Origin: Stanieria cyanosphaera PCC 7437
GTDB taxonomy: Bacteria > Cyanobacteriota > Cyanobacteriia > Cyanobacteriales > Xenococcaceae
Direction of reading: 5' to 3'
Assembly: GCF_000317575.1 (NCBI RefSeq)
Contig: NC_019748.1
Span: 2,425,199 to 2,489,198 of the forward strand
Length of the DNA: 64,000 bases
The notes under the pieces are model-generated. The model worked only from the letters and a program-made list of their open reading frames with translations, was not told the DNA's origin and made no database searches. The translations under genes were made by a program, and so were the position numbers. This document shows positions 1-64,000 of this stretch, piece by piece. Within the stretch, counting starts at the first letter, position 1. The number at the start of each line of letters is the position of its first letter.

Positions 1-63
1 GCTGCAAAATCGCTATATTAATTTAGACTGTCTCGCTCTAAATTGATCTCTTTAATTTGCAAG

Positions 64-1860
64 ATGACTCCTAAGCATAATAAGGTTGTCAAACATCCTT
101 TTCTTCGTTTGCTGAGATACGGACGTAAATATCGTGTTTCGATTTGGCAAGCAACTATCTGTTCGATTCTTAACAAACTTTTTGATCTCGCACCTCCAGC
201 GTTAATTGGTGCAGCAGTCGATGTAGTAGTAAAACCACAGAATTCAATTATTGCTCGTTTCGGAATTACAGATGTCTTTCAACAGTTATTGATTATTTGT
301 GCTTTATCTGCTGTTATCTGGGCTTTAGAATCGATTTTTGAATATGCTTATGAACGGTTATGGCGCAATCTGGCACAAAATATTCAACACGATCTACGTT
401 TAGATGCTTATAGTCACATTCAGGATTTGGAATTAGCTTATTTTGAAGAACGTAGTACAGGGACACTACTATCAATTCTCAATGATGATATCAATCAACT
501 AGAAAGATTTTTAGATATTGGTGCGAATGAAATTCTTCAGGTAATTACCACAGTAATTATTATCGGTGGGGCATTTTTAGTTTTAATTCCCAATGTTGCC
601 TGGATGTCTATTCTACCGATTCCAATTATTCTTTGGGGTTCAATTGCTTTTCAAAAACGCCTCGCACCTCGTTATGCTGCTGTGAGGGAAAAAGTGAGTT
701 TACTTAATTCTCGTTTGGCAAATAATCTTAGCGGAATTACTACTATTAAAAGTTTTACCACTGAAGCTTATGAATTAGAAAGGTTAAGACAGGAAAGTGA
801 AGCTTATCGTCAAAGTAATCAAACAGCGATCGCTCTGTCGGCTGCTTTTATTCCCGTCATTCGGATTGTAATTTTGGCTGGTTTTACGGCAATTTTATTG
901 TTTGGTGGGATGGAAGTAGTCTCTGGTGACTTAGCAGTTGGTACTTATAGTGTTTTGGTTTTTCTGACTCAAAGATTACTATGGCCCTTAACTAGATTAG
1001 GACAAACTTTAGATCTTTATCAAAGAGCAATGGCTTCTACTAATCGCGTGATGGATTTGCTAGATACTCCGATTGCCATTCATTCTGGTAAGTTATCTTT
1101 ACCTACAGAAAAGATTCGAGGTGAAATTAATTTAGATCGAATTACTTTTGCTTATAATCAGTTCGATCCTATTTTTAAAAATCTCTCGCTACATATCCCA
1201 GCAGGAAAAACGATCGCGATTGTTGGTTCGACTGGTTCGGGAAAAAGTACGATTGTTAAGTTGTTGTTGAGATTATATGAAATTCAAGCAGGAAAAATAA
1301 CTCTCGACGGGATAGATATTAAAGATATTTTCTTAAACGATCTAAGACGTGCAATTGGTTTAGTTAGTCAGGATGTTTTTCTCTTTCACGGTTCGGTTAA
1401 AGAAAATATTGCCTATGGTAGTCCTGAATATAGTTTAGAAGAAATCATTACTGCTGCCAAAATCGCTGAAGCAGATGACTTTATTCGTCGCTTACCTCAA
1501 GGTTACGATACCATCGTCGGCGAAAGAGGACAAAAACTATCTGGTGGACAGAGACAAAGAATTGCGATCGCTAGAGCCGTGCTTAAAAATCCCCCTATTT
1601 TAATCCTCGATGAAGCCACTTCTGCTGTAGACAATGAAACCGAAGCTGCGATCGCTCGTTCTTTAGAAAGAATTACTCAAAATCGCACTACTATTGCGAT
1701 CGCTCATAGATTATCAACGATTCGGAATGCAGACTGTATTTATGTGTTGGAATTTGGGCAAATTGTTGAACAGGGAACTCACGAAGAATTACTCGCTAAA
1801 CAAGGTATTTACGCTAATTTATGGCGAGTGCAAACAGGGGTTAGAAACAGAAAATACTAA
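64..1860 (+). CDS. ABC exporter, fused permease and ATPase (MsbA/MDR type)
   Basis: A half-transporter expected to dimerise in the cytoplasmic membrane and export a lipid, drug or glycan using ATP; the substrate cannot be read from sequence. The N-terminal half (about residues 20-310) is a six-helix type I exporter domain. The C-terminal ATPase shows a Walker A (GSTGSGKST), a signature LSGGQRQR, a Walker [10 protein letters not shown] and a switch histidine in AIAHRLS. The length, about 600 aa, is normal for the family. I chose the ATG at 64; an in-frame TTG at 43 would add seven residues and neither has a clear ribosome binding site. It converges on aroC with only 15 bases between the genes. 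Confidence 0.93.
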
Positions 1861-1875
1861 CTAAATTAATGCTAA

Positions 1876-2973
1876 TTAAGGTATTGTTAAACTTTTACAC
1901 TGAGCCTGATGGCGTAAAAAATGATCGCATAAAACCAAAGCTACCATTGCCTCAACCATCGGTACCGCCCTTGGTAACACACAAGGATCATGTCTACCTT
2001 TAGCTGCTAAAACGGTTTCATCTCCAGAATTGGTGACAGTTCGTTGTTGCTTACCAATTGTTGCCGTGGGTTTAAATGCAGCACGTAGAATAATATTCTC
2101 TCCATTAGAAATTCCTCCCTGAATACCTCCCGAACGATTGGTTACGGTACGAGTTTCGCCATTTTCATCGAGATAATATTGATCATTATGTTCACTACCC
2201 GTCATCGTTGTCCCCGCAAAACCCGAACCAATTTCAAATCCTTTGGTAGCAGGTAAAGACATGATTGCTTTGGCAAGCTCTGCTTCTAATTTATCAAAGA
2301 CTGGTTCTCCTAATCCTTTGGGAACATGACGCGCTACACATTCTACTACACCACCAAGAGAGTCTTGATCTCTTTTAGCGCGCTCGATTAATTCGATCAT
2401 TTGATCTGCAGATTCGGGATTGGGACAACGAACAATATTACTTTCTACTTGTTGAATCGTAACGCTATTACTATCTACTGACGCTTCTAAATCTTTAATT
2501 CGTTTAACATAAGCAACTATCTCTACACCTGCTACTGAGTTAAGAATTTTTTTGGCGACCGCTCCTGCTGCGACTCTACCAATAGTTTCTCTAGCAGAAG
2601 CTCTTCCCCCTCCTTGCCAGTTACGAATGCCATATTTGGCATCATAGGTAGCATCCGCATGGGAAGGACGATATTTGTATGCCATTTCATCGTAATCTTG
2701 AGAACGAGCGTCTTTATTTGTGACTAAAATTGCGATCGGTGTTCCTAGGGTTTTGCCTTCAAAGACACCAGAGATGATTTGACAGGTATCACTTTCTTTT
2801 CTGGGTGTCGTAATTTTACTTTGTCCTGGTTTTCTGCGGTCTAAGTCTATTTGTATTTCGGCTTCTGATATTTCTAGTTGTGGTGGACAACCATCGATGA
2901 CGACACCAACGCCACCGCCATGTGATTCTCCAAAGGTTGTGATCCGAAATAGATGTCCGAATGTGTTTCCCAT
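1876..2973 (-). CDS. aroC: Chorismate synthase
   Basis: Converts 5-enolpyruvylshikimate 3-phosphate to chorismate, the last step of the shikimate pathway, using reduced FMN. The N-terminus [20 protein letters not shown] and the blocks [34 protein letters not shown] and [12 protein letters not shown] are family signatures. The 365 aa length is typical. The start is an ATG at 2973. The gene stands alone, divergent from desA across 372 bases and converging with the ABC exporter. Confidence 0.98.
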
Positions 2974-3345
2974 GATTTCATAGCAAGAGCAAGCGATTCA
3001 TAATTTTATCGTATTTCTAGCCCAGAGAAATTTTTGATTGCTACTGCTGCGGAAAAATTTTCAACTGCTTTAGTGATTGAAGGGAAAAGATTACTTTGAT
3101 TTCGTTATTTAATTTGAGCAATTAAAAACTATTAAGCTCAAAATTGTGTTATACCTATTAAGGTTTTATAAATTTGGCTGGTGTTGGAAGCAGTGTAATT
3201 AATTTTACTCTGTATCTTCACCTTTTAATAATCCGAGAAGTAATCAATTTAAATCTTGTCCTACAACTGCTACCGATTTTGTAGCTAGCAGTTTTTTTTA
3301 TGTGCAAATTTTTAGCAGAGTAATCAAAATAATTAAGAGCAATTC
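2974..3345. other. Intergenic region between divergent aroC and desA
   Basis: A 372-base AT-rich spacer that must hold the promoters of both divergent genes. I see no open reading frame worth calling. The only clear structure is the hairpin with a T-run at 3265-3299, close to the desA start. Confidence 0.6.
3265..3299 (+). terminator. Hairpin with eight-T run upstream of desA
   Basis: AACTGCTA (3265-3272) pairs perfectly with TAGCAGTT (3286-3293), and the strand runs into eight T residues at 3292-3299. An alternative inner stem GCTAC/GTAGC exists within the same segment. No plus-strand gene lies upstream to be terminated, and desA starts 47 bases later, so it may be a leader attenuator; that role is inference. 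Confidence 0.55.
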
Positions 3346-4392
3346 ATGACAGCAACTACCACCAAGGTTCAAATCAAACAGTCTCCTCAACTAGATACAA
3401 AAATTAAATTAAGAGATATTATCAACACATTACCTAAAGAAGTTTTTGTTAAGAATTCAAAAAAAGCTTGGTCTAAATTAATCATAAATGTTTTGTTGGT
3501 TGGTTTAGGATATTGGGCATTAGCTGTCTCTCCCTGGTTTGTTTTACCTTTTTTATGGATTTTTGTAGGAACTGGTTTAACTGGTTTTTTTGTAATTGGT
3601 CATGATTGCGGTCATCGTTCTTTTTCTAATCGTAACTGGGTCAATGATTTAGTTGGTCATCTGTTATTTTTACCTTTAATTTATCCTTATCACGCTTGGC
3701 GAATTCTTCATAATCATCATCACAAACATACCAATAAATTAAAAGTCGATAACGCTTGGGATCCTTTTACTTCAGAAGATTATGCTCAGTTTTCACCCCT
3801 GGTGCAGTGGTTTTATCGTAGATTAAGGGGTTGGTTTTGGTGGGTAGGTTCAATTGCTCATTGGGCTAGTTTGCATTTTAATTGGTGGCAATTTGAAGGC
3901 AAACAAAGACAACAAGTTCGTTTTTCAGTATTGGTAGTGTTGTTAGGTGGTGGAATTTTTTTACCTACATTACTGATTACTACCGGTTTTTGGGGTTTAG
4001 TTAAGTTTTGGTTATTACCTTGGCTGGTTTATCACTTCTGGATGAGTACTTTTACTATTGTTCATCACACGATGCCAGAAATTCCTTTTCAATCAGAATC
4101 AGAATGGCACGAAGCTTCAGCCCAACTTTGTGGAACTGTACATTGTAAATATCCTTGGTGGGTAGAGTTTTTATGTCATGACATTAATGTTCACATTCCT
4201 CATCATCTTTCTAGTGGTATTCCCTGGTATAACTTACGTCAAGCTCACCAAAGTCTGAAAGAGAATTGGCGCGATTATCTGTACGAGTCTGAATTTTCTT
4301 GGTCTTTGATGAAAAAAGTTGCCGAACAATGTCATTTATATGACGAACAGAATAATTATCGCACCTTCAAAACTTATCATCATTCTAACTAG
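3346..4392 (+). CDS. desA: Acyl-lipid omega-6 (delta-12) fatty acid desaturase
   Basis: Membrane di-iron desaturase that introduces the delta-12 double bond into lipid-bound acyl chains, using ferredoxin as electron donor. The three histidine boxes are visible: HDCGH at residues 86-90, HNHHH at 122-126 and HIPHH at 283-287. Hydrophobic pairs lie at about 45-110 and 190-235. The blocks NAWDP, WWVGSIAHW and WLVYHFWMSTFTIVHHT match cyanobacterial DesA rather than DesB or DesC. The length, 348 aa, fits. In cyanobacteria desA is usually cold-induced; the leader hairpin just upstream is a candidate control element. Confidence 0.94.
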   Translation: MTATTTKVQIKQSPQLDTKIKLRDIINTLPKEVFVKNSKKAWSKLIINVLLVGLGYWALAVSPWFVLPFLWIFVGTGLTGFFVIGHDCGHRSFSNRNWVNDLVGHLLFLPLIYPYHAWRILHNHHHKHTNKLKVDNAWDPFTSEDYAQFSPLVQWFYRRLRGWFWWVGSIAHWASLHFNWWQFEGKQRQQVRFSVLVVLLGGGIFLPTLLITTGFWGLVKFWLLPWLVYHFWMSTFTIVHHTMPEIPFQSESEWHEASAQLCGTVHCKYPWWVEFLCHDINVHIPHHLSSGIPWYNLRQAHQSLKENWRDYLYESEFSWSLMKKVAEQCHLYDEQNNYRTFKTYHHSN

Positions 4393-4402
4393 CGATCGCT
4401 CT

Positions 4403-4430
4403 GTAGGGACGTTTCAAAAAACCTCCCTAC
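4403..4430. repeat. GTAGGGA/TCCCTAC inverted repeat between convergent genes
   Basis: A 7-bp perfect stem, GTAGGGA (4403-4409) with TCCCTAC (4424-4430), lies between the ends of desA and the sensor gene. It resembles the GTAGGG-ended palindromes at 39754 and 28958, so it is likely a dispersed element that may also work as a bidirectional terminator. Confidence 0.5.
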
Positions 4431-4544
4431 TTCAAAAATATTCTTTTTTGGATTTTATATAACTCTTCCAAAATATGCTGCTAACTCTAGATGAATAGGA
4501 TGAGGGTAGAAGATTTTTTTTATTTGAAAGTCTTTGACATTGTT

Positions 4545-6374
4545 TTACCAATCATCATCAAGCCTCAGACTTTCTGCTTCTGCCTGTAATTCTTGAAAAT
4601 AATCGCTTTGAGTAATTTTAGCTACTTCCTGCTCCCGCTTTTGCTGATCGATCTCGATTTTTAATTCTTCTAACTGCCGTTTGAGTTGTTCTTCTTGACA
4701 CTTGCGTTCGGAGATATCTTGAATAATACCTTCGTAATACAATATTTTTCCACTTGGATCGTAGACTGCTCTAGTATCTTCTTCCACCCAAATAATACTG
4801 CCATCTTGGCGGTAAACTTGGTACTCCCAGTTATGAACTTTTCCATACATATCTAAGTGGCGTTGAAATTCCTTCCTACCTTGGGGATCTACATATACTT
4901 GGCTACTTATTTCGGTGACGTTAGCAATCATTTCTACTGGAGAATCATAACCGTAAATTCTAGCCATGGCTGGGTTGACACTGATGAAACGACCGTCTGG
5001 ACTCGACTGAAAAATACCTTCTAGAGCATTTTCAAAGATACTACGATAGTTTTCTTCGGCAATTCGCAAAGCCTCATTTTTTTCCTTCAAAAGATGAAAG
5101 GAATTTTTGAGTTGATGAGACATACTGTTGAAAGAATTTGCCAACTTTTCGATTTCGATAATGCGACTGGGTTTAACGTGTTGATCTAAGTTGCCTGCTG
5201 CAATATCTTCGGATGCTTGAGAAACTCGCATAATAGGATAAGTAATCCAGCGAGAGGTGAGAATACCAAGAGCGATCGCTACTCCTAATGCTCCCAGACT
5301 TAACCACAAAGTATTACGCTGACTAGCATTAATCTGCGACATAAAATCCGCTTCAGGAATGGTTAGAATTACCAGCCAATCTAGATTTCGATCTTGGAAA
5401 GGAACTACTTGAACGTATTGCCTCTCTCCATTGAGCTTAAAATCGAGTTGTTGAACGGACTGAATTTGATTGAGGTTACTAAACTGAGTGTTTAGATATT
5501 TCGCTGTCTCTCGAATATTTGCATTAGCACTGGCTGTAGCCAAAAGTCTTTCACTCTGTTCGCCACTTCCTGTAACCATCGGTTCTTGAGACGAGGTAGC
5601 GACCAATCTTCCCGATCGCTCTACAATAAAGGCAGTACCCGTCTTACCAATCTCCAGGTTTTGCAAGAAAATACTCAACTCTTGGGGCAAGAAAAAGTCA
5701 GTAGCACATACCCCGATGGCAGCGTTTGTTTGATCGTAGACAGGAAAACTTGCCGTAACCGTAGGAAACAGAGTAGAAAAGGCGAGGTAAATTTCACTCC
5801 AAACTTCCCCTCGTGCTGTTTTTGCTGCCTCATACCAAGGGCGCACGCGTGGATCGAAGGGTTTATCGAAGCTGCCAATTTGTTGGGTTGTGAGATCGCC
5901 CCGTTCATCGAAGCCGAAACCCTGGCGAATAAAGTTTGTCTCAGAATTGCTAAATTGCAGAACAACCTTGGTGGAATCTTGCTCTGAAAGCCTCCTGACG
6001 CCGAAAAATCCACCCTGTTCATCTCCACAATAAATAAAACTCAAGGTTGGATAGTTCTGCATTTGCTGCCAAAATAGATGCTCCCCCCTGGGGTTGCTGA
6101 CATCAATATCTCCCCGAGCAAAAGCAGTGGCATTCAAGCGATTGATCGCTTTAGGAATTTCAATATAAGAGTCCAGTCTTTCTGTAATGCGATTGCTGAG
6201 TTCGGTGCGTAATTGACTGGCAACATCATTAATTGCTTGTTGTCCGCTGCGGTAAGCAAGAAACCCAACTAAGCCAACAGCAGCAACAATTTGTAGAACG
6301 AAAGGAACAACCAGTGTAGTTCGTAAGCGAAATTTGCGGAGATAGCGATCGCTTAAACCTTTTGGATTAATCAT
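4545..6374 (-). CDS. Cache-HAMP-PAS membrane sensor without output domain
   Basis: A membrane receptor: transmembrane helix at about residues 17-45, a large extracytoplasmic double-Cache-like region (about 45-345), a second helix (about 352-372), HAMP (about 373-428), one PAS domain with its PAC segment (about 440-555), and an acidic coiled-coil tail ending LRLDDDW. No histidine kinase, GGDEF, cyclase or MCP domain follows, so it must signal through a partner. It is the last gene of a tight operon, 15 bases after the glutaminase, which points to an amino-acid-related ligand; that is inference. Antisense frames inside it are not genes. Confidence 0.88.
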   Translation of the reverse strand: MINPKGLSDRYLRKFRLRTTLVVPFVLQIVAAVGLVGFLAYRSGQQAINDVASQLRTELSNRITERLDSYIEIPKAINRLNATAFARGDIDVSNPRGEHLFWQQMQNYPTLSFIYCGDEQGGFFGVRRLSEQDSTKVVLQFSNSETNFIRQGFGFDERGDLTTQQIGSFDKPFDPRVRPWYEAAKTARGEVWSEIYLAFSTLFPTVTASFPVYDQTNAAIGVCATDFFLPQELSIFLQNLEIGKTGTAFIVERSGRLVATSSQEPMVTGSGEQSERLLATASANANIRETAKYLNTQFSNLNQIQSVQQLDFKLNGERQYVQVVPFQDRNLDWLVILTIPEADFMSQINASQRNTLWLSLGALGVAIALGILTSRWITYPIMRVSQASEDIAAGNLDQHVKPSRIIEIEKLANSFNSMSHQLKNSFHLLKEKNEALRIAEENYRSIFENALEGIFQSSPDGRFISVNPAMARIYGYDSPVEMIANVTEISSQVYVDPQGRKEFQRHLDMYGKVHNWEYQVYRQDGSIIWVEEDTRAVYDPSGKILYYEGIIQDISERKCQEEQLKRQLEELKIEIDQQKREQEVAKITQSDYFQELQAEAESLRLDDDW

Positions 6375-6389
6375 TATAAAATAAAGCTT

Positions 6390-7418
6390 TTACCAACCAT
6401 CAACTAAATCATTGCCTTCAATCCATTCGTTTAAATCTCGCTCTGGTTCGGCGACGTTAAACAAATGCAAGCCAAAGTCTCTAGCAAGATCTTCACAGAC
6501 TTTGATACCCCGCACGCTGTTGCCCTTGGCATCGAGGGGTGGTGAAAACGTGCCAATGCCTAGCTTTCCAGGAACTAATGCTGTAATTCCACCACCTACA
6601 CCACTTTTAGCCGGCATTCCTACTTTGTAAATCCATTCTCCCGAATAATCGTACATACCGCAGGTGAGCATAACGCTGATTACATCTTGCACGTAACGCT
6701 CATCCAACGCTCTTTCTTGGGTAACTGGATTTACACCCCCATTAGCTAGAGTTGCTGCCATCATGCCCAAATCCCGAGCATTGACCATAATAGAACACTG
6801 TTGAAAATACAAATCGAGGGTTTCTTCAATGCGATCGCTAATCATACCAAAATTAAGCATTAAATAAGCGATCGCTCGGTTTCTATTGCCCGTTGCTTTT
6901 TCTGAAAGAAACACAGGTACGTTGAGATCTAATTCTCGTCCCGTATAACAACGGAACATTTCTAAAACACGTTTGAGTCTTTCTGTGGCACTGTTGCCTC
7001 GAATCAGATCTGTAGTTGCGATCGCTCCTGCATTAACCATCGGATTATAGGGACGATTGGTTTTTTCATCCAGGACAATAGAGTTAAAGGCTTCTCCCGT
7101 TGGTTCAACACTCACTTTACTGTTGACATATTCCCTGCCACAATCTTCTAAGGCCAAGCCATAAACAAAAGCTTTAGAAATCGACTGAATAGTAAACAGT
7201 TTGTCACAGTCACCTACTTCAAATTCCTGTCCTTTACTAGTAATTGCACAAATACCAAACCATTCGGGAGTAGCTAATGCTAGTTCTGGAATGTAATCTG
7301 CTACTGCACCATCGGTAAGAGATTGATATTTTTCATGTAAGTCGATCAGATAGCTACGAAAAGGAGAAGCAACTGCCTGAATGGAGTTAGTCAGAGAAGT
7401 CAAATCGTTGTTTGCCAT
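6390..7418 (-). CDS. glsA: Glutaminase A family
   Basis: Hydrolyses glutamine to glutamate and ammonia with a serine beta-lactamase-like fold. The catalytic SxxK is at S79-K82 (QSISK), followed by MVNAGAI with the conserved asparagine and KSGVGGGI, the family's KSG motif. At 342 aa it is slightly longer than single-domain GlsA (about 310). It sits between a MinD-like ATPase gene (27 bases upstream) and a Cache sensor gene (15 bases downstream), so it is probably co-transcribed and may supply or remove the ligand sensed by the receptor. Confidence 0.95.
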
Positions 7419-7445
7419 GAGCGTAGAATTATGAAATATTTTTGG

Positions 7446-8201
7446 TTAAGCAACAATGTGTTGAGCTACTTTGCTAAATTCCTGACTTACAGGATGAGTG
7501 GGATATTTGACGCAAAAAACTCCTTCGCTGGCAAGCTGTACCAAATCTTCTGATAAAGGAAATATTCCCGCTACGGGTGCGGTATAGGTTTCCTCTACTT
7601 TTTGCCGTAATGCTTCTAAATTCATACTGCTCAAAACCTTGTTTATCGCTAGCAGCATCTTACGTACTTTTAATTGTCGCGCCACATCCACAGTTACTGC
7701 CGTGCCTTGATAGTCTTGTTTATCAGGACGCAAAATCAAAATCAAAATGTGAGAAATAGCGATTGATAAAAAAGTTTCTTTAGATAAACCTGGATGAGTA
7801 TCGATGAATAAATAGTCTAGTTGCAAACCCTTGACTAACTTGCGAAAGCCATCATTGAGAAGTTTGACATCGTAGCCTTCTTTAAGAATTTTGGCAATGT
7901 CATCTGCTTTGAAGCTGGAAGGTACTAAAAAAAGTTTGCCATCGCCTTCTATGCCTACATTAGCACTGACATCGTAGGCAGCATCTTCCATTGCTGCTCG
8001 TCCCCAAAGATAATCATTAAGAGTTTTGTTAATATCGTCTGCTTCGAGACTAAAAAGCATATGAATCCCAGGAGAAGGCAAATCAGTATCAACAATGCCG
8101 ACTCGATTACCTTGCGAAGCAACAGTTGTTGCTAAGTTGGCAGTAAAATTAGATTTTCCTGTTCCGCCACGATAGGAATGAATGGAGATAACTTTAGGCA
8201 T
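7446..8201 (-). CDS. MinD/ParA-like ATPase with variant Walker A
   Basis: A P-loop ATPase of the MinD/ParA class, likely to bind a membrane or partner protein in an ATP-dependent way. The Walker A reads YRGGTGKSN at residues 11-19: arginine stands where the signature lysine of KGGxGKT is normally found. The switch segment DTDLPSPGIH and the Walker B YLFIDTHPG are present. At 251 aa it lacks a clear MinD C-terminal amphipathic helix. It is the first gene of the operon with glutaminase and the Cache sensor, and probably positions or gates that receptor; this role is inference. Confidence 0.88.
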   Translation of the reverse strand: MPKVISIHSYRGGTGKSNFTANLATTVASQGNRVGIVDTDLPSPGIHMLFSLEADDINKTLNDYLWGRAAMEDAAYDVSANVGIEGDGKLFLVPSSFKADDIAKILKEGYDVKLLNDGFRKLVKGLQLDYLFIDTHPGLSKETFLSIAISHILILILRPDKQDYQGTAVTVDVARQLKVRKMLLAINKVLSSMNLEALRQKVEETYTAPVAGIFPLSEDLVQLASEGVFCVKYPTHPVSQEFSKVAQHIVA

Positions 8202-8485
8202 TTGGTATAGTTAGATACTAAAAATTATTTTTACTCTTTGTAAATTAAGTGTAAAGTATACAGCATTATCGCTTTAATAATAACCAAAAAAAATTAGCGT
8301 TAATTAAACTAAAAAAACGCTATTTTGTCATTAATTCATGACAGTTTTTAACTAGTGTAGGGTAGCAGAAATAATGCCTGAGTTAAATAGCTCGGCACAA
8401 ATAAAACTAACTGACTAAGGTCTTCATTTGTTCTTTTTTCTTTTTTTTAAATTCAAATTGAAGATTAAATCATAAAGAAATCAGG

Positions 8486-10237
8486 TTAAAAATCAACCAT
8501 TTCTGTAACAGTTTTAGCTATTACTTCTGGTTGCCAAACAGCAACAGTATTTAAACTACTTTTCAGAAACATAGTTTGACAGAGACGGCGTTGAATCTTG
8601 CCACTGGAAGTTTTGGGAATGCTGCCAGTTTTAATCAATGCGATCGCACTTACTTCAACTTCATGTTCTTTGCCTACTGCTTGACAGATAGTATTTACCA
8701 ATTCCTCTGCATTCAAGTTTCTTAAATAACTGCGTTCGATTTCCTGAACAATCACTAATTTTTCTGCTGTTCCTGTTTCTACGGCAAAAGCTGCACCACA
8801 ATTTAACCTAAAAGCAGGATGGGATTCTTGTACGGTTCTTTCTACGTGTTGGGGATAACAATATCTGCCCCAAAAAATCATGACTTCTTTTAATCGCCCT
8901 GTGATATACAATTCTCCATCTTGGAAAAAGCCTAAATCACCTGTACGTAAAAAGGGTCCTTCACCTGTGGCAAGATAAGCTTGAAAGGTTTGTTGAGTTT
9001 CCTCTGGTTGTTCCCAGTAACCTTTACCTATTCCCGAACCCGATACCCAAATTTCTCCTACTTGTTTGTCACTACATTTAGTTAATGATTCGGGATTAAC
9101 AATGATAATTTCCGTATCTAACCAATTTTTACCACAACCAACGATTGCTCTTACTCCTGATTGTTCGGGAGTAACTTCCATTACTCGATTTTGCGCCAAA
9201 GCTATTCCATCGACATATTTAATCTGAGGAGGTGCGGTTTGTAAGCCTCCAGAAACAAATAAAGTAGTCTCTGCCATACCATAACAAGGATAAAAGGCTT
9301 TTGAGCGAAAACCGCAAGCAGCAAAAATACTACTAAATCTCTCTATCGTTTCTGCCCTTACAGGTTCAGCACCAGAAAAAGCTACTTGCCAACTACTTAA
9401 ATCTAATTCAGCTAACTGTTCTTCTGTAGCCCGTAAACATAATAAATCGTAAGCGAAATTGGGCCCTCCACTAGTAGTTGCCTGATACTGGGTAATCGCT
9501 TTTAACCAGTTAAGAGGCTGTTGACTTAAAGCGATCGGAGACATCAAAATACTCTCTGTTCCTAAATAAACTGGCTGCAAGACATTGCCAATCAAACCCA
9601 TATCGTGATACATCGGCAACCAACCAACTACTACCGTATCTTTCGTATGTTGGAAGGCTTGTTTAATCATCTCCTCATTACAAAGAATATTGCCATGAGT
9701 TACCATCACTCCTTTAGGTATGCCTGTCGAACCAGAAGTGTATTGTAAAAAAGCCAGAGTATCTTCATTAATTTTTGGTTGCATCCAATCTTGAGCCAGA
9801 TCATTAGTAAGATCGTCAGTAGCAAGACAATTGAATCCCGTGTGTTCTAATTGAGACTCAAACAGAGTTAAAAAATCTTTAGTCGTTAAAACAATAGTTG
9901 CTCCAGATGCGATCGCTCTTTGTTGAAGTTTAGCAATTTCCTTACCATGGCGTGGCGGAGTCGTAGTAACTGCAATCACTTCAGCATAAAGACAACCAAA
10001 AAAAGCTGCAATAAATTCTAAACCCGCATCATAAGAATAAACCAACAAAGCCCTCGAACCAGCAGGAACTAAAGATTGCAACTTTGCTGCGATCGCTTTA
10101 GCTTGACAATCTAATTCAGCATAAGTTAAAAGTGCCGATTCTGTTTTACTATCTTTAAGGAATCTATAAGCAATTTGGTTTGGTCGATCTAAAGCTCTAT
10201 AGTTTAAAAGATCAACTAAATTAGAATGATTTGTCAT
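8486..10237 (-). CDS. Fatty acyl-AMP ligase (FAAL-like, AMP-binding)
   Basis: Activates a carboxylic acid, probably a fatty acid, as an acyl adenylate. The P-loop-like motif YTSGSTGIPKG is at residues 166-176, WLPMYHDMGLIG at about 206-217 (typical of the FAAL subgroup), then LRTGDLGF and the C-terminal catalytic lysine in TSSGKIQRR. The length, 583 aa, matches a free-standing ligase. FAALs normally pass the acyl group to an ACP of a polyketide or olefin synthase, but no ACP, PKS or NRPS lies nearby, so its acceptor is unknown. The ATG at 10237 is well supported by alignment of the N-terminus. Confidence 0.9.
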   Translation of the reverse strand: MTNHSNLVDLLNYRALDRPNQIAYRFLKDSKTESALLTYAELDCQAKAIAAKLQSLVPAGSRALLVYSYDAGLEFIAAFFGCLYAEVIAVTTTPPRHGKEIAKLQQRAIASGATIVLTTKDFLTLFESQLEHTGFNCLATDDLTNDLAQDWMQPKINEDTLAFLQYTSGSTGIPKGVMVTHGNILCNEEMIKQAFQHTKDTVVVGWLPMYHDMGLIGNVLQPVYLGTESILMSPIALSQQPLNWLKAITQYQATTSGGPNFAYDLLCLRATEEQLAELDLSSWQVAFSGAEPVRAETIERFSSIFAACGFRSKAFYPCYGMAETTLFVSGGLQTAPPQIKYVDGIALAQNRVMEVTPEQSGVRAIVGCGKNWLDTEIIIVNPESLTKCSDKQVGEIWVSGSGIGKGYWEQPEETQQTFQAYLATGEGPFLRTGDLGFFQDGELYITGRLKEVMIFWGRYCYPQHVERTVQESHPAFRLNCGAAFAVETGTAEKLVIVQEIERSYLRNLNAEELVNTICQAVGKEHEVEVSAIALIKTGSIPKTSSGKIQRRLCQTMFLKSSLNTVAVWQPEVIAKTVTEMVDF

Positions 10238-10361
10238 TTGCTCCTGTTTAACTGATAAAAGTAAAAAAGTAAGGAACTTATGTTGTCAAAAATAATTCAA
10301 AATACACTAGCTAACTATTGATAGTGGATTAATTATTTTTTATCTTTGTTGTATCTGTATT

Positions 10362-10841
10362 ATGTTGTTCATTAACTTTACTTCGGGAAACTTAAATAAA
10401 ATCTTATCTCGTCTTTTTACTACTGGTATCCTAGCAGCAATGGGTATCTTTGGAGGTATAGTTCCAGAGATTTCTCCGCAATTTCCACAGTTGTCAATGA
10501 TTTCTTATGCTTATGCTCAAGATTATACTCAAGATGAAGTAGTCAATTATGCTAGGGCTGGTTTCCAAGTAGAAATGTTACGACAACAGGTTTACAAAGA
10601 AATTAAAGGTATTATTAATCAACCTCCACCCGATATAGTTTGTAATCAACCAGCAACTTTAGAAAATTTATCTAGTAATGTCAAAAAAATTGCGACCAAA
10701 TATTGCGATGATTCTCGACAAATTGTCCAAAGAAATAACTTAACAATTAATCGTTTTAATGAACTTAAACAAGTTTATGACCGTGGCGGTTCTTTTTATC
10801 AACAAGTTCAAAATATTTTAATTGAGCTTCAAAGACCATAA
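10362..10841 (+). CDS. Secreted DUF4168 family protein
   Basis: A 159 aa protein with an N-terminal hydrophobic segment (about residues 10-50, ending in a signal-peptide-like AYAQ) and a helical C-terminal part with the DUF4168 pattern: YTQDEVVNYARAGFQVE, paired cysteines (about 78 and 106), and INRFNELKQVYDRGG. The family is of unknown function and probably periplasmic. The gene is monocistronic, divergent from the FAAL gene and converging with the ArsA operon. Confidence 0.8.
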   Translation: MLFINFTSGNLNKILSRLFTTGILAAMGIFGGIVPEISPQFPQLSMISYAYAQDYTQDEVVNYARAGFQVEMLRQQVYKEIKGIINQPPPDIVCNQPATLENLSSNVKKIATKYCDDSRQIVQRNNLTINRFNELKQVYDRGGSFYQQVQNILIELQRP

Positions 10842-10911
10842 ACAAATCGTTTTTTTGAAATTATTCTTAATTTTTTATCTTACTTTTCACATTTATATTT
10901 AATTAAATAAA

Positions 10912-10945
10912 AATATGGTCGTGACCAACAAGGATTGACCATATT
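10912..10945 (-). terminator. Hairpin at the end of the ArsA operon
   Basis: AATATGGTC (10912-10920) pairs with GACCATATT (10937-10945), a 9-bp perfect stem. Read on the minus strand it lies about 25 bases after the arsA-like stop codon and is followed by a T-rich stretch (TTTTTATTT), so it fits a rho-independent terminator for that operon. It may serve the convergent DUF4168 gene as well. Confidence 0.7.
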
Positions 10946-10970
10946 CTGAAAAATTGAATCTTGAGTAAGA

Positions 10971-12158
10971 TTAAGCTTTCGTTAAATTAGAAAAACTAAT
11001 TTTTAAGTAATCTTCTTCCATTTTTGCTCCTGATGGAGTTAACGCAGCCAAGGCTTGAGGCAAAACTAAATTGCGGCGATGATTCCCAATTCTAATATTT
11101 AACTCATCACCAGTTTTATTTAATTGAATTTGTTCTTTAGGAATTCCAGGTAGATACAATTCCAGACTATAATTATCTTTGTTTTGCACTACTTTAACAG
11201 TATTTTCTTGATAATAAACCTGAGCCGGGTCTTCATCTTGATAAAGAATCTCTTTAAGCTTTTCTAAAGCTTCTAATCCACACATTTCTTCGGAAAAAAG
11301 TGGTGCTTCTTTTACAGGTAAAGGATGAAAATTATCATAAATTTCCTGTTTATAAACTGTTTGATTTTCTTTCCAACGTTGGAAGAAAGGATCGCTTACA
11401 GAATCGGGGATAATTCGGTTAGCTACTACCAAATCTGTCGCTACATTATACAAACTTAAATAAGCATGAGCGCGGAGAGATTCTTTAATCACCATTTTTT
11501 CAGGATTCATTACCAAACGCACCGAAGTTTGATTATTATCCGTCAACACCTTTTCTAAAGCTTCAATCTGTTCGTAAAATTCATAAGGCGCATCCATTAC
11601 TTCTTTATCTGGTAAAGAAAAACCCGTAATCGGTTTAAAAATTGGCTCAAACAATGGTCGTAATGCTGCTGACATTCCCTGTAAAGGTTTGTAAAAACGT
11701 CTCATATACCATCCCCCTACTTCTGGAAGACTGAGTAATCTTAAAGCAGTTCCTGTTGGAGCAGAATCAATAATGAGTACATCAAAATCGCCTTCATCAT
11801 AATGACGCTTCATTCTTACCAAACCAAAAATTTCATCCATTCCTGGTAAGATTGCCAATTCTTCAGCTTGAACACCTTCTAGACCTCTTGCTTGCAAGAC
11901 TTGGGTAATATAACGTTTTACTGCACCCCAGTTGCCTTCCAGTTCCATTAGTGCATCTAATTCTGCACCCCACAGATTAGGACGTACTGATATAGGTTCA
12001 TGACCTAATTCCAAATCAAAACTATCTGCAAGAGAATGAGCAGGATCTGTACTCAAAACCAAAGTTTTATAACCAAGTTCGGCACAACGAAGACCAGTAG
12101 CAGCAGCTACTGAGGTTTTACCTACGCCTCCTTTACCAGTCATTAAAATTACGCGCAT
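10971..12158 (-). CDS. ArsA/Get3-family ATPase with alpha-crystallin-like tail
   Basis: A soluble ATPase of the Get3/TRC40/ArsA class. The P-loop [14 protein letters not shown] is at residues 8-21, the switch [11 protein letters not shown] at about 39-48 and the switch [12 protein letters not shown] near 130. Unlike fungal Get3 it carries no zinc CxxC, and it ends in a beta-rich domain (about 315-395; [17 protein letters not shown]) resembling the HSP20/alpha-crystallin fold, as in many cyanobacterial and plastid homologues. Arsenite resistance genes are absent, so a chaperone role in membrane-protein targeting is more likely than arsenite export. Last gene of a three-gene operon. Confidence 0.88.
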
Positions 12159-12205
12159 ATTGAAGTTTTGTCCTAGCTGAATAAATATATTTACATTACT
12201 TATTA

Positions 12206-12601
12206 TTATTGTGAATTTTGTTTAAAACCGAACAAATTTTGTTTCAAAACTTCCCAGGGAGAAATGTGCCAATAGTCTATATGAGCAATAATTAAACCGT
12301 TTTGATTGAGTTTAAGTTCACTCCAACCAGGAATGCTCAAACGTGGTTGCCAAGGCAGAGGGGAAGTCAAGTGTAAAGTCCATTCTGTTTTAAGACAATT
12401 TTCCTGAAGGCTAATGTCATGTAGATCTAAGTTTATCTCCCTAAAAAAATTCCCCAAAAAACCAATCATAGTTTGATAGCGTTGAATTCCCCGAAACTCG
12501 TTCAAAGGGTCTTTAAAATAAACATCGTCAGCGTAAATACTATAAGTTTGGTTCTTGGGAAAGTTTTGATAGTCTTGTTTGATAATTTCAATGATTTCCA
12601 T
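12206..12601 (-). CDS. DUF2358 (SnoaL/NTF2-like) protein
   Basis: A 131 aa single-domain protein of the DUF2358 family, an NTF2/SnoaL-like fold common in cyanobacteria and plastids. The blocks [31 protein letters not shown] and [12 protein letters not shown] are recognisable. No catalytic residues can be assigned, and no signal peptide is seen. It is the middle gene of an operon, 8 bases after the 192 aa protein and 47 bases before the ArsA-like ATPase. Confidence 0.8.
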
Positions 12602-12609
12602 TGTGTAGT

Positions 12610-13188
12610 TTATGATTCGTTAGCGTCTACTTCTGACCATAATCGCTTTAACTGATATTTCCAAGCACCCAAAAATTGTTCTCTTTCCTCGGGTTTTTGA
12701 TTCAGTCCGCCCAACATTCCTTCTTGATAAAATCTTTCTAGAGTTTGTAAAGTTGTCTCCAAACTTTGATTTTGAAGTTTAGCAGCATAAATGATTTGAC
12801 GAATACGTCCTTCAATTAAATCTTGAAAAGATTCTGACAAACCTGCTTCTGCCATAGTTCCTAAAGAGGTAATTGCACTTTGTAAATCTTCTGAAGTTAA
12901 ACTTTCAAGCCGATGATAAAAAACACCCCACAACACATTTTGTCCTATGGCATAGCGAACTTCACCAGTTGATTCAAAATTAGCTGTTAACAATTGCTCA
13001 AACATCACTTGGGCTTCGCTTACTGGTGCAATAGGAGTCAACAAGCGTAACCACGAATGATTTTCTGATAAAATAACTAATAAGTTCAAGCGATCGCTTT
13101 TAACTTGCCATGTATCTTCATCATTGTGAGCGATCGCATCAGAATTGAACAATTGAGCAAGAATGACAGAAATTTCTTCAATTTTCAT
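12610..13188 (-). CDS. Conserved cyanobacterial protein, CesT/YbjN-like N-terminus
   Basis: A 192 aa soluble acidic protein. The first 110 residues (IEEISVILAQLF, then alternating beta strands) look like the type III chaperone/YbjN fold, and the rest is helical. I do not recognise a specific function. It is the first gene of the operon with DUF2358 and the ArsA/Get3 ATPase, so a chaperone-like accessory role is a reasonable guess but only a guess. Confidence 0.7.
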   Translation of the reverse strand: MKIEEISVILAQLFNSDAIAHNDEDTWQVKSDRLNLLVILSENHSWLRLLTPIAPVSEAQVMFEQLLTANFESTGEVRYAIGQNVLWGVFYHRLESLTSEDLQSAITSLGTMAEAGLSESFQDLIEGRIRQIIYAAKLQNQSLETTLQTLERFYQEGMLGGLNQKPEEREQFLGAWKYQLKRLWSEVDANES

Positions 13189-13262
13189 TATTAAAAAACA
13201 AGTCTTATTAATTAAAAATGTATACTGAAGTTTCGTCTAAACAATCTACATTTAGTCAGACT

Positions 13263-13387
13263 TTAGCGGTTTCCACGTTTTAGGACTACAGTAAACATTT
13301 AGATTTTTGTTGATAGTTGTTTGTTGGTCGCTACGCGTCCCTTCGGTGAGGTTGATTATTAATCTCTCATAATTAGTAATTACTAAC
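13263..13387 (+). repeat. Degenerate dispersed element, copy upstream of tadA
   Basis: Starts TTTAGCGGTTTC, contains ctacagt and a Gatttttgttga stretch, and ends with CTCATAATTAGTAATTA. The same order of blocks recurs at 13927-14032 and 44562-44674. This copy carries an extra GC-rich piece, CGCTACGCGTCCCTTCGG, in its middle. It is non-coding and supplies most of the tadA upstream region. Confidence 0.6.
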
Positions 13388-13412
13388 TGATAACTGTTAT
13401 AGATCTGATGAT

Positions 13413-13925
13413 ATGAATACTAACAATTTAGTTAATTGGGAATGGCTTTCTCAATTAGACTACCAAACTTATCTTTTCCATAGACGATGGATGCAACAGG
13501 CTCTTCAATTAGCTCATCAAGCAGGAAAACAAGGAGACGTACCTGTTGGTGCAGTTATTGTTGATAGTCAAGGAAATTCTATTGCTCAAGCAGCCAACCG
13601 CAAAGAAAGAAATCAAGATCCTACTGCTCATGCTGAAATTCTTGTTTTAGGTACTGCTGCTCGGGTCAAACAAAATTGGTATCTTAACGATTGCACTCTC
13701 TACGTTACCCTAGAACCTTGTCCTATGTGTATTGGAGCAATTATTCAAGCCAGAATCAATTTACTTGTATATGGTACTGATGACCCCAAAACTGGTGCAG
13801 TACGTACTGTAATTAATCTTCCTGATAGTGCTTGTTCTAATCACCGACTGAAAGTTTTAGCTGGCATTGAAGAATTTCATTGTCGTCAGCAACTACAAAA
13901 TTGGTTTGCTAACAAAAGAAGCTAA
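13413..13925 (+). CDS. tadA: tRNA-specific adenosine deaminase
   Basis: Deaminates the wobble adenosine of tRNA-Arg(ACG) to inosine. The zinc site is complete: HAE at residues 73-75 and PCPMC with Cys103 and Cys106. GDVPVGAVIV and the TGAV segment further on match TadA. At 170 aa it has about 20 extra N-terminal residues compared with the bacterial average. The ATG at 13413 precedes a plausible longer N-terminus; a later ATG at residue 27 (RRWMQQAL) is possible. The gene is flanked on both sides by copies of one dispersed element. Confidence 0.92.
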   Translation: MNTNNLVNWEWLSQLDYQTYLFHRRWMQQALQLAHQAGKQGDVPVGAVIVDSQGNSIAQAANRKERNQDPTAHAEILVLGTAARVKQNWYLNDCTLYVTLEPCPMCIGAIIQARINLLVYGTDDPKTGAVRTVINLPDSACSNHRLKVLAGIEEFHCRQQLQNWFANKRS

Positions 13926-13926
13926 T

Positions 13927-14032
13927 CTAGCGGTTCTCAATTTTTAGAGCTACAGTTCATTTCCCTGGTTGTTGTCGATTGTTAATTGTTGATTATTTAT
14001 TCCTCATAATTAGTAATTAGTAATAATCTAAA
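13927..14032 (+). repeat. Degenerate dispersed element, copy downstream of tadA
   Basis: Begins CTAGCGGTTCTC, continues with agagctacagtt and ttgttgattattt, and ends with CCTCATAATTAGTAATTAG. It is in the same orientation as the copy upstream of tadA, so the gene lies between direct repeats. No coding potential. Confidence 0.6.
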
Positions 14033-14051
14033 CAGGTTTTTATGAATTTGC

Positions 14052-14747
14052 TTAAATTGGTAAACGTTGAATATTTTTATTACTGCCAATTATCACCATA
14101 ATTAATCCTTGAGTAAGTTTTTGCTGAGGATCGGGATTGATCACAAATTTATCACCATTACTGACTGCTAAAGCAATCACTCCATAACGCCCTCTCAGTT
14201 CCAATTGGGCTAAAGTTTTGCCATGAAATTCTTCAGGAATTAAGATCTCAACAATACTATTTTCTGGGTCTAATTCAAAGCGTTCAAGAATAGCTGGTTT
14301 AGTTAAAGTCTGAGCTAAAGCACAACCAGCTTCATACTCAGGAAACACCACATGATCTGCACCAACTCTCTGTAATAATTTACCATGAATTTCTGAAGAA
14401 GCTTTAGCGACGACATAATTAACCCCAGCTTCTTTAACATTAAGAGTAGTAATAATACTTTCTTGAAGATAATTACCAATCGCAACAATCACCGTATCCA
14501 TTTCAAAAATACCTGCTTCCTTTAATGACTCTGGTTCAGTCGAATCAAGTTGAATGGCATGGGAAGCAATCTTTTGTGTTAATGCTTGAGTAACAAGTTT
14601 TTCATCGATATCTGTACCTAAAACTTCATAACCCATTCGATGTAAAGAACTACAAACTGCTCTGCCAAAACGTCCTAATCCAATCACTGCAAATTGACGA
14701 TTTTCTTTACGAAGATTATTCAAAAATTTGAGAGATTTTAAATTCAC
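14052..14747 (-). CDS. ktrA: Potassium uptake regulatory subunit KtrA/TrkA type
   Basis: Cytoplasmic RCK (TrkA-N/TrkA-C) protein that forms a ring on the KtrB channel and gates it by nucleotide binding. A Rossmann motif GLGRFGRAV is at about residues 23-31, followed by an acidic end of the second strand (GTDIDE). The C-terminal TrkA-C domain spans about 150-231. The length, 231 aa, is standard. It follows the KtrB gene by 63 bases on the same strand, so the two probably form an operon. Confidence 0.93.
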   Translation of the reverse strand: MNLKSLKFLNNLRKENRQFAVIGLGRFGRAVCSSLHRMGYEVLGTDIDEKLVTQALTQKIASHAIQLDSTEPESLKEAGIFEMDTVIVAIGNYLQESIITTLNVKEAGVNYVVAKASSEIHGKLLQRVGADHVVFPEYEAGCALAQTLTKPAILERFELDPENSIVEILIPEEFHGKTLAQLELRGRYGVIALAVSNGDKFVINPDPQQKLTQGLIMVIIGSNKNIQRLPI

Positions 14748-14810
14748 TCTTAACCTCGTTGATCTTTAATAATTTATTTTATTTTCTCCTGAGCATTTTC
14801 ATTTGATTGC

Positions 14811-16145
14811 TTAACCAACCAATAAATTTTCTTCTGGGTAGTTTAAGGTAGTAGGGCGAGGATCTCCAATAATAGCTGCAATCAACAGTAAAATTCCTAC
14901 TCTTCCTGCATACATTGTCATAATTAACATCAATTGAGATAACTTAGAAAGACTAGCAGTAATTCCCGTAGATAAACCTACAGTTGCAAAGGCGGAAACA
15001 ACTTCAAACAAAATTGCAATTAAATCGATACTTCCATCTATTGAAGAAATAATAATAGTAATAAAGACAATAGATGCAGCAGAGCCAAATACCACTGCAA
15101 CTGCTTTTAAAATTAGAGGATATGGAACTTCTCTTTGATATAAAATAACTTCATCTTTTCCTTCTAAAACTGAACGAGTACAATTAAATAAAATTCTTAA
15201 GGTTGTAGTTTTTATTCCTCCACCTGTCCCACTAGGACTTGCTCCGACAAACATTAAACCAATAGTTAAAAATAAACCTGCTGTAGTCATTTTTCCAATA
15301 TCGATTGAATTAAACCCAGCAGTTCTAGTAGTGACAGACTGAAACCAAGCTGTCAAAAATCGACCTTGAATATCTAAATTTCCCAACGTGTTTTGATTGT
15401 CGAATTCGATCAACCAAAACCCAATAGTACCTAATATTAAAAGAATAAGTGTAGTGCTTGTAACTACTTTAAAATTGAGAGAAAAACAAAATTTTTCTTT
15501 ACGTTTTTGGATTCGATTCAACAACCATATATACATTTCAATGATTACTTGATAGCCAATTCCACCAAAAATAATTAATCCAGGAATAACTAAATTAATT
15601 GTCCAAGAAGAAGCATATTGAATGAGATTATCAGGTAATAAACCAAAGCCAGCATTATTCCAAGCACTAATACTATGGAAAATTGCAAACCATAATCCTT
15701 GTGATAAGCCAAAATCTTTGGTGAAAATTGGCAACATTAAAAAAATCGCTGTAATTTCAAAAAGTAAAGTTGTGGCGATAATTGAACGAATTAAATTAGA
15801 GCTTCCTTGCAAAAAGGGGCGGTCAAAAGATTCTTGAATGGCAAACTTTTGTTTGAGGTCAAATTTTCTTCCGATTAATAAAATTAGAAAGGTAGTAATC
15901 GTCATATAACCTAAACCACCAATTTCGATTAACAGAGCAATAATTAATTGTCCCCAAAAGGAAAAATAACTTCCTGTATCGACTACGACTAAACCCGTAA
16001 CACAAACCGCAGAAGTAGAGGTAAATAAAGCCACAATCGGATCGTTCCACTCACCATTACTGGTAGCAAAAGGCATCGTTAATAATAAAGTCCCAATAAC
16101 TATAACGGCTAGGAACCCCAGACAAATAGTTCGAGCTATGGTCAT
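14811..16145 (-). CDS. ktrB: Potassium (sodium-dependent) transporter membrane subunit KtrB
   Basis: A TrkH/KtrB family channel-like potassium transporter in the cytoplasmic membrane. Four pore loops are visible, with the filter glycine in TSTSAVCVTGL, ISAWNNAGFGL, SVTTRTAGFNS and SAFATVGLSTG. A glycine-rich GASPSGTGGGIKTTT intramembrane loop lies in the third unit. At 444 aa it fits the family. It is the first gene of the KtrB-KtrA pair. In cyanobacteria KtrB works with KtrA and KtrE in osmotic adaptation. Confidence 0.93.
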   Translation of the reverse strand: MTIARTICLGFLAVIVIGTLLLTMPFATSNGEWNDPIVALFTSTSAVCVTGLVVVDTGSYFSFWGQLIIALLIEIGGLGYMTITTFLILLIGRKFDLKQKFAIQESFDRPFLQGSSNLIRSIIATTLLFEITAIFLMLPIFTKDFGLSQGLWFAIFHSISAWNNAGFGLLPDNLIQYASSWTINLVIPGLIIFGGIGYQVIIEMYIWLLNRIQKRKEKFCFSLNFKVVTSTTLILLILGTIGFWLIEFDNQNTLGNLDIQGRFLTAWFQSVTTRTAGFNSIDIGKMTTAGLFLTIGLMFVGASPSGTGGGIKTTTLRILFNCTRSVLEGKDEVILYQREVPYPLILKAVAVVFGSAASIVFITIIISSIDGSIDLIAILFEVVSAFATVGLSTGITASLSKLSQLMLIMTMYAGRVGILLLIAAIIGDPRPTTLNYPEENLLVG

Positions 16146-16210
16146 AATCGATCAAAATTTTAGATACAAAAAAATGCTCTTTTTTGGAGCTTACCCTAGA
16201 TTACAAGAAT

Positions 16211-17227
16211 TTAATTATGTCTAGTTTTATTTTGAGTTGGATTGTTAACTTCAATTATCCATTGAACTAATTCTTGCCATTGCGGTGATTGAATTAGCGT
16301 ATTGGTATCAAATTTTATGCCCCAGTTATGAGAAAATTGTGCAAAACTTTCAACCCAGTTCGTGACAGTCGCTATTGCAGAAAAGGGTCTATATTGCCAA
16401 GCTCGTTTAAGATAATCTGTCATTTCAACAGGATGATCTGTATAGTAGAGATACCAAGCAATCCATACTAATGTACCATAACGAACAGAATATTCCATTA
16501 GTCTAACTTTTTCTGGTAAATTAGGTTGAGCAAAAAAAGAGTCAATTACAGCACTAAGAGAACGAGCTTGTGGTAAGCCTTTGTGCATTGCACTTTGTTC
16601 ATGTTGACGATAACAAACAGTAATTTTACGTAACCAAGCAGATTGACATCCTTTATAAGCTAGTCTTAAAACTAATTCTGTATCTTCAGCAGGAGGAAAA
16701 CGAGCATCAAAACCACCTGCGTATTCTAACCATTTACGACGGAACATCATCGCACTAGGTAGAACTGGTTTCCATCGTAACCAGTTTTCAAGATTTAGTT
16801 GCGGAGTTTGTTCCCAAGGTTTAACATCTAATAACTTGTTGCCCACAGAATCAACTCTTTGCCAACCACTATGAACAATTCCTAAATCTGGTCTTTTATC
16901 AAATATCTCTGCTTGTGCTGCTAGTTTGCCTGGCAAAAAGTAATCGTCTGCATCTAAAAAAGCAATTAACTGTCCTTTAGCTGAAGAAATCCCATTATTT
17001 CTAGCTGCTGCTACTCCTTGATTGATTTGTTTTAGATAACGAATTTGATCGTGATAGGGTTGCAGAATTTCTTCTGTGCGATCGCTTGAACCGTCATCAA
17101 TGACGATTATTTCATAACTACAATTTTGCTGCTGTAAGACACTATCTATTGCCTGACTGATATAGCGATCGCAATTGTAAGTAGGAATAATCACACTTAC
17201 CTGGGGTTCAGCAATAGTAGCTTTCAT
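16211..17227 (-). CDS. Family 2 glycosyltransferase
   Basis: A cytoplasmic GT-A fold transferase of unknown acceptor. The start VSVIIPTYNCDRYISQAIDS and the metal-binding FLDADDYFLPGK (DAD at about residues 91-93) are typical; ED in PPAEDTELVLRL is the likely catalytic acid region. At 338 aa it lacks transmembrane segments. Its 3' end converges on nothing; it is upstream of, and divergent from, the RTX gene across an 881-base AT-rich gap. It may contribute to the exopolysaccharide functions suggested by the genes at 18-27 kb. Confidence 0.9.
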   Translation of the reverse strand: MKATIAEPQVSVIIPTYNCDRYISQAIDSVLQQQNCSYEIIVIDDGSSDRTEEILQPYHDQIRYLKQINQGVAAARNNGISSAKGQLIAFLDADDYFLPGKLAAQAEIFDKRPDLGIVHSGWQRVDSVGNKLLDVKPWEQTPQLNLENWLRWKPVLPSAMMFRRKWLEYAGGFDARFPPAEDTELVLRLAYKGCQSAWLRKITVCYRQHEQSAMHKGLPQARSLSAVIDSFFAQPNLPEKVRLMEYSVRYGTLVWIAWYLYYTDHPVEMTDYLKRAWQYRPFSAIATVTNWVESFAQFSHNWGIKFDTNTLIQSPQWQELVQWIIEVNNPTQNKTRHN

Positions 17228-18108
17228 AATTGCTCAAAATCAACGTTTATTTTGAAATAATATTTTGTTTAGCTAATTTCGATTAATAGCTAATTATCTT
17301 AGCTTTAATTGATAGTTTTTTGGACTAATCGATCATGAAAATGATTGGATTTATTTATTTTTTAAAATTAAAAGGCACATTGTCGCAAAAATTAAACGAT
17401 TATATTTAAAAGTTTAACTATTATTTTTGTAACAATTATTATTCTGATTACTGGTTAGTTATAAAGTTAAAAAATGCGATTAAATTAGTCACTTTTTATC
17501 AAAAAAAATATTTTCAGTGAAATCAACTAAGTAAAATCAATTAAATAAAAATAACTAAGTAATAGTAACTAAACAAATAAGACTAAATTACCATCTTTAT
17601 TTTTAACAAAATTTTTATATTTCAGCAAGTATCTTGAATTTATTAAACAAAAAAAACTTTAAATATCTAATTTTAAAATCTTCCAGCAAAAAATGGTTTA
17701 TTTAAATAAAATTCTAATTATTTTTATTGTATTTTTATTGTAACTTTACATTAACTTAAATTTTTTATTTAGGAAATTAAGGAGTTAATCAAGTTGTCTA
17801 CTAAGGCTAAGTATCTAGAAAATACTTACTTCTTGATGAAATTTATATTTTTAATAATTTAGTAATACTAAATAATACGTATAACTACATTTTAAACAAG
17901 TCAAAATACATAAATTATAATTAGTGACAAAAAAAATGTCGTAATCACGATAAAAAAAACCAAGCTTTTACTCTTGAAAATTTATTATGTGATTTGTATT
18001 ACTAAAAAAAATATAGATTAATTTATCATTGCCAATAAGGGTTTTAGCTGCTTACAATAAGGCAGTGATTTAAGTCAAATCATAATCAAACAAGAGAGAG
18101 CGTTAATT
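17228..18108. other. Long AT-rich gene-free region upstream of the RTX gene
   Basis: 881 bases of very AT-rich DNA, with many poly-A and poly-T runs, between the divergent GT2 and RTX genes. I see no supportable ORF, repeat or stable hairpin. The length suggests a complex promoter or a decayed gene; the sequence does not decide which. Confidence 0.6.
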
Positions 18109-18714
18109 ATGTCAAGTATTCTTTCTAATTTTAGTACCACTCCATTAATAGAAATGACTAACTCCGATTTGGGTTTAGACATTGTTGGTAAACAGCTAAA
18201 AAGCAATGTATTTATTATTGAAGGTGATGGCGATGATTTTGTCATTGGTGGTCAAAAATTTGACTTGATTAAAACCGGTTTGGGAGACGATAATATCGCT
18301 GGCTTAGGTGGAGATGATAAACTTTTCGGTGGTGCTGGAAACGACACTATTAGAGGAGGAGTAGGTGACGATTATCTCAACGGTGGCGATGGAGATGATA
18401 TTCTCATCGGTGGTGCTGGAGATGATGTGATCATCGGCGGTAAAGGTGCAGACATTATGAGTGGTGGCGCAGGTTCAGATATTTTTGAATTCTTCGCTGA
18501 AGATTTAACTTCAGGAGAAGTAGATAAAATTCTTGACTTTACTAAGGGAGAGGATTTAATTCGATTCAAGGGTATTGGTAGTGACGCTACTGTTCAATAT
18601 GACAAAACCACTGGTAAAGTCTCAATTGATGGTCAAGATGTGATTTCTCTTGATAAAGGTTTAAATCTTAATGCAGAAGATACTGATAATAATGGCAATT
18701 GGGAACTTTTCTAA
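18109..18714 (+). CDS. Small RTX (hemolysin-type calcium-binding) protein
   Basis: A 201 aa protein with about eight nonapeptide repeats of GGxGxDxUx type between residues 60 and 125 (GLGGDDKLF, GGAGNDTIR, GGVGDDYLN, GGDGDDILI, GGAGDDVII). These bind calcium in a beta roll after export. There is no N-terminal signal peptide, and the C-terminal part (IFEFFAEDL onward, ending NGNWELF) resembles type I secretion C-terminal regions. A purine-rich GAGAGAG lies 7-13 bases before the ATG. A strong terminator follows. A type I exporter occurs at 55-60 kb and could be its secretor, which is unproven. Confidence 0.9.
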   Translation: MSSILSNFSTTPLIEMTNSDLGLDIVGKQLKSNVFIIEGDGDDFVIGGQKFDLIKTGLGDDNIAGLGGDDKLFGGAGNDTIRGGVGDDYLNGGDGDDILIGGAGDDVIIGGKGADIMSGGAGSDIFEFFAEDLTSGEVDKILDFTKGEDLIRFKGIGSDATVQYDKTTGKVSIDGQDVISLDKGLNLNAEDTDNNGNWELF

Positions 18715-18749
18715 TTGAATTACTTGGTAATTAATTGAATTTAAATCAG

Positions 18750-18774
18750 AACCCACGGCAGTTGTCGTGGGTTT
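18750..18774 (+). terminator. Rho-independent-like terminator after the RTX gene
   Basis: AACCCACG (18750-18757) pairs with CGTGGGTT (18766-18773), an 8-bp stem with an 8-base loop ending in TTT, 35 bases after the RTX stop codon. The stem is GC-rich compared with the region, which supports a terminator that isolates the RTX transcript. Confidence 0.75.
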
Positions 18775-18896
18775 GCTAATATGAGATATCTCATAGTCAA
18801 TCTTTCCTCAGTTAAGCAACCTGCTAACGTCATTCGAGCAGGATGTGATCGATACTAGAAAATATTCAGATTGTTTCTATTGTTGAGAATATATAT

Positions 18897-21599
18897 ATGA
18901 GAGGAGAACTCTCGATTCAAACGATCAAATCTTATCTAAATCAAGGGCAGTGGAGTACTGTAATTGCAGTCTGCACAGAAGCTTTACAACATAATCCTAG
19001 TAGGCTTGAATTATACCCATTGTTAGGAAAAGCTTTTGCTCATCAAGGAAAATGGGATAATGCGATCGCAGCTTATCAACAAGTTCTCGATACCCAACTT
19101 GATCAAGCGGAAATTCATGCCGAACTTGGTCTTTTATATACTAAACAACACAAATTAGTTAAAGCAGCTTGGCATTATCAACAAGCTTTGACTTTGAAAC
19201 CAGATTGGGATCAATTGCAATATAATCTAGCAGTTGTTTTGCATCAATTAGGAGATTGGCAAGGAGCAATTGCTGCTTATCGTCGGACGATTGCCCTTAA
19301 ACCAGGTTATGCAGCAGTATATTTTAATTTAGGGGTACTGTATGATCAAAGAACGCAATTAACTGAAGCGATTGAAAATTATTATCAAGCAATTAAACTT
19401 CAACCGAACTACATTAAAGCCTACAGTAATTTAGGTAGTATCTTTGCCAAACAAAAAAAACTCAATGCAGCCATTGAAATTTATCAACAAGGATTAAAAC
19501 TAGATCCGACTTGGGGAACGCTACATAACAATTTGGGACAAGTCTTCTGGTTTAATGAACAACCAGATCGTGCGCTAGCTAGTTTTGAAACTGCGGTAAT
19601 AGTAGAACCAAATATGGCTTTGGCTCACCATAATCTCGGTAAATTATGGCAACAACAAGGAAATTTCAATAATGCGATCGCACATTATCAAAAAGTAATT
19701 GAATTAGAACCTAATAATATTTGGGCTTATAGTCATTGTGCTGACGCTTTGCTCACTCAAGGAAATTTACAATTAGCGGTTGATTATTTACGTAAAGCGA
19801 TCGCTCTACAACCGATTTTTGTTAAAACCTATTGTCAAAGAGTTCAGTCTGTACAACCAAAGGATTTACTTGAACAAGCTAAATTTACTTGCGCTCGTTT
19901 TTTAGAAGCTTTACAACAAAAACTTGAGTATGAACAGGTTTATGAATTTTTCTGGCAAACTTATTTTTATTTAGGCGAAATTTTGTTTGAATATGGTGGA
20001 ATCAAGCAAGCAGAAATTTATTTTCAACAAGCCTTACAAATTAAACCCCGAGAAGTGGAGTTATATCTGCGTTTAGGCAATTGTTTAGCCAAACAAAAAA
20101 AATTAGATGCAGCCATAACCATTTATCAAATGGGATTGACGCTACAACCCAATCATCCTCAAATTTGCTTTCAATTAGGCAAAATTCTGGAACGACAACA
20201 ACAAGCAGAACAAGCGATCAGTTATTACGAAACTGTTTTGCAACAACAGCTAGATGAAAATGTAGAATCTTGGCAACAATTACCCAATCTCTTTCCTTCA
20301 GATCATAATTTAATTCAACTGCCTCAGCAAATTTATTATGATACTCAAGCTTGGATTAGAGATTGTGAATTAGATGACTTTAATTACGTCCAAGTGCCTT
20401 GGGAAGGTACAAAATCAATCAAAACTAATAAAGAAATTTCCCAACCAGAACTCATTAGTTTAACCGAACGAGAAGAACTTGAAGCTAATTGTGCTGGTGT
20501 CAATTGCTCGGTTTGTATGAGCAAATTAATTGAGCAGTTTAAACCAGTTCAAATCAGTCGAAATGCTTATCAGTGTTCTGAGTTAACCACAAGTATTGAT
20601 ACTCCTCAACCCTTTGTCGTTAATATCCCTGAAGCAAGAGCGTGGATTGCTCCCCAAAAAAATGAGTGGATCATCTGTAATGCGATAGCAGTAATGACTC
20701 CTGATGGTTATTTATTAGGAGATTTATCTCGTCATTATCCTTGGTTTTTACCTGGGTGTCCTTATCAAAAACGTCGTAGTCATACGATATTTAGTTTGGA
20801 CGAAATGCCGACTTTAGAAAGTCTTGAGGGAACAGTTGTTTTACTCTCAGGTTTGGCTGGTCATGTTTATTATCATTGGATGATTGATATTCTTCCCAGA
20901 ATAGAGATACTGCGACGCAGTGGCATAGACTTAAACCGAATCGATTGGTTTGTGGTTAATAATTTTGACCGACCCTTTCAAAGAGAAACGCTTAATTTAC
21001 TTGGTATTCCCGCAGCAAAAATCATCCCAAGCGATCGCCATAGTTATTTACAAGCTCAAGAACTGATCGTACCTTCTTTTCCTGGTTATTTGGATTGGGT
21101 TCCTTTCGAGACTATTAAGTTTTTACGTCAGATTTTTTTACCTCAGATCGATCTAGCTCATCATCGTTATCCAGACTTAGTTTATATTAGTCGCGCTCAA
21201 GCACGTGGTCGACAAGTAATTAATGAAACGGAAGTTACTGATTTATTAAATCAATTAGGATTTAAAACAGTCTTTTTAGAAAAAATGTCTGTGTTGGAAC
21301 AAGTTGCTTTATTTGCTCATGCGAAGGTGATTGTTTCGCCTCATGGTTCTAGTTTAACTAATTTAGTTTTTTGTAATCCTGGTGTAACAGTAGTTGAACT
21401 TTTCTCTCCTCATTATGTTAGAACAGATTACTGGATTATTAGCCAGCAACTACAACTCAAACACTACTATTCGATTGGAGATAGTTTTGATTGTTCTACT
21501 TTGAGGCACTTAATGTATCAGAATTCTCTTACCGAAGACATTCTTGTAAATTTAAGTTCTCTTAAATCAATTTTAAAAGTAGTTGGACTAATAAATTAA
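18897..21599 (+). CDS. TPR array fused to GT61 (DUF563) glycosyltransferase
   Basis: A 900 aa fusion. Residues 1 to about 470 are tetratricopeptide repeats (over ten units, for example NAIAHYQKVIELEPNN). Residues about 520-550 contain a small cysteine cluster (CAGVNCSVC). The C-terminal part is a family 61 glycosyltransferase: GHVYYHWMIDILPR at about 656-669, WFVVNNF, VYISRAQARGR and the conserved SPHGSSLTNLVF at about 813-824. The enzyme part is likely to make an exopolysaccharide or glycoprotein glycan, while the TPRs recruit partners. The first of three consecutive TPR-enzyme genes. Confidence 0.9.
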   Translation: MRGELSIQTIKSYLNQGQWSTVIAVCTEALQHNPSRLELYPLLGKAFAHQGKWDNAIAAYQQVLDTQLDQAEIHAELGLLYTKQHKLVKAAWHYQQALTLKPDWDQLQYNLAVVLHQLGDWQGAIAAYRRTIALKPGYAAVYFNLGVLYDQRTQLTEAIENYYQAIKLQPNYIKAYSNLGSIFAKQKKLNAAIEIYQQGLKLDPTWGTLHNNLGQVFWFNEQPDRALASFETAVIVEPNMALAHHNLGKLWQQQGNFNNAIAHYQKVIELEPNNIWAYSHCADALLTQGNLQLAVDYLRKAIALQPIFVKTYCQRVQSVQPKDLLEQAKFTCARFLEALQQKLEYEQVYEFFWQTYFYLGEILFEYGGIKQAEIYFQQALQIKPREVELYLRLGNCLAKQKKLDAAITIYQMGLTLQPNHPQICFQLGKILERQQQAEQAISYYETVLQQQLDENVESWQQLPNLFPSDHNLIQLPQQIYYDTQAWIRDCELDDFNYVQVPWEGTKSIKTNKEISQPELISLTEREELEANCAGVNCSVCMSKLIEQFKPVQISRNAYQCSELTTSIDTPQPFVVNIPEARAWIAPQKNEWIICNAIAVMTPDGYLLGDLSRHYPWFLPGCPYQKRRSHTIFSLDEMPTLESLEGTVVLLSGLAGHVYYHWMIDILPRIEILRRSGIDLNRIDWFVVNNFDRPFQRETLNLLGIPAAKIIPSDRHSYLQAQELIVPSFPGYLDWVPFETIKFLRQIFLPQIDLAHHRYPDLVYISRAQARGRQVINETEVTDLLNQLGFKTVFLEKMSVLEQVALFAHAKVIVSPHGSSLTNLVFCNPGVTVVELFSPHYVRTDYWIISQQLQLKHYYSIGDSFDCSTLRHLMYQNSLTEDILVNLSSLKSILKVVGLIN

Positions 21600-21693
21600 A
21601 CAGAAATTATGGGCAAAATTAGCTTGGAATTAGCCCGATAAAAATATTTTTGAATCCTATTCCATCAAATCTTAAATTTTTGGTATTTGCTCC

Positions 21694-23181
21694 GTGAATC
21701 TTAACTATTTAACTCAAGCCATTGCTAACTGTGAAGCAATTCTCCATCAACAAGAATTTCAGGCTGAAACTTGGCAACAATCTTGTCGTGATTTAGGTAA
21801 CCTGTTGCAAGGGTTAGGTCGATTTGATCAAGCGATTGTTTGGCATTCTCTAGCTTTAGAAAGTAAACCATCACTAGTTGAAGCTTATACTCACATTGGT
21901 CAGCTATATGTTCGCGAATCTCAATGGGAATCAGCAATTAATTGTTTGAAACAAGCTCTAAAATATCAACCCAATTCGGTACAACTTTATTCAACACTAG
22001 CTCAAATTTACAATCAGCTAGAAGAACCAGAAGCTGAAATGGAATGTTGGTATCAAGCAACTCAAATTAATCCTAATTTAGTCAATGCTGGAGGTTATCA
22101 TAAATTAGCTAAAGCATTTTATCACAGAAATAAGCTCGATGAGGCAATTAACTGTTATCAACGAGCAATCGAGCAGAGTGAAGCTAGCGAAACGAGACAG
22201 AGTAACTTTGAGCCTCATTATGAACTAGCTGAAATTTGGCTTGAACAAAGAAAAATCAATCAAGCGGTTTCCTGTTATCAGCAGATTTTAGATCAAGATC
22301 CTAATCAAAGTCGCGCTCATCATAAACTGGGAACAATTTATCTTCGGCAACAACAATTTGAGGAAGCTATTACTGAATTTAGACAAACAATTCAAATTGA
22401 GCCTGAGTTTCCTGGAGGATATCGAGATTTAGTTAAAACCTTGATTCAATTTCAAAAATGGGATGAAGCGATCGCAACTTGTCATGCCATTATTAATTTA
22501 GTCGAGGAATATCCTTGGGTTTATGTGCAATTGGGTAACGCTTTAAGGGAAAAAGGACGCATTTCTGATGCGATCGCTAGTTTTCAAAAAGCCTGTGTTT
22601 TAAAAGGTTGGCAAGAATGTCGGCGTAAAGACTACAGCTTTACTCAAGATAATTTTAGTTATCGAATTTCTTTGTGGCAATCTTGTTTGCAATCTTTAGC
22701 TAATCAAGCAGACATTCAGGCATTAGAGATTGGTAGTCACCAAGGAATGTCGACTTGCTGGTTACTTGATCGAATTTTGACTCATTCTTCAGCTAAATTG
22801 ACTTGTATTGATTCTAGCTTTGATCGCTATTTTGAAAACAATCTTGATAAAACTCAAGCACGAAGTAAAGTAACTCTAATGAAGGGAGAGATACAACAGT
22901 TACTTGCCACTCTGATTCCCAATACCTATGATGTAGTAAATCTTCAAGATCGATGTAAATTAACAACTCAAATCGAACAAGATGCTGCTTATATTTGGCA
23001 ACTGCTGAAGGTGGAAGGAATTGCTATTTTCAATGATTATGGTTGGATCAATCCTACTAATCCCTCACAAAATCCCAAATTAGGTATTGATCGCTTTCTG
23101 GAGTCTATCAAAAATCAATGGGAAATTGTCAGTCATGCTCCCCAAATTTATCAATTAATTATTCAAAAAAAATATGAATGA
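21694..23181 (+). CDS. TPR array fused to SAM-dependent methyltransferase
   Basis: A 495 aa protein starting with GTG. Residues about 15-300 form TPR units (EEAITEFRQTIQIEPEFPGG). From about residue 340 a class I methyltransferase begins: ALEIGSHQGMSTCWLL is the SAM-binding motif I, CIDSSFD the end of strand 2, and YDVVNLQD a motif-IV-like segment. The cephalosporin-hydroxylase/macrocin-type methyltransferases have a similar layout, but the substrate is not evident. It ends 8 bases inside the next gene, so translation is coupled. Confidence 0.85.
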   Translation: MNLNYLTQAIANCEAILHQQEFQAETWQQSCRDLGNLLQGLGRFDQAIVWHSLALESKPSLVEAYTHIGQLYVRESQWESAINCLKQALKYQPNSVQLYSTLAQIYNQLEEPEAEMECWYQATQINPNLVNAGGYHKLAKAFYHRNKLDEAINCYQRAIEQSEASETRQSNFEPHYELAEIWLEQRKINQAVSCYQQILDQDPNQSRAHHKLGTIYLRQQQFEEAITEFRQTIQIEPEFPGGYRDLVKTLIQFQKWDEAIATCHAIINLVEEYPWVYVQLGNALREKGRISDAIASFQKACVLKGWQECRRKDYSFTQDNFSYRISLWQSCLQSLANQADIQALEIGSHQGMSTCWLLDRILTHSSAKLTCIDSSFDRYFENNLDKTQARSKVTLMKGEIQQLLATLIPNTYDVVNLQDRCKLTTQIEQDAAYIWQLLKVEGIAIFNDYGWINPTNPSQNPKLGIDRFLESIKNQWEIVSHAPQIYQLIIQKKYE

Positions 23182-25240
23182 CAGCTTTAATTCGCTGGAT
23201 TTCAAAGCGAATCTAACCACAACAATTGAACAATATCGGCAGTTAATTAAACTTAATCCTGAACGAGCGGAACTTCATGCCGATTTAGGTAGTTTATATG
23301 CTCGTCAACAAAATTGGCAAAAAGCGATCGCAGCTTATCAACAAGCAATTAAATTAAATCCTGATTTTGCTGGTGCTTATCGTAATTTAGCTAGAGTTTT
23401 AACTCAAACTGGTAATCAATCCAAAGCAGTGGAGCGTTGGTATCAAGCTTTACAGTTAGAACCGAATTGGGCAAAAGCCGAAAAACACTATTTGTTGGGA
23501 AATACACTGATTACTCATCAAAAAATTGGTAAAGCTGCTCAATGTTATCGTCAAGCAATTAAACTAAAACCTGACTTTCTGGCAGCATATCAACGTTTAG
23601 GAGAAATTTTAGCTAGTCAAGGAAAATATCGGCAATTAATTACTTTATTTCGTCAGGGAGTCAAATTTAATCCCGATAATCCCCAATTTCACTTTGGTTT
23701 GGGTAACATTTTAGCAGCCCAACAACAATGGGAACAAGCGGGTGCGCAATATCGTAAAACGATTGAATTGAACCAAAATTTTGCTGTCGCTTACTATAGT
23801 TGGGGTGTAGTTTTAACTCAACAACAAAAATGGCAGAAAGCGAGCGATAATTATCAAAAAGCGATCGCACTTCAACCAAACTATTGGGAAGCTTATCATC
23901 AACTCGGTAATGTTTTGAATCAGCTTCAGCAGTGGCAAGAAGCGATCGCAGCTTATCAAAATGTTGCTCAAATTAATCCTAGTTTTGTTCCTGTTTATTT
24001 ACAGTTGGGCAAAATCTTTTGTCATCTTGAAGACTATCAATCTGCTTTAAATTCTTATCAAACCGCTTTAGAATATACTACTCAATCATCGACTTTAGAA
24101 CAACAAGCAGTAGCTCTTTGTCAAGAAGCGATCGCGCAAATACCAAAACCTACGGCGAAAGATTATTATCAACTAGCTAAATTTTTTAGAGCTAAAAGTC
24201 ATTTTAAAGCAGCTATTATTACTTATCAACAAGCTTTAAAGATCAATCCTCGTTTTCAATCGGCTTATATCGATCTACAATATACGCCTACCGATCCACA
24301 ATTACTTGAAGAATTAATTCCTTTTTATCAAAATATTGTTAGCGAGCATCCCAATCTGGATGTTGCTTGGGGTAATCTAGGCGATGCTTTAAGCGAACAA
24401 GGTAGAATTTCTGAAGCAATTGATTCTTATCGCAGTAGCTCTTATCAGCGAGTAATTAAAATTTATCCTTCATTAGCTTCCTTTGATTGGCAACACAAAA
24501 AAGAACAAGGACCAAACTTTATTATTGCTGGTGCAGCAAAAGGAGGTACATCTTCACTTTATAACTATCTTAGTCATCATCCGCAAATTCTGCTACCTCA
24601 TAAAAAAGAATTAGATTTTTTTTGGAAACATTATCAAAAAGGAACTGATTGGTATTTAGCTCATTTTCCCTCAATCAGCGATCAACCAGATTATCTTACT
24701 GGAGAAGCTACACCCAACTATATTCGTTTTCCTGTCGTCGCCGAAAGAATTTATCAATCTTTTCCTCAAGTTAAACTTATTTTTTTATTGCGTAATCCTG
24801 TTGAAAGAACAATATCTTGGCATTATCACAAAGTTAATCATGGTCAAATCAATAGTAGTTTAACAGACGCGATCGCACTCGAATTAAAACAATTAGAAAA
24901 TCAGGATGTAGCTAAGTTAGCTCAGGCTGGTTATCGCAATCCTGATAATATTTTGGGTAGTCTTTATTTTTATCAACTCCAACCTTGGTTAGAATTGTTC
25001 AACCGAGAGCAATTATTAATTCTTCCCAGTGAAGACTTATATAATAATCCTGCTCAAGTCATGGAACAAGTTTTCAGTTTTTTAGATTTACCTAATCATC
25101 CAATTTCCAATTATCTTAAAGTTAATGCTGGTTCATACCAAAACAGCGACTCTCAATTAAAAAGTACTTTAACTAATTACTTTCAAGCTCATAATCGACA
25201 ATTAGAAGAACATTTAGGTATCAAATTTAACTGGGATTAA
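23174..25240 (+). CDS. TPR array fused to sulfotransferase
   Basis: A 688 aa protein. Residues about 15-420 are TPR units. From about 447 a PAPS-dependent sulfotransferase begins: the 5'-phosphosulfate-binding loop AAKGGTSSLYNYL at about 453-465, and the 3'-phosphate-binding LLRNPVERTISWHYH at about 538-552, as in heparan N-deacetylase/N-sulfotransferase-type domains. It probably sulfates a polysaccharide. Its ATG lies 8 bases before the end of the TPR-methyltransferase gene. Together with the two preceding genes it forms a TPR-enzyme trio in one direction. Confidence 0.9.
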   Translation: MNDSFNSLDFKANLTTTIEQYRQLIKLNPERAELHADLGSLYARQQNWQKAIAAYQQAIKLNPDFAGAYRNLARVLTQTGNQSKAVERWYQALQLEPNWAKAEKHYLLGNTLITHQKIGKAAQCYRQAIKLKPDFLAAYQRLGEILASQGKYRQLITLFRQGVKFNPDNPQFHFGLGNILAAQQQWEQAGAQYRKTIELNQNFAVAYYSWGVVLTQQQKWQKASDNYQKAIALQPNYWEAYHQLGNVLNQLQQWQEAIAAYQNVAQINPSFVPVYLQLGKIFCHLEDYQSALNSYQTALEYTTQSSTLEQQAVALCQEAIAQIPKPTAKDYYQLAKFFRAKSHFKAAIITYQQALKINPRFQSAYIDLQYTPTDPQLLEELIPFYQNIVSEHPNLDVAWGNLGDALSEQGRISEAIDSYRSSSYQRVIKIYPSLASFDWQHKKEQGPNFIIAGAAKGGTSSLYNYLSHHPQILLPHKKELDFFWKHYQKGTDWYLAHFPSISDQPDYLTGEATPNYIRFPVVAERIYQSFPQVKLIFLLRNPVERTISWHYHKVNHGQINSSLTDAIALELKQLENQDVAKLAQAGYRNPDNILGSLYFYQLQPWLELFNREQLLILPSEDLYNNPAQVMEQVFSFLDLPNHPISNYLKVNAGSYQNSDSQLKSTLTNYFQAHNRQLEEHLGIKFNWD

Positions 25241-25559
25241 ACAGTAGAAAAATCAATAATTTATCGTAGTTTTCAATTTATTAGACTACATTTTTAAATC
25301 AGGTAAAAAGCGAAATAATAAGTTCTATTGAACTTAAAATCGTTGTAAATTTGAATCTTAATCAAGTACTTATCTATTGTTTGAGAAAATGTTAAAATAC
25401 GCCTCCTTCTTATCAAAAAAATTTAGAATAAAAACTATATTTTGTAGGATTATATTTTAATCGATCACTCTTTTTTCAGCAAATTAATCAACTTCAATTC
25501 GCTAACCAATCTTGGAAACAATCTTGATTTAATTATTTACACTAAAAAACTATTAATCT
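25241..25559. other. Intergenic region with a possible TPR gene remnant
   Basis: 319 AT-rich bases between the sulfotransferase and a small membrane protein. Near its 3' end (about 25471-25527) one frame reads QQINQLQFANQSWKQS and a stop, which resembles the N-terminal part of the TPR-methyltransferase (HQQEFQAETWQQS). It might be a relic of a fourth TPR gene. Nothing else is seen. Confidence 0.35.
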
Positions 25560-25886
25560 ATGTCAAATCAAAAGCCTTTCTCTAATCACAAAAAACAAGG
25601 TAAACAATTTAAAAAAGGAAGAGGTGCTTCAACGTCAAATGATGCTTCCAATCCTTTACCTAAAGCAGGTAGAGCAGGAGCAATTCAAACCAATTGGAAA
25701 ACGATTGATTGGACACCCAAAAAACTACTAATCGCTTCAATTTTGATTGGCGCACCTTATTTAGCTGGAGTAATTGCCAGTTTGTCAGCAGGATTATTTG
25801 TGATTACGTTTATTTTGATTGGATTAGGAGGATTTGTTGGCATACTGTATGGAATTTTACGATGGCTTGAGCAAGCGGAGCTTTAA
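25560..25886 (+). CDS. Small two-helix membrane protein
   Basis: A 108 aa protein with a basic, glycine-rich cytoplasmic N-terminus (about residues 1-50) and two hydrophobic helices (about 53-73 and 76-97) separated by a very short turn. I recognise it only as a conserved cyanobacterial hypothetical. It has its own upstream gap and is not clearly part of the TPR operon. Confidence 0.65.
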   Translation: MSNQKPFSNHKKQGKQFKKGRGASTSNDASNPLPKAGRAGAIQTNWKTIDWTPKKLLIASILIGAPYLAGVIASLSAGLFVITFILIGLGGFVGILYGILRWLEQAEL

Positions 25887-26101
25887 AAGAAAGTGCAAAA
25901 TGATTTTTAAGTAATTAATATGTAGAACTGAAACACTTAAAAAACAAGCAAAACTTTGAGGATTTTTGATATTTTTATACCGAAAAAGTAATTCTGTGGA
26001 TATCATAGGTTGAATATTAACTCCTCATTCAAAAGCGATCTCGCTCCCAGCGAAGCTGTCCGCTCTTGAAATAGTTCATCATAATTAAAAGAGACCGAAT
26101 A

Positions 26102-27217
26102 ATGGAAGCCAATCAAATATTTCAAAATCTTCAAGAAACTCAGTTTCTGCAAAAGCTTTCTTCCCACGACAAAATCATTTTTATTGGGGAAACAAACACA
26201 ATTAATTATCTTCAAGATTTTTTTAAAAATAACAACGGCGAACAGAATAATTATTATTACAATTGGGACAATAAATTTAAACACGAATTATTGATTGAAC
26301 CTCAACACTTAATCAATTGTCAAGCAATAGTAATTGCCTCAATTGATAATGAACATATAATTTTTGAAACTATTAAAAATCAAATTAATAATTTAAAGCT
26401 AAAAATTACAGTTTTGAGATTATTTACAGATATTTTTGTCAATTTGATGTCTGAGCAAAAATTACTACAAAGTTCTGATTATCAAGTTCAACTGCCACAA
26501 ACAGCCTATGCAATTATAACCACTCCTCGTTCAGGTTCAAATTTTCTCTGTAGTATTTTAAATTCTACTAAAATTGCTGGATATCCTAAAGAACATTTAA
26601 GACAAGCTAGCGTAGTCATAGCAAAATCTTGTCAGTTTGATTATATTAGACTGTTAGAAATTCTCATGACTTATCAAGTAACACCCAACAGTGTATTTGG
26701 TACTAAATTTATCTCACATTTTTTAAAAGATTTTCAACAAACTCAATTTGATTTTGACAAAATATTTAAGCTAATTACTAAATATATTTATCTAGTCAGA
26801 AGAGATAAAATAGCTCAGGCTGTTTCTGTAGTTGTGGCACAAGCAACCAATGTTTGGCATATTGATAATTCTAACAGACAACTTGATTATCAAACTAAGT
26901 TACAAACTATTGATATTGATGATTATTTACTTGAAAAAGTTCATAGAAATTATCTTTCATTAGAAGAGGGAGAAAGATATTTAAATCAATTATTTGACAA
27001 ATATCAAATTTCTCCTTTACGAATAGAATACGAACAGCTATTAGACAATAAAGCTGAACAAATACGTAAAATTTTTGATTATTTAAATATCAAATATTCT
27101 CAAGAACATCTAACTGATTTGCAATCTACTTTTAAAAAGACAGGTTCTAGTCTTTCCGAGCAAATTATTAGTAAATATCAAGAAAAGTATTTATTTAGTA
27201 AAATGGAAAAGCAATAG
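26102..27217 (+). CDS. Stf0-like sulfotransferase
   Basis: A 371 aa protein with an AT-rich, lysine-rich N-terminal half of no clear assignment (about 1-130) and a sulfotransferase domain from about residue 137. AIITTPRSGSNFLCSIL is the PAPS 5'-phosphosulfate loop, YPKEHLR and FGTKFISHF follow the Stf0 pattern, and YLVRRDKIAQAVSV with a later NVWHID matches the 3'-phosphate strand region of Stf0 (trehalose 2-sulfotransferase). The acceptor is unknown. With the TPR-sulfotransferase it makes two PAPS-using enzymes within 3 kb, which supports a sulfated product. Confidence 0.8.
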   Translation: MEANQIFQNLQETQFLQKLSSHDKIIFIGETNTINYLQDFFKNNNGEQNNYYYNWDNKFKHELLIEPQHLINCQAIVIASIDNEHIIFETIKNQINNLKLKITVLRLFTDIFVNLMSEQKLLQSSDYQVQLPQTAYAIITTPRSGSNFLCSILNSTKIAGYPKEHLRQASVVIAKSCQFDYIRLLEILMTYQVTPNSVFGTKFISHFLKDFQQTQFDFDKIFKLITKYIYLVRRDKIAQAVSVVVAQATNVWHIDNSNRQLDYQTKLQTIDIDDYLLEKVHRNYLSLEEGERYLNQLFDKYQISPLRIEYEQLLDNKAEQIRKIFDYLNIKYSQEHLTDLQSTFKKTGSSLSEQIISKYQEKYLFSKMEKQ

Positions 27218-27603
27218 CTTTAAAATTTATTACTATAGCAAGCAAACTATAGTACGCGGACATCATAATCTTAAACTAAGGAAAAGGAAATGTCTTAATC
27301 TTTGCTTCAACTACTATAAATGGTCGAATTAATTTCTGTTTAGGTACTTAAAATCGCAGAACATTTCTTTAGATATTATTAAAAGTTTATAAATCTCAAG
27401 GTGTATTTGAAGAAAAACATAAGCGAACTGCGATCGCACTAAGCATAGTAGTTCTCACGCTCTATGAGGTACACTCGTTCGCTCTAGATTTTTGTTAATA
27501 GTTAATTGCTACTTTTTGCTTTATAACTAGTAACTGATAATGCTGTATCTTACCAGTACGAGAAACGCTATAGTATGACAAATTAATCGACCAGCACATT
27601 AAA
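27218..27603. other. Intergenic region with dispersed repeat fragments
   Basis: 386 bases. It has a HIP1 site, a stretch like GTTCTCACGCTC that resembles small palindromic repeats, and a partial copy of the element seen around tadA (about 27484-27540: gatttttgttaatagttaattg, then taactagtaactgataa). No larger ORF is credible. Confidence 0.5.
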
Positions 27604-27780
27604 CTATTCAAGATTATTTTCTTGCTCAACCTTTAATGAGCGTCCTTTGAGTAAGATTACTTGAGTCGTTTTTGCTTGCTTTTTAGTAATTTGAGTAGCA
27701 AGATGTTTTGTATCAAAAGCTAATAAGTTTGATTTTTTTAATTGTTGATAACGGTTTGTTAAGGCACAAAGACTACACAT
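27604..27780 (-). CDS. Possible small protein with CxxC start
   Basis: A 58-codon frame beginning MCSLCALTNRYQQLKKS and ending KVEQENNLE, 13 bases downstream of the methyltransferase stop codon on the same strand. The Cys2-Cys5 pair, basic composition and tight spacing make it plausible as a co-transcribed small gene. There is no good ribosome binding site and I do not recognise a family, so it may be spurious. Confidence 0.35.
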   Translation of the reverse strand: MCSLCALTNRYQQLKKSNLLAFDTKHLATQITKKQAKTTQVILLKGRSLKVEQENNLE

Positions 27781-27793
27781 ATTGATCGCTTTT

Positions 27794-28909
27794 TTAATCT
27801 TTTTTGATGATATAAAAATTGTTGATAATATCGTGATCGAGTTGGTGAATTTCTACACTACTAAACCCAGCTTCTTCTAACATTGTCAAAGTTGTTTCTT
27901 CACCCCACATTGTTCCTAAACCCATGCCACCTACAGCTAAAGATACAGTCATACAATGCATACAAGAAATTGTATATAACCAAGGAGCTAAAGGATGATC
28001 AAGATTACCGCTTACATCACTTTTTGCACGAATATCTTGCATCAAATAAACTCCATCAGGACGTAGTGCTTGATAAATATTTTTTAGTACCAAATCTGGT
28101 CTAGCTTGATCGTGAACAGCATCAAAGGTAGTAATCAAATCGTATTTTTCTACTTCCTCAAAAATTGTAGCGTCTTTAACTTCAAACTGAATATTATTTA
28201 ATCCTAACTGTGAGGCTTCTAGTTGAGCATTTGCGATCGCTTCTGAAGAAAAATCATAGCCTTTAAATTTACTGTTGGGAAAAAGTTTTGCCATTCTATT
28301 GAGTGCTTTTCCTCTACCACAACCTACATCTAATACTTCGATACCCTTTTCTAAAGCTTCAATTAGTCCAGGTACTAATGGTAAAACAGACTCAGTTAAG
28401 GCTGAAACGATAGTTTGCTCACTCTCTTCTGCCATAATCTCATGAAAACGCTTGAAAGCAGAATAGGGTACGCCTCCACCTTGATAAAAACAATCAACAA
28501 TTTGATCTTCTACACTGCCAAGTTGAGCAATAAACTGAGAAACAATAGCAATGTTGTCGGGAGTAGCTTTTCTTGTCAAAAAGGCTGCGTGTTCTGGAGG
28601 GAAATAATAAATGCGATCGCTTTTGTTATAATCGACAAAACGACTTGTAACCATTGCACCTAACCACTCTCTAACATAACGTTCTTCCAAACCTGCTGCT
28701 TGGGCAATTTCTTCGCTAGTTGAAGGGGGTAGTTGTGCCATCGTATCAAATAAACCTGTCCGATGACCGATAGAAATCATTAAAGAAATTGCACCACTGT
28801 TGAGGATATTCAGCAAACCTTCAACAAAAGCTTCTGCTTTAGTGGGATTGAATTCTGTAATAGTTGTCATATAAAATTCGATGATCGCTAATTGATTTAC
28901 TTCATTCAA
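27794..28909 (-). CDS. SAM-dependent methyltransferase with winged-helix N-terminus
   Basis: A 371 aa protein (358 if translation starts at the ATG at 28870, giving [15 protein letters not shown], which looks more natural). Residues about 20-110 form a dimerisation winged helix ([21 protein letters not shown]), and the catalytic Rossmann domain begins at about 190 with [12 protein letters not shown], followed by GYDFSSEAI and FDAVHDQ. The layout is that of small-molecule O-methyltransferases and cyanobacterial ubiquinone/rRNA-independent types. It is divergent from an AraC-type regulator, which probably controls it. Confidence 0.88.
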
Positions 28910-28957
28910 ATTAAAAAGCGATCGGGAAAAAGTAGGGATAATAGTAATCAGTTATCA

Positions 28958-28985
28958 GTAGAGACGCGACACGTTCCGTCTTTAC
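28958..28985. repeat. GTAGAGACG-ended palindromic repeat
   Basis: GTAGAGACG and CGTCTTTAC enclose CGACACGTTC. It is an imperfect palindrome in the promoter region between a methyltransferase and its divergent AraC regulator, and belongs with the GTAGGGA elements at 4403 and 39754. It could be a small mobile repeat rather than an operator. Confidence 0.5.
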
Positions 28986-29068
28986 ACCAGTTATAAAAAT
29001 AAAAAATTTGTTCTCTAGATCTTCTCTATTTACTATTTATATATTACGTATCGATAAAATAATCAATC

Positions 29069-30019
29069 ATGGTTGTGAAAGAACCGATCACAATAGATTT
29101 TTCTCAAGATCGAACCCAAACGATCGCAGCACTTAAACAAGTTTTACCTCAATCATCTCTGCTTTCGAGTTACGATACTGATTGGGATGGAATTTACTGT
29201 TTTTATGACAACTATGCAAATCCTGGAAAAAGTCGAGAAGCTGTTAGTCCTCAATATAATCTTCTGATTTTTACTGAAAATCCCAAACCTATCGATGCAA
29301 TTCGCAAATTAGATGGAACTCTCAAAAAAGAAGCAGTCAAACCTGGAGACGTAGTTATAATTCCCTCTGGGGTTAGCCATCAAGCTGAGTGGTTTGATCC
29401 TGGTGGTTTTATTATATTGGGTTTTGAATCAAAAGTCTTAAATTACACGTTGTTTGAAACAATTGATCCAGACCAAGTAGAAATTGTACCTAATTTTGCT
29501 CAACCAGATCCTTTAATTTATCAATTAGGATTAAAACTTAAAACTGAATTAGAATCTGGTGGTTTGGGTAGTCGTCTTTATGCAGATGCGATCGCAAGTT
29601 TATTGTCAGTACATCTATTAAAACATTACTCAAATCAAATACCTCAAATCAAACATTATAGCGATGGTTTACCTCAATATAAACTTAAACAAGTCTGCGA
29701 ATATATTGATGCTAATTTAAATCGCTCTTTAGGATTAAATGAACTGGCACAATTAGTACAAATGAGTCCTAGTTATTTTTCCCGTTTATTTAAACAATCT
29801 ACAGGTTATGCACCTCATCAATATTTAATTCGTTGTCGAGTCAAACGCGCTAAAGAATTATTAAGTCAAAAAAAATTTACTATTGCTGAAATATCTTATC
29901 AAGTTGGTTTTGCTAATCAAGGACATCTTAATTATCACTTCAAAAGAATTACAGGAATAACTCCTAAAGCAATGCAGACACAAATGTCTAAAAAATTAGT
30001 TATCCCTCATTCTATCTAA
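29069..30019 (+). CDS. AraC-family transcriptional regulator with cupin-like sensor domain
   Basis: A 316 aa regulator. The N-terminal 170 residues are a cupin-like ligand-binding domain (GDVVIIPSGVSHQAEWFDPGG). The C-terminal AraC domain has two helix-turn-helix motifs, LGLNELAQLVQMSPSYFSRLF and TIAEISYQVGFANQGHLNYH, and the family signature FKRITGITP. It is divergent from the methyltransferase gene with 159 bases between them, so it likely controls that gene and itself. The inducer is unknown. Confidence 0.92.
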   Translation: MVVKEPITIDFSQDRTQTIAALKQVLPQSSLLSSYDTDWDGIYCFYDNYANPGKSREAVSPQYNLLIFTENPKPIDAIRKLDGTLKKEAVKPGDVVIIPSGVSHQAEWFDPGGFIILGFESKVLNYTLFETIDPDQVEIVPNFAQPDPLIYQLGLKLKTELESGGLGSRLYADAIASLLSVHLLKHYSNQIPQIKHYSDGLPQYKLKQVCEYIDANLNRSLGLNELAQLVQMSPSYFSRLFKQSTGYAPHQYLIRCRVKRAKELLSQKKFTIAEISYQVGFANQGHLNYHFKRITGITPKAMQTQMSKKLVIPHSI

Positions 30020-30088
30020 AAACATTTTTCAGTTAACTATCAATAATCAACCATTAACAATGGTCATAAAATTAGTTATCAAATACAC

Positions 30089-31882
30089 CTAAAACTTAAG
30101 TTTCAATTTTTCCCATATTTTTGCCCAAAGATTTTCTATCCACAGCATAATCAAATCCAACCACTCTAAAAGTCGTTCAAGAGGATGTTTAACATAACCA
30201 ACAGTAGTAGCATCAGTTTCTAACCATTCTGGTGCGGTTTCTATTTGTTGATTTTGAGAATTATAAACATTAGGAATCATCTCTCCTACTTTATTAGTAA
30301 TATCACCTGAAGCAATAGATTGATTTTTGCTAGTAATAATTTGCTTTGATTTATTTGGATTCACTCTCAAAGCTTGAGATGATTTTTGTCGTTTAAAATT
30401 AAGTGAAACTTGAGTCTTAGATGGTTGTTTGAATTTTTTTGATTTTGATGTAGCAGAAACTGCTGGTAATTTTTTTAAATTTGGATTACTAGTTGATGTT
30501 AGTGATTGAGTATCTTGAGAGGTATTATGTTTTTCTATTTCTTTACTTGTCCAATTATCCTGAGCATCAGTTATTGATTCTATACTACTAAACAGATCTT
30601 CCCACAATAACCAAGGATCTTCCACAGAAACAGACTCGTTTAATAAGTTATTAGATTGCTGAGATGAAGCAATGTTTTTATTCTTTAAAACCTCAGAACG
30701 AGAAGATTGATTAAAAGAATGCTTTGCTTGGTTATCTTTGAAAAAATAATCAATTGCTGCTCGAATTAAAACATCAATTTGAAAAGGATCTTCTGATTCA
30801 AGTAGTTCTGGATTTTGCTGGTAATTTTGAACAGATTTTTTGATTTCGTTAGTAGAATTACTTTGATTTAAATTTAATTTAGATAGCCAATTCTGTTGTA
30901 AATCATGAAAAACATGAGATGGCTTTGTTAAGGGTTTATTTTCTAAATTGGCAATAGCTGAATCTACAGAATTTAATAATTTGCTCACAAGTAAATCTTC
31001 TTCTGAAGCAAGATTAGCTTGAGGTAAAGAATTAGGAGTAAGTTGAGATTCATCAAAAAGATTAGTGGTAACGGCAATGGGGCTAGTTTGTACCCAATTA
31101 ATTAAATTCCAAAACCAACGAACTGGTGGTGATAAATTGGGATTATGCTGAGAAAAATCAGGTAAAGCTGATAGAAATTTTTGAGTGGTATTCTGAAACA
31201 AAGACCTTTTATTGAATTGTCCTTTACCAAATTTGTGAACAATATAACTTGTAATTTGCTCTTGTTGTTGAAGATTGAGAATATCTAAAATTTGATTATT
31301 ACTATCAACCAAAACTAAATTATGAGAGTCTAGTAAGCTAGCTACTCCTTGAATAGCGGTCTCGCCGTTGGCGAGGCACTTCGCGATCGCTTTAGTCGGA
31401 TTTTTTTGATGACTCAGTTTAGCTTTGAAAATTTCGATAGTAGCTGTAATCTTCTGTAGAACATTGTTTTGTCCATCAAAGCTTAGTTGTGATTCTGAGC
31501 GCAACAAGCTAATTGCTTGGGAATTAGAATTTACTCGCTCAACTGTTTGTTCTGTGATCAATAAAGGCTCAACTGCTTTTAAAATCTGTTCAATTGGCTG
31601 ATCTGTTGATTGAGTAGATAAAGCGGAAGAGTCTAACTCACCAGGCGTAAGATATTTGCTTGGTTGTGCCTTTTGCTCTAATTGTTGTCTTGTCGAGCGT
31701 CCAGCTTGTACCATCAAATAAACTGGATAAAGCAAAATTTGTACGCCAAATTCCGTTGCTATTTTAAGCTGTCTTACTGTTTTACCAATTTCACCACCTA
31801 AACGGATTGATTGACGATTGAGAAAATTAAATAAACGACTTTTATAACGCTCTGTGGAGGAAGAAGACATGGATAAAACCAT
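30089..31882 (-). CDS. Large low-complexity cyanobacterial protein of unknown function
   Basis: A 597 aa protein. The first 70 residues are conserved in style (FNFLNRQSIRLGGEIGKTV, then a hydrophobic GVQILLYPVYLMVQ), and the C-terminus ends in a tryptophan-rich amphipathic segment (ERLLEWLDLIMLWIENLW). Between them is a serine, asparagine and glutamine-rich, probably disordered linker. A membrane-associated role is likely; I cannot assign a function. A GC-rich dispersed repeat has been taken into the frame at 31357-31395, where it encodes AIAKCLANGETAI. Confidence 0.7.
   Translation of the reverse strand: MVLSMSSSSTERYKSRLFNFLNRQSIRLGGEIGKTVRQLKIATEFGVQILLYPVYLMVQAGRSTRQQLEQKAQPSKYLTPGELDSSALSTQSTDQPIEQILKAVEPLLITEQTVERVNSNSQAISLLRSESQLSFDGQNNVLQKITATIEIFKAKLSHQKNPTKAIAKCLANGETAIQGVASLLDSHNLVLVDSNNQILDILNLQQQEQITSYIVHKFGKGQFNKRSLFQNTTQKFLSALPDFSQHNPNLSPPVRWFWNLINWVQTSPIAVTTNLFDESQLTPNSLPQANLASEEDLLVSKLLNSVDSAIANLENKPLTKPSHVFHDLQQNWLSKLNLNQSNSTNEIKKSVQNYQQNPELLESEDPFQIDVLIRAAIDYFFKDNQAKHSFNQSSRSEVLKNKNIASSQQSNNLLNESVSVEDPWLLWEDLFSSIESITDAQDNWTSKEIEKHNTSQDTQSLTSTSNPNLKKLPAVSATSKSKKFKQPSKTQVSLNFKRQKSSQALRVNPNKSKQIITSKNQSIASGDITNKVGEMIPNVYNSQNQQIETAPEWLETDATTVGYVKHPLERLLEWLDLIMLWIENLWAKIWEKLKLKF
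31357..31395. repeat. GC-rich dispersed repeat inside a coding region
   Basis: The local sequence GGTCTCGCCGTTGGCGAGGC, then cacttcgcgatcgc, is a hairpin-forming GC-rich insert with a HIP1 end, in contrast to the AT-rich gene around it. Related GC-rich pieces occur at 13329, 26034 and 47847. It keeps the reading frame, so it is tolerated as a short peptide insertion. Confidence 0.6.
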
Positions 31883-32006
31883 TGAACCAATTCTTTAATA
31901 TTATCCATACATAACCAAGATATTGGGGATAAATAGTTTGTAAATTGTAAATAAATAAAAACCTCAAGGAGCAATTATCAAATCTTTTAACAAAAATTTA
32001 CCCGAA

Positions 32007-33101
32007 ATGAACAAACTAAGCTTAGGAGCGCGCTTATTTTTGTCCCATTTAATCGTAATGATTGTGGGTTTAGCTAGCTTTGTTCTCATTGCTAAGGTTT
32101 CTTCACCCAGAATGTTTATTGTACGTCTCGAACAACTTGAAAAAAGAGGCATTTTTACTGTACATTCGGCCCGCACTTATTTAGTAGAAAACTTTCATAA
32201 TGCTTGGAATCGTGGTGCGTTTTGGTCATTAATTGTTGGGGGTTCTACTGCTGGAGGATTAAGTTATTTAGCCTCCAAAAGGATTATGCGCCCTCTCAAA
32301 CAGATGAAAGATATTACTTACAACTTTGCAGCAGGAAACCTCGATCAAAGAATGCCAGAAAGTGAAATTCCAGAGTTAAATCAACTTGGAGTTAGTTTCA
32401 ATTCTATGGCTAGCAGCATCGAAGATGTAGAAAAACGTCGACGGGAACTGATTAGTGATTTGACTCATGAATTACGTACCCCTCTAACAGTAGTACGGGG
32501 CTATCTAGAAGAATTAGCCGATGGAAGAGTTGAACCATCACCAGAAATTTATTCACGTTTAGTTAGAGAAACTAGAAGATTAGAGCGATTAATCCACGAT
32601 TTACAAGAACTTTCTAAAGCAGAGGCTGGTTATCTATCAATTAACGCCAAAAAAATTAATATACGTCCTTTAATAGTATCTTTGGTAGGTCGATTTGCCG
32701 ATCAACTCTTAGAAGAAGGACCTGTTCTCAAATTGGATTGTCCAGCCGAATTACCACCAGTTTTAGCAGATCTTGACCGAACTGAACAAATTTTAGTTAA
32801 TTTACTTGGTAATGCAATTAGATATACTGAACAAGGATCGATAACGGTCAAAGCTTGGAAAGATAATCGTCAACTTTGGATTGCGATAATTGATACAGGC
32901 GTTGGTATTGCTCAAGAAGATTTGCCCTTTGTTTTTGAACGTTTTTGGCGTGCCGATCGCTCTCGTGCTAGTTATTCTGGTGGCACAGGGATTGGACTGG
33001 CTATTACTCGTCGTTTAGTAGAGTTACAAGGTGGCAAAATTGAGGTAGAAAGTGAAGTGGGGCAAGGAAGTACTTTTCGTTTTTGTCTTCCCATTGCCTA
33101 G
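32007..33101 (+). CDS. Membrane sensor histidine kinase (orphan)
   Basis: A 364 aa kinase. Two transmembrane helices (about residues 8-30 and 66-88) enclose a short extracytoplasmic loop of about 35 residues, so the signal may be membrane-related. HAMP spans about 90-140, the phospho-acceptor histidine is in LTHELRTPL at about residue 153, and N (NAIRYTEQ), G1 (DTGVGIA) and G2 (GTGIGLAI) boxes are intact. It resembles BaeS-type kinases. No response regulator is adjacent; the nearest is the receiver protein at 35399. Confidence 0.93.
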   Translation: MNKLSLGARLFLSHLIVMIVGLASFVLIAKVSSPRMFIVRLEQLEKRGIFTVHSARTYLVENFHNAWNRGAFWSLIVGGSTAGGLSYLASKRIMRPLKQMKDITYNFAAGNLDQRMPESEIPELNQLGVSFNSMASSIEDVEKRRRELISDLTHELRTPLTVVRGYLEELADGRVEPSPEIYSRLVRETRRLERLIHDLQELSKAEAGYLSINAKKINIRPLIVSLVGRFADQLLEEGPVLKLDCPAELPPVLADLDRTEQILVNLLGNAIRYTEQGSITVKAWKDNRQLWIAIIDTGVGIAQEDLPFVFERFWRADRSRASYSGGTGIGLAITRRLVELQGGKIEVESEVGQGSTFRFCLPIA

Positions 33102-33194
33102 TAAGTCTTTTTAGAAAATTCTATCGATCCTGAATAATTAGCCTCAAATCCTTTTAAGATAATTTAGTTTCTTAAGCTTCGTTGGAGGGATTAA

Positions 33195-33962
<768 letters not shown>

Positions 33963-33979
33963 GCAATCAACTATCTTGT

Positions 33980-34002
33980 AGGGTTTGGCAATGCCAAATC
34001 CT
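33980..34002. terminator. Ten-base-pair hairpin between convergent genes
   Basis: AGGGTTTGGC (33980-33989) pairs with GCCAAATCCT (33993-34002) with a single G-T pair and a three-base loop. It lies between the fabG stop and the small minus-strand gene's stop, so it suits a bidirectional terminator, although neither side has a strong T-run. Confidence 0.5.
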
Positions 34003-34015
34003 GATCGATTAAGAT

Positions 34016-34237
34016 TTAACGACGAGCAAAACCTACTGTTCTAATGACCATACCAGCAGAGATCAGGGTAGAAAATTCGTCTACTCTTTGTTGTTGACCT
34101 AATCTAGCAGGATGATGATAAATTTCATTTAAACTAAGAGTAATTACAATCGCGATCGCAGCAGTTAAACTTAAGTTACGTACAAAAGAAGTATCTTTTT
34201 TGAGTATTAATATTTCTTGCCACAGTTGATTTAACAT
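34016..34237 (-). CDS. Small one-helix membrane protein
   Basis: A 73 aa protein with one hydrophobic segment (about residues 22-40, LSLTAAIAIVITLSLNEIY) and a short hydrophilic tail ending VGFARR. AGAAGGA lies about 7-13 bases before the ATG, which supports translation. I do not recognise the family. It converges on fabG and is divergent from the RmlD-like gene. Confidence 0.6.
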   Translation of the reverse strand: MLNQLWQEILILKKDTSFVRNLSLTAAIAIVITLSLNEIYHHPARLGQQQRVDEFSTLISAGMVIRTVGFARR

Positions 34238-34330
34238 TGTTTGTTTCCTTCTCTTCTTACCTCTAAACTTAGATACGATTTAAAAGTTGCTCGGATGCAA
34301 CTATTAGATAAATAAAAGAGAAATGGTTTC

Positions 34331-35218
34331 ATGAACAAACTATTAATTACAGGAGTAAGTGGTTTTTTGGGTTGGAATATTTATCAACTGGCAAAAAGTC
34401 AATGGCAAGTATATGGCACTTGTTATAGCCATTATAATTTATATTCTCAACAGAACATTATCAAAACTGACCTCACTGATTTGGTTGCTCTCAAAAACTT
34501 ATTTAAAACAATCGATCCTAGTGCAGTTATTCATACCGCAGCAGCTTCTAAACCAAATTTTTGTCAAACTAATCCGATTGAATCTTATGAAATTAACGTT
34601 ACTGCTTCAATGAACTTGGCGCATCTATGTGCTGAATATCAAATTCCTTGTATTTTTACTTCTACAGATTTAGTTTTTGATGGTCAAAATCCACCTTACT
34701 CAGAAACCGATCCTGTTTCTCCTATTTCTTACTATGGAGAACAAAAGGTAGTAGCCGAACAACAAATGCTGGAGATTTATCCTGCCACAGCAGTTTGTCG
34801 AATGCCTTTGATGTTTGGGATGCCTTCTCCTACAGCTAATAGTTTTATTCAAGGTTTTATTGACAATCTTCAAACAGGAAAAGAATTAAATTTATTTATC
34901 GACGAATTCCGTACCCCTGTAAGCGGTACTATGGCTGCACAAGGATTATTACTTGCCTTAGAGCAACAAGTTTCAGGTTTATTACATTTGGGAGGAAAAG
35001 AAAGAATCTCCCGTTACCAATTTGGTTTGTTATTAGCAGAAACAATGGGATTTTCTACCGATTTAATTAAACCTTGTCGCCAAAAAGATGTAGTAATGGC
35101 TGCACCACGATCGCCTGATACTTCTCTTCATAGTAGTAAAGCTTTTGCTCTTGGTTATCAACCACTTTCTCTTAAAGAGCAATTATCTTTAATCCCTAAC
35201 TCTGGTGGGAATAAATAA
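34331..35218 (+). CDS. RmlD-like NAD(P)-dependent sugar reductase (SDR family)
   Basis: A 295 aa extended SDR. The Rossmann motif is GVSGFLG at about residues 8-14, and the catalytic pair is the Y and K of SYYGEQK at about 137-143. The overall length and the C-terminal GGKERISRYQFGLLLAE block match dTDP-4-dehydrorhamnose reductases, though no rml neighbours are present, so the nucleotide sugar is uncertain. Its 3' end overlaps the convergent small membrane gene by 23 bases. Confidence 0.85.
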   Translation: MNKLLITGVSGFLGWNIYQLAKSQWQVYGTCYSHYNLYSQQNIIKTDLTDLVALKNLFKTIDPSAVIHTAAASKPNFCQTNPIESYEINVTASMNLAHLCAEYQIPCIFTSTDLVFDGQNPPYSETDPVSPISYYGEQKVVAEQQMLEIYPATAVCRMPLMFGMPSPTANSFIQGFIDNLQTGKELNLFIDEFRTPVSGTMAAQGLLLALEQQVSGLLHLGGKERISRYQFGLLLAETMGFSTDLIKPCRQKDVVMAAPRSPDTSLHSSKAFALGYQPLSLKEQLSLIPNSGGNK

Positions 35219-35387
35219 TACGCCAGCCCATAATTAACGCTAAAATTACCGACGGTAAACAGACAATGATTAAACTTAAGGATACTGTGGGAGTTAACGA
35301 TAACTGAGAACCACCATACTTAATTAAAACTGAGAGTAGGGTAGACGCGATCGCGACTTTAATAATAAAACTCAATGAATTATTCAT
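35196..35387 (-). CDS. Small two-helix membrane protein
   Basis: A 63 aa protein almost wholly made of two hydrophobic helices (about residues 7-24 and 33-56). It starts 11 bases after the stop of the response regulator gene on the same strand, so it is probably co-transcribed with it. Its 3' end overlaps the RmlD-like gene antisense. The family is not recognised; similar small proteins are common in cyanobacteria. Confidence 0.6.
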   Translation of the reverse strand: MNNSLSFIIKVAIASTLLSVLIKYGGSQLSLTPTVSLSLIIVCLPSVILALIMGWRIIYSHQS

Positions 35388-35398
35388 GAAATAATAAT

Positions 35399-35959
35399 TT
35401 ACTTAACTTTTTGGCGGATATAGTTGATCAATTGATTGACTTGTTTTTTCAATTGTTCCATTTCTAAATCCATTTTCTTGATTTGAGTTTTGAGAGACTC
35501 AATTTCGGCAGCCATAGACACAGTATCGGTATTGACGACTCCTGTTGTTTTATGATCCGATGAATCAAAATGTTGAGGCTGTTTTTTCGCCTTCATCATT
35601 GCTTCTCGAATGGCATCAACAAGCTGTTTTTGATCGAAAGGTTTTTCTACAAAAGAAAAATATTCAAAAGGTTCAGGAAGTTTGTCTGTGACTTCTTCTT
35701 TACGCCCAGACATTAAAACTAGAGGAATATTTCTTAAATGTTGTTGTTTTTGAATCTCTTGATAAACTTCCCATCCACTCATTTTTGGTAACAGGAAATC
35801 TAACATAATTAGGTTGGGATTTTCCGAACGAATTAAGTTATATCCCTCCAAGCCATCTTTGGCTTCAATTACTTCAAAGTTACCTACAGGTAACATATCT
35901 TTAACACGCATTCTAATAACTTTACTGTCATCAATTACCAAAATCTTATGAGTCGGCAC
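35399..35959 (-). CDS. Response regulator with receiver domain and coiled-coil tail
   Basis: A 186 aa protein. The receiver domain (residues about 4-125) has D10-D11, the phospho-acceptor D54 (LIMLDFLLP), a serine in LMSG and the lysine of VEKPF. The rest is a short linker and a C-terminal coiled coil (ESLKTQIKKMDLEMEQLKKQ) with no DNA-binding domain, so output is by protein-protein contact, as in PatA/CheY-like cyanobacterial regulators. The start is GTG at 35959, 6 bases after AAGGAG. Divergent from lipA. Confidence 0.92.
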   Translation of the reverse strand: MPTHKILVIDDSKVIRMRVKDMLPVGNFEVIEAKDGLEGYNLIRSENPNLIMLDFLLPKMSGWEVYQEIQKQQHLRNIPLVLMSGRKEEVTDKLPEPFEYFSFVEKPFDQKQLVDAIREAMMKAKKQPQHFDSSDHKTTGVVNTDTVSMAAEIESLKTQIKKMDLEMEQLKKQVNQLINYIRQKVK

Positions 35960-36031
35960 GGTTCACTCCTTGCACAGGAAATTTACTAGACTTAATCTAT
36001 ATAAATATTTTTATATTGTTAGAGTTCCCCT

Positions 36032-36084
36032 ATCCCAACTCAAAATAACAACTGAGAGTCAAATTCTCAGTCCTGATTTGGGAT
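36032..36084 (+). promoter_or_regulatory. Nested hairpin upstream of lipA
   Basis: An outer helix pairs ATCCCAA (36032-36038) with TTGGGAT (36078-36084) and, past one mismatch, TCA (36040-36042) with TGA (36074-36076). Inside it ACTGAGA (36051-36057) pairs with TCTCAGT (36065-36071). The whole structure ends 29 bases before the lipA ATG, so it would be in the leader RNA or overlap the promoter. It may be a regulatory RNA or a repeated element; nothing else supports either. Confidence 0.5.
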
Positions 36085-36113
36085 TGAATATTTTTGTTAG
36101 GTTGAGATAATCG

Positions 36114-37040
36114 ATGGATCGCATTCAAGACTTTCATGGGACTAAACTAGAATCATCTACAGATACAATTAATTTACCGAAATGGCTGAAACGCTCGATT
36201 GGTAAAGCAAGTGATATTTCTACTGTACAACGAATCATCAAACAAAGAAGTATTCATACTATTTGTGAAGAAGGAAGATGTCCAAATCGAGGGGAATGTT
36301 ACGCTAATAAAACAGCGACTTTTTTGTTGATGGGCCCAACGTGTACACGAGCTTGTGCTTTTTGTCAAGTAGATAAGGGTCACTCCCCGATGAGTTTAGA
36401 CCCAGAAGAACCGATTAAAGTAGCTGAAGCTGTTAGTTTGCTTGGTTTACGTTATGTAGTCCTTACTTCAGTTGCTAGAGATGATTTACCTGATGGTGGT
36501 GCAAGTTGGTTTGTCAAGGTAATGAATGCTATTCGGGAAAATAATTCTGAGACTCAAATTGAAGTTTTAACTCCCGATTTTTGGAGTGGCAAACAAGGAA
36601 TCGCTAGTCAACAGGAAAGAATTGCGACAGTGGTAGCTGCTAAACCAGCTTGTTATAATCACAATCTTGAAACAGTAAAACGCTTACAAGCACCAGTGAG
36701 AAGAGGAGCTAAATATGAACGCTCTCTTAATGTGTTACGTTCAGTCAAAGAATGCGATCTCACTATTGCTACTAAATCTGGTTTAATGTTGGGATTGGGA
36801 GAGACAGAAGCAGAAATTATTGAAACCATGCAAGATTTGCGTTCGGTTGGATGCGATCGCTTGACGATTGGTCAGTATATGCGTCCTTCTTTAGAACATT
36901 TACCCGTACAAAAATATTGGACTCCAGCCGAATTTGAGCATTTGGGCGAAATTGCTCGTTCTCTTGGCTTTTCTCATGTTCGTTCTGCCCCTTTGGTAAG
37001 AAGTTCTTATCATGCAGGAGAAGAAGACAATCAACAGTGA
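36114..37040 (+). CDS. lipA: Lipoyl synthase
   Basis: Radical SAM enzyme that inserts two sulfur atoms into octanoyl-protein to make lipoate. Both iron-sulfur motifs are present: the auxiliary cluster cysteines in [12 protein letters not shown] and the radical [11 protein letters not shown]. The C-terminal RSSYHA is the conserved auxiliary-cluster serine motif. At 308 aa it is normal. Its stop codon lies inside the first unit of a heptanucleotide array. Confidence 0.97.
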
Positions 37041-37118
37041 CCAGTTATCAGTTACCAGTTACCAGTTACCAGTTACCAGTTATCAGTTATCAGTTACCAG
37101 TTACCAGTTACCAGTGTT
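37035..37118 (+). repeat. CAGTTAC/CAGTTAT heptanucleotide tandem array
   Basis: Eleven consecutive 7-base units from 37035 (CAGTGAC, CAGTTAT, four CAGTTAC, two CAGTTAT, three CAGTTAC), then a degenerate CAGTGTT. It is a classic cyanobacterial short tandemly repeated repetitive sequence. The lipA stop codon TGA (37038-37040) is part of the first unit. The reverse-complement family occurs at 57272-57349. Confidence 0.92.
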
Positions 37119-37190
37119 AATTGTGACTCACTCCTTGTCTCCTCCCCTTTCTTTTTCTCAATCAGCAAACTAGGTGTTGATCGGCTTACT

Positions 37191-37751
37191 ATGGCAAAAT
37201 TTTATTCTCAGTTAACTGAAGAACTACAGGCTTTTATTGCAGCACAAAAAATCTTTTTCACCGCGACTGCACCCACTACAGGAAGAATTAATTTATCACC
37301 TAAAGGTATCGATACTTTTCGTTGTCTTGATGCTACAACAGTAGCTTACCTAGATTTAACGGGAAGTGGTAATGAAACTGCTGCCCATTTACAGGAAAAT
37401 GGACGAATCACGATTATGTTTTGCAGTTTTGATGAACAACCTTTGATTTTGCGTCTTTATGGCATGGGAAAGACAATCAAACCTAGAGATAGGCAATGGC
37501 AAGAATTATCTTTGTTATTTCCGCGTCTACCTGGAGAACGCCAAATTGTCATTTTGAATATTGAATCAATCCAAACTTCCTGTGGTTATGGTGTTCCTCT
37601 GTATGAATTTAAACAAGAAAGACAAACTGTGATTAACTGGGCAAAACATAAAGGAGAAGAAAAAATCAAGCAATATTGGCAGGAAAAAAATCAACAAAGT
37701 ATTGACGGACTACCAACTAATTTGCTTACTGAAATAGAGGTTAATAAATAG
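37191..37751 (+). CDS. Pyridoxamine 5'-phosphate oxidase-like flavoprotein
   Basis: A 186 aa protein of the PPOX class (split-barrel FMN/F420 or haem-binding fold): FFTATAPTTGRINLSPKG, YLDLTGSGNETAAHL and RITIMFCSFDEQPLILRLYG are the family blocks. The substrate is not deducible. Its stop codon shares a base with the GTG of the debranching enzyme gene, so the two are translationally coupled. Confidence 0.88.
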   Translation: MAKFYSQLTEELQAFIAAQKIFFTATAPTTGRINLSPKGIDTFRCLDATTVAYLDLTGSGNETAAHLQENGRITIMFCSFDEQPLILRLYGMGKTIKPRDRQWQELSLLFPRLPGERQIVILNIESIQTSCGYGVPLYEFKQERQTVINWAKHKGEEKIKQYWQEKNQQSIDGLPTNLLTEIEVNK

Positions 37752-39730
37752 TGGTTGTACGATTTGGCAGAGAGATTTGCGGTAATCTTGAAACGGCAGA
37801 GTCAAGAGAATGGTTGGTTACGAATGGCATTGGTGGTTTTGCTGCTGGTACGATCGCAGGAATGTTAACTAGACGCTATCATGGTTTATTAATTGCAGCA
37901 CTTCAACCTCCTTTAGGTAGGACTTTATTAGTTAGCAAGTTAGAAGAAACGGCAAATTATCAAGGACAATCTTATTCTTTATCTACTAATCGTTGGACTG
38001 ATGGTAGTATCGATCCTCAAGGTTATTTACATCTCGAAAGTTTTCATTTAGAAGGAACTATTCTTGTTTGGCAATATGCTTGTGCTGATGCTTTATTAGA
38101 AAAAAAAATCTGGATGCAGCAGGGACAAAATACTACTTACATTCAATATCATTTGGTGCGTGGTACTGAACCCTTAAAACTTAATCTCAAAGCGTTAATT
38201 AATTGTCGAGATTTCCATGGCATTACTCAAACAGACGATAAACAGATTAGCATCCGTAAGATTGAAAGAGGAGTCTGTGTTAACATCCAGAGTTTACCTT
38301 TATATTTATTTGCTACCCAAGGCAATATCTATATTGAAGACAATTGGTATTATGGTTTCGATCTAGCAGTAGAGAGATATCGCGGTTTAAGTGATTACGA
38401 AAATCATTTTCATGCTGCTACTTTTAATAATGTTGTTTTAGAACCTAATCAATCAATCACGATCATAGCTTCCACTGAAGCAAATCCTAACTTGGATGCA
38501 CAAACAGCTTTGGCAAATCGTCGTACTTATGAAGAAAACTTATTAAAACAATTTCCTCATCTCACTGCACCCGACTGGATCAAACAGTTAGTTTTAGCTG
38601 CCGATCAATTTATTGTCTCTCGTACTTTACCTAATGAACCCGATGGTAAAACTATTATTGCGGGATATCCTTGGTTTGGAGATTGGGGTAGAGATACGAT
38701 GATTAGTTTAACAGGATTAACTCTAGCCACAGGTCGTTCTGCACTAGCACGCCCAATTTTACGTACCTTTGCTTATTATTTAGACCGGGGGATGTTACCT
38801 AATGTGTTTCCAGATCAAGGTGAAACTCCTTACTACAATACAGTAGATGCTACTCTTTGGTATTTTGAAGCGATTCGTGCTTATTATGAACAGACGAAAG
38901 ATGATGAGTTATTAACAGAACTATTTCCCAAATTAGCAGAGATGATTGACTGGCATAAACAAGGCACTCGCTACAATATTGCGATCGATCCTAATGATGG
39001 TTTACTTTATGCAGGAGAAGAAGGAGTTCAACTTACTTGGATGGATGCCAAAGTTAACAATTGGGTAGTAACTCCTCGAATCGGTAAACCTGTTGAAGTA
39101 AATGCTCTTTGGTACAATGCTTTAACAATAATGCAGCAATTTGCCCAATATTTAGGTAAATCTGAGCAAAAATACACCCAAATGGCAGCACAAACGGCAA
39201 AAGGTTTTCAACGTTTTTGGTGTCAGGCAAAAAGTTGTTGTTATGATGTTCTAGACTCTCCACAAGGAAATGATGCTTCTGTACGACCAAATCAAATTTT
39301 TGCTGTGTCTTTACCCGCAAATACTCAAATTTCACCTCTTTTGACCAAAGAACAACAAAAAGCCGTAGTTGATACTTGCGCTAGATTATTGCTTACTTCT
39401 CACGGATTGCGATCGCTTTCCCCTCATCATGCTGATTATCAAGGACATTATGGTGGCGGAGTAGTACAACGAGATGGAAGTTATCATCAAGGTACAGTTT
39501 GGGGATGGCTGATAGGTGCATTTGTCCAAGCACATTTAAAAGTTTATCAAAATCCTGCGGTTGCTAGCACTTTTTTACAACCAATGGCAAATCATTTACA
39601 AGCTGCTTGTGTTGGTAATCTTAGTGAAATTTTTGATGGCGATCCGCCTTTTACTTCTAGAGGTGCATTTGCCCAAGCTTGGACAGTAGCAGAAGTTTTA
39701 AGAGTCTGGGTTTTACTGAATCAAGATTAA
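37751..39730 (+). CDS. Glycogen debranching enzyme (amylo-alpha-1,6-glucosidase)
   Basis: A 659 aa protein starting with GTG that overlaps the preceding stop by one base. The N-terminal domain contains EWLVTNGIGGFAAGTIAG, and the C-terminal six-hairpin glycosidase domain starts at about residue 275 (VSRTLPNEPDGKTIIAGYPWFGDWGRDTMISLTGL), with GTVWGWLIGAF near the end. Such enzymes hydrolyse alpha-1,6 branches of glycogen in the cytoplasm. D and E catalytic residues lie in WGRDT and the later EVNALWYN block, by family analogy. Confidence 0.93.
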   Translation: MVVRFGREICGNLETAESREWLVTNGIGGFAAGTIAGMLTRRYHGLLIAALQPPLGRTLLVSKLEETANYQGQSYSLSTNRWTDGSIDPQGYLHLESFHLEGTILVWQYACADALLEKKIWMQQGQNTTYIQYHLVRGTEPLKLNLKALINCRDFHGITQTDDKQISIRKIERGVCVNIQSLPLYLFATQGNIYIEDNWYYGFDLAVERYRGLSDYENHFHAATFNNVVLEPNQSITIIASTEANPNLDAQTALANRRTYEENLLKQFPHLTAPDWIKQLVLAADQFIVSRTLPNEPDGKTIIAGYPWFGDWGRDTMISLTGLTLATGRSALARPILRTFAYYLDRGMLPNVFPDQGETPYYNTVDATLWYFEAIRAYYEQTKDDELLTELFPKLAEMIDWHKQGTRYNIAIDPNDGLLYAGEEGVQLTWMDAKVNNWVVTPRIGKPVEVNALWYNALTIMQQFAQYLGKSEQKYTQMAAQTAKGFQRFWCQAKSCCYDVLDSPQGNDASVRPNQIFAVSLPANTQISPLLTKEQQKAVVDTCARLLLTSHGLRSLSPHHADYQGHYGGGVVQRDGSYHQGTVWGWLIGAFVQAHLKVYQNPAVASTFLQPMANHLQAACVGNLSEIFDGDPPFTSRGAFAQAWTVAEVLRVWVLLNQD

Positions 39731-39753
39731 ATTTTTTCCTTAAATTATCATAA

Positions 39754-39781
39754 GTAGGGACAATTCATGAATTACCCCTAC
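39754..39781. repeat. GTAGGG-ended palindrome
   Basis: GTAGGG (39754-39759) and CCCTAC (39776-39781) enclose the perfect palindrome AATTCATGAATT. It sits between the debranching enzyme and the GT39-like gene and is of the same family as the repeats at 4403 and 28958. Confidence 0.6.
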
Positions 39782-39804
39782 AACTTTTAACTTTATAAAC
39801 ACTT

Positions 39805-42333
39805 GTGAGACAAAAACAATTAAGTTGGTGGCAAGGATTAGGAATAATCGCAATAATTTGGTTAGCAGGAGCAATATGCGATCGCATTTGGTTTGCTTTG
39901 GATCATTCTGTACCTGCTTGGGATCAAGCTGATTATCTCAATGGTGCGTTAAATTATTGGCACGCTCTAAAAAATCCGCAATGGTTTGATGCTGATTGGT
40001 GGCGGAGTTTTTGGTTAATATCTAATAAAATTCCCCCTCTTCATTATATTTTGACTGTTCCATTTCTTAATGTTTTTGGAACAAGTGAAGATGCATCCGC
40101 TTTAATTATGCTGTTTTATAGTGCGATTTTGTTGCTTTCTGTGTATGGGTTGGGAGTAATTTTATTTGATGTTTCGGTAGGATTATGGGCAGCAGGATTG
40201 TGTCAATTATTACCAGGTTTATATTATTATCGTCTCGAATTTTTATTAGATTATCCTCTTGCTACGATTGTAACTTTAAGTTTTTATTTAATAACTCTTT
40301 GGCATATTTATAGTCAAGCAAAAGTTAATCAAATCAGAAGTTGGTTATTTGCTTTATTATTTGGAATTGCCTTTGGTTTATCTATTTTACTGAAACAAAC
40401 GGCACTGTTTTTTTTATTCTTTCCTTTAGTTTGGATATTTATTAGCTGTATCAAAAACCAACAATGGTTAAAACTAGGTCAATTTTTAATTGCGATCGCT
40501 ACAGGAATTTTAATTTGTTTTCCTTGGTATCGAACCAATTGGTTATTAATTCTAACTTCAGGAAAAAGAGCAACTTTAGATTCTGCTATTGCTGAAGGAG
40601 ATCCAGCTTTAAATACTATTGATGCTTGGACATATTACGGTGAAATTTTGCCTTATTTACTTTCTTGGCATTTGTTGTTAATTCCAATCGGAGGGTTGAT
40701 TTTATATGGAATTTTTAAAGGTAAATTATATCCAAATCAAACCAATAATTTCTTATCTACTCTTTCCCCTAATTTTAAATGGAGATGGTTAACTCTTTTT
40801 CTGTTAGGTGGTTATTTACTTGCTTCTCTAAATATTAATAAAGATGCTCGTTATATTTTACCTTTGTTGCCAGTTTTATCTTTAGTTTTAGCGGTCGGTT
40901 TATTATCTTATCAAGGACGCTGGCGAATCTACTTACGTTGGGCAACAATTATTTTAGCCATCTTATTATTTTTAGCAAATCTCTTTCCTATCGGTGGAAA
41001 ATTTATTACCACTAAACTAAGTCCAAATGTTCAACATTATCCTTATCTCGGACAACCCTATCCTCATCAAGAAGTTATTCAAGAAATTATTAAAATATCT
41101 CCTTATCTTCGTTCAACTTTAGGTGTTTTACCTTCTACGCTAGAAATTAATCAACACAACTTTTCTTTTTATGGAGGACAAAAAAACTTTCAAGTAGTTG
41201 GTCGTCAAGTAGGAATAAAAGATAATGAAATAGAACAAGATGCGCGATCGCTTAATTGGTTTATTACTAAAACTGGCGATCAAGGTTCAGTACCAGAGCC
41301 TCAAGCAACTATTACTAAATTAATAGAAACTGATTCAGATTTTCAACTGCAAAAAACTTGGCAACTTCCCGATCAAAGTAATCTCAAACTTTATCAGCGC
41401 AGACAACCTTTAGTCACAGTTGCAACTAGCGAAATCAATCAAAATCAAGTCAAACTAGAGCGAATTATTGTTCCAGAAGTAGCACCTCCAGGTAAACCAA
41501 TTTCTGTTACTTATCAATGGTCTGGAAATTGGCAAGAATTACAACAGGGAATAGTATTATTAACCTGGACACTCGCTCAAAATAATCCTTTTCAAAATTC
41601 ATTTTGGTTACATGATCATAGTATTGGAATGGGCGCATTAGATAATAGTAATCTAAGCATTCAATTACAAAATCAGACTTATCAAGTGATTGAAAATACA
41701 GCAATGCTTCCTCCTCCAGACTTAGAGTTAGGAAACTATCAATTAAAGGCAACTTATCTCAACCGTCAAACAGGAAAAACTTATCCTCTTGCTGTTCCTT
41801 CATTTAATCTTACTATTGATCCAAAAGCACCAATAAATCCTGCACCCGAATTAGATTTAGTAACTCAATTACGAACGATTGCCCCAAACATGGTTAATGG
41901 TGTATCAGGATTAGAACCTATTTTTACTCAAACTGCTCGTATTAATCAATATGATGCCAAACAAGATTATCTTAAACAAGCAGAAATAGCCTTATCTTAT
42001 CGTTTACAACACAACAAAGTAGACCAACAACAAAAAGGAAATTGGTTATATACAGTAGCATTGTCAAGAGTACTACAACAAGATGTAACAGGTGCAATTA
42101 ATAGTTTTCAACAAGCCATTCAATTAGATTCTCAAAACCCTCACAATTATGCTTATTTAGCTTTTGTGTATCTCTATGATTGGCAACCAAAATTAGCTCA
42201 AAAAAATCTAGATACAGCATTAAAAATTAACCCCAATATTCCAGAACTAAAAACTCTTAGTGGAATAGCTGCATTAATGCAAGGAAATGTATTAAAAGCG
42301 TGGCATTTACTTCAACCAATAATTAACAAATAA
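39805..42333 (+). CDS. Multi-pass GT39-like glycosyltransferase with C-terminal TPR
   Basis: An 842 aa membrane protein with a GTG start. About ten hydrophobic helices lie in residues 10-400. The acidic WDQADYLNGALNYW loop after helix 1 resembles the catalytic loop of PMT/ArnT-type GT-C enzymes, which use lipid-linked sugars. A soluble part follows, ending in TPR-like repeats (about 760-840; AINSFQQAIQLDSQNPHNYAYL). The acceptor is unknown. The TPR tail echoes the TPR-enzyme fusions at 18.9-25.2 kb. Confidence 0.82.
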   Translation: MRQKQLSWWQGLGIIAIIWLAGAICDRIWFALDHSVPAWDQADYLNGALNYWHALKNPQWFDADWWRSFWLISNKIPPLHYILTVPFLNVFGTSEDASALIMLFYSAILLLSVYGLGVILFDVSVGLWAAGLCQLLPGLYYYRLEFLLDYPLATIVTLSFYLITLWHIYSQAKVNQIRSWLFALLFGIAFGLSILLKQTALFFLFFPLVWIFISCIKNQQWLKLGQFLIAIATGILICFPWYRTNWLLILTSGKRATLDSAIAEGDPALNTIDAWTYYGEILPYLLSWHLLLIPIGGLILYGIFKGKLYPNQTNNFLSTLSPNFKWRWLTLFLLGGYLLASLNINKDARYILPLLPVLSLVLAVGLLSYQGRWRIYLRWATIILAILLFLANLFPIGGKFITTKLSPNVQHYPYLGQPYPHQEVIQEIIKISPYLRSTLGVLPSTLEINQHNFSFYGGQKNFQVVGRQVGIKDNEIEQDARSLNWFITKTGDQGSVPEPQATITKLIETDSDFQLQKTWQLPDQSNLKLYQRRQPLVTVATSEINQNQVKLERIIVPEVAPPGKPISVTYQWSGNWQELQQGIVLLTWTLAQNNPFQNSFWLHDHSIGMGALDNSNLSIQLQNQTYQVIENTAMLPPPDLELGNYQLKATYLNRQTGKTYPLAVPSFNLTIDPKAPINPAPELDLVTQLRTIAPNMVNGVSGLEPIFTQTARINQYDAKQDYLKQAEIALSYRLQHNKVDQQQKGNWLYTVALSRVLQQDVTGAINSFQQAIQLDSQNPHNYAYLAFVYLYDWQPKLAQKNLDTALKINPNIPELKTLSGIAALMQGNVLKAWHLLQPIINK

Positions 42334-42387
42334 TAGTAATTCTGTTATCAGTGACCAGTAACCAATCAACTATCAATAAATCAATCA

Positions 42388-42942
42388 ATGCAACAACAAA
42401 TAACCAAAAAACAACTACGCAAAAAAATATTAGAACAAAGAAAATCGCTAACTAAATCAGAATGGCAAACCAAAAGCGATCGCATTTGTAAACAATTACA
42501 ATCTTCTTCATTATTTAATCAAGCTGAAACTGTTCTTGCCTATTTTAGTATTCATCAAGAACCCGATCTCAGTCCTTTATTTACTATTAATAAAAAATGG
42601 GGTTTTCCTCGCTGTGTCAATCAACTTTTAGTTTGGCATTCCTGGCAGTTAGGAGAACAACTACAACAAGGACTTTATAACATTCAAGAACCATTAATTA
42701 ATGCACCTTTAATTCAACCTCAAGCAGTAGATTTAATTCTTGTTCCTACTGTTGCTTGTGACGCACAAAAATATCGTTTAGGTTATGGCGGTGGTTTTTA
42801 TGACCGAATGTTAAGTGATCAGCAATGGCAAAATAAAACTACAATTGGAATTGTCTTTGATTTCGCTTATTTACCTCAATTACCTATCGATCCTTGGGAT
42901 ATCAAACTTGATTATATTTGTACAGAAACAGGTCTTTATTAA
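42388..42942 (+). CDS. 5-formyltetrahydrofolate cyclo-ligase
   Basis: Converts 5-formyl-THF to 5,10-methenyl-THF with ATP. The basic N-terminus (KKQLRKKILEQRKSL) and the signature LGYGGGFYDRML near residue 133 identify the family. At 184 aa it is standard. It is preceded by a short stretch of degenerate heptads (TCAGTGACCAGTAACC). Confidence 0.92.
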   Translation: MQQQITKKQLRKKILEQRKSLTKSEWQTKSDRICKQLQSSSLFNQAETVLAYFSIHQEPDLSPLFTINKKWGFPRCVNQLLVWHSWQLGEQLQQGLYNIQEPLINAPLIQPQAVDLILVPTVACDAQKYRLGYGGGFYDRMLSDQQWQNKTTIGIVFDFAYLPQLPIDPWDIKLDYICTETGLY

Positions 42943-43120
42943 GCAAATATACTCAGATCAATATTGAATAAATCTTACTTTCATTTAAGCTTTGTTACAA
43001 AAATAAAAATTAATCTTTAAAAATAAAGCTGATTTTGCTAATTTAAGCAAATTATAAAAATATAAATTTAGTATTCAGATTCTTTATTAAAACTTGTACA
43101 AATTAACTAATATCTTAACT

Positions 43121-43441
43121 ATGAAACATTTTCATGACGAATGGATACAGGAATGGTGCGATCAAAACGGTTGGACAGATTTATTTAGAGAACGTTGTAA
43201 TCATTATTGGGCATTTCCACCAGGGGCAGTAATGCCAGAACCAATTCCCAATAAAGTATTAAGATTAATTAAGGCAGAAAAAGGACTAAGTTCAGACGAA
43301 CAAATCTGGCTAACCACCGCAATAGTTGTTAGTGCGATCGCATTAATTTCCACTTATTTATTCATGTCTCCGATGCCGATTGTCTTAGCTTTTGCCTTTG
43401 ATGCGATTACTGTTGGTCAATTAGAAGTAGAAGGAATCTAA
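43121..43441 (+). CDS. Conserved cyanobacterial membrane protein
   Basis: A 106 aa protein from the ATG at 43121; the TTG nine codons upstream is less likely. A tryptophan-rich soluble N-terminus (DEWIQEWCDQNGWTDLFRERCNHYWAFPPGAVMPEP) is followed by one hydrophobic hairpin or helix pair (about residues 60-95). The strict N-terminal pattern suggests a conserved cyanobacterial family, but I know no function for it. Confidence 0.7.
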   Translation: MKHFHDEWIQEWCDQNGWTDLFRERCNHYWAFPPGAVMPEPIPNKVLRLIKAEKGLSSDEQIWLTTAIVVSAIALISTYLFMSPMPIVLAFAFDAITVGQLEVEGI

Positions 43442-43540
43442 ACTTCAATCAACAGTCAACAGTTGGTCGATGAATTGATAAATGATGACCAATAACTGAT
43501 AATTATTCATTGATAACTGGCAAATCAGAACTGTTAACTA

Positions 43541-44560
43541 ATGAAGCTGCCTGCTAATAGTCGTTTACAATTCACCACTGGTCTCAACATTTGTCGTGTT
43601 TTAAATGGAATGTGGCAAATGTCTGGCTATCACGGACGAATCAATCCCCCCCAAGCAATACAAAGTATGTTTCAGTATTACGATGCTGGTTATACTACAT
43701 GGGATCTAGCTGATCATTATGGGCCAGCAGAAGATTTTATTGGTGAATTTCGTCGTCAATTAAAAAATTCTCGCGGACAAGAAGCCTTATCAAATCTCCA
43801 GGCTTTTACCAAATGGGTACCTAAACCAATTCCCATGACTAAACAGTTGGTAGCAGATAATATTAATATTTCTCTCAAAAGAATGGATGTTGAGAGTTTG
43901 GACTTGCTACAGTTTCATTGGTGGGAATATCGCGATGATAGTTATTTGGATGCGCTGCAATATTTAGCCCAATTACAACAAGAAGGCAAAATTAAACATC
44001 TAGCTTTAACTAATTTTGATACCAAACATTTAAAAATCATTACTGAAGCTGGAATAAAAATAGTTTCTAATCAAGTTCAGTTTTCAGTCGTAGATCGTCG
44101 TCCCCAACTGGCAATGATTGAATTTTGTCAGCAACATAATATTCAACTACTTGCTTATGGAACTTTATGCGGAGGTTTGATCAGCGAAAAATATCTAGGC
44201 CCAAGAGAACCGCAAATTTTTCAACTTAATACGGCGAGTCTGAAAAAGTATAAAAATATTATCAATGCGTGGGGAAGTTGGAATTTATTTCAAGAATTAT
44301 TAACTAATCTCAAAAAAATTGCCGATAAACATCAAGTTAGTCTTGCTAATGTCGCTGTACGTTATATTTTAGAACAACCTACTGTAGCAGGAACTATTGT
44401 TGGGGCAAGACTGAGTATTTCTGAACATCTAGAAGATAACGCTAGAGTATTTGATTTCAATCTTGATCAAGATGATTATCAAAAAATCGATGCAGTTTCC
44501 CAGAAATCTAGAAATTTATATCAATTAATTGGTGATTGTGGTGATGAATATCGCAGATGA
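43541..44560 (+). CDS. Aldo/keto reductase
   Basis: A 339 aa AKR family oxidoreductase. The catalytic residues are visible: D in WDLADHYG with the tyrosine of HYG, the lysine in FTKWVPK and the histidine in LLQFHWWEY. NAD(P) binding is expected at the C-terminal end of the barrel (GTIVGARLS). The substrate is unknown. The end of the window holds another, partial AKR gene, of a different subfamily. Confidence 0.9.
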   Translation: MKLPANSRLQFTTGLNICRVLNGMWQMSGYHGRINPPQAIQSMFQYYDAGYTTWDLADHYGPAEDFIGEFRRQLKNSRGQEALSNLQAFTKWVPKPIPMTKQLVADNINISLKRMDVESLDLLQFHWWEYRDDSYLDALQYLAQLQQEGKIKHLALTNFDTKHLKIITEAGIKIVSNQVQFSVVDRRPQLAMIEFCQQHNIQLLAYGTLCGGLISEKYLGPREPQIFQLNTASLKKYKNIINAWGSWNLFQELLTNLKKIADKHQVSLANVAVRYILEQPTVAGTIVGARLSISEHLEDNARVFDFNLDQDDYQKIDAVSQKSRNLYQLIGDCGDEYRR

Positions 44561-44561
44561 A

Positions 44562-44674
44562 TATAGCAATTCTCATAGCTATAAAATACAGTTGATTCTT
44601 TGATTTTTGTTGAATGTTAATTGTTAATGGTTAATTGTTGATTATTCATCCCTCATAATTAGTAATTAGTAACT
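44562..44674 (+). repeat. Degenerate dispersed element, third copy
   Basis: Begins ATAGCAATTCTCATAGCT, has aaatacagttgattctttgatttttgttg and then attgttgattattcatc, and closes with CCTCATAATTAGTAATTAG. The closing block is identical with the copies around tadA. It is non-coding and upstream of the 44705 gene. Confidence 0.6.
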
Positions 44675-44704
44675 GTCTCACAACTTACGATAGGAATACT
44701 ATAG

Positions 44705-45139
44705 ATGATTAGATTTGGTAATAATCCAGAAAATATAGCCGAAGATATATGGAGAGGGCAATTAGATGCCTTTGTGCAAACTAACCAACAAAAACTAGCT
44801 GCTTTAGCTTGGGGATTACAGCAAGAATGGAACAATTCGGATCAAACTTTAGGTATTGATCTTAAACCCACTCCTCATTTTGTTGCTTGTTCTAGATCAG
44901 CAATTGAACAACTAAATCAAAATACGAATGGACATCTTCAAGAAATTTTAGGATTAATTGATGGTTACAAACCAGAAGAAGAAGTTTTAATTATTGTTAT
45001 CGGTGATGGACAAATCAAATTAATTCATTTTCAACCTCAACCATCTCCACCTGTTTGCTTTGCTAATTCATCAGAAAATCTTGATACTTTAATTGAAGAT
45101 TTGTCAGCAACTTTAGCGCAAAAAATATCTTTAACTTAA
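44705..45139 (+). CDS. Conserved cyanobacterial protein of unknown function
   Basis: A 144 aa soluble acidic protein. The sequence alternates helix (residues about 10-45) and beta strands (LIIVIGDGQIKLIHF). It has no signal peptide, membrane segment or recognised motif. It is convergent with the GGDEF-EAL gene at a distance of 11 bases. A structure prediction would be more telling than the sequence. Confidence 0.6.
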   Translation: MIRFGNNPENIAEDIWRGQLDAFVQTNQQKLAALAWGLQQEWNNSDQTLGIDLKPTPHFVACSRSAIEQLNQNTNGHLQEILGLIDGYKPEEEVLIIVIGDGQIKLIHFQPQPSPPVCFANSSENLDTLIEDLSATLAQKISLT

Positions 45140-45150
45140 ATAATCATATT

Positions 45151-47376
45151 TTAGCTCATCGCAAATATAGCGCGATCGCGGCCTTGTACTTTAGCTTCGT
45201 ATAATGCTTTGTCAGCAAAAGCAATTAACAATTCTGGTGAACCTTCCGGAGTAGGAGTCATCGTAAAAACGCCCAAGCTCATTGTTACATATTCACAGAC
45301 TGCTGATTTATGGTGAGCAATTTTGAGATTTTTGACTTTAGCACGAATTTTATCAGCAATTTCCAGTGCTTTGTCTGCATTAATATTAGGTAGAATAATG
45401 GCAAATTCTTCTCCACCGTAACGAGCAACCAAATTATGATCATCTTCCATTGCAGCTTCGATTGCCAAAGCTACCTGCTGTAAACAATGATCACCAATCG
45501 GATGACCGTAAGTATCGTTATAAAGTTTGAAATAATCGACATCACACAAAATCAAAGATAAAGGAGAATGGTCTTTTCTCAGAGTTTGCCATTGCTGTAA
45601 TAAATATTCATCAAAACGACGACGATTAGCTACTTGAGTTAAACTATCCAAAACTGTTAGCCTTTCTAATTCTTGATTAGCTTGATGAAGAGCAGTTTCG
45701 GCTTTTTTGCGATCGCAAATTTCTTTGTGTAGCTGTAGTTCAACTAAATCTGCGTGTTCAGTAGCTGTTTCCAGCATAATTTCTAAATCAGCTTTTTCTT
45801 GTCTTAATTCTTCTAGTTCTTGTCGCAAAAATTCTATTTGCAAATGCATTTGCTCTTTAGCAATTTGTTCTTCCAAACTATTATTGCAACTGTCGGATTC
45901 ATCACAATTTCCTGTAGCTAATTCAGTAGTAATTAAAGTTTCAATAGCTTTGCTATCTAAAGGTTTAGAAAAAAAGTATCCTTGACCATATTGACATTTG
46001 AGAACTTTAAGTTGAGCTAGTTGATTAATCGTTTCGATTCCCTCTGAAATTACATCCATTCCTAAATTACTAGCTAAAGTAACAATTGCTCGAATAATTC
46101 CTAGTTTTTCACTACTTGCTTCCATAGAATTAACAAACGAGCGGTCAATTTTTAAGGTAGTAAAAGGAAACATATGTAAATAACTTAAGGAAGAGTAACC
46201 AGTCCCAAAGTCATCCAAAGAAAACTCAACTCCTAACGTTTTCAGTTCTTGAAGTATGGTAATAGTAGATTGAGGATCTTCAATTAAACAACTCTCTGTA
46301 ATTTCTAGCTTTAAATTATTAGGAGTAATTTCTGTCTCTTGTAATATTCTTTTTACCTGTCCAACAAAATTATCGTGTGCCAACTGTTTTCCTGAGATAT
46401 TAACACTCATTTTCCAATTAGCAAGTTCGGGAAACTTTAACTGCCAGGCACGCATTTGTAGACAAGCTTCTTTGAGTACCCATAAACCTAAAAAGATAAT
46501 TAATCCCATTTCTTCGGCTAAAGGAATAAATTCTTGCGGAGAAATTAACCCTCGGACTGGATGTCGCCAACGTACCAAAGCTTCAAAACCATTAATTCGT
46601 TTAGTAGTTAAAGAAACAATTGGTTGATAATGTAGTTCAAATTCTTGACGAGCGAGCGCTAATCGCAAATCATTTTTTAATTGCAGTAAACTGATGGCAT
46701 GAATATGCATCGTTCGATTAAATATTTGATAATAACTATGAGGATTTTTCTTCACATGAGTTACAGCTAATTCCGCATCTCTGAGGAGTTCTTCTGGCTC
46801 TGTATAATCTTCGGTACTTAATGCAATACCAATGCTAGTATCAACAAATATTTCATAACCATTCAATTTAAAAGGTGTCAAGAGTTCTTGATAGATTCTT
46901 TCGGCAATATCAATCACATAATTAAAGTTATGAAGATCTTCTAATAAAATGACAAATTCATCACCACCTAAACGAGCAATTATATCTTCTTCTCGTAAAC
47001 AATTTTTCAATTTTTGAGAGATGGCGATTAATAGTTCATCTCCTAATTTTCTACCTAAACTGCTGTTAATTGCTTTAAAACGATTTATATCTATAAATAA
47101 AACGGCAAATACATATTCTTTTTTTTCTTGGGCTAAATTAATTGCTTGTCGAATATATTTAAATAATAAATTATAGTTTGGTAATCCTGTTAAATCATCA
47201 TAAAAAGCACTATCTAGTAGTTTGTTTGATGCTTTTTTAAATAATTTTTCGGCTGCTTTGTTAAAAAATAAACAGTTTTCATATTGATCTAAAATAATTA
47301 CGGCATCATCAATAGTTTTTAGTTTAGAAATTAACCCTGAATTGATTTCAGACTTTTGTAAGTGATTTTGATACAT
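45151..47376 (-). CDS. GGDEF-EAL-GGDEF signalling protein
   Basis: A 741 aa cytoplasmic protein for cyclic di-GMP turnover. Residues about 20-50 look like a PAS remnant. The first GGDEF domain has RLGGDEF at about 136-142. The EAL domain has EAL at 265-267, NISG, LEITES, the DDFGTGYSS loop, LKIDRSF and SEGIE, so the phosphodiesterase site looks complete. A coiled coil (about 490-570) leads to a second GGDEF domain with RYGGEEF at about 652-658, also active in appearance. A bifunctional or self-tuning enzyme is likely. Confidence 0.93.
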   Translation of the reverse strand: MYQNHLQKSEINSGLISKLKTIDDAVIILDQYENCLFFNKAAEKLFKKASNKLLDSAFYDDLTGLPNYNLLFKYIRQAINLAQEKKEYVFAVLFIDINRFKAINSSLGRKLGDELLIAISQKLKNCLREEDIIARLGGDEFVILLEDLHNFNYVIDIAERIYQELLTPFKLNGYEIFVDTSIGIALSTEDYTEPEELLRDAELAVTHVKKNPHSYYQIFNRTMHIHAISLLQLKNDLRLALARQEFELHYQPIVSLTTKRINGFEALVRWRHPVRGLISPQEFIPLAEEMGLIIFLGLWVLKEACLQMRAWQLKFPELANWKMSVNISGKQLAHDNFVGQVKRILQETEITPNNLKLEITESCLIEDPQSTITILQELKTLGVEFSLDDFGTGYSSLSYLHMFPFTTLKIDRSFVNSMEASSEKLGIIRAIVTLASNLGMDVISEGIETINQLAQLKVLKCQYGQGYFFSKPLDSKAIETLITTELATGNCDESDSCNNSLEEQIAKEQMHLQIEFLRQELEELRQEKADLEIMLETATEHADLVELQLHKEICDRKKAETALHQANQELERLTVLDSLTQVANRRRFDEYLLQQWQTLRKDHSPLSLILCDVDYFKLYNDTYGHPIGDHCLQQVALAIEAAMEDDHNLVARYGGEEFAIILPNINADKALEIADKIRAKVKNLKIAHHKSAVCEYVTMSLGVFTMTPTPEGSPELLIAFADKALYEAKVQGRDRAIFAMS

Positions 47377-48005
47377 GAATTTATCCTAAAATTTGTTAGA
47401 AAAAAAATTATTAATAAATCATGTTCAACTTTTTTTAAACTTGTTTGATTTTGCAATAAATATATGACTTAAACTTTTAATATTTTGTTATATATAAAAA
47501 TTAAATTCAATTAATTTTATTTTTTTGCTTACAAAATCTATCTAAAAATAAGTTGTACCAAGTATTTTATATATCTAAACTGACAAAAAAATAGGCTTAA
47601 TAACCACTGGAAAACTACTGATTCTTGGTAAGAATACTGTAAAGTTATCAATAATTTTTGAGAAACACAAAAGTGACTTCTTTAAAGCTAATCTAAAGAA
47701 AGCTGATTAAGTATCCAAATCAATGCCAATCTTCCTACAATCTCTGCCTTCAAAACAACTTGAGAAAAATACGGAGTCTACTCAAGCATTACCTAATTAA
47801 TCTATTTCTAAATTCTGTCAAAGTCTTCTTGAGATATTTTACCAAGCGCAATCTCGCCGAGGAGCGAGGCGCATCCGCGGTCGCCTTTAGTTCAGTCATC
47901 GCTTATGAGCGGTCACTAGAGAAAATAAAGTAATCCCAAAAAATTTCTGGCTTGGTGATATCGTAATTGATATTCAAGACCTTAATTAAGTTTTTTTAAT
48001 TATCA
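47377..48005. other. Gene-free region with a GC-rich repeat island
   Basis: 629 bases, AT-rich. At about 47847-47890 a GC-rich island includes ATCTCGCCGAGGAGCGAGGC and ccgcggtcgcc, close to the dispersed repeats at 13329 and 31357. It must hold the promoters of the GGDEF gene and of the serine hydrolase gene. No supportable ORF. Confidence 0.55.
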
Positions 48006-48938
48006 ATGACTTTTTATCATCAGGATGAGCAGTTAAATCAACTAGGTAATCAGATTCTCAATTTGATTTGGCAAGAGTTTCCCAAATTCAATCAAACTAA
48101 GATTGCCTTAACTTGGATTGTTTACGATCCGCCAATAATTGTAAATACTGGTGGTGCTTTATCTCCTGAAGAATTTTGGCAATATCCCCTGCGTGGGTTT
48201 AGCTATCGTGGTAAAGAAAGAATTTATCCTGCTAGTTTGGTCAAATTATTTTATTTGGTAGCAATTGAAGAATGGCTCAATAATGGCATGATTGCTAGTT
48301 CACCAGAGACGGAAAGAGCAATTCAGGATATGATTGTTCTTTCTAGTAATGATGCTACCAGTTTAATTGTAGATTTATTAACTGGGACAACTAGTGGTCC
48401 AGAATTATCCGCCGGACCGTTTGCGACTTGGAAACATCAACGTAACATTGTCAATCGCTATTTTCAGTCTCTTGGTTGGCGAGAATTAGAAAATATTAAT
48501 GTTAATCAAAAAACTTGGACTGATGGTGCTTATGGTCGAGAAAGAGCGTTTTTAGGAGAATTAAGAGAAAATCGCAATATGTTAACGAGTGACGCGATCG
48601 CCAGATTGCTGCATAGTATTGTTGGTGGGGTAGCAGTTTCTAGTCAGCGATCGCAAAAAATGATGTCTCTGCTTAAACGTAGTCTCAATCCAGATGAATT
48701 TGTGATTAGTGATGGAGAAAACCAAATAACTGGCTTTTTGGGCGAAAGCTTACCAAATCATGCTCAATTATGGTCAAAAGCAGGTTGGACTAGTCAAGTT
48801 CGTCACGATGCTGCTTATATTGAAATTCCTGAATTCCAACCTTATTTACTGATTGTGTTGAGCGAAAGCCAAAACAAAGCGATTTTACCGTTTATCTCTC
48901 ATGCCGTAGTTGAAGCAATGAAACAAATATCAGTTTAG
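48006..48938 (+). CDS. Serine hydrolase of the beta-lactamase/PBP superfamily
   Basis: A 310 aa protein with the three motifs of the superfamily: SxxK at S77-K80 (PASLVK), SxN in LSSNDATS at about 113-115 and a KxG near residue 262 (WSKAGWTS). There is no signal peptide, which is unlike true beta-lactamases or secreted PBPs, so a cytoplasmic hydrolase or transpeptidase-like role is possible. The target is unknown. Confidence 0.82.
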   Translation: MTFYHQDEQLNQLGNQILNLIWQEFPKFNQTKIALTWIVYDPPIIVNTGGALSPEEFWQYPLRGFSYRGKERIYPASLVKLFYLVAIEEWLNNGMIASSPETERAIQDMIVLSSNDATSLIVDLLTGTTSGPELSAGPFATWKHQRNIVNRYFQSLGWRELENINVNQKTWTDGAYGRERAFLGELRENRNMLTSDAIARLLHSIVGGVAVSSQRSQKMMSLLKRSLNPDEFVISDGENQITGFLGESLPNHAQLWSKAGWTSQVRHDAAYIEIPEFQPYLLIVLSESQNKAILPFISHAVVEAMKQISV

Positions 48939-49085
48939 TTGTCGGCTTAATTAAAGGTTGGCGATAATTTTACTATGAATTGATGAGCGATTAAATTGGG
49001 AGCATTGCAGTAGCAAATTTGTGAAGCAGTATCATTCTGAGTTTAATTGTTTTTCATAAGGTTTAACTCTCTTTCTAGTAGATCA

Positions 49086-52000
49086 ATGTTCGTCTATCGT
49101 AGTGATCAGTTTGAGCGACAACTAAGTAGATATCACAGCTTGTCATTACAAGTTGACCGTCTTTGTCAAGAATTGGAACAAATGAGCCTCAATGACGCAC
49201 AAACTAGATTTGAGCGCATTTATCCCTATCTCAAACGCAAAGAAGGTAATTTTCGCTTGATTGCACGGATTTATTCTTTAGAAACTGAAAGAGTACTAGC
49301 ATGGTTGACAGTATTTTCAAGAGGTTCTAGAGATTATCACTTTTTCTTACGAGAAAGAGAAAATTATGGCGATGGTTCTTTAGAAGGGGGAGTAGAACAA
49401 TCAATTAGACAATGGCTGAAAGTAGAAAAGGCAAAAGCAAAACCAATTATCACTACCTCTCCTCATCTGCCTGAAAATTTATTAACTTGGTTTAAACCAC
49501 CTCGTTGGGATTTGGATACCGATAGCAGTGTTATTTACGAAAGTGAAATTTGGCTTGATCAATTGAGTCAAACAGAAATCTTTGCTCACAGTTCTATTTA
49601 TTATCAAATCATTGAAAAAATTGTTGAGAATTTTGCGACAATTGGCGAATCAACTCAATGGCAACATCTCAAACTTTATGGTCAAGAAGATAAATATGTT
49701 TTATTTAGTCCTTTAACCTTTGTTGATTACCTTTCCCAACAAATTATTTTTTTAATTGCACCTTTTAATCATCATCCTTTTGATCGAGAATTAGCTGAGA
49801 TTGTTGATTCTTTGAGTATTAGAGGTAATGGGAGAAATTGGTTGCAAAATACGAACAATCTTTCTCTAGAAACTTTAACTAATCTTGCTAAACGTACTTA
49901 TCCTAGTTATCTGCTAGCTGTGCCAGAAATGTGGTTAGCTATTCAACAAGGTAATGGAGTTAACTTAGCTCTTTCTGCAGAAGAAAAAGCCATTCTTCAT
50001 TCAGTTTCCACTACCAAAACTTTACCTCTATTTTTAAATGGTAGAGCGGGAAGTGGTAAATCAACCATGCTATTTTACCTATTTGCTGAATACTGCGATC
50101 GCCATATTAAAGAATGTTATAAAAGCAAACAAAACCTTTATAAAAAACCTCACCCTTTATTTCTTACTTATAATCGTGGAGTTGCCGAATTAGCTAGAAG
50201 TAAAGTTTTTTCTTTATTAGAGTCTAATTATCGTTTTTTAGCAGACCGAAACGAGTTCAAACCAATTCCCAGTATTACTCCTTTTTTTAAAACTTTTCGT
50301 TCTTTTTTACTTAATTTATTACCAACCGAAACTAAAATTTTCTTTCGAGAAGATAATTATATTTCTTTTCATCGTTTTCGTCAGTTGTGTCGTCGGAGTT
50401 GGCGTAATTATTCTCCAGAAAAATGCTGGTTAGCTATTCGTACTTTTATCAAAGGTTATTACTTAGACGAACGCGATCAATATTTTACTGATGAAGATTA
50501 TCAAGAAATTCCTAAAAAAGAAAAAAGTCTTTCTGTCGAAGAATTTCAACAAATTTATCGTCATGTTTGGCGATGGTATCAAAACTATACTAAAGAAAAT
50601 CAACTTTGGGACGATCAAGATTTAATTCGTCAAGTGTTACACCTCAAATGTTATCGTCCTGAATATACAGCTATTTTTTGTGATGAAGCTCAAGATTTTA
50701 CTCGATTAGAATTAAAATTAATCATGGGCATCTCAGTTTTTTCTCGCTACGATCTAGAACAAGAACAGTTTATTGATAGTTTTCCTTTTGCTTTTGCTGG
50801 AGATCCGCTTCAAACTCTTAATCCTACTGGTTTTCGTTGGGAAAGTTTACAAGCAGCTTTTTATAATGAAATTCTCTCTATTTTAACGCCTACTAAAAAA
50901 CTTCCTCTTGATAAACATTTTACTGAATTGAAATGTAATTATCGTTCTGTAGCTTCAATTGTTGGTTTAAGTAATTTAATTCAATTATGGCGAAAATTTT
51001 TATTTAATTATAGTGAAATCAAACCTCAACAAGCGAGAAAATTTAGTCAGTTTGTTCCGCAGAAATTTATTATTGGTCAAAATATTTCAAGCACAGCTAT
51101 TCAAACTTTATTAAAAGATACTTTGATTCTGATTCCTTGGGATGAAGGTGGAGAAAAAGATTTTGTTTTACAAGATGAAATTTTAGGCAAATTTTTAACA
51201 GAAGAAAATCAAGCAGAAATTCCTTGGAATATTTTAAGTACTACTGCTGCTAAAGGATTAGAATTTAAACAAGTTATTCTCTACAAATTTGGTGAATGTT
51301 GCCCAAGAGGACTTTTACAACTTAAAACTGAACCAAAAGAAGAGGAAAAGTATTTTTTAAATAAACTATATGTTGCTATTTCACGTGCTACCGAACGTTT
51401 ATTTATTATTGATTCTCCTAGAGGTGAAGAAAAACTTTGGCAATATGCAAGCGATCGCAATTTTTTAGAAGAATTTTTAAACTTAATTGAGCATTCAGAA
51501 ACAAAAATTGATTGGCAACAACAAATTCAATTAGTTGAGATAGGAATTAATCCACAAATTATTGCCTCAGATGATTTAGAATCTCTAGCTCAAACTTTTA
51601 AACAAGATGGTTTGAATACTGAAAATCCTGAGTCTTTAAAACGCGCTTATCAAGCTTATCAACAACTTGGTAATCAACATCAAGCTATCTTTTGTTTGGC
51701 ATGGTTTCTAAAATTTACCAGCAGCTTTGTTAAAGCAGGAAAACATTTTTTGACTTTAAAAGATGTATCGGAAGCTTGTGATTGCTTTTGGCGAGGAATG
51801 GCTTGGCAAGAGTTATTAAATTTATTATCATCTCAAGAGAATCAAGCTCAAAGTTTTTCTCAATATCAAAGTTTAATTCCTTTAATTAAGTTTTTAGCTG
51901 AGAATAATCTTTCAGTTCAAACTAATTCTGAAATAATTAAATTAGAAACGCTTTTAAATTTTACTGAGTTTTTAGCAAGAGAATTACAACAATCTAAACT

Positions 52001-52820
52001 TCCTGAGTATTTGTATACAACTCAAGGACAGATTGCTTTAAAGAAATACCCAAAAATTATTCATAAATTACTTGAACAAAACTATCCTCTTTCTTTATTA
52101 CAATGGCAACAAATAGGATTAGTCTTAGCTAGTTACGGGGAATTTACTAATCGAGAAATCGAGAAAAATGCAGCCGAATGTTTTTATCACGGAAAAAATT
52201 ATGCTCTAGCTCTAAAATTTTGGGAAAAAGTTGTTAATGAGCCAGAAAAATCTTGTGAAACTAAATATTATTTCGCTAAAGCTAGAGTTACTGGACTTCC
52301 TGATGGAATTGAATATTTAGCCAAAGCTCAGGCACATCAAACAATTATTTATTTATGGGTTAAATCTGGAAAACCTCAAGCAGAATTATGGTTAAAATAT
52401 CTTGCTCCTGCTTTAGAAGCTCTTCAATATTGGAATCAAGCATTAATAGTTTATTGTTGGCTAGATAATATTAAAAAAGTTCAAACTTGTTGGCAATTAA
52501 TTAGTAAAGATACTAAATCTATAAGCTTATTTAAAAAGTTACTTAAATATTATATTTCTCATCAATATTGGCAAGAAGCGATCGCAACTATGAGCAGCGA
52601 TCTAAATCCAGAAATTGCTCAAACTCCTTTAAAGTATTATTTCATTTATCTTTTATCTAAATCTCAATTAACACCAAATCAATTAAATCAAAATCAAAAA
52701 AATTTATATCTTGATTTTATTCAACAAAATATTATTAATAATTCTGATTGGCAGAAATATCTTTTAAGCGAACAAATTAAAACAACTTTAACAAAAATTG
52801 GTTATTTACATTCCAACTGA
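49086..52820 (+). CDS. Large TRANK1-like superfamily 1 helicase
   Basis: A 1244 aa protein from the ATG at 49086; a TTG at 49047 would add 13 residues. Residues 1-100 contain a small module like a RelE-fold (NFRLIARIYSLETERVLAWLTVF). The UvrD-like core has Walker A NGRAGSGKST at about 317, Walker B IFCDEAQDF at about 530, then AGDPLQTL, KCNYRS, TTAAKGLEF and VAISRATERLFI at about 770. The last 450 residues are helical and TPR-like. Metazoan TRANK1 and its bacterial relatives share this plan. The role is unknown; DNA repair or defence are possible. Confidence 0.85.
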   Translation: MFVYRSDQFERQLSRYHSLSLQVDRLCQELEQMSLNDAQTRFERIYPYLKRKEGNFRLIARIYSLETERVLAWLTVFSRGSRDYHFFLRERENYGDGSLEGGVEQSIRQWLKVEKAKAKPIITTSPHLPENLLTWFKPPRWDLDTDSSVIYESEIWLDQLSQTEIFAHSSIYYQIIEKIVENFATIGESTQWQHLKLYGQEDKYVLFSPLTFVDYLSQQIIFLIAPFNHHPFDRELAEIVDSLSIRGNGRNWLQNTNNLSLETLTNLAKRTYPSYLLAVPEMWLAIQQGNGVNLALSAEEKAILHSVSTTKTLPLFLNGRAGSGKSTMLFYLFAEYCDRHIKECYKSKQNLYKKPHPLFLTYNRGVAELARSKVFSLLESNYRFLADRNEFKPIPSITPFFKTFRSFLLNLLPTETKIFFREDNYISFHRFRQLCRRSWRNYSPEKCWLAIRTFIKGYYLDERDQYFTDEDYQEIPKKEKSLSVEEFQQIYRHVWRWYQNYTKENQLWDDQDLIRQVLHLKCYRPEYTAIFCDEAQDFTRLELKLIMGISVFSRYDLEQEQFIDSFPFAFAGDPLQTLNPTGFRWESLQAAFYNEILSILTPTKKLPLDKHFTELKCNYRSVASIVGLSNLIQLWRKFLFNYSEIKPQQARKFSQFVPQKFIIGQNISSTAIQTLLKDTLILIPWDEGGEKDFVLQDEILGKFLTEENQAEIPWNILSTTAAKGLEFKQVILYKFGECCPRGLLQLKTEPKEEEKYFLNKLYVAISRATERLFIIDSPRGEEKLWQYASDRNFLEEFLNLIEHSETKIDWQQQIQLVEIGINPQIIASDDLESLAQTFKQDGLNTENPESLKRAYQAYQQLGNQHQAIFCLAWFLKFTSSFVKAGKHFLTLKDVSEACDCFWRGMAWQELLNLLSSQENQAQSFSQYQSLIPLIKFLAENNLSVQTNSEIIKLETLLNFTEFLARELQQSKLPEYLYTTQGQIALKKYPKIIHKLLEQNYPLSLLQWQQIGLVLASYGEFTNREIEKNAAECFYHGKNYALALKFWEKVVNEPEKSCETKYYFAKARVTGLPDGIEYLAKAQAHQTIIYLWVKSGKPQAELWLKYLAPALEALQYWNQALIVYCWLDNIKKVQTCWQLISKDTKSISLFKKLLKYYISHQYWQEAIATMSSDLNPEIAQTPLKYYFIYLLSKSQLTPNQLNQNQKNLYLDFIQQNIINNSDWQKYLLSEQIKTTLTKIGYLHSN

Positions 52821-53398
52821 ACATTTTGAGATATAGCAACTTAAAAAAAGAAGTTGTAGTTGTTCTTAGTTATGATTTATGTCCATCGATGTGTTTAAGG
52901 ATACATTTTTAAAAGTTTAAGCAAAAAATTTTAATTAAATTTCATTTTCGTAAAATATGCTACAGAATTAACCTGCAACTTTTTAAATCAGGCGTTATAC
53001 TATCTTTCGGTTAGTGACAGAAAACATAATCTTCAGACTAAGCTAGGCTCAATTAGTTAACTAGTTGGTCTTAAATTCAAACTTATAGTTACTGTTTTAA
53101 AAATCTAATCAAAACTACACCAAACCTTATCAAAATCTTCAATTAAACTTTATTGAGATTCAGTAAGATTGCTCATGTCATTGTTTTTTATTGTCAGACA
53201 GAATCATAGCATCGCTAAGTAAGATTATTTGAATCATTATTTTAATGCTTAAACTGCATTATCTAGATTCAGGAACTTTACTTATCTGTTATTAATCAAA
53301 TTAGAGAGCATTATTAAGCAACGACCAACGTAATAAATAAATGAGGGTAGCTACATCAGAGCGACCCTACCAACTGAGTAAATTAGAGTTCGTTAATC
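52821..53398. other. Gene-free region after the helicase
   Basis: 578 AT-rich bases with no credible ORF. A short imperfect inverted stretch (GAGGGTAGC with GCGACCCTA) near 53342-53372 precedes the nitrogenase-C-like gene and may be part of its leader. I see no recognisable RNA or mobile element. Confidence 0.5.
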
Positions 53399-53743
53399 AT
53401 GAATGTAAAAGAGTATACAGCAAAAAACATTTTTTTTAGCGGTTGGATTAACAATAATCAACAAAAGAACAAAAGCTTGTCTAAATTTGATATATTTTCC
53501 CCTTTGCGTCAATGGTTAAACGAGCTTGAAATTTGCGATCGCATTTTGGCTCATCGTCTTTGTCAATTGATTCCAACTCAATGTCCTTTTGAAAGAAAGA
53601 TTAAATTATTTGGCAAAACAATTATTCGTATTCCTCCTTTGTGTAAACTAAATCCTCTCTATGAAGAGGTAGTAGCTTTACGTTTTCGAGCGATTTGTTA
53701 TTTAGCCGATCAATGTGGTGAAGATGTTAGCTGTTACTGCTAA
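53399..53743 (+). CDS. Mo-dependent nitrogenase C-terminal-like protein
   Basis: A 114 aa protein matching the small family named after the C-terminus of Mo-nitrogenase-associated proteins (PF06967 type): LRQWLNELEICDRILAHRLCQLIPTQCPFER, then IPPLCKLNPLYEEVVALRFRAICYLA. No nif genes are nearby, and the family occurs in non-fixing cyanobacteria as well, so the name says little about function. Six cysteines (for example Cys in IPTQCPFE and at the CYC end) are notable. Confidence 0.85.
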   Translation: MNVKEYTAKNIFFSGWINNNQQKNKSLSKFDIFSPLRQWLNELEICDRILAHRLCQLIPTQCPFERKIKLFGKTIIRIPPLCKLNPLYEEVVALRFRAICYLADQCGEDVSCYC

Positions 53744-53789
53744 GATACGTATTTACTAGATCGTATTTTTGGGCAACAGTAAAATCCTC

Positions 53790-54554
53790 ATGGCAATTAT
53801 CGCGCTTAAAGCCTGGTACTTAGAGCAGTATGAACCAATCAAACAGGTAATTAAAAAACCTCACCATCTACGTTTGAGTAGAAATAGTTTATTAAAATCA
53901 GGCTTGCGAGTAGATTTTTTGGATGACCGCGCTACAGTAGAAGCATCAGAGTGGTTTGCACGCTACTTAGAAGGAGAAAGTGTCGAATTTTATATTGAAG
54001 GAAGTGGTAATTATTTAATTGCCAATATCGATTTAGTTTCTCAAGAGATTTACTTTACCAAACAAGAAACTTTATTAGGACTAGAACCAGTTATTTATCT
54101 TAGTCCTCAACGAGAATATCCTCAAGCCAACGAAGCTTTGCAAACTGCTTTAGAATTAACCATAGAACAAATAAACGAGCGATCGCGTTTAAGCTTGACT
54201 TTAGAAATTGCTCCCCGTGGCAATAATGATCCTGTGCGCCTCAGTAGTAGTCAATTAAGAAAGATTCGGAAAAGTTTATTATATATTGCAGATGGTACAC
54301 CTATTGCGAGTGTAGGAAGTCAAGATTCTGCTCAACTGTTGCTTAATTCTAATGTCTGTGTTGAGATCGGTTATGCTTTAGAAAGCAAAGATCCAGGACA
54401 AATTTTATTAATTCAGCAACAACGTTCTGATTTGAATGGTCAATTACCTTTCGATTTTTCTCAATATAAACAATTAAATTATAAAAATGCTTCTGAGTTG
54501 AATAAAAGCTTACCTAAATTAATTACGGCTTTACTACAAAGATTTAGTTTGTAG
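53790..54554 (+). CDS. Protein with TIR-like or deoxyribosyltransferase-like C-terminal domain
   Basis: A 254 aa protein from the ATG at 53790; the TTG at 53769 is weaker. The N-terminal 100 residues are of unknown fold (LKAWYLEQYEPIKQVIKKPHHLRLS). The C-terminal 150 show the pattern of nucleotide-binding TIR-like/nucleoside deoxyribosyltransferase-like domains: NSNVCVEIGYAL with a candidate catalytic glutamate, then ILLIQQQRS and LPFDFSQYKQLNY. No partner nucleotidyltransferase is adjacent. It lies 47 bases after the nitrogenase-C-like gene and may be co-transcribed with it. Confidence 0.65.
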   Translation: MAIIALKAWYLEQYEPIKQVIKKPHHLRLSRNSLLKSGLRVDFLDDRATVEASEWFARYLEGESVEFYIEGSGNYLIANIDLVSQEIYFTKQETLLGLEPVIYLSPQREYPQANEALQTALELTIEQINERSRLSLTLEIAPRGNNDPVRLSSSQLRKIRKSLLYIADGTPIASVGSQDSAQLLLNSNVCVEIGYALESKDPGQILLIQQQRSDLNGQLPFDFSQYKQLNYKNASELNKSLPKLITALLQRFSL

Positions 54555-54681
54555 ATTTAAAATGAGGATTGAATTTTAAAGAACCGAGCGAGAATTGCCG
54601 TTCTGTTTTTAGGGGGCAGGGATAAAAGCGAGGAGCTAATACTCAAACGTTAAGATAGAAAGAAAAACACTTTACTCCTAA

Positions 54682-54852
54682 TTGCTCAAACATGACAAAG
54701 GAGGTAAAAAACTTCTAAGTGAAAGAATTCATAATTGTCCTGCTTGTGGATACATTACCAACAGAGATGTAGCAGCAGCCCAAGTAATCAGAAATAAGGG
54801 ACTAGTAGCGGTGGGACATCCCGTGAATCAAAACGCTTGCGGAGGACGTTGA
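54682..54852 (+). pseudogene. TnpB (IS605 OrfB) C-terminal remnant
   Basis: In frame it reads HDKGGKKLLSERIHNCPACG, then YITNRDVAAAQVIRNKGLVA and GHPVNQNACGG before a TGA. This is the zinc-ribbon and RuvC-III tail of an IS200/IS605-type TnpB. The whole catalytic part upstream is missing, so it is dead as a nuclease. Confidence 0.85.
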
Positions 54853-54972
54853 GGCGAGGTTGCCTCGCCTCTTTATCGTCCGTGAGACGTTAGTAGCGGG
54901 GGCTAACCTTGTTAGTCTAGTTAAGAGTCTTTGAAACAAGAATCCCTCGCCTCTGGCGACGGGAGTGTCAAT
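54851..54972 (+). mobile_element. Right end of a decayed IS200/IS605-type element
   Basis: Directly after the TnpB remnant are a perfect 9-bp hairpin, GAGGCGAGG (54851-54859) with CCTCGCCTC (54863-54871), and a second GC-rich hairpin at 54944-54963 (CCCTCGCC and GGCGACGGG) followed by gagtGTCAA. Such subterminal hairpins followed by a TCAA-like cleavage site are typical of IS605 right ends. No left end or TnpA was found. Confidence 0.65.
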
Positions 54973-54978
54973 TCTACC

Positions 54979-55137
54979 CAAGAACGCCAGAAATTAGAAC
55001 TTTTGCTTAATCTTAAATTGAAAGAAACTTTAAGCAAAACTGATTCTTGATTAAAAATAATGGATGAAATTAGTCAGGAAGCTATAGATAAAGGACTAAC
55101 TCCAGAAATTCTTGAATCTCTACTTGAGGATGAGTAA
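54979..55137 (+). pseudogene. Antitoxin relic with in-frame stop codon
   Basis: One frame reads QERQKLELLLNLKLKETL, then SKTDS and TGA at 55048-55050, then without frameshift LKIMDEISQEAIDKGLTPEI and LESLLEDE ending TAA at 55135-55137. This is a small helical antitoxin of the type paired with PIN toxins, interrupted by a nonsense codon and possibly beheaded by the IS605 insertion. A 25-codon piece from the ATG at 55060 could still be translated. Confidence 0.65.
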
Positions 55138-55306
55138 TGTTTACGTTTTCGATACTAATGTTTTAGTAAGTGCTTTGTTATTTGCTAATTCTTCATCAAG
55201 AAAGGCTTTTGAAATAGCTTTAGACATTGGTAAAATAATTATTTCAAAAGAGACAGTAGGCGGACTTCATATCATAGTTGCAAGCCACCTTTTTGTAATT
55301 TTTTAA
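55130..55306 (+). pseudogene. Truncated PIN-domain toxin
   Basis: Begins MSNVYVFDTNVLVSALLF with the first catalytic aspartate of PIN/VapC-like ribonucleases (FDTNVLVSA), keeps similarity to about residue 42 (IIISKETV), then runs into unrelated sequence and stops after 58 codons. Its ATG overlaps the antitoxin stop, the usual arrangement. The 3' two-thirds of the domain, with the other acidic residues, are gone. Its end overlaps the antisense HlyD gene end by 35 bases. Confidence 0.75.
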
Positions 55307-57254
55307 ACGGATCGAGAATAAAATCAATTAGACGACGTTGACGAGTAATTACTTCGGCAGTAGCAGTTTGACCGGGAGTAAGATTAATCCGTTGGTTTTG
55401 CCCTTCTAGATAGGAACGTTTCAATTCTACTTCTATTTCAAAAGTTTCTTGTTGTCCCTGTTCTGTTTCAGTAATTTTAGAGTCAGGAGAAATCCAGCTA
55501 ACGCGACCCGCTTGTACACCATAATCTTGAAAAGGATAGGCATCAAACTTAATTTTAGCTGGCATTCCTACTTTTAAAAATCCACTTTCTGTAGGTGTCA
55601 TTTTAGCTCGTAGGACTAAAGGTGAATGTTCTGGTGCAATTTTAATAACTTCCTCTCCTTGTTGTACTACTGCTCCTTTACCAGAAATAGGTAAGTCAAA
55701 AATTGTACCATTGGCAGGAGCTTTGATGACTCGTTGCTTTAATTGAAACTTCAGGGAAGCTATTTGACTTTTATTTTGGGCAATTTCTGAGTTAAGGGTA
55801 GTAATTTGACTTTCTAAATCTTTTAGTTGCTCTTCTGCTTTAAGTAAAGCTAATTGTCCCGAATGAACCAAACTTTGATAACTACGTTCTTGTTCTTGTA
55901 AACGTAATTGAGCTTGTTTGAGATCCGATTCACTTTGTTTGATCAACTGATCGTAACTATTTTGTTGTTCTTCCAAACGAGAATGAGTTTGTTTTACGTC
56001 TGAAACTGCTTGTGTTAAACGTTCCTGATTTTCTTTGGCTTGCTGTTCAATCTCTTGTAGTCGATCTTCAGGAATAACTCCATCTTTAAAGGCTTGACGA
56101 TAACGCGAAGCTTTATCTTGAGAACCTTTTAAACTAATTTCTGCTAGGCGATGAGCAGCTTGACTTGATTTAAGAGCTTGTTGAACTTGTTCAATTTGTG
56201 CCTGCTTTTCTGCCTTTTGAGTTTGGTAAACAGCTTTGAGTGCATCTAAACTTTGCTTGGCTTGTTCAATTTGTGCTTGTTTTTCTAATTGTTGAGCTTG
56301 GTTTTGCTGTTGTTGTGTTTGTAAAGATAAAGATTGTTGATTTTGCAGTAATTCTAGCTGAGTTGCTTGATTTAATTGACCAGTAAGTTTTTCTTCTAAC
56401 TGTTCCAAATCAGCACGCATTACGTCTGATTCAATTTCTAATAAAACTTGTCCAGCTTTAACAGATTCTCCTTCTTTAACATCGATCGCTACTACTGTTC
56501 CAGCTACGGGAGCATCTAGTTCAATAATTTTTGCCTTGGGTTCTAATTTACCGCGAGCCATTCCTGTTTCATCTACTTTGGCGAGAATTGACCAAGGTAA
56601 GACTACCGCAGTAAACATAATTAACAGATAAAATAATCCTTTAGTCCAAACACGGGGTAAAGCATCGAGTAAATCTTTGGTAGCTAAAGACCAATCTTCT
56701 TGAGATGGTGATGGTAGCTTGTTAGGAGAAAGAACTAGCTCTGTATTGTTTTTGCTAACTTCATCGTTGTTGGTTAAAATTTCTGAGACTTCATGATCGA
56801 TTGTCTGAAATAATCCTGGTCCAAATTGCAAATAATCTTTATTGATAAAGCGGATAGCATCTGCTAGTTCTTTAGAAGGAGTATCTTTGAGCAGATATCC
56901 TTTTGCTCCTGCTTTTAAAGATTGATTGATATATTCTTTAGAGTTATGACTGGTAATAATTGCTACCTTAGTATCAGGAAAAGATTGATTAATTTTCTGG
57001 GTTGTTGTAATTCCATCCATTTTAGGCATTTCTATATCAATTAAAACGATATCTGGATGTAGTTGGGAAATTAGTTCCAACGCAGTTTCACCATTGTTAG
57101 CAATCCCAATTATTTCTAAATCTGGTTCTGATTCCAGGGCAATTTGTAACAGTTTACAACTCAGTTCTTGGTCATCAACGATAATAATTTTGATCGTCGG
57201 GTTCTGACTTTCTTTAATCAGTAGTGAATCATTTACTTCCGTTTGCTTTAACAT
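55272..57254 (-). CDS. Receiver domain fused to HlyD-type membrane-fusion protein
   Basis: A 660 aa fusion. Residues about 20-140 are a complete NarL-class receiver: D27-D28, phospho-acceptor D73 (LIDIEMP), T101 (IITSH) and K123 (LLKDT). A linker leads to a transmembrane helix (about 203-222) and then a periplasmic adaptor: split lipoyl/barrel-sandwich halves (about 240-280 and 505-550), a long glutamine-rich coiled coil (about 280-500) and a C-terminal barrel ending in ITRQRRLIDFILDP. This is the adaptor of a type I secretion system. The receiver would face the cytoplasm, beside the ABC transporter encoded upstream. Confidence 0.93.
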   Translation of the reverse strand: MLKQTEVNDSLLIKESQNPTIKIIIVDDQELSCKLLQIALESEPDLEIIGIANNGETALELISQLHPDIVLIDIEMPKMDGITTTQKINQSFPDTKVAIITSHNSKEYINQSLKAGAKGYLLKDTPSKELADAIRFINKDYLQFGPGLFQTIDHEVSEILTNNDEVSKNNTELVLSPNKLPSPSQEDWSLATKDLLDALPRVWTKGLFYLLIMFTAVVLPWSILAKVDETGMARGKLEPKAKIIELDAPVAGTVVAIDVKEGESVKAGQVLLEIESDVMRADLEQLEEKLTGQLNQATQLELLQNQQSLSLQTQQQQNQAQQLEKQAQIEQAKQSLDALKAVYQTQKAEKQAQIEQVQQALKSSQAAHRLAEISLKGSQDKASRYRQAFKDGVIPEDRLQEIEQQAKENQERLTQAVSDVKQTHSRLEEQQNSYDQLIKQSESDLKQAQLRLQEQERSYQSLVHSGQLALLKAEEQLKDLESQITTLNSEIAQNKSQIASLKFQLKQRVIKAPANGTIFDLPISGKGAVVQQGEEVIKIAPEHSPLVLRAKMTPTESGFLKVGMPAKIKFDAYPFQDYGVQAGRVSWISPDSKITETEQGQQETFEIEVELKRSYLEGQNQRINLTPGQTATAEVITRQRRLIDFILDPFKKLQKGGLQL

Positions 57255-57271
57255 TGTTTTGGTTGGTGGTT

Positions 57272-57349
57272 GATAACTGGTAACTGGTCACTGGTAACTG
57301 GTAACTGGTTACTGGTTACTGGTCACTGGTCACTGGTCACTGCTAACTG
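57272..57349 (-). repeat. GTNACTG heptanucleotide tandem array
   Basis: Nine exact 7-base units GTAACTG, GTCACTG or GTTACTG from 57280 to 57342 (the reverse complement of the CAGTTAC family at 37035), with degenerate units on both sides. The array fills the 68-base gap between the exporter gene and the REC-HlyD gene and reaches into the exporter's 3' end, where it encodes AVTSDQ and the stop codon. Confidence 0.92.
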
Positions 57350-60300
57350 TTGTTGGTTAAGATAAAAATAATGACCTCGTTTTGCCATTAACTGGGAATG
57401 AGTACCACTTTCGACTAAAACACCGCGGTCTAGAACAAGAATTACATTAGCTTGACGAATGGTTGAGAGACGATGAGCAATAATAATCGTTGTACGACCT
57501 TGCAGAATGGTATTTAAATTATTTTGAATAATGCGTTCTGATTCGGCATCAAGGTTACTGGTCGCTTCATCTAAAATCAGTAAACGAGGATTACCCAACA
57601 AAGCTCTAGCGATCGCAAGACGTTGACGTTGACCACCTGAAAGCATTCCACCTCTTTCACCAATGGGAGTTTCGTAGGCTAAAGGAAGTTTTTCAATAAA
57701 TTCTTCTGCACCTGCTTGAATCGCTGCTTGTTGAACTTCTGCTAAACTGGCATCAGGATGAGAAATACTGATATTTTCTCGAATTGTGCCACCGAAAAGA
57801 AAATTAGACTGATCGACAACTCCAATTTGTTCACGAAGCGATCGCAATGATAAGATGGTAATGTCTTGACCATCAATTAAGATTTTTCCTTCTGTAGGCA
57901 AATACAAACCAAGAATTAATTTAGAGATCGTAGTTTTACCTGAACCACTACGTCCTACTAAAGCGATCGTTTGTCCTGGTTGTACTTCAAAACTGAGATT
58001 TTCGATCACATTATTTTCTTGGTCGGCATGATAGCGAAAGGTAACGTTTTGAAAAGAGATTTGCCCTTTGAGAGAAGTTAAAATTTGACGTGGTTGGTTT
58101 TGTAGATCTTCTTCTGGTTCAGCGTCCAAAACATCATTAATTCGTTCAATCGAAATAATCACTTCTTGTAATTGATTCCACAAAACAGTTAATCGTTGAA
58201 AGGGAGTAATAACATTACCCAACAACATATTAAAAGCAACCAACTGTCCGATGGTGAGTTGGTTTTGAATTACCTGCCAAGCACCAAACCAAAGAATTGC
58301 AGTAGTAGTAATAACTTCAATCGTAGAACTAAAAATTTGGAGTTGGTTACTAATCAGTTGTCCAGAAAAAGTGGTTTTAATCGAACGGTTGAGTAGTTCT
58401 TCCCAATGCCAGCGTACCCTTTGTTCAACTGCCATTGATTTAATAGTTGGTACACCAGTCAACGCTTCAATTAAATAACTACTTTCTTTAGCTAAAGCAG
58501 TAAAAATCTCACGGGAAACTTTTTGTAAAAAAGGTGTGGCTATTAAAGCTAAACCTAAAAAGGGAGGAATAATTGTTAAAGCTAGTAAAGCCATTTGCCA
58601 GCTATACCAAAACATCAACCCCACATAAACAAATACAGTCAGTAAATCAAGAAAAATTGATAAAGCTTCCCCAGTCAAAAAACGCTGGATTTTATGATTT
58701 TCCTGAACGCGAGCAATGATATCTCCTACATAACGAGACTCGAAAAAACTTAAAGGTAAACGAAAAGTATGACCAATAAATCCCACAATCAAGGCTAAAT
58801 CAACTCTTTGTGCTGTATGATCCAAGAAATATTGCCTTAATCCCGTCATCGCCACCCGAAACAAACCAAAGATCAATAAGCCAATTCCTACTGCCATCAA
58901 AGTTAGACTACTGCGTTGCACTATTACACGGTCTAGTAACAGTTGGGTTAATAATGGTGTTACTAAAGCAAATAGTTGGATCAATAAAGATGCCACAAAA
59001 ACTTCGAGCAGGACTAACTTATGAGGTTTAACTAATTCCCAAAATTGCCAAAAAGCAGTAGCAGATTCTTGCGTTTCTTTTAATAATACAGTTGGCTCAA
59101 GTAACAATGCATAACCAGTCCAATCTGCTTGAAATTCTTCTGGGGTTAAGGTGCGTTGACCAATGGCAGGATCGCCAACAATGACATACTTACGTCTTAC
59201 TTCATAAACCACAATATAATGATTGCTTTGCCAATGTGCGATCGCAGGTAGTTTTTGTTGAGCAAGTTGACTAAAAGTAGCTTTAACTGGTCTAGTAGTA
59301 AAACCAATTGTTTCGCCTGCTGTACACAAGCCTTTGAGAGAAGAACCACTACGATTAACTCTTGCTAATTCCCTGATCCGATTGAGACTGAATCGTTTAT
59401 TCCAATAACGTCCAATCATTACTAAACAAGCTGCACCACAGTCAGAACTGCTTTGTTGTGCATAAAAAGGATAACGACGCAGTAATCGTTGCCAAAAATG
59501 ACCTACTCGTTCTGTTGGAGAGGGAAAATAGGGTTTTCTTTTGCGACGAGAAGACGAAGAGGAAGTAAATTTGGGTGGTAAATCTACAATGGAAGTTTTG
59601 CTTAAGCTTGAGGCGTTTGATTCTCGTTTGATTAAATTTGAGTTGGCAGTAGTTCCCTCAACACGTTCTGGTAGAGATAACTGAGCCACATTTAAATTAG
59701 CGTGACTAAGGGTATATAATTCTGTTGGTTGTTCAATTCTCCAGGAAATTGTTTGATTTTTTGGAACAGGTACATAAAAACTTCTACTGGGTAGCTTTTG
59801 ACCAGCAGAATTGATTAATTCTCCTTTTCTAACCAACCAAAAAGCTTGTTTTAGTAGTGAATCATCTGCAAGTTTCCCTGGTTGTAGCTGATGAAATTCT
59901 AGTAAAGGTATGATTTGCTTGAGTTGAACTAAGGAAGCATTTTTTAAAGGATAAGTTTGACGACACAGTAATAATAAATCTAAATGTAATGCTTGACGAT
60001 AAAGATGTTGCTCAACTTGAGGATTTTTTTGGATTAAAGTTCTTAAAAATTGCTCGTTAAGATAGGCAAGTTGGAGTTGAAAAGAAGCTCGTACAGTATA
60101 AGACTGAAAGAATTCATTAGTAAATAAAGTTAGTTCGCCAAAAGTTGTTCCTACCCCTAATGAAATCAATAAATTATCATTGCTATCTAACAGTCTAATT
60201 TTTCCTTTGATTACCAAAAAAACTCCCGAAGGTGATTTCATTGAATTCCAGAAAAGTTTTCCTGGTGTTGGTTCGATAATTTGAATAGCTTTTTGACACT

Positions 60301-60400
60301 GTTTCAGTTCTGATGATGAGAGTGTTACCCCTAAAATTTGTGCCAGTTGTTGTTCTAGATGGTCTTGGCTGCTCGACTCAGATAATAACTCTAGATTCAT
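57323..60400 (-). CDS. C39-peptidase ABC exporter with cyclic-nucleotide-binding-like N-terminus
   Basis: A 1025 aa exporter. Residues about 20-140 are a cNMP-binding-like beta barrel (GVFLVIKGKIRLLD, TFGELTLF), followed by a second degenerate one (about 165-245). The C39 domain (about 310-435) has Gln315/316, the catalytic Cys321 (SSDCGAACL), His394 (NHYIVVY) and Asp410 (VGDPA). The six-helix membrane domain spans about 455-730 and the ATPase about 775-1010 ([26 protein letters not shown]). It should cleave double-glycine leaders and export the product with the REC-HlyD adaptor. Second gene of the operon. Confidence 0.95.
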   Translation of the reverse strand: MNLELLSESSSQDHLEQQLAQILGVTLSSSELKQCQKAIQIIEPTPGKLFWNSMKSPSGVFLVIKGKIRLLDSNDNLLISLGVGTTFGELTLFTNEFFQSYTVRASFQLQLAYLNEQFLRTLIQKNPQVEQHLYRQALHLDLLLLCRQTYPLKNASLVQLKQIIPLLEFHQLQPGKLADDSLLKQAFWLVRKGELINSAGQKLPSRSFYVPVPKNQTISWRIEQPTELYTLSHANLNVAQLSLPERVEGTTANSNLIKRESNASSLSKTSIVDLPPKFTSSSSSRRKRKPYFPSPTERVGHFWQRLLRRYPFYAQQSSSDCGAACLVMIGRYWNKRFSLNRIRELARVNRSGSSLKGLCTAGETIGFTTRPVKATFSQLAQQKLPAIAHWQSNHYIVVYEVRRKYVIVGDPAIGQRTLTPEEFQADWTGYALLLEPTVLLKETQESATAFWQFWELVKPHKLVLLEVFVASLLIQLFALVTPLLTQLLLDRVIVQRSSLTLMAVGIGLLIFGLFRVAMTGLRQYFLDHTAQRVDLALIVGFIGHTFRLPLSFFESRYVGDIIARVQENHKIQRFLTGEALSIFLDLLTVFVYVGLMFWYSWQMALLALTIIPPFLGLALIATPFLQKVSREIFTALAKESSYLIEALTGVPTIKSMAVEQRVRWHWEELLNRSIKTTFSGQLISNQLQIFSSTIEVITTTAILWFGAWQVIQNQLTIGQLVAFNMLLGNVITPFQRLTVLWNQLQEVIISIERINDVLDAEPEEDLQNQPRQILTSLKGQISFQNVTFRYHADQENNVIENLSFEVQPGQTIALVGRSGSGKTTISKLILGLYLPTEGKILIDGQDITILSLRSLREQIGVVDQSNFLFGGTIRENISISHPDASLAEVQQAAIQAGAEEFIEKLPLAYETPIGERGGMLSGGQRQRLAIARALLGNPRLLILDEATSNLDAESERIIQNNLNTILQGRTTIIIAHRLSTIRQANVILVLDRGVLVESGTHSQLMAKRGHYFYLNQQQLAVTSDQ

Positions 60401-60431
60401 GGCTGTTGCTTTAGAGTGTTTGAGAAGTTAA

Positions 60432-61049
60432 TTAATAGTCTTGAAAAGGAGAAAAAGGACTAAAAGTAAAGGATTGGGAACTATGATTGGCACTAAGATT
60501 GCCAATTTTAATCTTGCTACTATCAACTTGATTTTCCTCGTCATTGGTCTGTTTTTTCAACTGTTTGTAACGAGTCGATAGTCCCATTTGTTTTAATAAA
60601 CGATTAATATGGCGATCGCTTACTTGCAGACCTAATTCTTTCTCCAAATGTTTACTCAACCACTGAGCCGTCCAGCGACTAAAAGCATAGCCAAATTCAC
60701 GGGGACTTTGACTAACCAAATGTTGTAAACGAGTTAGATAGTTTTCATCAATAGTTTTGGGTCTACCGACAGGAAGAGTTTGCCATTGATGAGCTTGTCC
60801 AGTTCGCGCCATAAACATCCAATATCTAGCTGTTTCGTGAGAACAGTTAAGTGCAGTGCAAATTTCTGTCTGAGAATGACCCAGATCTGCCATTAGCATG
60901 ATTTCAATTCGACGACGATATTCTGGACGCAGTTTTTTTTCTAAACTCTTTTGTAATAATCTTCGTTGAAATGGTGATAGTAATTTTCCAACTTCTTGGT
61001 TTGATAAGTCGGTTTCAAAGAGATTGTGTTCGGAGTATTTATTAACCAT
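60432..61049 (-). CDS. HTH protein derived from an IS630-like transposase DNA-binding domain
   Basis: A 205 aa protein from the ATG at 61049 (a TTG at 61085 would add 12). Two helix-turn-helix units are visible: HSQTEICTALNCSHETARYW, and a winged-helix GYAFSRWTAQWLSKHLEKEL with VSDRHINRLLKQMGLS, as in the N-terminal part of IS630-type transposases. No DDE catalytic domain follows; instead there is a short polar tail. It lies 31 bases before the exporter gene, so it is the first gene of the secretion operon and probably its regulator. Confidence 0.85.
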   Translation of the reverse strand: MVNKYSEHNLFETDLSNQEVGKLLSPFQRRLLQKSLEKKLRPEYRRRIEIMLMADLGHSQTEICTALNCSHETARYWMFMARTGQAHQWQTLPVGRPKTIDENYLTRLQHLVSQSPREFGYAFSRWTAQWLSKHLEKELGLQVSDRHINRLLKQMGLSTRYKQLKKQTNDEENQVDSSKIKIGNLSANHSSQSFTFSPFSPFQDY

Positions 61050-61924
61050 AATCCTACCAGTCTTTTCCAATAATAAATCTGCCAAAATGGCAACCTTTTA
61101 TTTTGTCTTGTGGCAAAATATCATATTTTTTTAAAAAATTATATTTAATTTACGTGAAAAATTTATCAACATTTAACTTGATCTAATTATTAATCTTATC
61201 TTCGGTCTTTAAAAATTTTCTTAATATTAGTTTAAATTCTTGATAGTTTAAGCAAGAACATAATGATTTAATCAGTTGATTATAATTTGATTAATTTTCA
61301 TTAAAAAAAACTCAAGAGTTAATATATTTAACTGAGATTAATTATTCAACATAGTTGAAAATCATAAAATTTAATTAATTAATTAGTCTTTAGTCAAACA
61401 AAACCAAAAGCAAGAACATTCAATAATTACAAATTAATATAGAATCGAGAAGAAATAGGGAATAATTAAACTATTTTCCCTAAAAAATGCCTTAAAATCT
61501 TAGTTCTCTCTAAAATTGTTACTCTATTTTGGTATAAATTTTTATCTGTCTCTATGGGTAATAAATTATACCGAAAAATCTTAAAAAGCTGAAATGTAAA
61601 CTAGATTACTTTATAAAAAAATCTTATTTTAGCTCAGATTATTTTGAATTATACATTCTAGTATTGTTAATAAATAAGCCATAATTAAGATAATTAAGAC
61701 CTAAAACTTTGATTAGCTAAAAATAATATTTTACCAAACCTATTACTAGTATTTTTTCATACTAATTATCAAATTATATTTAGGGAGATTTACGAAATTT
61801 AGCTTAAATTCAAGACTCAACTAAGATAATTAAGTCTTTAAAGTCTTTAATAAATCGACTCAGCTAAATCGACTAATCGTCACAATAGAGAAAAAATCAA
61901 AGAAAATTAGAGTAATTAAGACTA
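61050..61924. other. Divergent AT-rich regulatory region of the secretion locus
   Basis: 875 bases of very AT-rich DNA without ORFs between the HTH-exporter operon and the first parvulin gene. Short direct repeats stand out: the core TAATTAAG at about 61682, 61691, 61826 and 61914, AGTCTTTAA twice at about 61831-61850, and AAATCGACT twice at about 61852-61874. They could be binding sites of the HTH protein; that is inference. Confidence 0.5.
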
Positions 61925-62710
61925 ATGAATAAAGCGATTAATATTTGTCGCGAAGATATTTTTGAACACCTTAAATTGTCGTGCCAATTATCTAAGATTT
62001 TAGAAGGTGTGATGACCTGTAAAATCATTCAAGCTAAAGTAACAGAATTAGGTATTACTCTTAACTCTGAAGAACTACAACAAGCTGCCGACAATTTTCG
62101 TTTAAATCAACAACTACATACTATTGAAGATACTCAAGCATGGTTGCAAAGACATCACTTATCAATTGATGATTTTGAATATCTTATTTATACCAATACA
62201 ATTTCGAGAAAACTAGTCGAGCATTTATTTGGCGATCGCGTAGAACCTTTTTTCTATGAAAATCAACTTAATTATGCGGGTGTAGCAATGTATGAAGTAA
62301 TTTTGGATGATGAAGATTTGGCAATAGAATTATTTTTTGCTTTGCAAGAAGGAGAAATTAATTTTCAAGAAATTGCTCGTCAGTATACTACTCAGCCATC
62401 TCTGCGTCGTTCAGGAGGATATCGGGGTATAGTAAGTCGTCGCGAACTTAAACCAGAAATTTCGGCTGCTGTGTTTGCAGCTAATCCTCCGCAATTACTT
62501 AAGCCTATTATTACTTCTTACGGCGTACACTTAATTTTAGTGGAAGAAATTATCCAACCCCAATTAAATGAACAATTAAGAATACAAATTCTTGGTGATT
62601 TTTTTGCTAATTGGCTCAAACAACAAATTGAAGAAGCCGAAATTATTATTGATTTGAATAATGATAATTTAAATAGAAGAAAAATTATGTCAGGTAATGG
62701 TAATTTATAA
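61925..62710 (+). CDS. Parvulin-like peptidyl-prolyl isomerase without signal peptide
   Basis: A 261 aa protein. Residues 1 to about 110 form a helical SurA/trigger-like N-domain (VTELGITLNSEELQQAADNF), and about 115-225 a PpiC/parvulin domain (VILDDEDLAIELFFALQEGEINFQEIARQYT, SGGYRGIVSRRELKPEIS, YGVHLILVEEI). It has no signal peptide or lipobox, so it should work in the cytoplasm. It is divergent from the secretion operon and convergent with a paralogue at 62856. It may keep an exported protein secretion-competent. Confidence 0.88.
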   Translation: MNKAINICREDIFEHLKLSCQLSKILEGVMTCKIIQAKVTELGITLNSEELQQAADNFRLNQQLHTIEDTQAWLQRHHLSIDDFEYLIYTNTISRKLVEHLFGDRVEPFFYENQLNYAGVAMYEVILDDEDLAIELFFALQEGEINFQEIARQYTTQPSLRRSGGYRGIVSRRELKPEISAAVFAANPPQLLKPIITSYGVHLILVEEIIQPQLNEQLRIQILGDFFANWLKQQIEEAEIIIDLNNDNLNRRKIMSGNGNL

Positions 62711-62729
62711 CGATTAAAATTAAACAAAA

Positions 62730-62759
62730 AGGAAGGGATAAAATATTATTACCCTTCCT
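62730..62759. terminator. Hairpin between the convergent parvulin genes
   Basis: AGGAAGGG (62730-62737) pairs with CCCTTCCT (62752-62759), an 8-bp stem. On the minus strand it is followed by TTTTTGTTT, so it fits as terminator of the 62856 gene; on the plus strand it lies 20 bases after the 61925 gene's stop and may act on both. Confidence 0.75.
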
Positions 62760-62855
62760 AAATCTTGAAGAGAAAAGTATTATTGTAACGTGAATCAGTT
62801 AAGTAATTTTATAGTAAAAAGCGTTAAGATTACGATTTTTTGTGATAACTGATGA

Positions 62856-63593
62856 TTATGAAGATTGTTCTTTCAGCCAAACTTGCCAACAAGCTTCTAA
62901 AACTCGCTCTCTAGCAGATTGATTAAATTTTAAAGGAAACCATTTTTCAATTCTTAAAATATGATAACCAACTTGAGTTTGAATTGGACCAATAATTACA
63001 CCTACTTCTACATTCTTGATGGCTTGAGCTATTTCGGGTGCTAATTCGCTAACATAGCGAATACCCATAAAACCGCCATTAGTTTGAGATTGTTGACCAA
63101 GGGAATGTTCAATCGCCAAAGCACAGAAAGAAGCATTTTGTTCCCGAAGCAATTGAGCGATCGCAATTGCTTGATCCAAGTCACGAACTAAAATTTGAGA
63201 TAAAGCCACTCTTCTATAGTGATCGCGATTAGCAAGATAATAACCATCGACCTGGACACCGAAGAGATATTCTTTTAATTTAGTGAACAGTAATTGATTT
63301 TTAATTCCTTCTGACCATTCTTCGAGGCTAATTCTTTGTTGTTGAAGCCAGGCTTGAGTTTGTTGGATTCCCAATAGTTGGTGTTTCAGGCGAAAAGCAT
63401 CTCCCGCAGTTTGCCATTCTTCATCAGTAATTTCGATACCGAATTCTTGACAAAGTGCTAATATCATTGCTTCAAGTTCCACAGCATTAATTATTTCTGC
63501 CCATTGGTAAGAGCGATGTAAATAAGCAATAATTTCGGTTTCGCTTGGAGTAGATGATTGAGGTAGTAAGGATTGTGTTGCAGTTTGAATCAT
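62856..63593 (-). CDS. Second parvulin-like peptidyl-prolyl isomerase without signal peptide
   Basis: A 245 aa paralogue of the 61925 product with the same two-part plan: helical N-domain (residues about 20-120, FGIEITDEEWQTAGDAFRL) and parvulin domain (about 125-230, VALSQILVRDLDQAIAIAQLL, NGGFMGIRYVSELAPEIAQAI, VGYHILRIEKW). It too lacks a signal peptide. It converges with its paralogue; their shared association with the exporter operon suggests linked function. Confidence 0.88.
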   Translation of the reverse strand: MIQTATQSLLPQSSTPSETEIIAYLHRSYQWAEIINAVELEAMILALCQEFGIEITDEEWQTAGDAFRLKHQLLGIQQTQAWLQQQRISLEEWSEGIKNQLLFTKLKEYLFGVQVDGYYLANRDHYRRVALSQILVRDLDQAIAIAQLLREQNASFCALAIEHSLGQQSQTNGGFMGIRYVSELAPEIAQAIKNVEVGVIIGPIQTQVGYHILRIEKWFPLKFNQSARERVLEACWQVWLKEQSS

Positions 63594-63650
63594 TTTTTTT
63601 CACAATCAATAAGAGTAAGTTGTAAGTAAAACAGAAGAACTGATAACTGA

Positions 63651-64000
63651 TTATCGATAAAGCCAACGTTGAGGAGGAACATCTTTAACTTTGATTCGAT
63701 TGCGATGTAAATCTCCGTAGAGATTAAGATAATCTAGTTCTTCAGGAGTAAGTTTTCCTTGTTGCACAGCTGCGATCGCACTATCCACGTGTTCCCGTTT
63801 TGTCCATCCAGCCAATGCAATATCAACACAGTTTTGACTAAGAGAATAACGATATAAATCTGGGACAGAAGGTTGCCAACATCCAGACGGTAGACCAAGA
63901 GGCGAAGTCCAAAGAGGACCAACCATACCAGCAGACTTAAAGGTGACAATTCCTGGACGCTGCGGATCTTTTGGGTCTAAATAAGGAAAGACTTTGTTTT
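63651..64000 (-). CDS. Aldo/keto reductase, C-terminal part (truncated by the window end)
   Basis: The open frame continues past the window's end. Its visible part reads PGIVTFKSAG, then SQNCVDIALAGWTKREHVDSA and ELDYLNLYGDLHR, which is the C-terminal region of an aldo/keto reductase, including the cofactor-binding loop. The catalytic tyrosine and lysine would lie beyond the window. An internal ATG at 63926 is not the true start. A third of the protein at most is visible, so the subfamily is uncertain. Confidence 0.75.
   Translation of the reverse strand, partial: NKVFPYLDPKDPQRPGIVTFKSAGMVGPLWTSPLGLPSGCWQPSVPDLYRYSLSQNCVDIALAGWTKREHVDSAIAAVQQGKLTPEELDYLNLYGDLHRNRIKVKDVPPQRWLYR

Follow-up and report, generated by a model that had tools for sequence, protein, structure and literature searches.

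What can a protein do that joins a toxin-like fold, a helicase motor and a long helical tail in one chain? We addressed this question for a gene in a window of 64,000 nucleotides from Stanieria cyanosphaera PCC 7437 (contig NC_019748.1, positions 2,425,199 to 2,489,198). The initial annotation, which used the name TRANK1-like for the helicase, had described a single 1244 aa protein with a RelE-like start, a UvrD-type helicase core and a helical repeat tail, as a candidate for defence or RNA surveillance. This domain reading proved correct by Pfam, structure prediction and conserved residues. Along the whole gene (49086..52820, + strand) the order is a RelE fold, a second RelE-like fold, an SF1 helicase and a TPR-like solenoid.

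An intact gene under purifying selection

The ORF starts with ATG at 49086 and stops at 52818-52820, exactly as first annotated. The same frame is already open from an upstream TTG at 49047, and the antisense reading of 49086-52820 contains many stops. The gene is present in one copy in its own genome. A sister species carries an intact copy with 88% identity, and comparison of the two showed a dN/dS of 0.167 overall (dS 0.36), lowest over residues 1-150 (0.054) and ranging by segment from 0.19 to 0.44 in the tail. The intact sister copy and the overall and N-terminal dN/dS values therefore place the ORF beyond chance. The gene is intact and under purifying selection.

The helicase core is complete

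The SF1 (UvrD-type) core spans residues 312-776 (50019..51413, +). Helicase families are the only Pfam matches of the window protein: UvrD-helicase (residues 312-547) scores exactly at the cut-off of 23 bits and UvrD_C (716-775) lies above its cut-off. Alignment places Walker A, NGRAGSGKST with K325, at 50037..50066 (+) and Walker B (motif II), DEAQD with D533 and E534, at 50682..50696 (+). The blocks that we take to be motifs I, Ia, II, III, IV, V and VI are conserved in the alignment of 75 family members. The full core first proposed thus stands, and the motifs are not degenerate in these members, which had been named beforehand as an outcome that would speak against the initial interpretation. 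Searches of NCBIfam and PADLOC gave weak helicase matches alone (best GajB-type match in PADLOC, 2.5e-5), and PDB sequence searches gave no useful match.

The N-terminus has a predicted RelE fold and conserved putative RNase residues

Residues 1-90 (49086..49355, +) are modelled by AF2 with a pLDDT of about 97 as a RelE/HigB-type fold, in the element order b-a-a-b-b-b-a of RelE/ParE (BECR) toxins. Foldseek ranks 1-16 are throughout RelE/HigB/YoeB or other type II toxin-antitoxin chains, with E-values of 0.02-0.13. By VIA, the N-terminus aligns with HigB2 (Z 9.9), with Thermus thermophilus RelE (Z 9.3, rmsd 1.9) and with Cami1 (PDB 8phj over residues 1-120, Z 9.5; PDB 8phb over residues 1-117, Z 8.7); the Cami1 structure giving Z 9.5 is bound to the 70S ribosome. 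Structure prediction, both structural alignments and conserved residues thus back the RelE-like start suggested initially. Pfam RelE families match the window N-terminus in no case, and ParE_toxin matches 3 of 56 member N-termini (best 0.028). Some RelE-fold proteins, such as ParE, inhibit gyrase rather than act as RNases.

Four residues are candidates for an RNase site (all +): K50 (49233-49235), R57 (49254-49256), R79 (49320-49322) and Y84 (49335-49337). They are conserved in 69, 74, 73 and 74 of the 75 members, respectively. Alignment with hhalign pairs them with R54, R61, R81 and Y85 of a solo RelE, the four polar positions that do not vary among solo RelE toxins, although scores are weak (prob 10, E 0.003; prob 57, E 1e-4 in a second comparison). 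From the profile register and conservation, with these weak profile scores, R57, R79 and Y84 appear as counterparts of RelE R61, R81 and Y87, on which E. coli RelE depends according to the part of the source available (PMC2807027). Exceptions are members L083 and L100, both with R79 replaced by histidine, and L100 also with R57 replaced by lysine; L083 is the homologue located in a CRISPR operon (see below). Three other helicases with a RelE-like start (L021, L024 and L037) lack the R81 and Y87 counterparts, so that retention of these residues in the window family is not automatic.

RelE toxins are usually kept in check by a separate antitoxin. The 147 nt upstream of the gene (48939-49085) contain no ORF of note, so no antitoxin-like ORF lies there, and the gene neighbours encode a Beta-lactamase2 protein and a Mo-nitro_C protein, neither an antitoxin.

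A predicted second RelE-like fold lies before the motor

Structural alignment predicts a second RelE-like fold at about residues 144-235 (49515..49790, +), which had been missed initially. Residues 144..230 match 9g12_A by VIA with Z 8.8 and an rmsd of 2.0 over 81 aa. E152 and W156 in this putative fold are conserved across the family, and the R/R/Y set is absent. Sequence comparison by hhalign was negative (prob 2.3 against solo RelEs and 8.9 against the first fold).

The RelE-like domains could be catalytically dead or gyrase-type adaptors, in which case the protein would act in repair or restriction as a DNA helicase whose N-terminus only docks partners. Such a role would suit the UvrD/GajB-type core, the bare second fold, the loss of the R/R/Y set in the other RelE-helicases and the DNA-targeting partners found in operons elsewhere (type I R-M, DrmA, methylases). 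We nevertheless consider it improbable: the four residues of RNase type hardly vary among the 75 members, which come from several phyla, and dN/dS reaches its minimum over residues 1-150.

The TPR-like tail stops early

Residues 820-1244 (51543..52817, +) are predicted to form an alpha-solenoid, and Pfam TPR_2 matches 17 of 54 member tails (best 1.5e-7), both in line with the helical repeat tail proposed at first. Ski2-3-8 chains are among the Foldseek matches of the tail, as generic solenoids only. The pooled set of 54 tails gave a single FHA match.

The tail stops early compared to relatives. A C-terminal piece of about 190 aa, present in most cyanobacterial relatives, is absent from the window gene and from its sister, and no trace of it was found in the intergenic stretch 52821..53398 (+) by three-frame reading or by tblastn with 11 orthologues. 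Sequence searches with the C-terminal beta domain of the relatives gave no assignment. A decaying gene, non-functional after loss of this piece, would fit the fact that none of the 67 other complete ORFs is as short as 1244 aa, as well as the higher dN/dS of the tail segments. However, the truncation is common to both sister species, yet at this dS their overall dN/dS remains low and the motifs are intact. We regard decay as very improbable.

In cyanobacteria the gene is patchy and mostly vertically inherited

A first scan of genome contigs with the window protein alone as query gave no match. A near full-length match is present in 19 of the 386 genomes of the phylum, and the gene was found in 7 of the 27 genomes of the family; this patchiness led us to reject a universal housekeeping gene. 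Arthrospira and Planktothrix are among the culturable carriers. Within cyanobacteria the phylogeny is nevertheless housekeeping-like: the gene tree mostly tracks host families, and the downstream neighbours are the same across the relatives' genomes. No defence genes were recognised in the conserved synteny of the window's group, and none of 72,556 plasmid records contains 80% of the gene. The initial annotation had placed the gene in an accessory region, near a TIR-like protein and what it took for mobile-element debris; all 5 orthologues of this neighbour lack a TIR match in Pfam at E up to 1. Because the downstream neighbours are kept, the tree is mostly host-like, no plasmid record contains 80% of the gene and TIR is unsupported, we place the window copy outside an accessory region, and the defence-island argument was rejected.

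The mostly vertical inheritance in cyanobacteria and the fixed synteny in the window's group suit a role in the host no less than defence. The protein could have no part in phage defence and serve translation-linked RNA surveillance instead: the helicase would track mRNA or resolve stalled ribosomes and the RelE domain would cut A-site mRNA, so that one protein would do the work of decay systems that pair a helicase with an endonuclease. Besides the mostly vertical tree and the synteny, the strong purifying selection, a RelE fold of the ribosome-acting kind and the Ski2-3-8 matches (generic as they are) agree with this role. Presence in so few genomes of the phylum is unusual for a housekeeping function, and homologues within CRISPR, R-M and DrmA operons also speak against it; we hold it to be unlikely.

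Some homologues in other phyla occur in defence operons

Of 28 homologues from outside the cyanobacteria, a plain tally places 4 in defence operons, namely type III-B CRISPR, type I R-M, methylase-DrmA and SNF2-methylase. In the other 24 loci a defence operon was not recognised, in part because flanks are short. We also tallied PADLOC and Pfam matches over 148 neighbours from 34 of 35 loci selected from 80, taking the nearest ORFs within 5 kb with a length of 130 to <900 aa. Pooled across loci, mad2 and mad3 were each found in 3 members, mad6, AriA and PD-T4-6 in 2 members, and Uma2 in 4.

Defence or RNA surveillance thus remains the best functional frame, as first suggested, although the argument from the local neighbourhood fails: the window copy does not lie in a defence island, and support for defence comes from the far homologues in defence operons and the published ArmD precedent. 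Since some relatives in other bacteria lie within virus-defence clusters, the protein probably serves as a built-in enzyme of defence or of RNA quality control.

A possible helicase-gated RNase

Computation shows that the ORF is intact, that the motor motifs are complete and that the candidate residues are conserved, and it gives the predicted folds and the operon contexts; for this protein we infer RNase activity, ribosome dependence, gating and a trigger. We give even chances to a helicase-gated RelE-type RNase that acts as a single-protein effector in defence or translation-linked RNA surveillance. Residues 1-90 would be a RelE-type mRNA endonuclease, probably ribosome-dependent, in one chain with the SF1 motor and the TPR-like solenoid, the catalytically bare RelE-like fold lying between nuclease and motor. 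Helicase, second fold and solenoid may hold the RNase off and so replace a separate antitoxin. The RNase would be released when the motor engages a translation complex that has stalled, or nucleic acid that is foreign or aberrant, and would then cleave mRNA at the A site of the ribosome. In several other phyla this module may be an accessory of CRISPR III-B, type I R-M and methylase-DrmA systems; in cyanobacteria it would be a stand-alone, mostly vertically inherited gene for defence or translation-linked RNA surveillance. We count against the RNase effector the lack of a Pfam RelE match, the Foldseek E-values, the weak profile scores, the substitutions in L083 and L100, the ParE-type alternative, the mostly vertical inheritance in cyanobacteria and the 24 loci elsewhere in which no defence operon was recognised.

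More tentatively, one RelE-RelE-SF1-TPR family may be a shared plug-in effector. Defence systems unrelated to each other (type III-B CRISPR, type I R-M, DrmA and SNF2-methylase operons) would have recruited it as an accessory, and cyanobacteria would have domesticated it as a guard that stands alone. Nucleic-acid sensing by the motor would be coupled to A-site mRNA cutting, and ATP hydrolysis would gate a RelE that has no antitoxin.

A RelE RNase and a helicase motor in one chain would allow a direct test of the switching of an RNase toxin by nucleic-acid sensing, and our survey connects a widespread unnamed cyanobacterial protein with components of CRISPR, R-M and DrmA loci.

Comparison with known systems

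The window protein resembles RelE/HigB mRNA interferases in its predicted fold and R57/R79/Y84 set. Unlike them, it has neither an antitoxin gene nor a Pfam RelE match, and it carries a fused motor and an extra RelE-like copy. It resembles Cami1 in its N-terminal fold by VIA, and a type III-B CRISPR locus contains one of its homologues. We take Cami1 to be a CARF-RelE fusion (the titles of PDB 8phj and 8phb mention just the cA4-bound state and the 70S ribosome); unlike this presumably CARF-bearing protein, the window protein has no CARF match in Pfam. With GajB of Gabija it shares an SF1 UvrD-type core and weak PADLOC matches, whereas no GajA is found among the ORFs adjoining the gene and the RelE and TPR parts are extra.

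As far as the available text goes, Gerdes 2025 left out many multidomain RelE-fold proteins, including ones without an identified antitoxin, and the word "helicase" does not occur in its main text (PMC11980606). In the literature covered, which includes few subscription papers, ArmD is the only RelE-UvrD fusion found. The accessible part of its description presents ArmD of ARMADA II as a UvrD-family helicase with an N-terminal RelE-like domain, Walker A K266 and Walker B D454, and reports that ArmD and its Walker A lysine are essential for anti-phage defence (PMC12458937). Compared by this description, ArmD shares with the window protein a RelE-like N-terminus fused to a UvrD-family helicase, and the spacing in P0002, a cyanobacterial protein of 706 aa with Walker A K257 and Walker B D454, comes close to that of ArmD. 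The window protein departs from ArmD in its two RelE-like folds, in the position of Walker A (K325) and in a TPR-like tail of about 425 residues, and no ArmA-ArmB-ArmC operon is found among its neighbours in the window. The RelE-UvrD fusion itself is thus already published as ArmD, in the text available to us; the window architecture is distinct and larger, and extends the ArmD idea to a second architecture.

Integrity of the gene and loss of its C-terminal part

The gene at 49086-52820 on the forward strand is a single intact ORF, as the initial annotation had read it: it starts with ATG, encodes 1244 aa and ends at a single stop, and the antisense strand is closed. It is present in one copy in the host genome (5.54 Mb, 6 contigs), and its G+C content is 0.31 compared to 0.348 for the window. 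The sister species carries an intact copy that is 88% identical. Comparison of the two over 1243 codons gave a dS of 0.36 and a dN/dS of 0.167, with 0.054 in residues 1-150, about 0.09 in the helicase and 0.19-0.44 in the tail.

Scanning named genomes of bacteria and archaea with a profile yielded 142 relatives, of which we kept 80 (53 cyanobacterial and 27 non-cyanobacterial by record title); L161 was added later, giving 28 non-cyanobacterial loci. Conservation was analyzed in an alignment of 75 members, the window protein and 74 relatives, which leaves out 6 of the 80 (4 cyanobacterial, 2 not) with broken or cut ORFs. At the homologue loci L044, L080, and L107, the ORF is broken before the end of the tblastn match, possibly by frameshifts or as pseudogenes.

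The 67 complete relatives are 1289-1646 aa long (median 1451), all of them longer than the window protein. In the modeled relative L039, the part that the window protein lacks consists of a linker plus a domain rich in beta structure. Since the sister species lacks the same part, and no trace of it was found downstream of the gene in the window or in the sister species, the loss probably predates their split. The shortened gene has remained under selection.

Domain organization

In the window protein, the Pfam matches are confined to UvrD-helicase, right at its cut-off, and UvrD_C; those in NCBIfam and PADLOC are to helicases and are weak. K325, D533, E534, Q536, D537, N618-S621, K723, G724, E726, and R767 are identical in all 75 members. 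The proposed UvrD-type helicase core is thus confirmed, with intact motifs and no degeneracy in relatives. The TPR-like tail also holds: TPR_2 of Pfam matches 17 of 54 tails (best 1.5e-7), and in the L039 tail model (pLDDT 91) a solenoid made up of helices alone precedes a beta domain. Foldseek matched the tail, at low TM, to solenoids of the TPR and clathrin kind; sequence searches with the beta domain of relatives returned no match.

Pfam does not recognize the N-terminus as RelE. The RelE-like start, for which the initial annotation had proposed structure prediction, is supported by an AlphaFold2 model of residues 1-300 (56 sequences), Foldseek and VIA. Residues 1-90 (pLDDT around 97) follow the order strand-helix-helix-(short helix)-strands-helix. 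Each of the 16 top-ranked Foldseek matches in the PDB is a type II toxin-antitoxin chain, with RelE, HigB and YoeB among them (target TM 0.47-0.72, probability 0.93-1.00, E 0.019-0.13). VIA gave Z scores of 9.9 with HigB2, 9.5 with ribosome-bound Cami1, 9.3 with Thermus thermophilus RelE (rmsd 1.9, 80 aa) and 8.0 with RelE on the 70S ribosome.

Four residues are conserved among the 75 members: K50 (69/75), R57 (74/75), R79 (73/75), and Y84 (74/75). Using hhalign, they align with R54, R61, R81, and Y85, which are invariant among solo RelE toxins of the same bacterial family (prob 10, E 0.003; in a second comparison prob 57, E 1e-4). In an alignment of a solo toxin with Escherichia coli RelE, three of these positions correspond to R61, R81, and Y87, whose mutation lowers cleavage; the effect of K52A and K54A was not significant (PMC2807027).

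Residues 144-230 may form a second RelE-like copy, predicted from structure only, as they match Mycobacterium tuberculosis RelE1 in VIA (Z 8.8, rmsd 2.0, 81 aa), a score near what the tool rates as common. Residues 146-260 aligned to other toxins in VIA. Two sequence comparison tests for this copy were negative. It lacks a set of the K50/R57/R79/Y84 type, and its conserved residues among the 75 members are E152 and W156.

The best-supported reading is that the window protein combines in one chain a putative RelE-type RNase and a helicase motor that would gate it.

Distribution and neighborhood in cyanobacteria

The gene is patchily distributed in cyanobacteria, with a near full-length match in 19 of 386 genomes of the phylum (our count), any match in 49, and presence in 7 of 27 genomes of the host family. 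In a gene tree of 79 rows, the window and sister copies group at SH-aLRT 99 with those of Xenococcaceae and Pleurocapsaceae; for cyanobacteria, 3 label changes are required versus 18.4 in shuffles. None of 72,556 plasmid records holds 80% of the window gene; one viral-contig locus carries a relative.

Cyanobacterial neighbors were judged from recurrent clusters and Pfam/PADLOC tallies. Downstream of the window gene lie a Mo-nitro_C gene and then a conserved gene of unknown kind, which recur beside it at 6 and 5 loci, respectively, window included; at a seventh locus the Mo-nitro_C gene is far upstream of the helicase gene. The second neighbor had been called TIR-like, and this was not borne out, as none of 5 orthologues has a TIR match in Pfam (E up to 1). 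The conserved protein at 53769-54554 belongs to no Pfam family and is syntenic with the helicase and Mo-nitro_C genes in Hyella, Xenococcus, and Xenococcaceae genomes. By eye, a 64-aa ORF at 55112-55306 resembles the shortened start of a PIN-domain (VapC-type) toxin.

Defense operons around non-cyanobacterial homologues

Reading of neighbors placed 4 of the 28 non-cyanobacterial homologues in same-strand defense operons, a count in which L161 is a biased draw because it was sought out since L083 was interesting. Flanks reach at least 2 kb on both sides at 14 listed loci and L161; the downstream flank of L117 is 1.9 kb.

In L083 (Leptolinea, 1071-13805), the homologue lies inside a type III-B CRISPR operon, with Cmr1-6 upstream and Csx15 downstream, and an adjoining gene has a CARF match below cut-off. 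An unknown gene between the homologue and Csx15 (12503-13408) shows a GGTK motif by eye. In L088 (Hydrogenedentes, 3366-16131), a type I restriction-modification operon, HsdM (1.6e-62) is upstream, and the RelE-helicase gene stands between a gene that looks HsdS-like by eye, just upstream, and HsdR (1.7e-29). A YhcG-like ORF, also named by eye, is part of this operon. At L161, from the same class as L083, the homologue is preceded by a RapA/SNF2-like helicase (2.3e-21) and by a methylase (9e-8); a similar methylase-like gene precedes the homologue in L117 (Opitutaceae), where DrmA (1.3e-44) is directly downstream. Several kb beyond the L161 operon, a 1495-aa ORF (L163, 1378-5865) has by eye the look of a sacsin/HSP90-type ATPase.

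As a raw count, with gene names in the remaining loci given by eye, these operons are suggestive of defense enrichment around the homologues. The cyanobacterial copies may serve defense or RNA surveillance.

Other RelE-helicase fusions and comparison with ArmD

Four cyanobacterial ORFs (L153-L156) have a Pfam-positive ParE/RelE start. Three are proteins of around 700 aa from the same cyanobacterial family, with a ParE_toxin-positive N-terminus (23.2-24.2 bits; cut-off 23) and a UvrD core, without the tail. The fourth, an 887-aa ORF (L156), has the same start and a DEAD-helicase second half, which may be a rearrangement. At L021, L024, and L037, a helicase follows a RelE-like start, TPR repeats are clear in the first two, and counterparts of RelE R81 and Y87 are absent. 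RelE-helicase fusions are therefore recurrent, and only some retain the RNase residues.

A precedent for the fusion is ArmD of ARMADA II, in which a RelE-like start precedes a helicase of the UvrD family (PMC12458937). The window family differs from ArmD in architecture and context, and we do not class it as such. The three proteins of around 700 aa have a motif spacing like that of ArmD.
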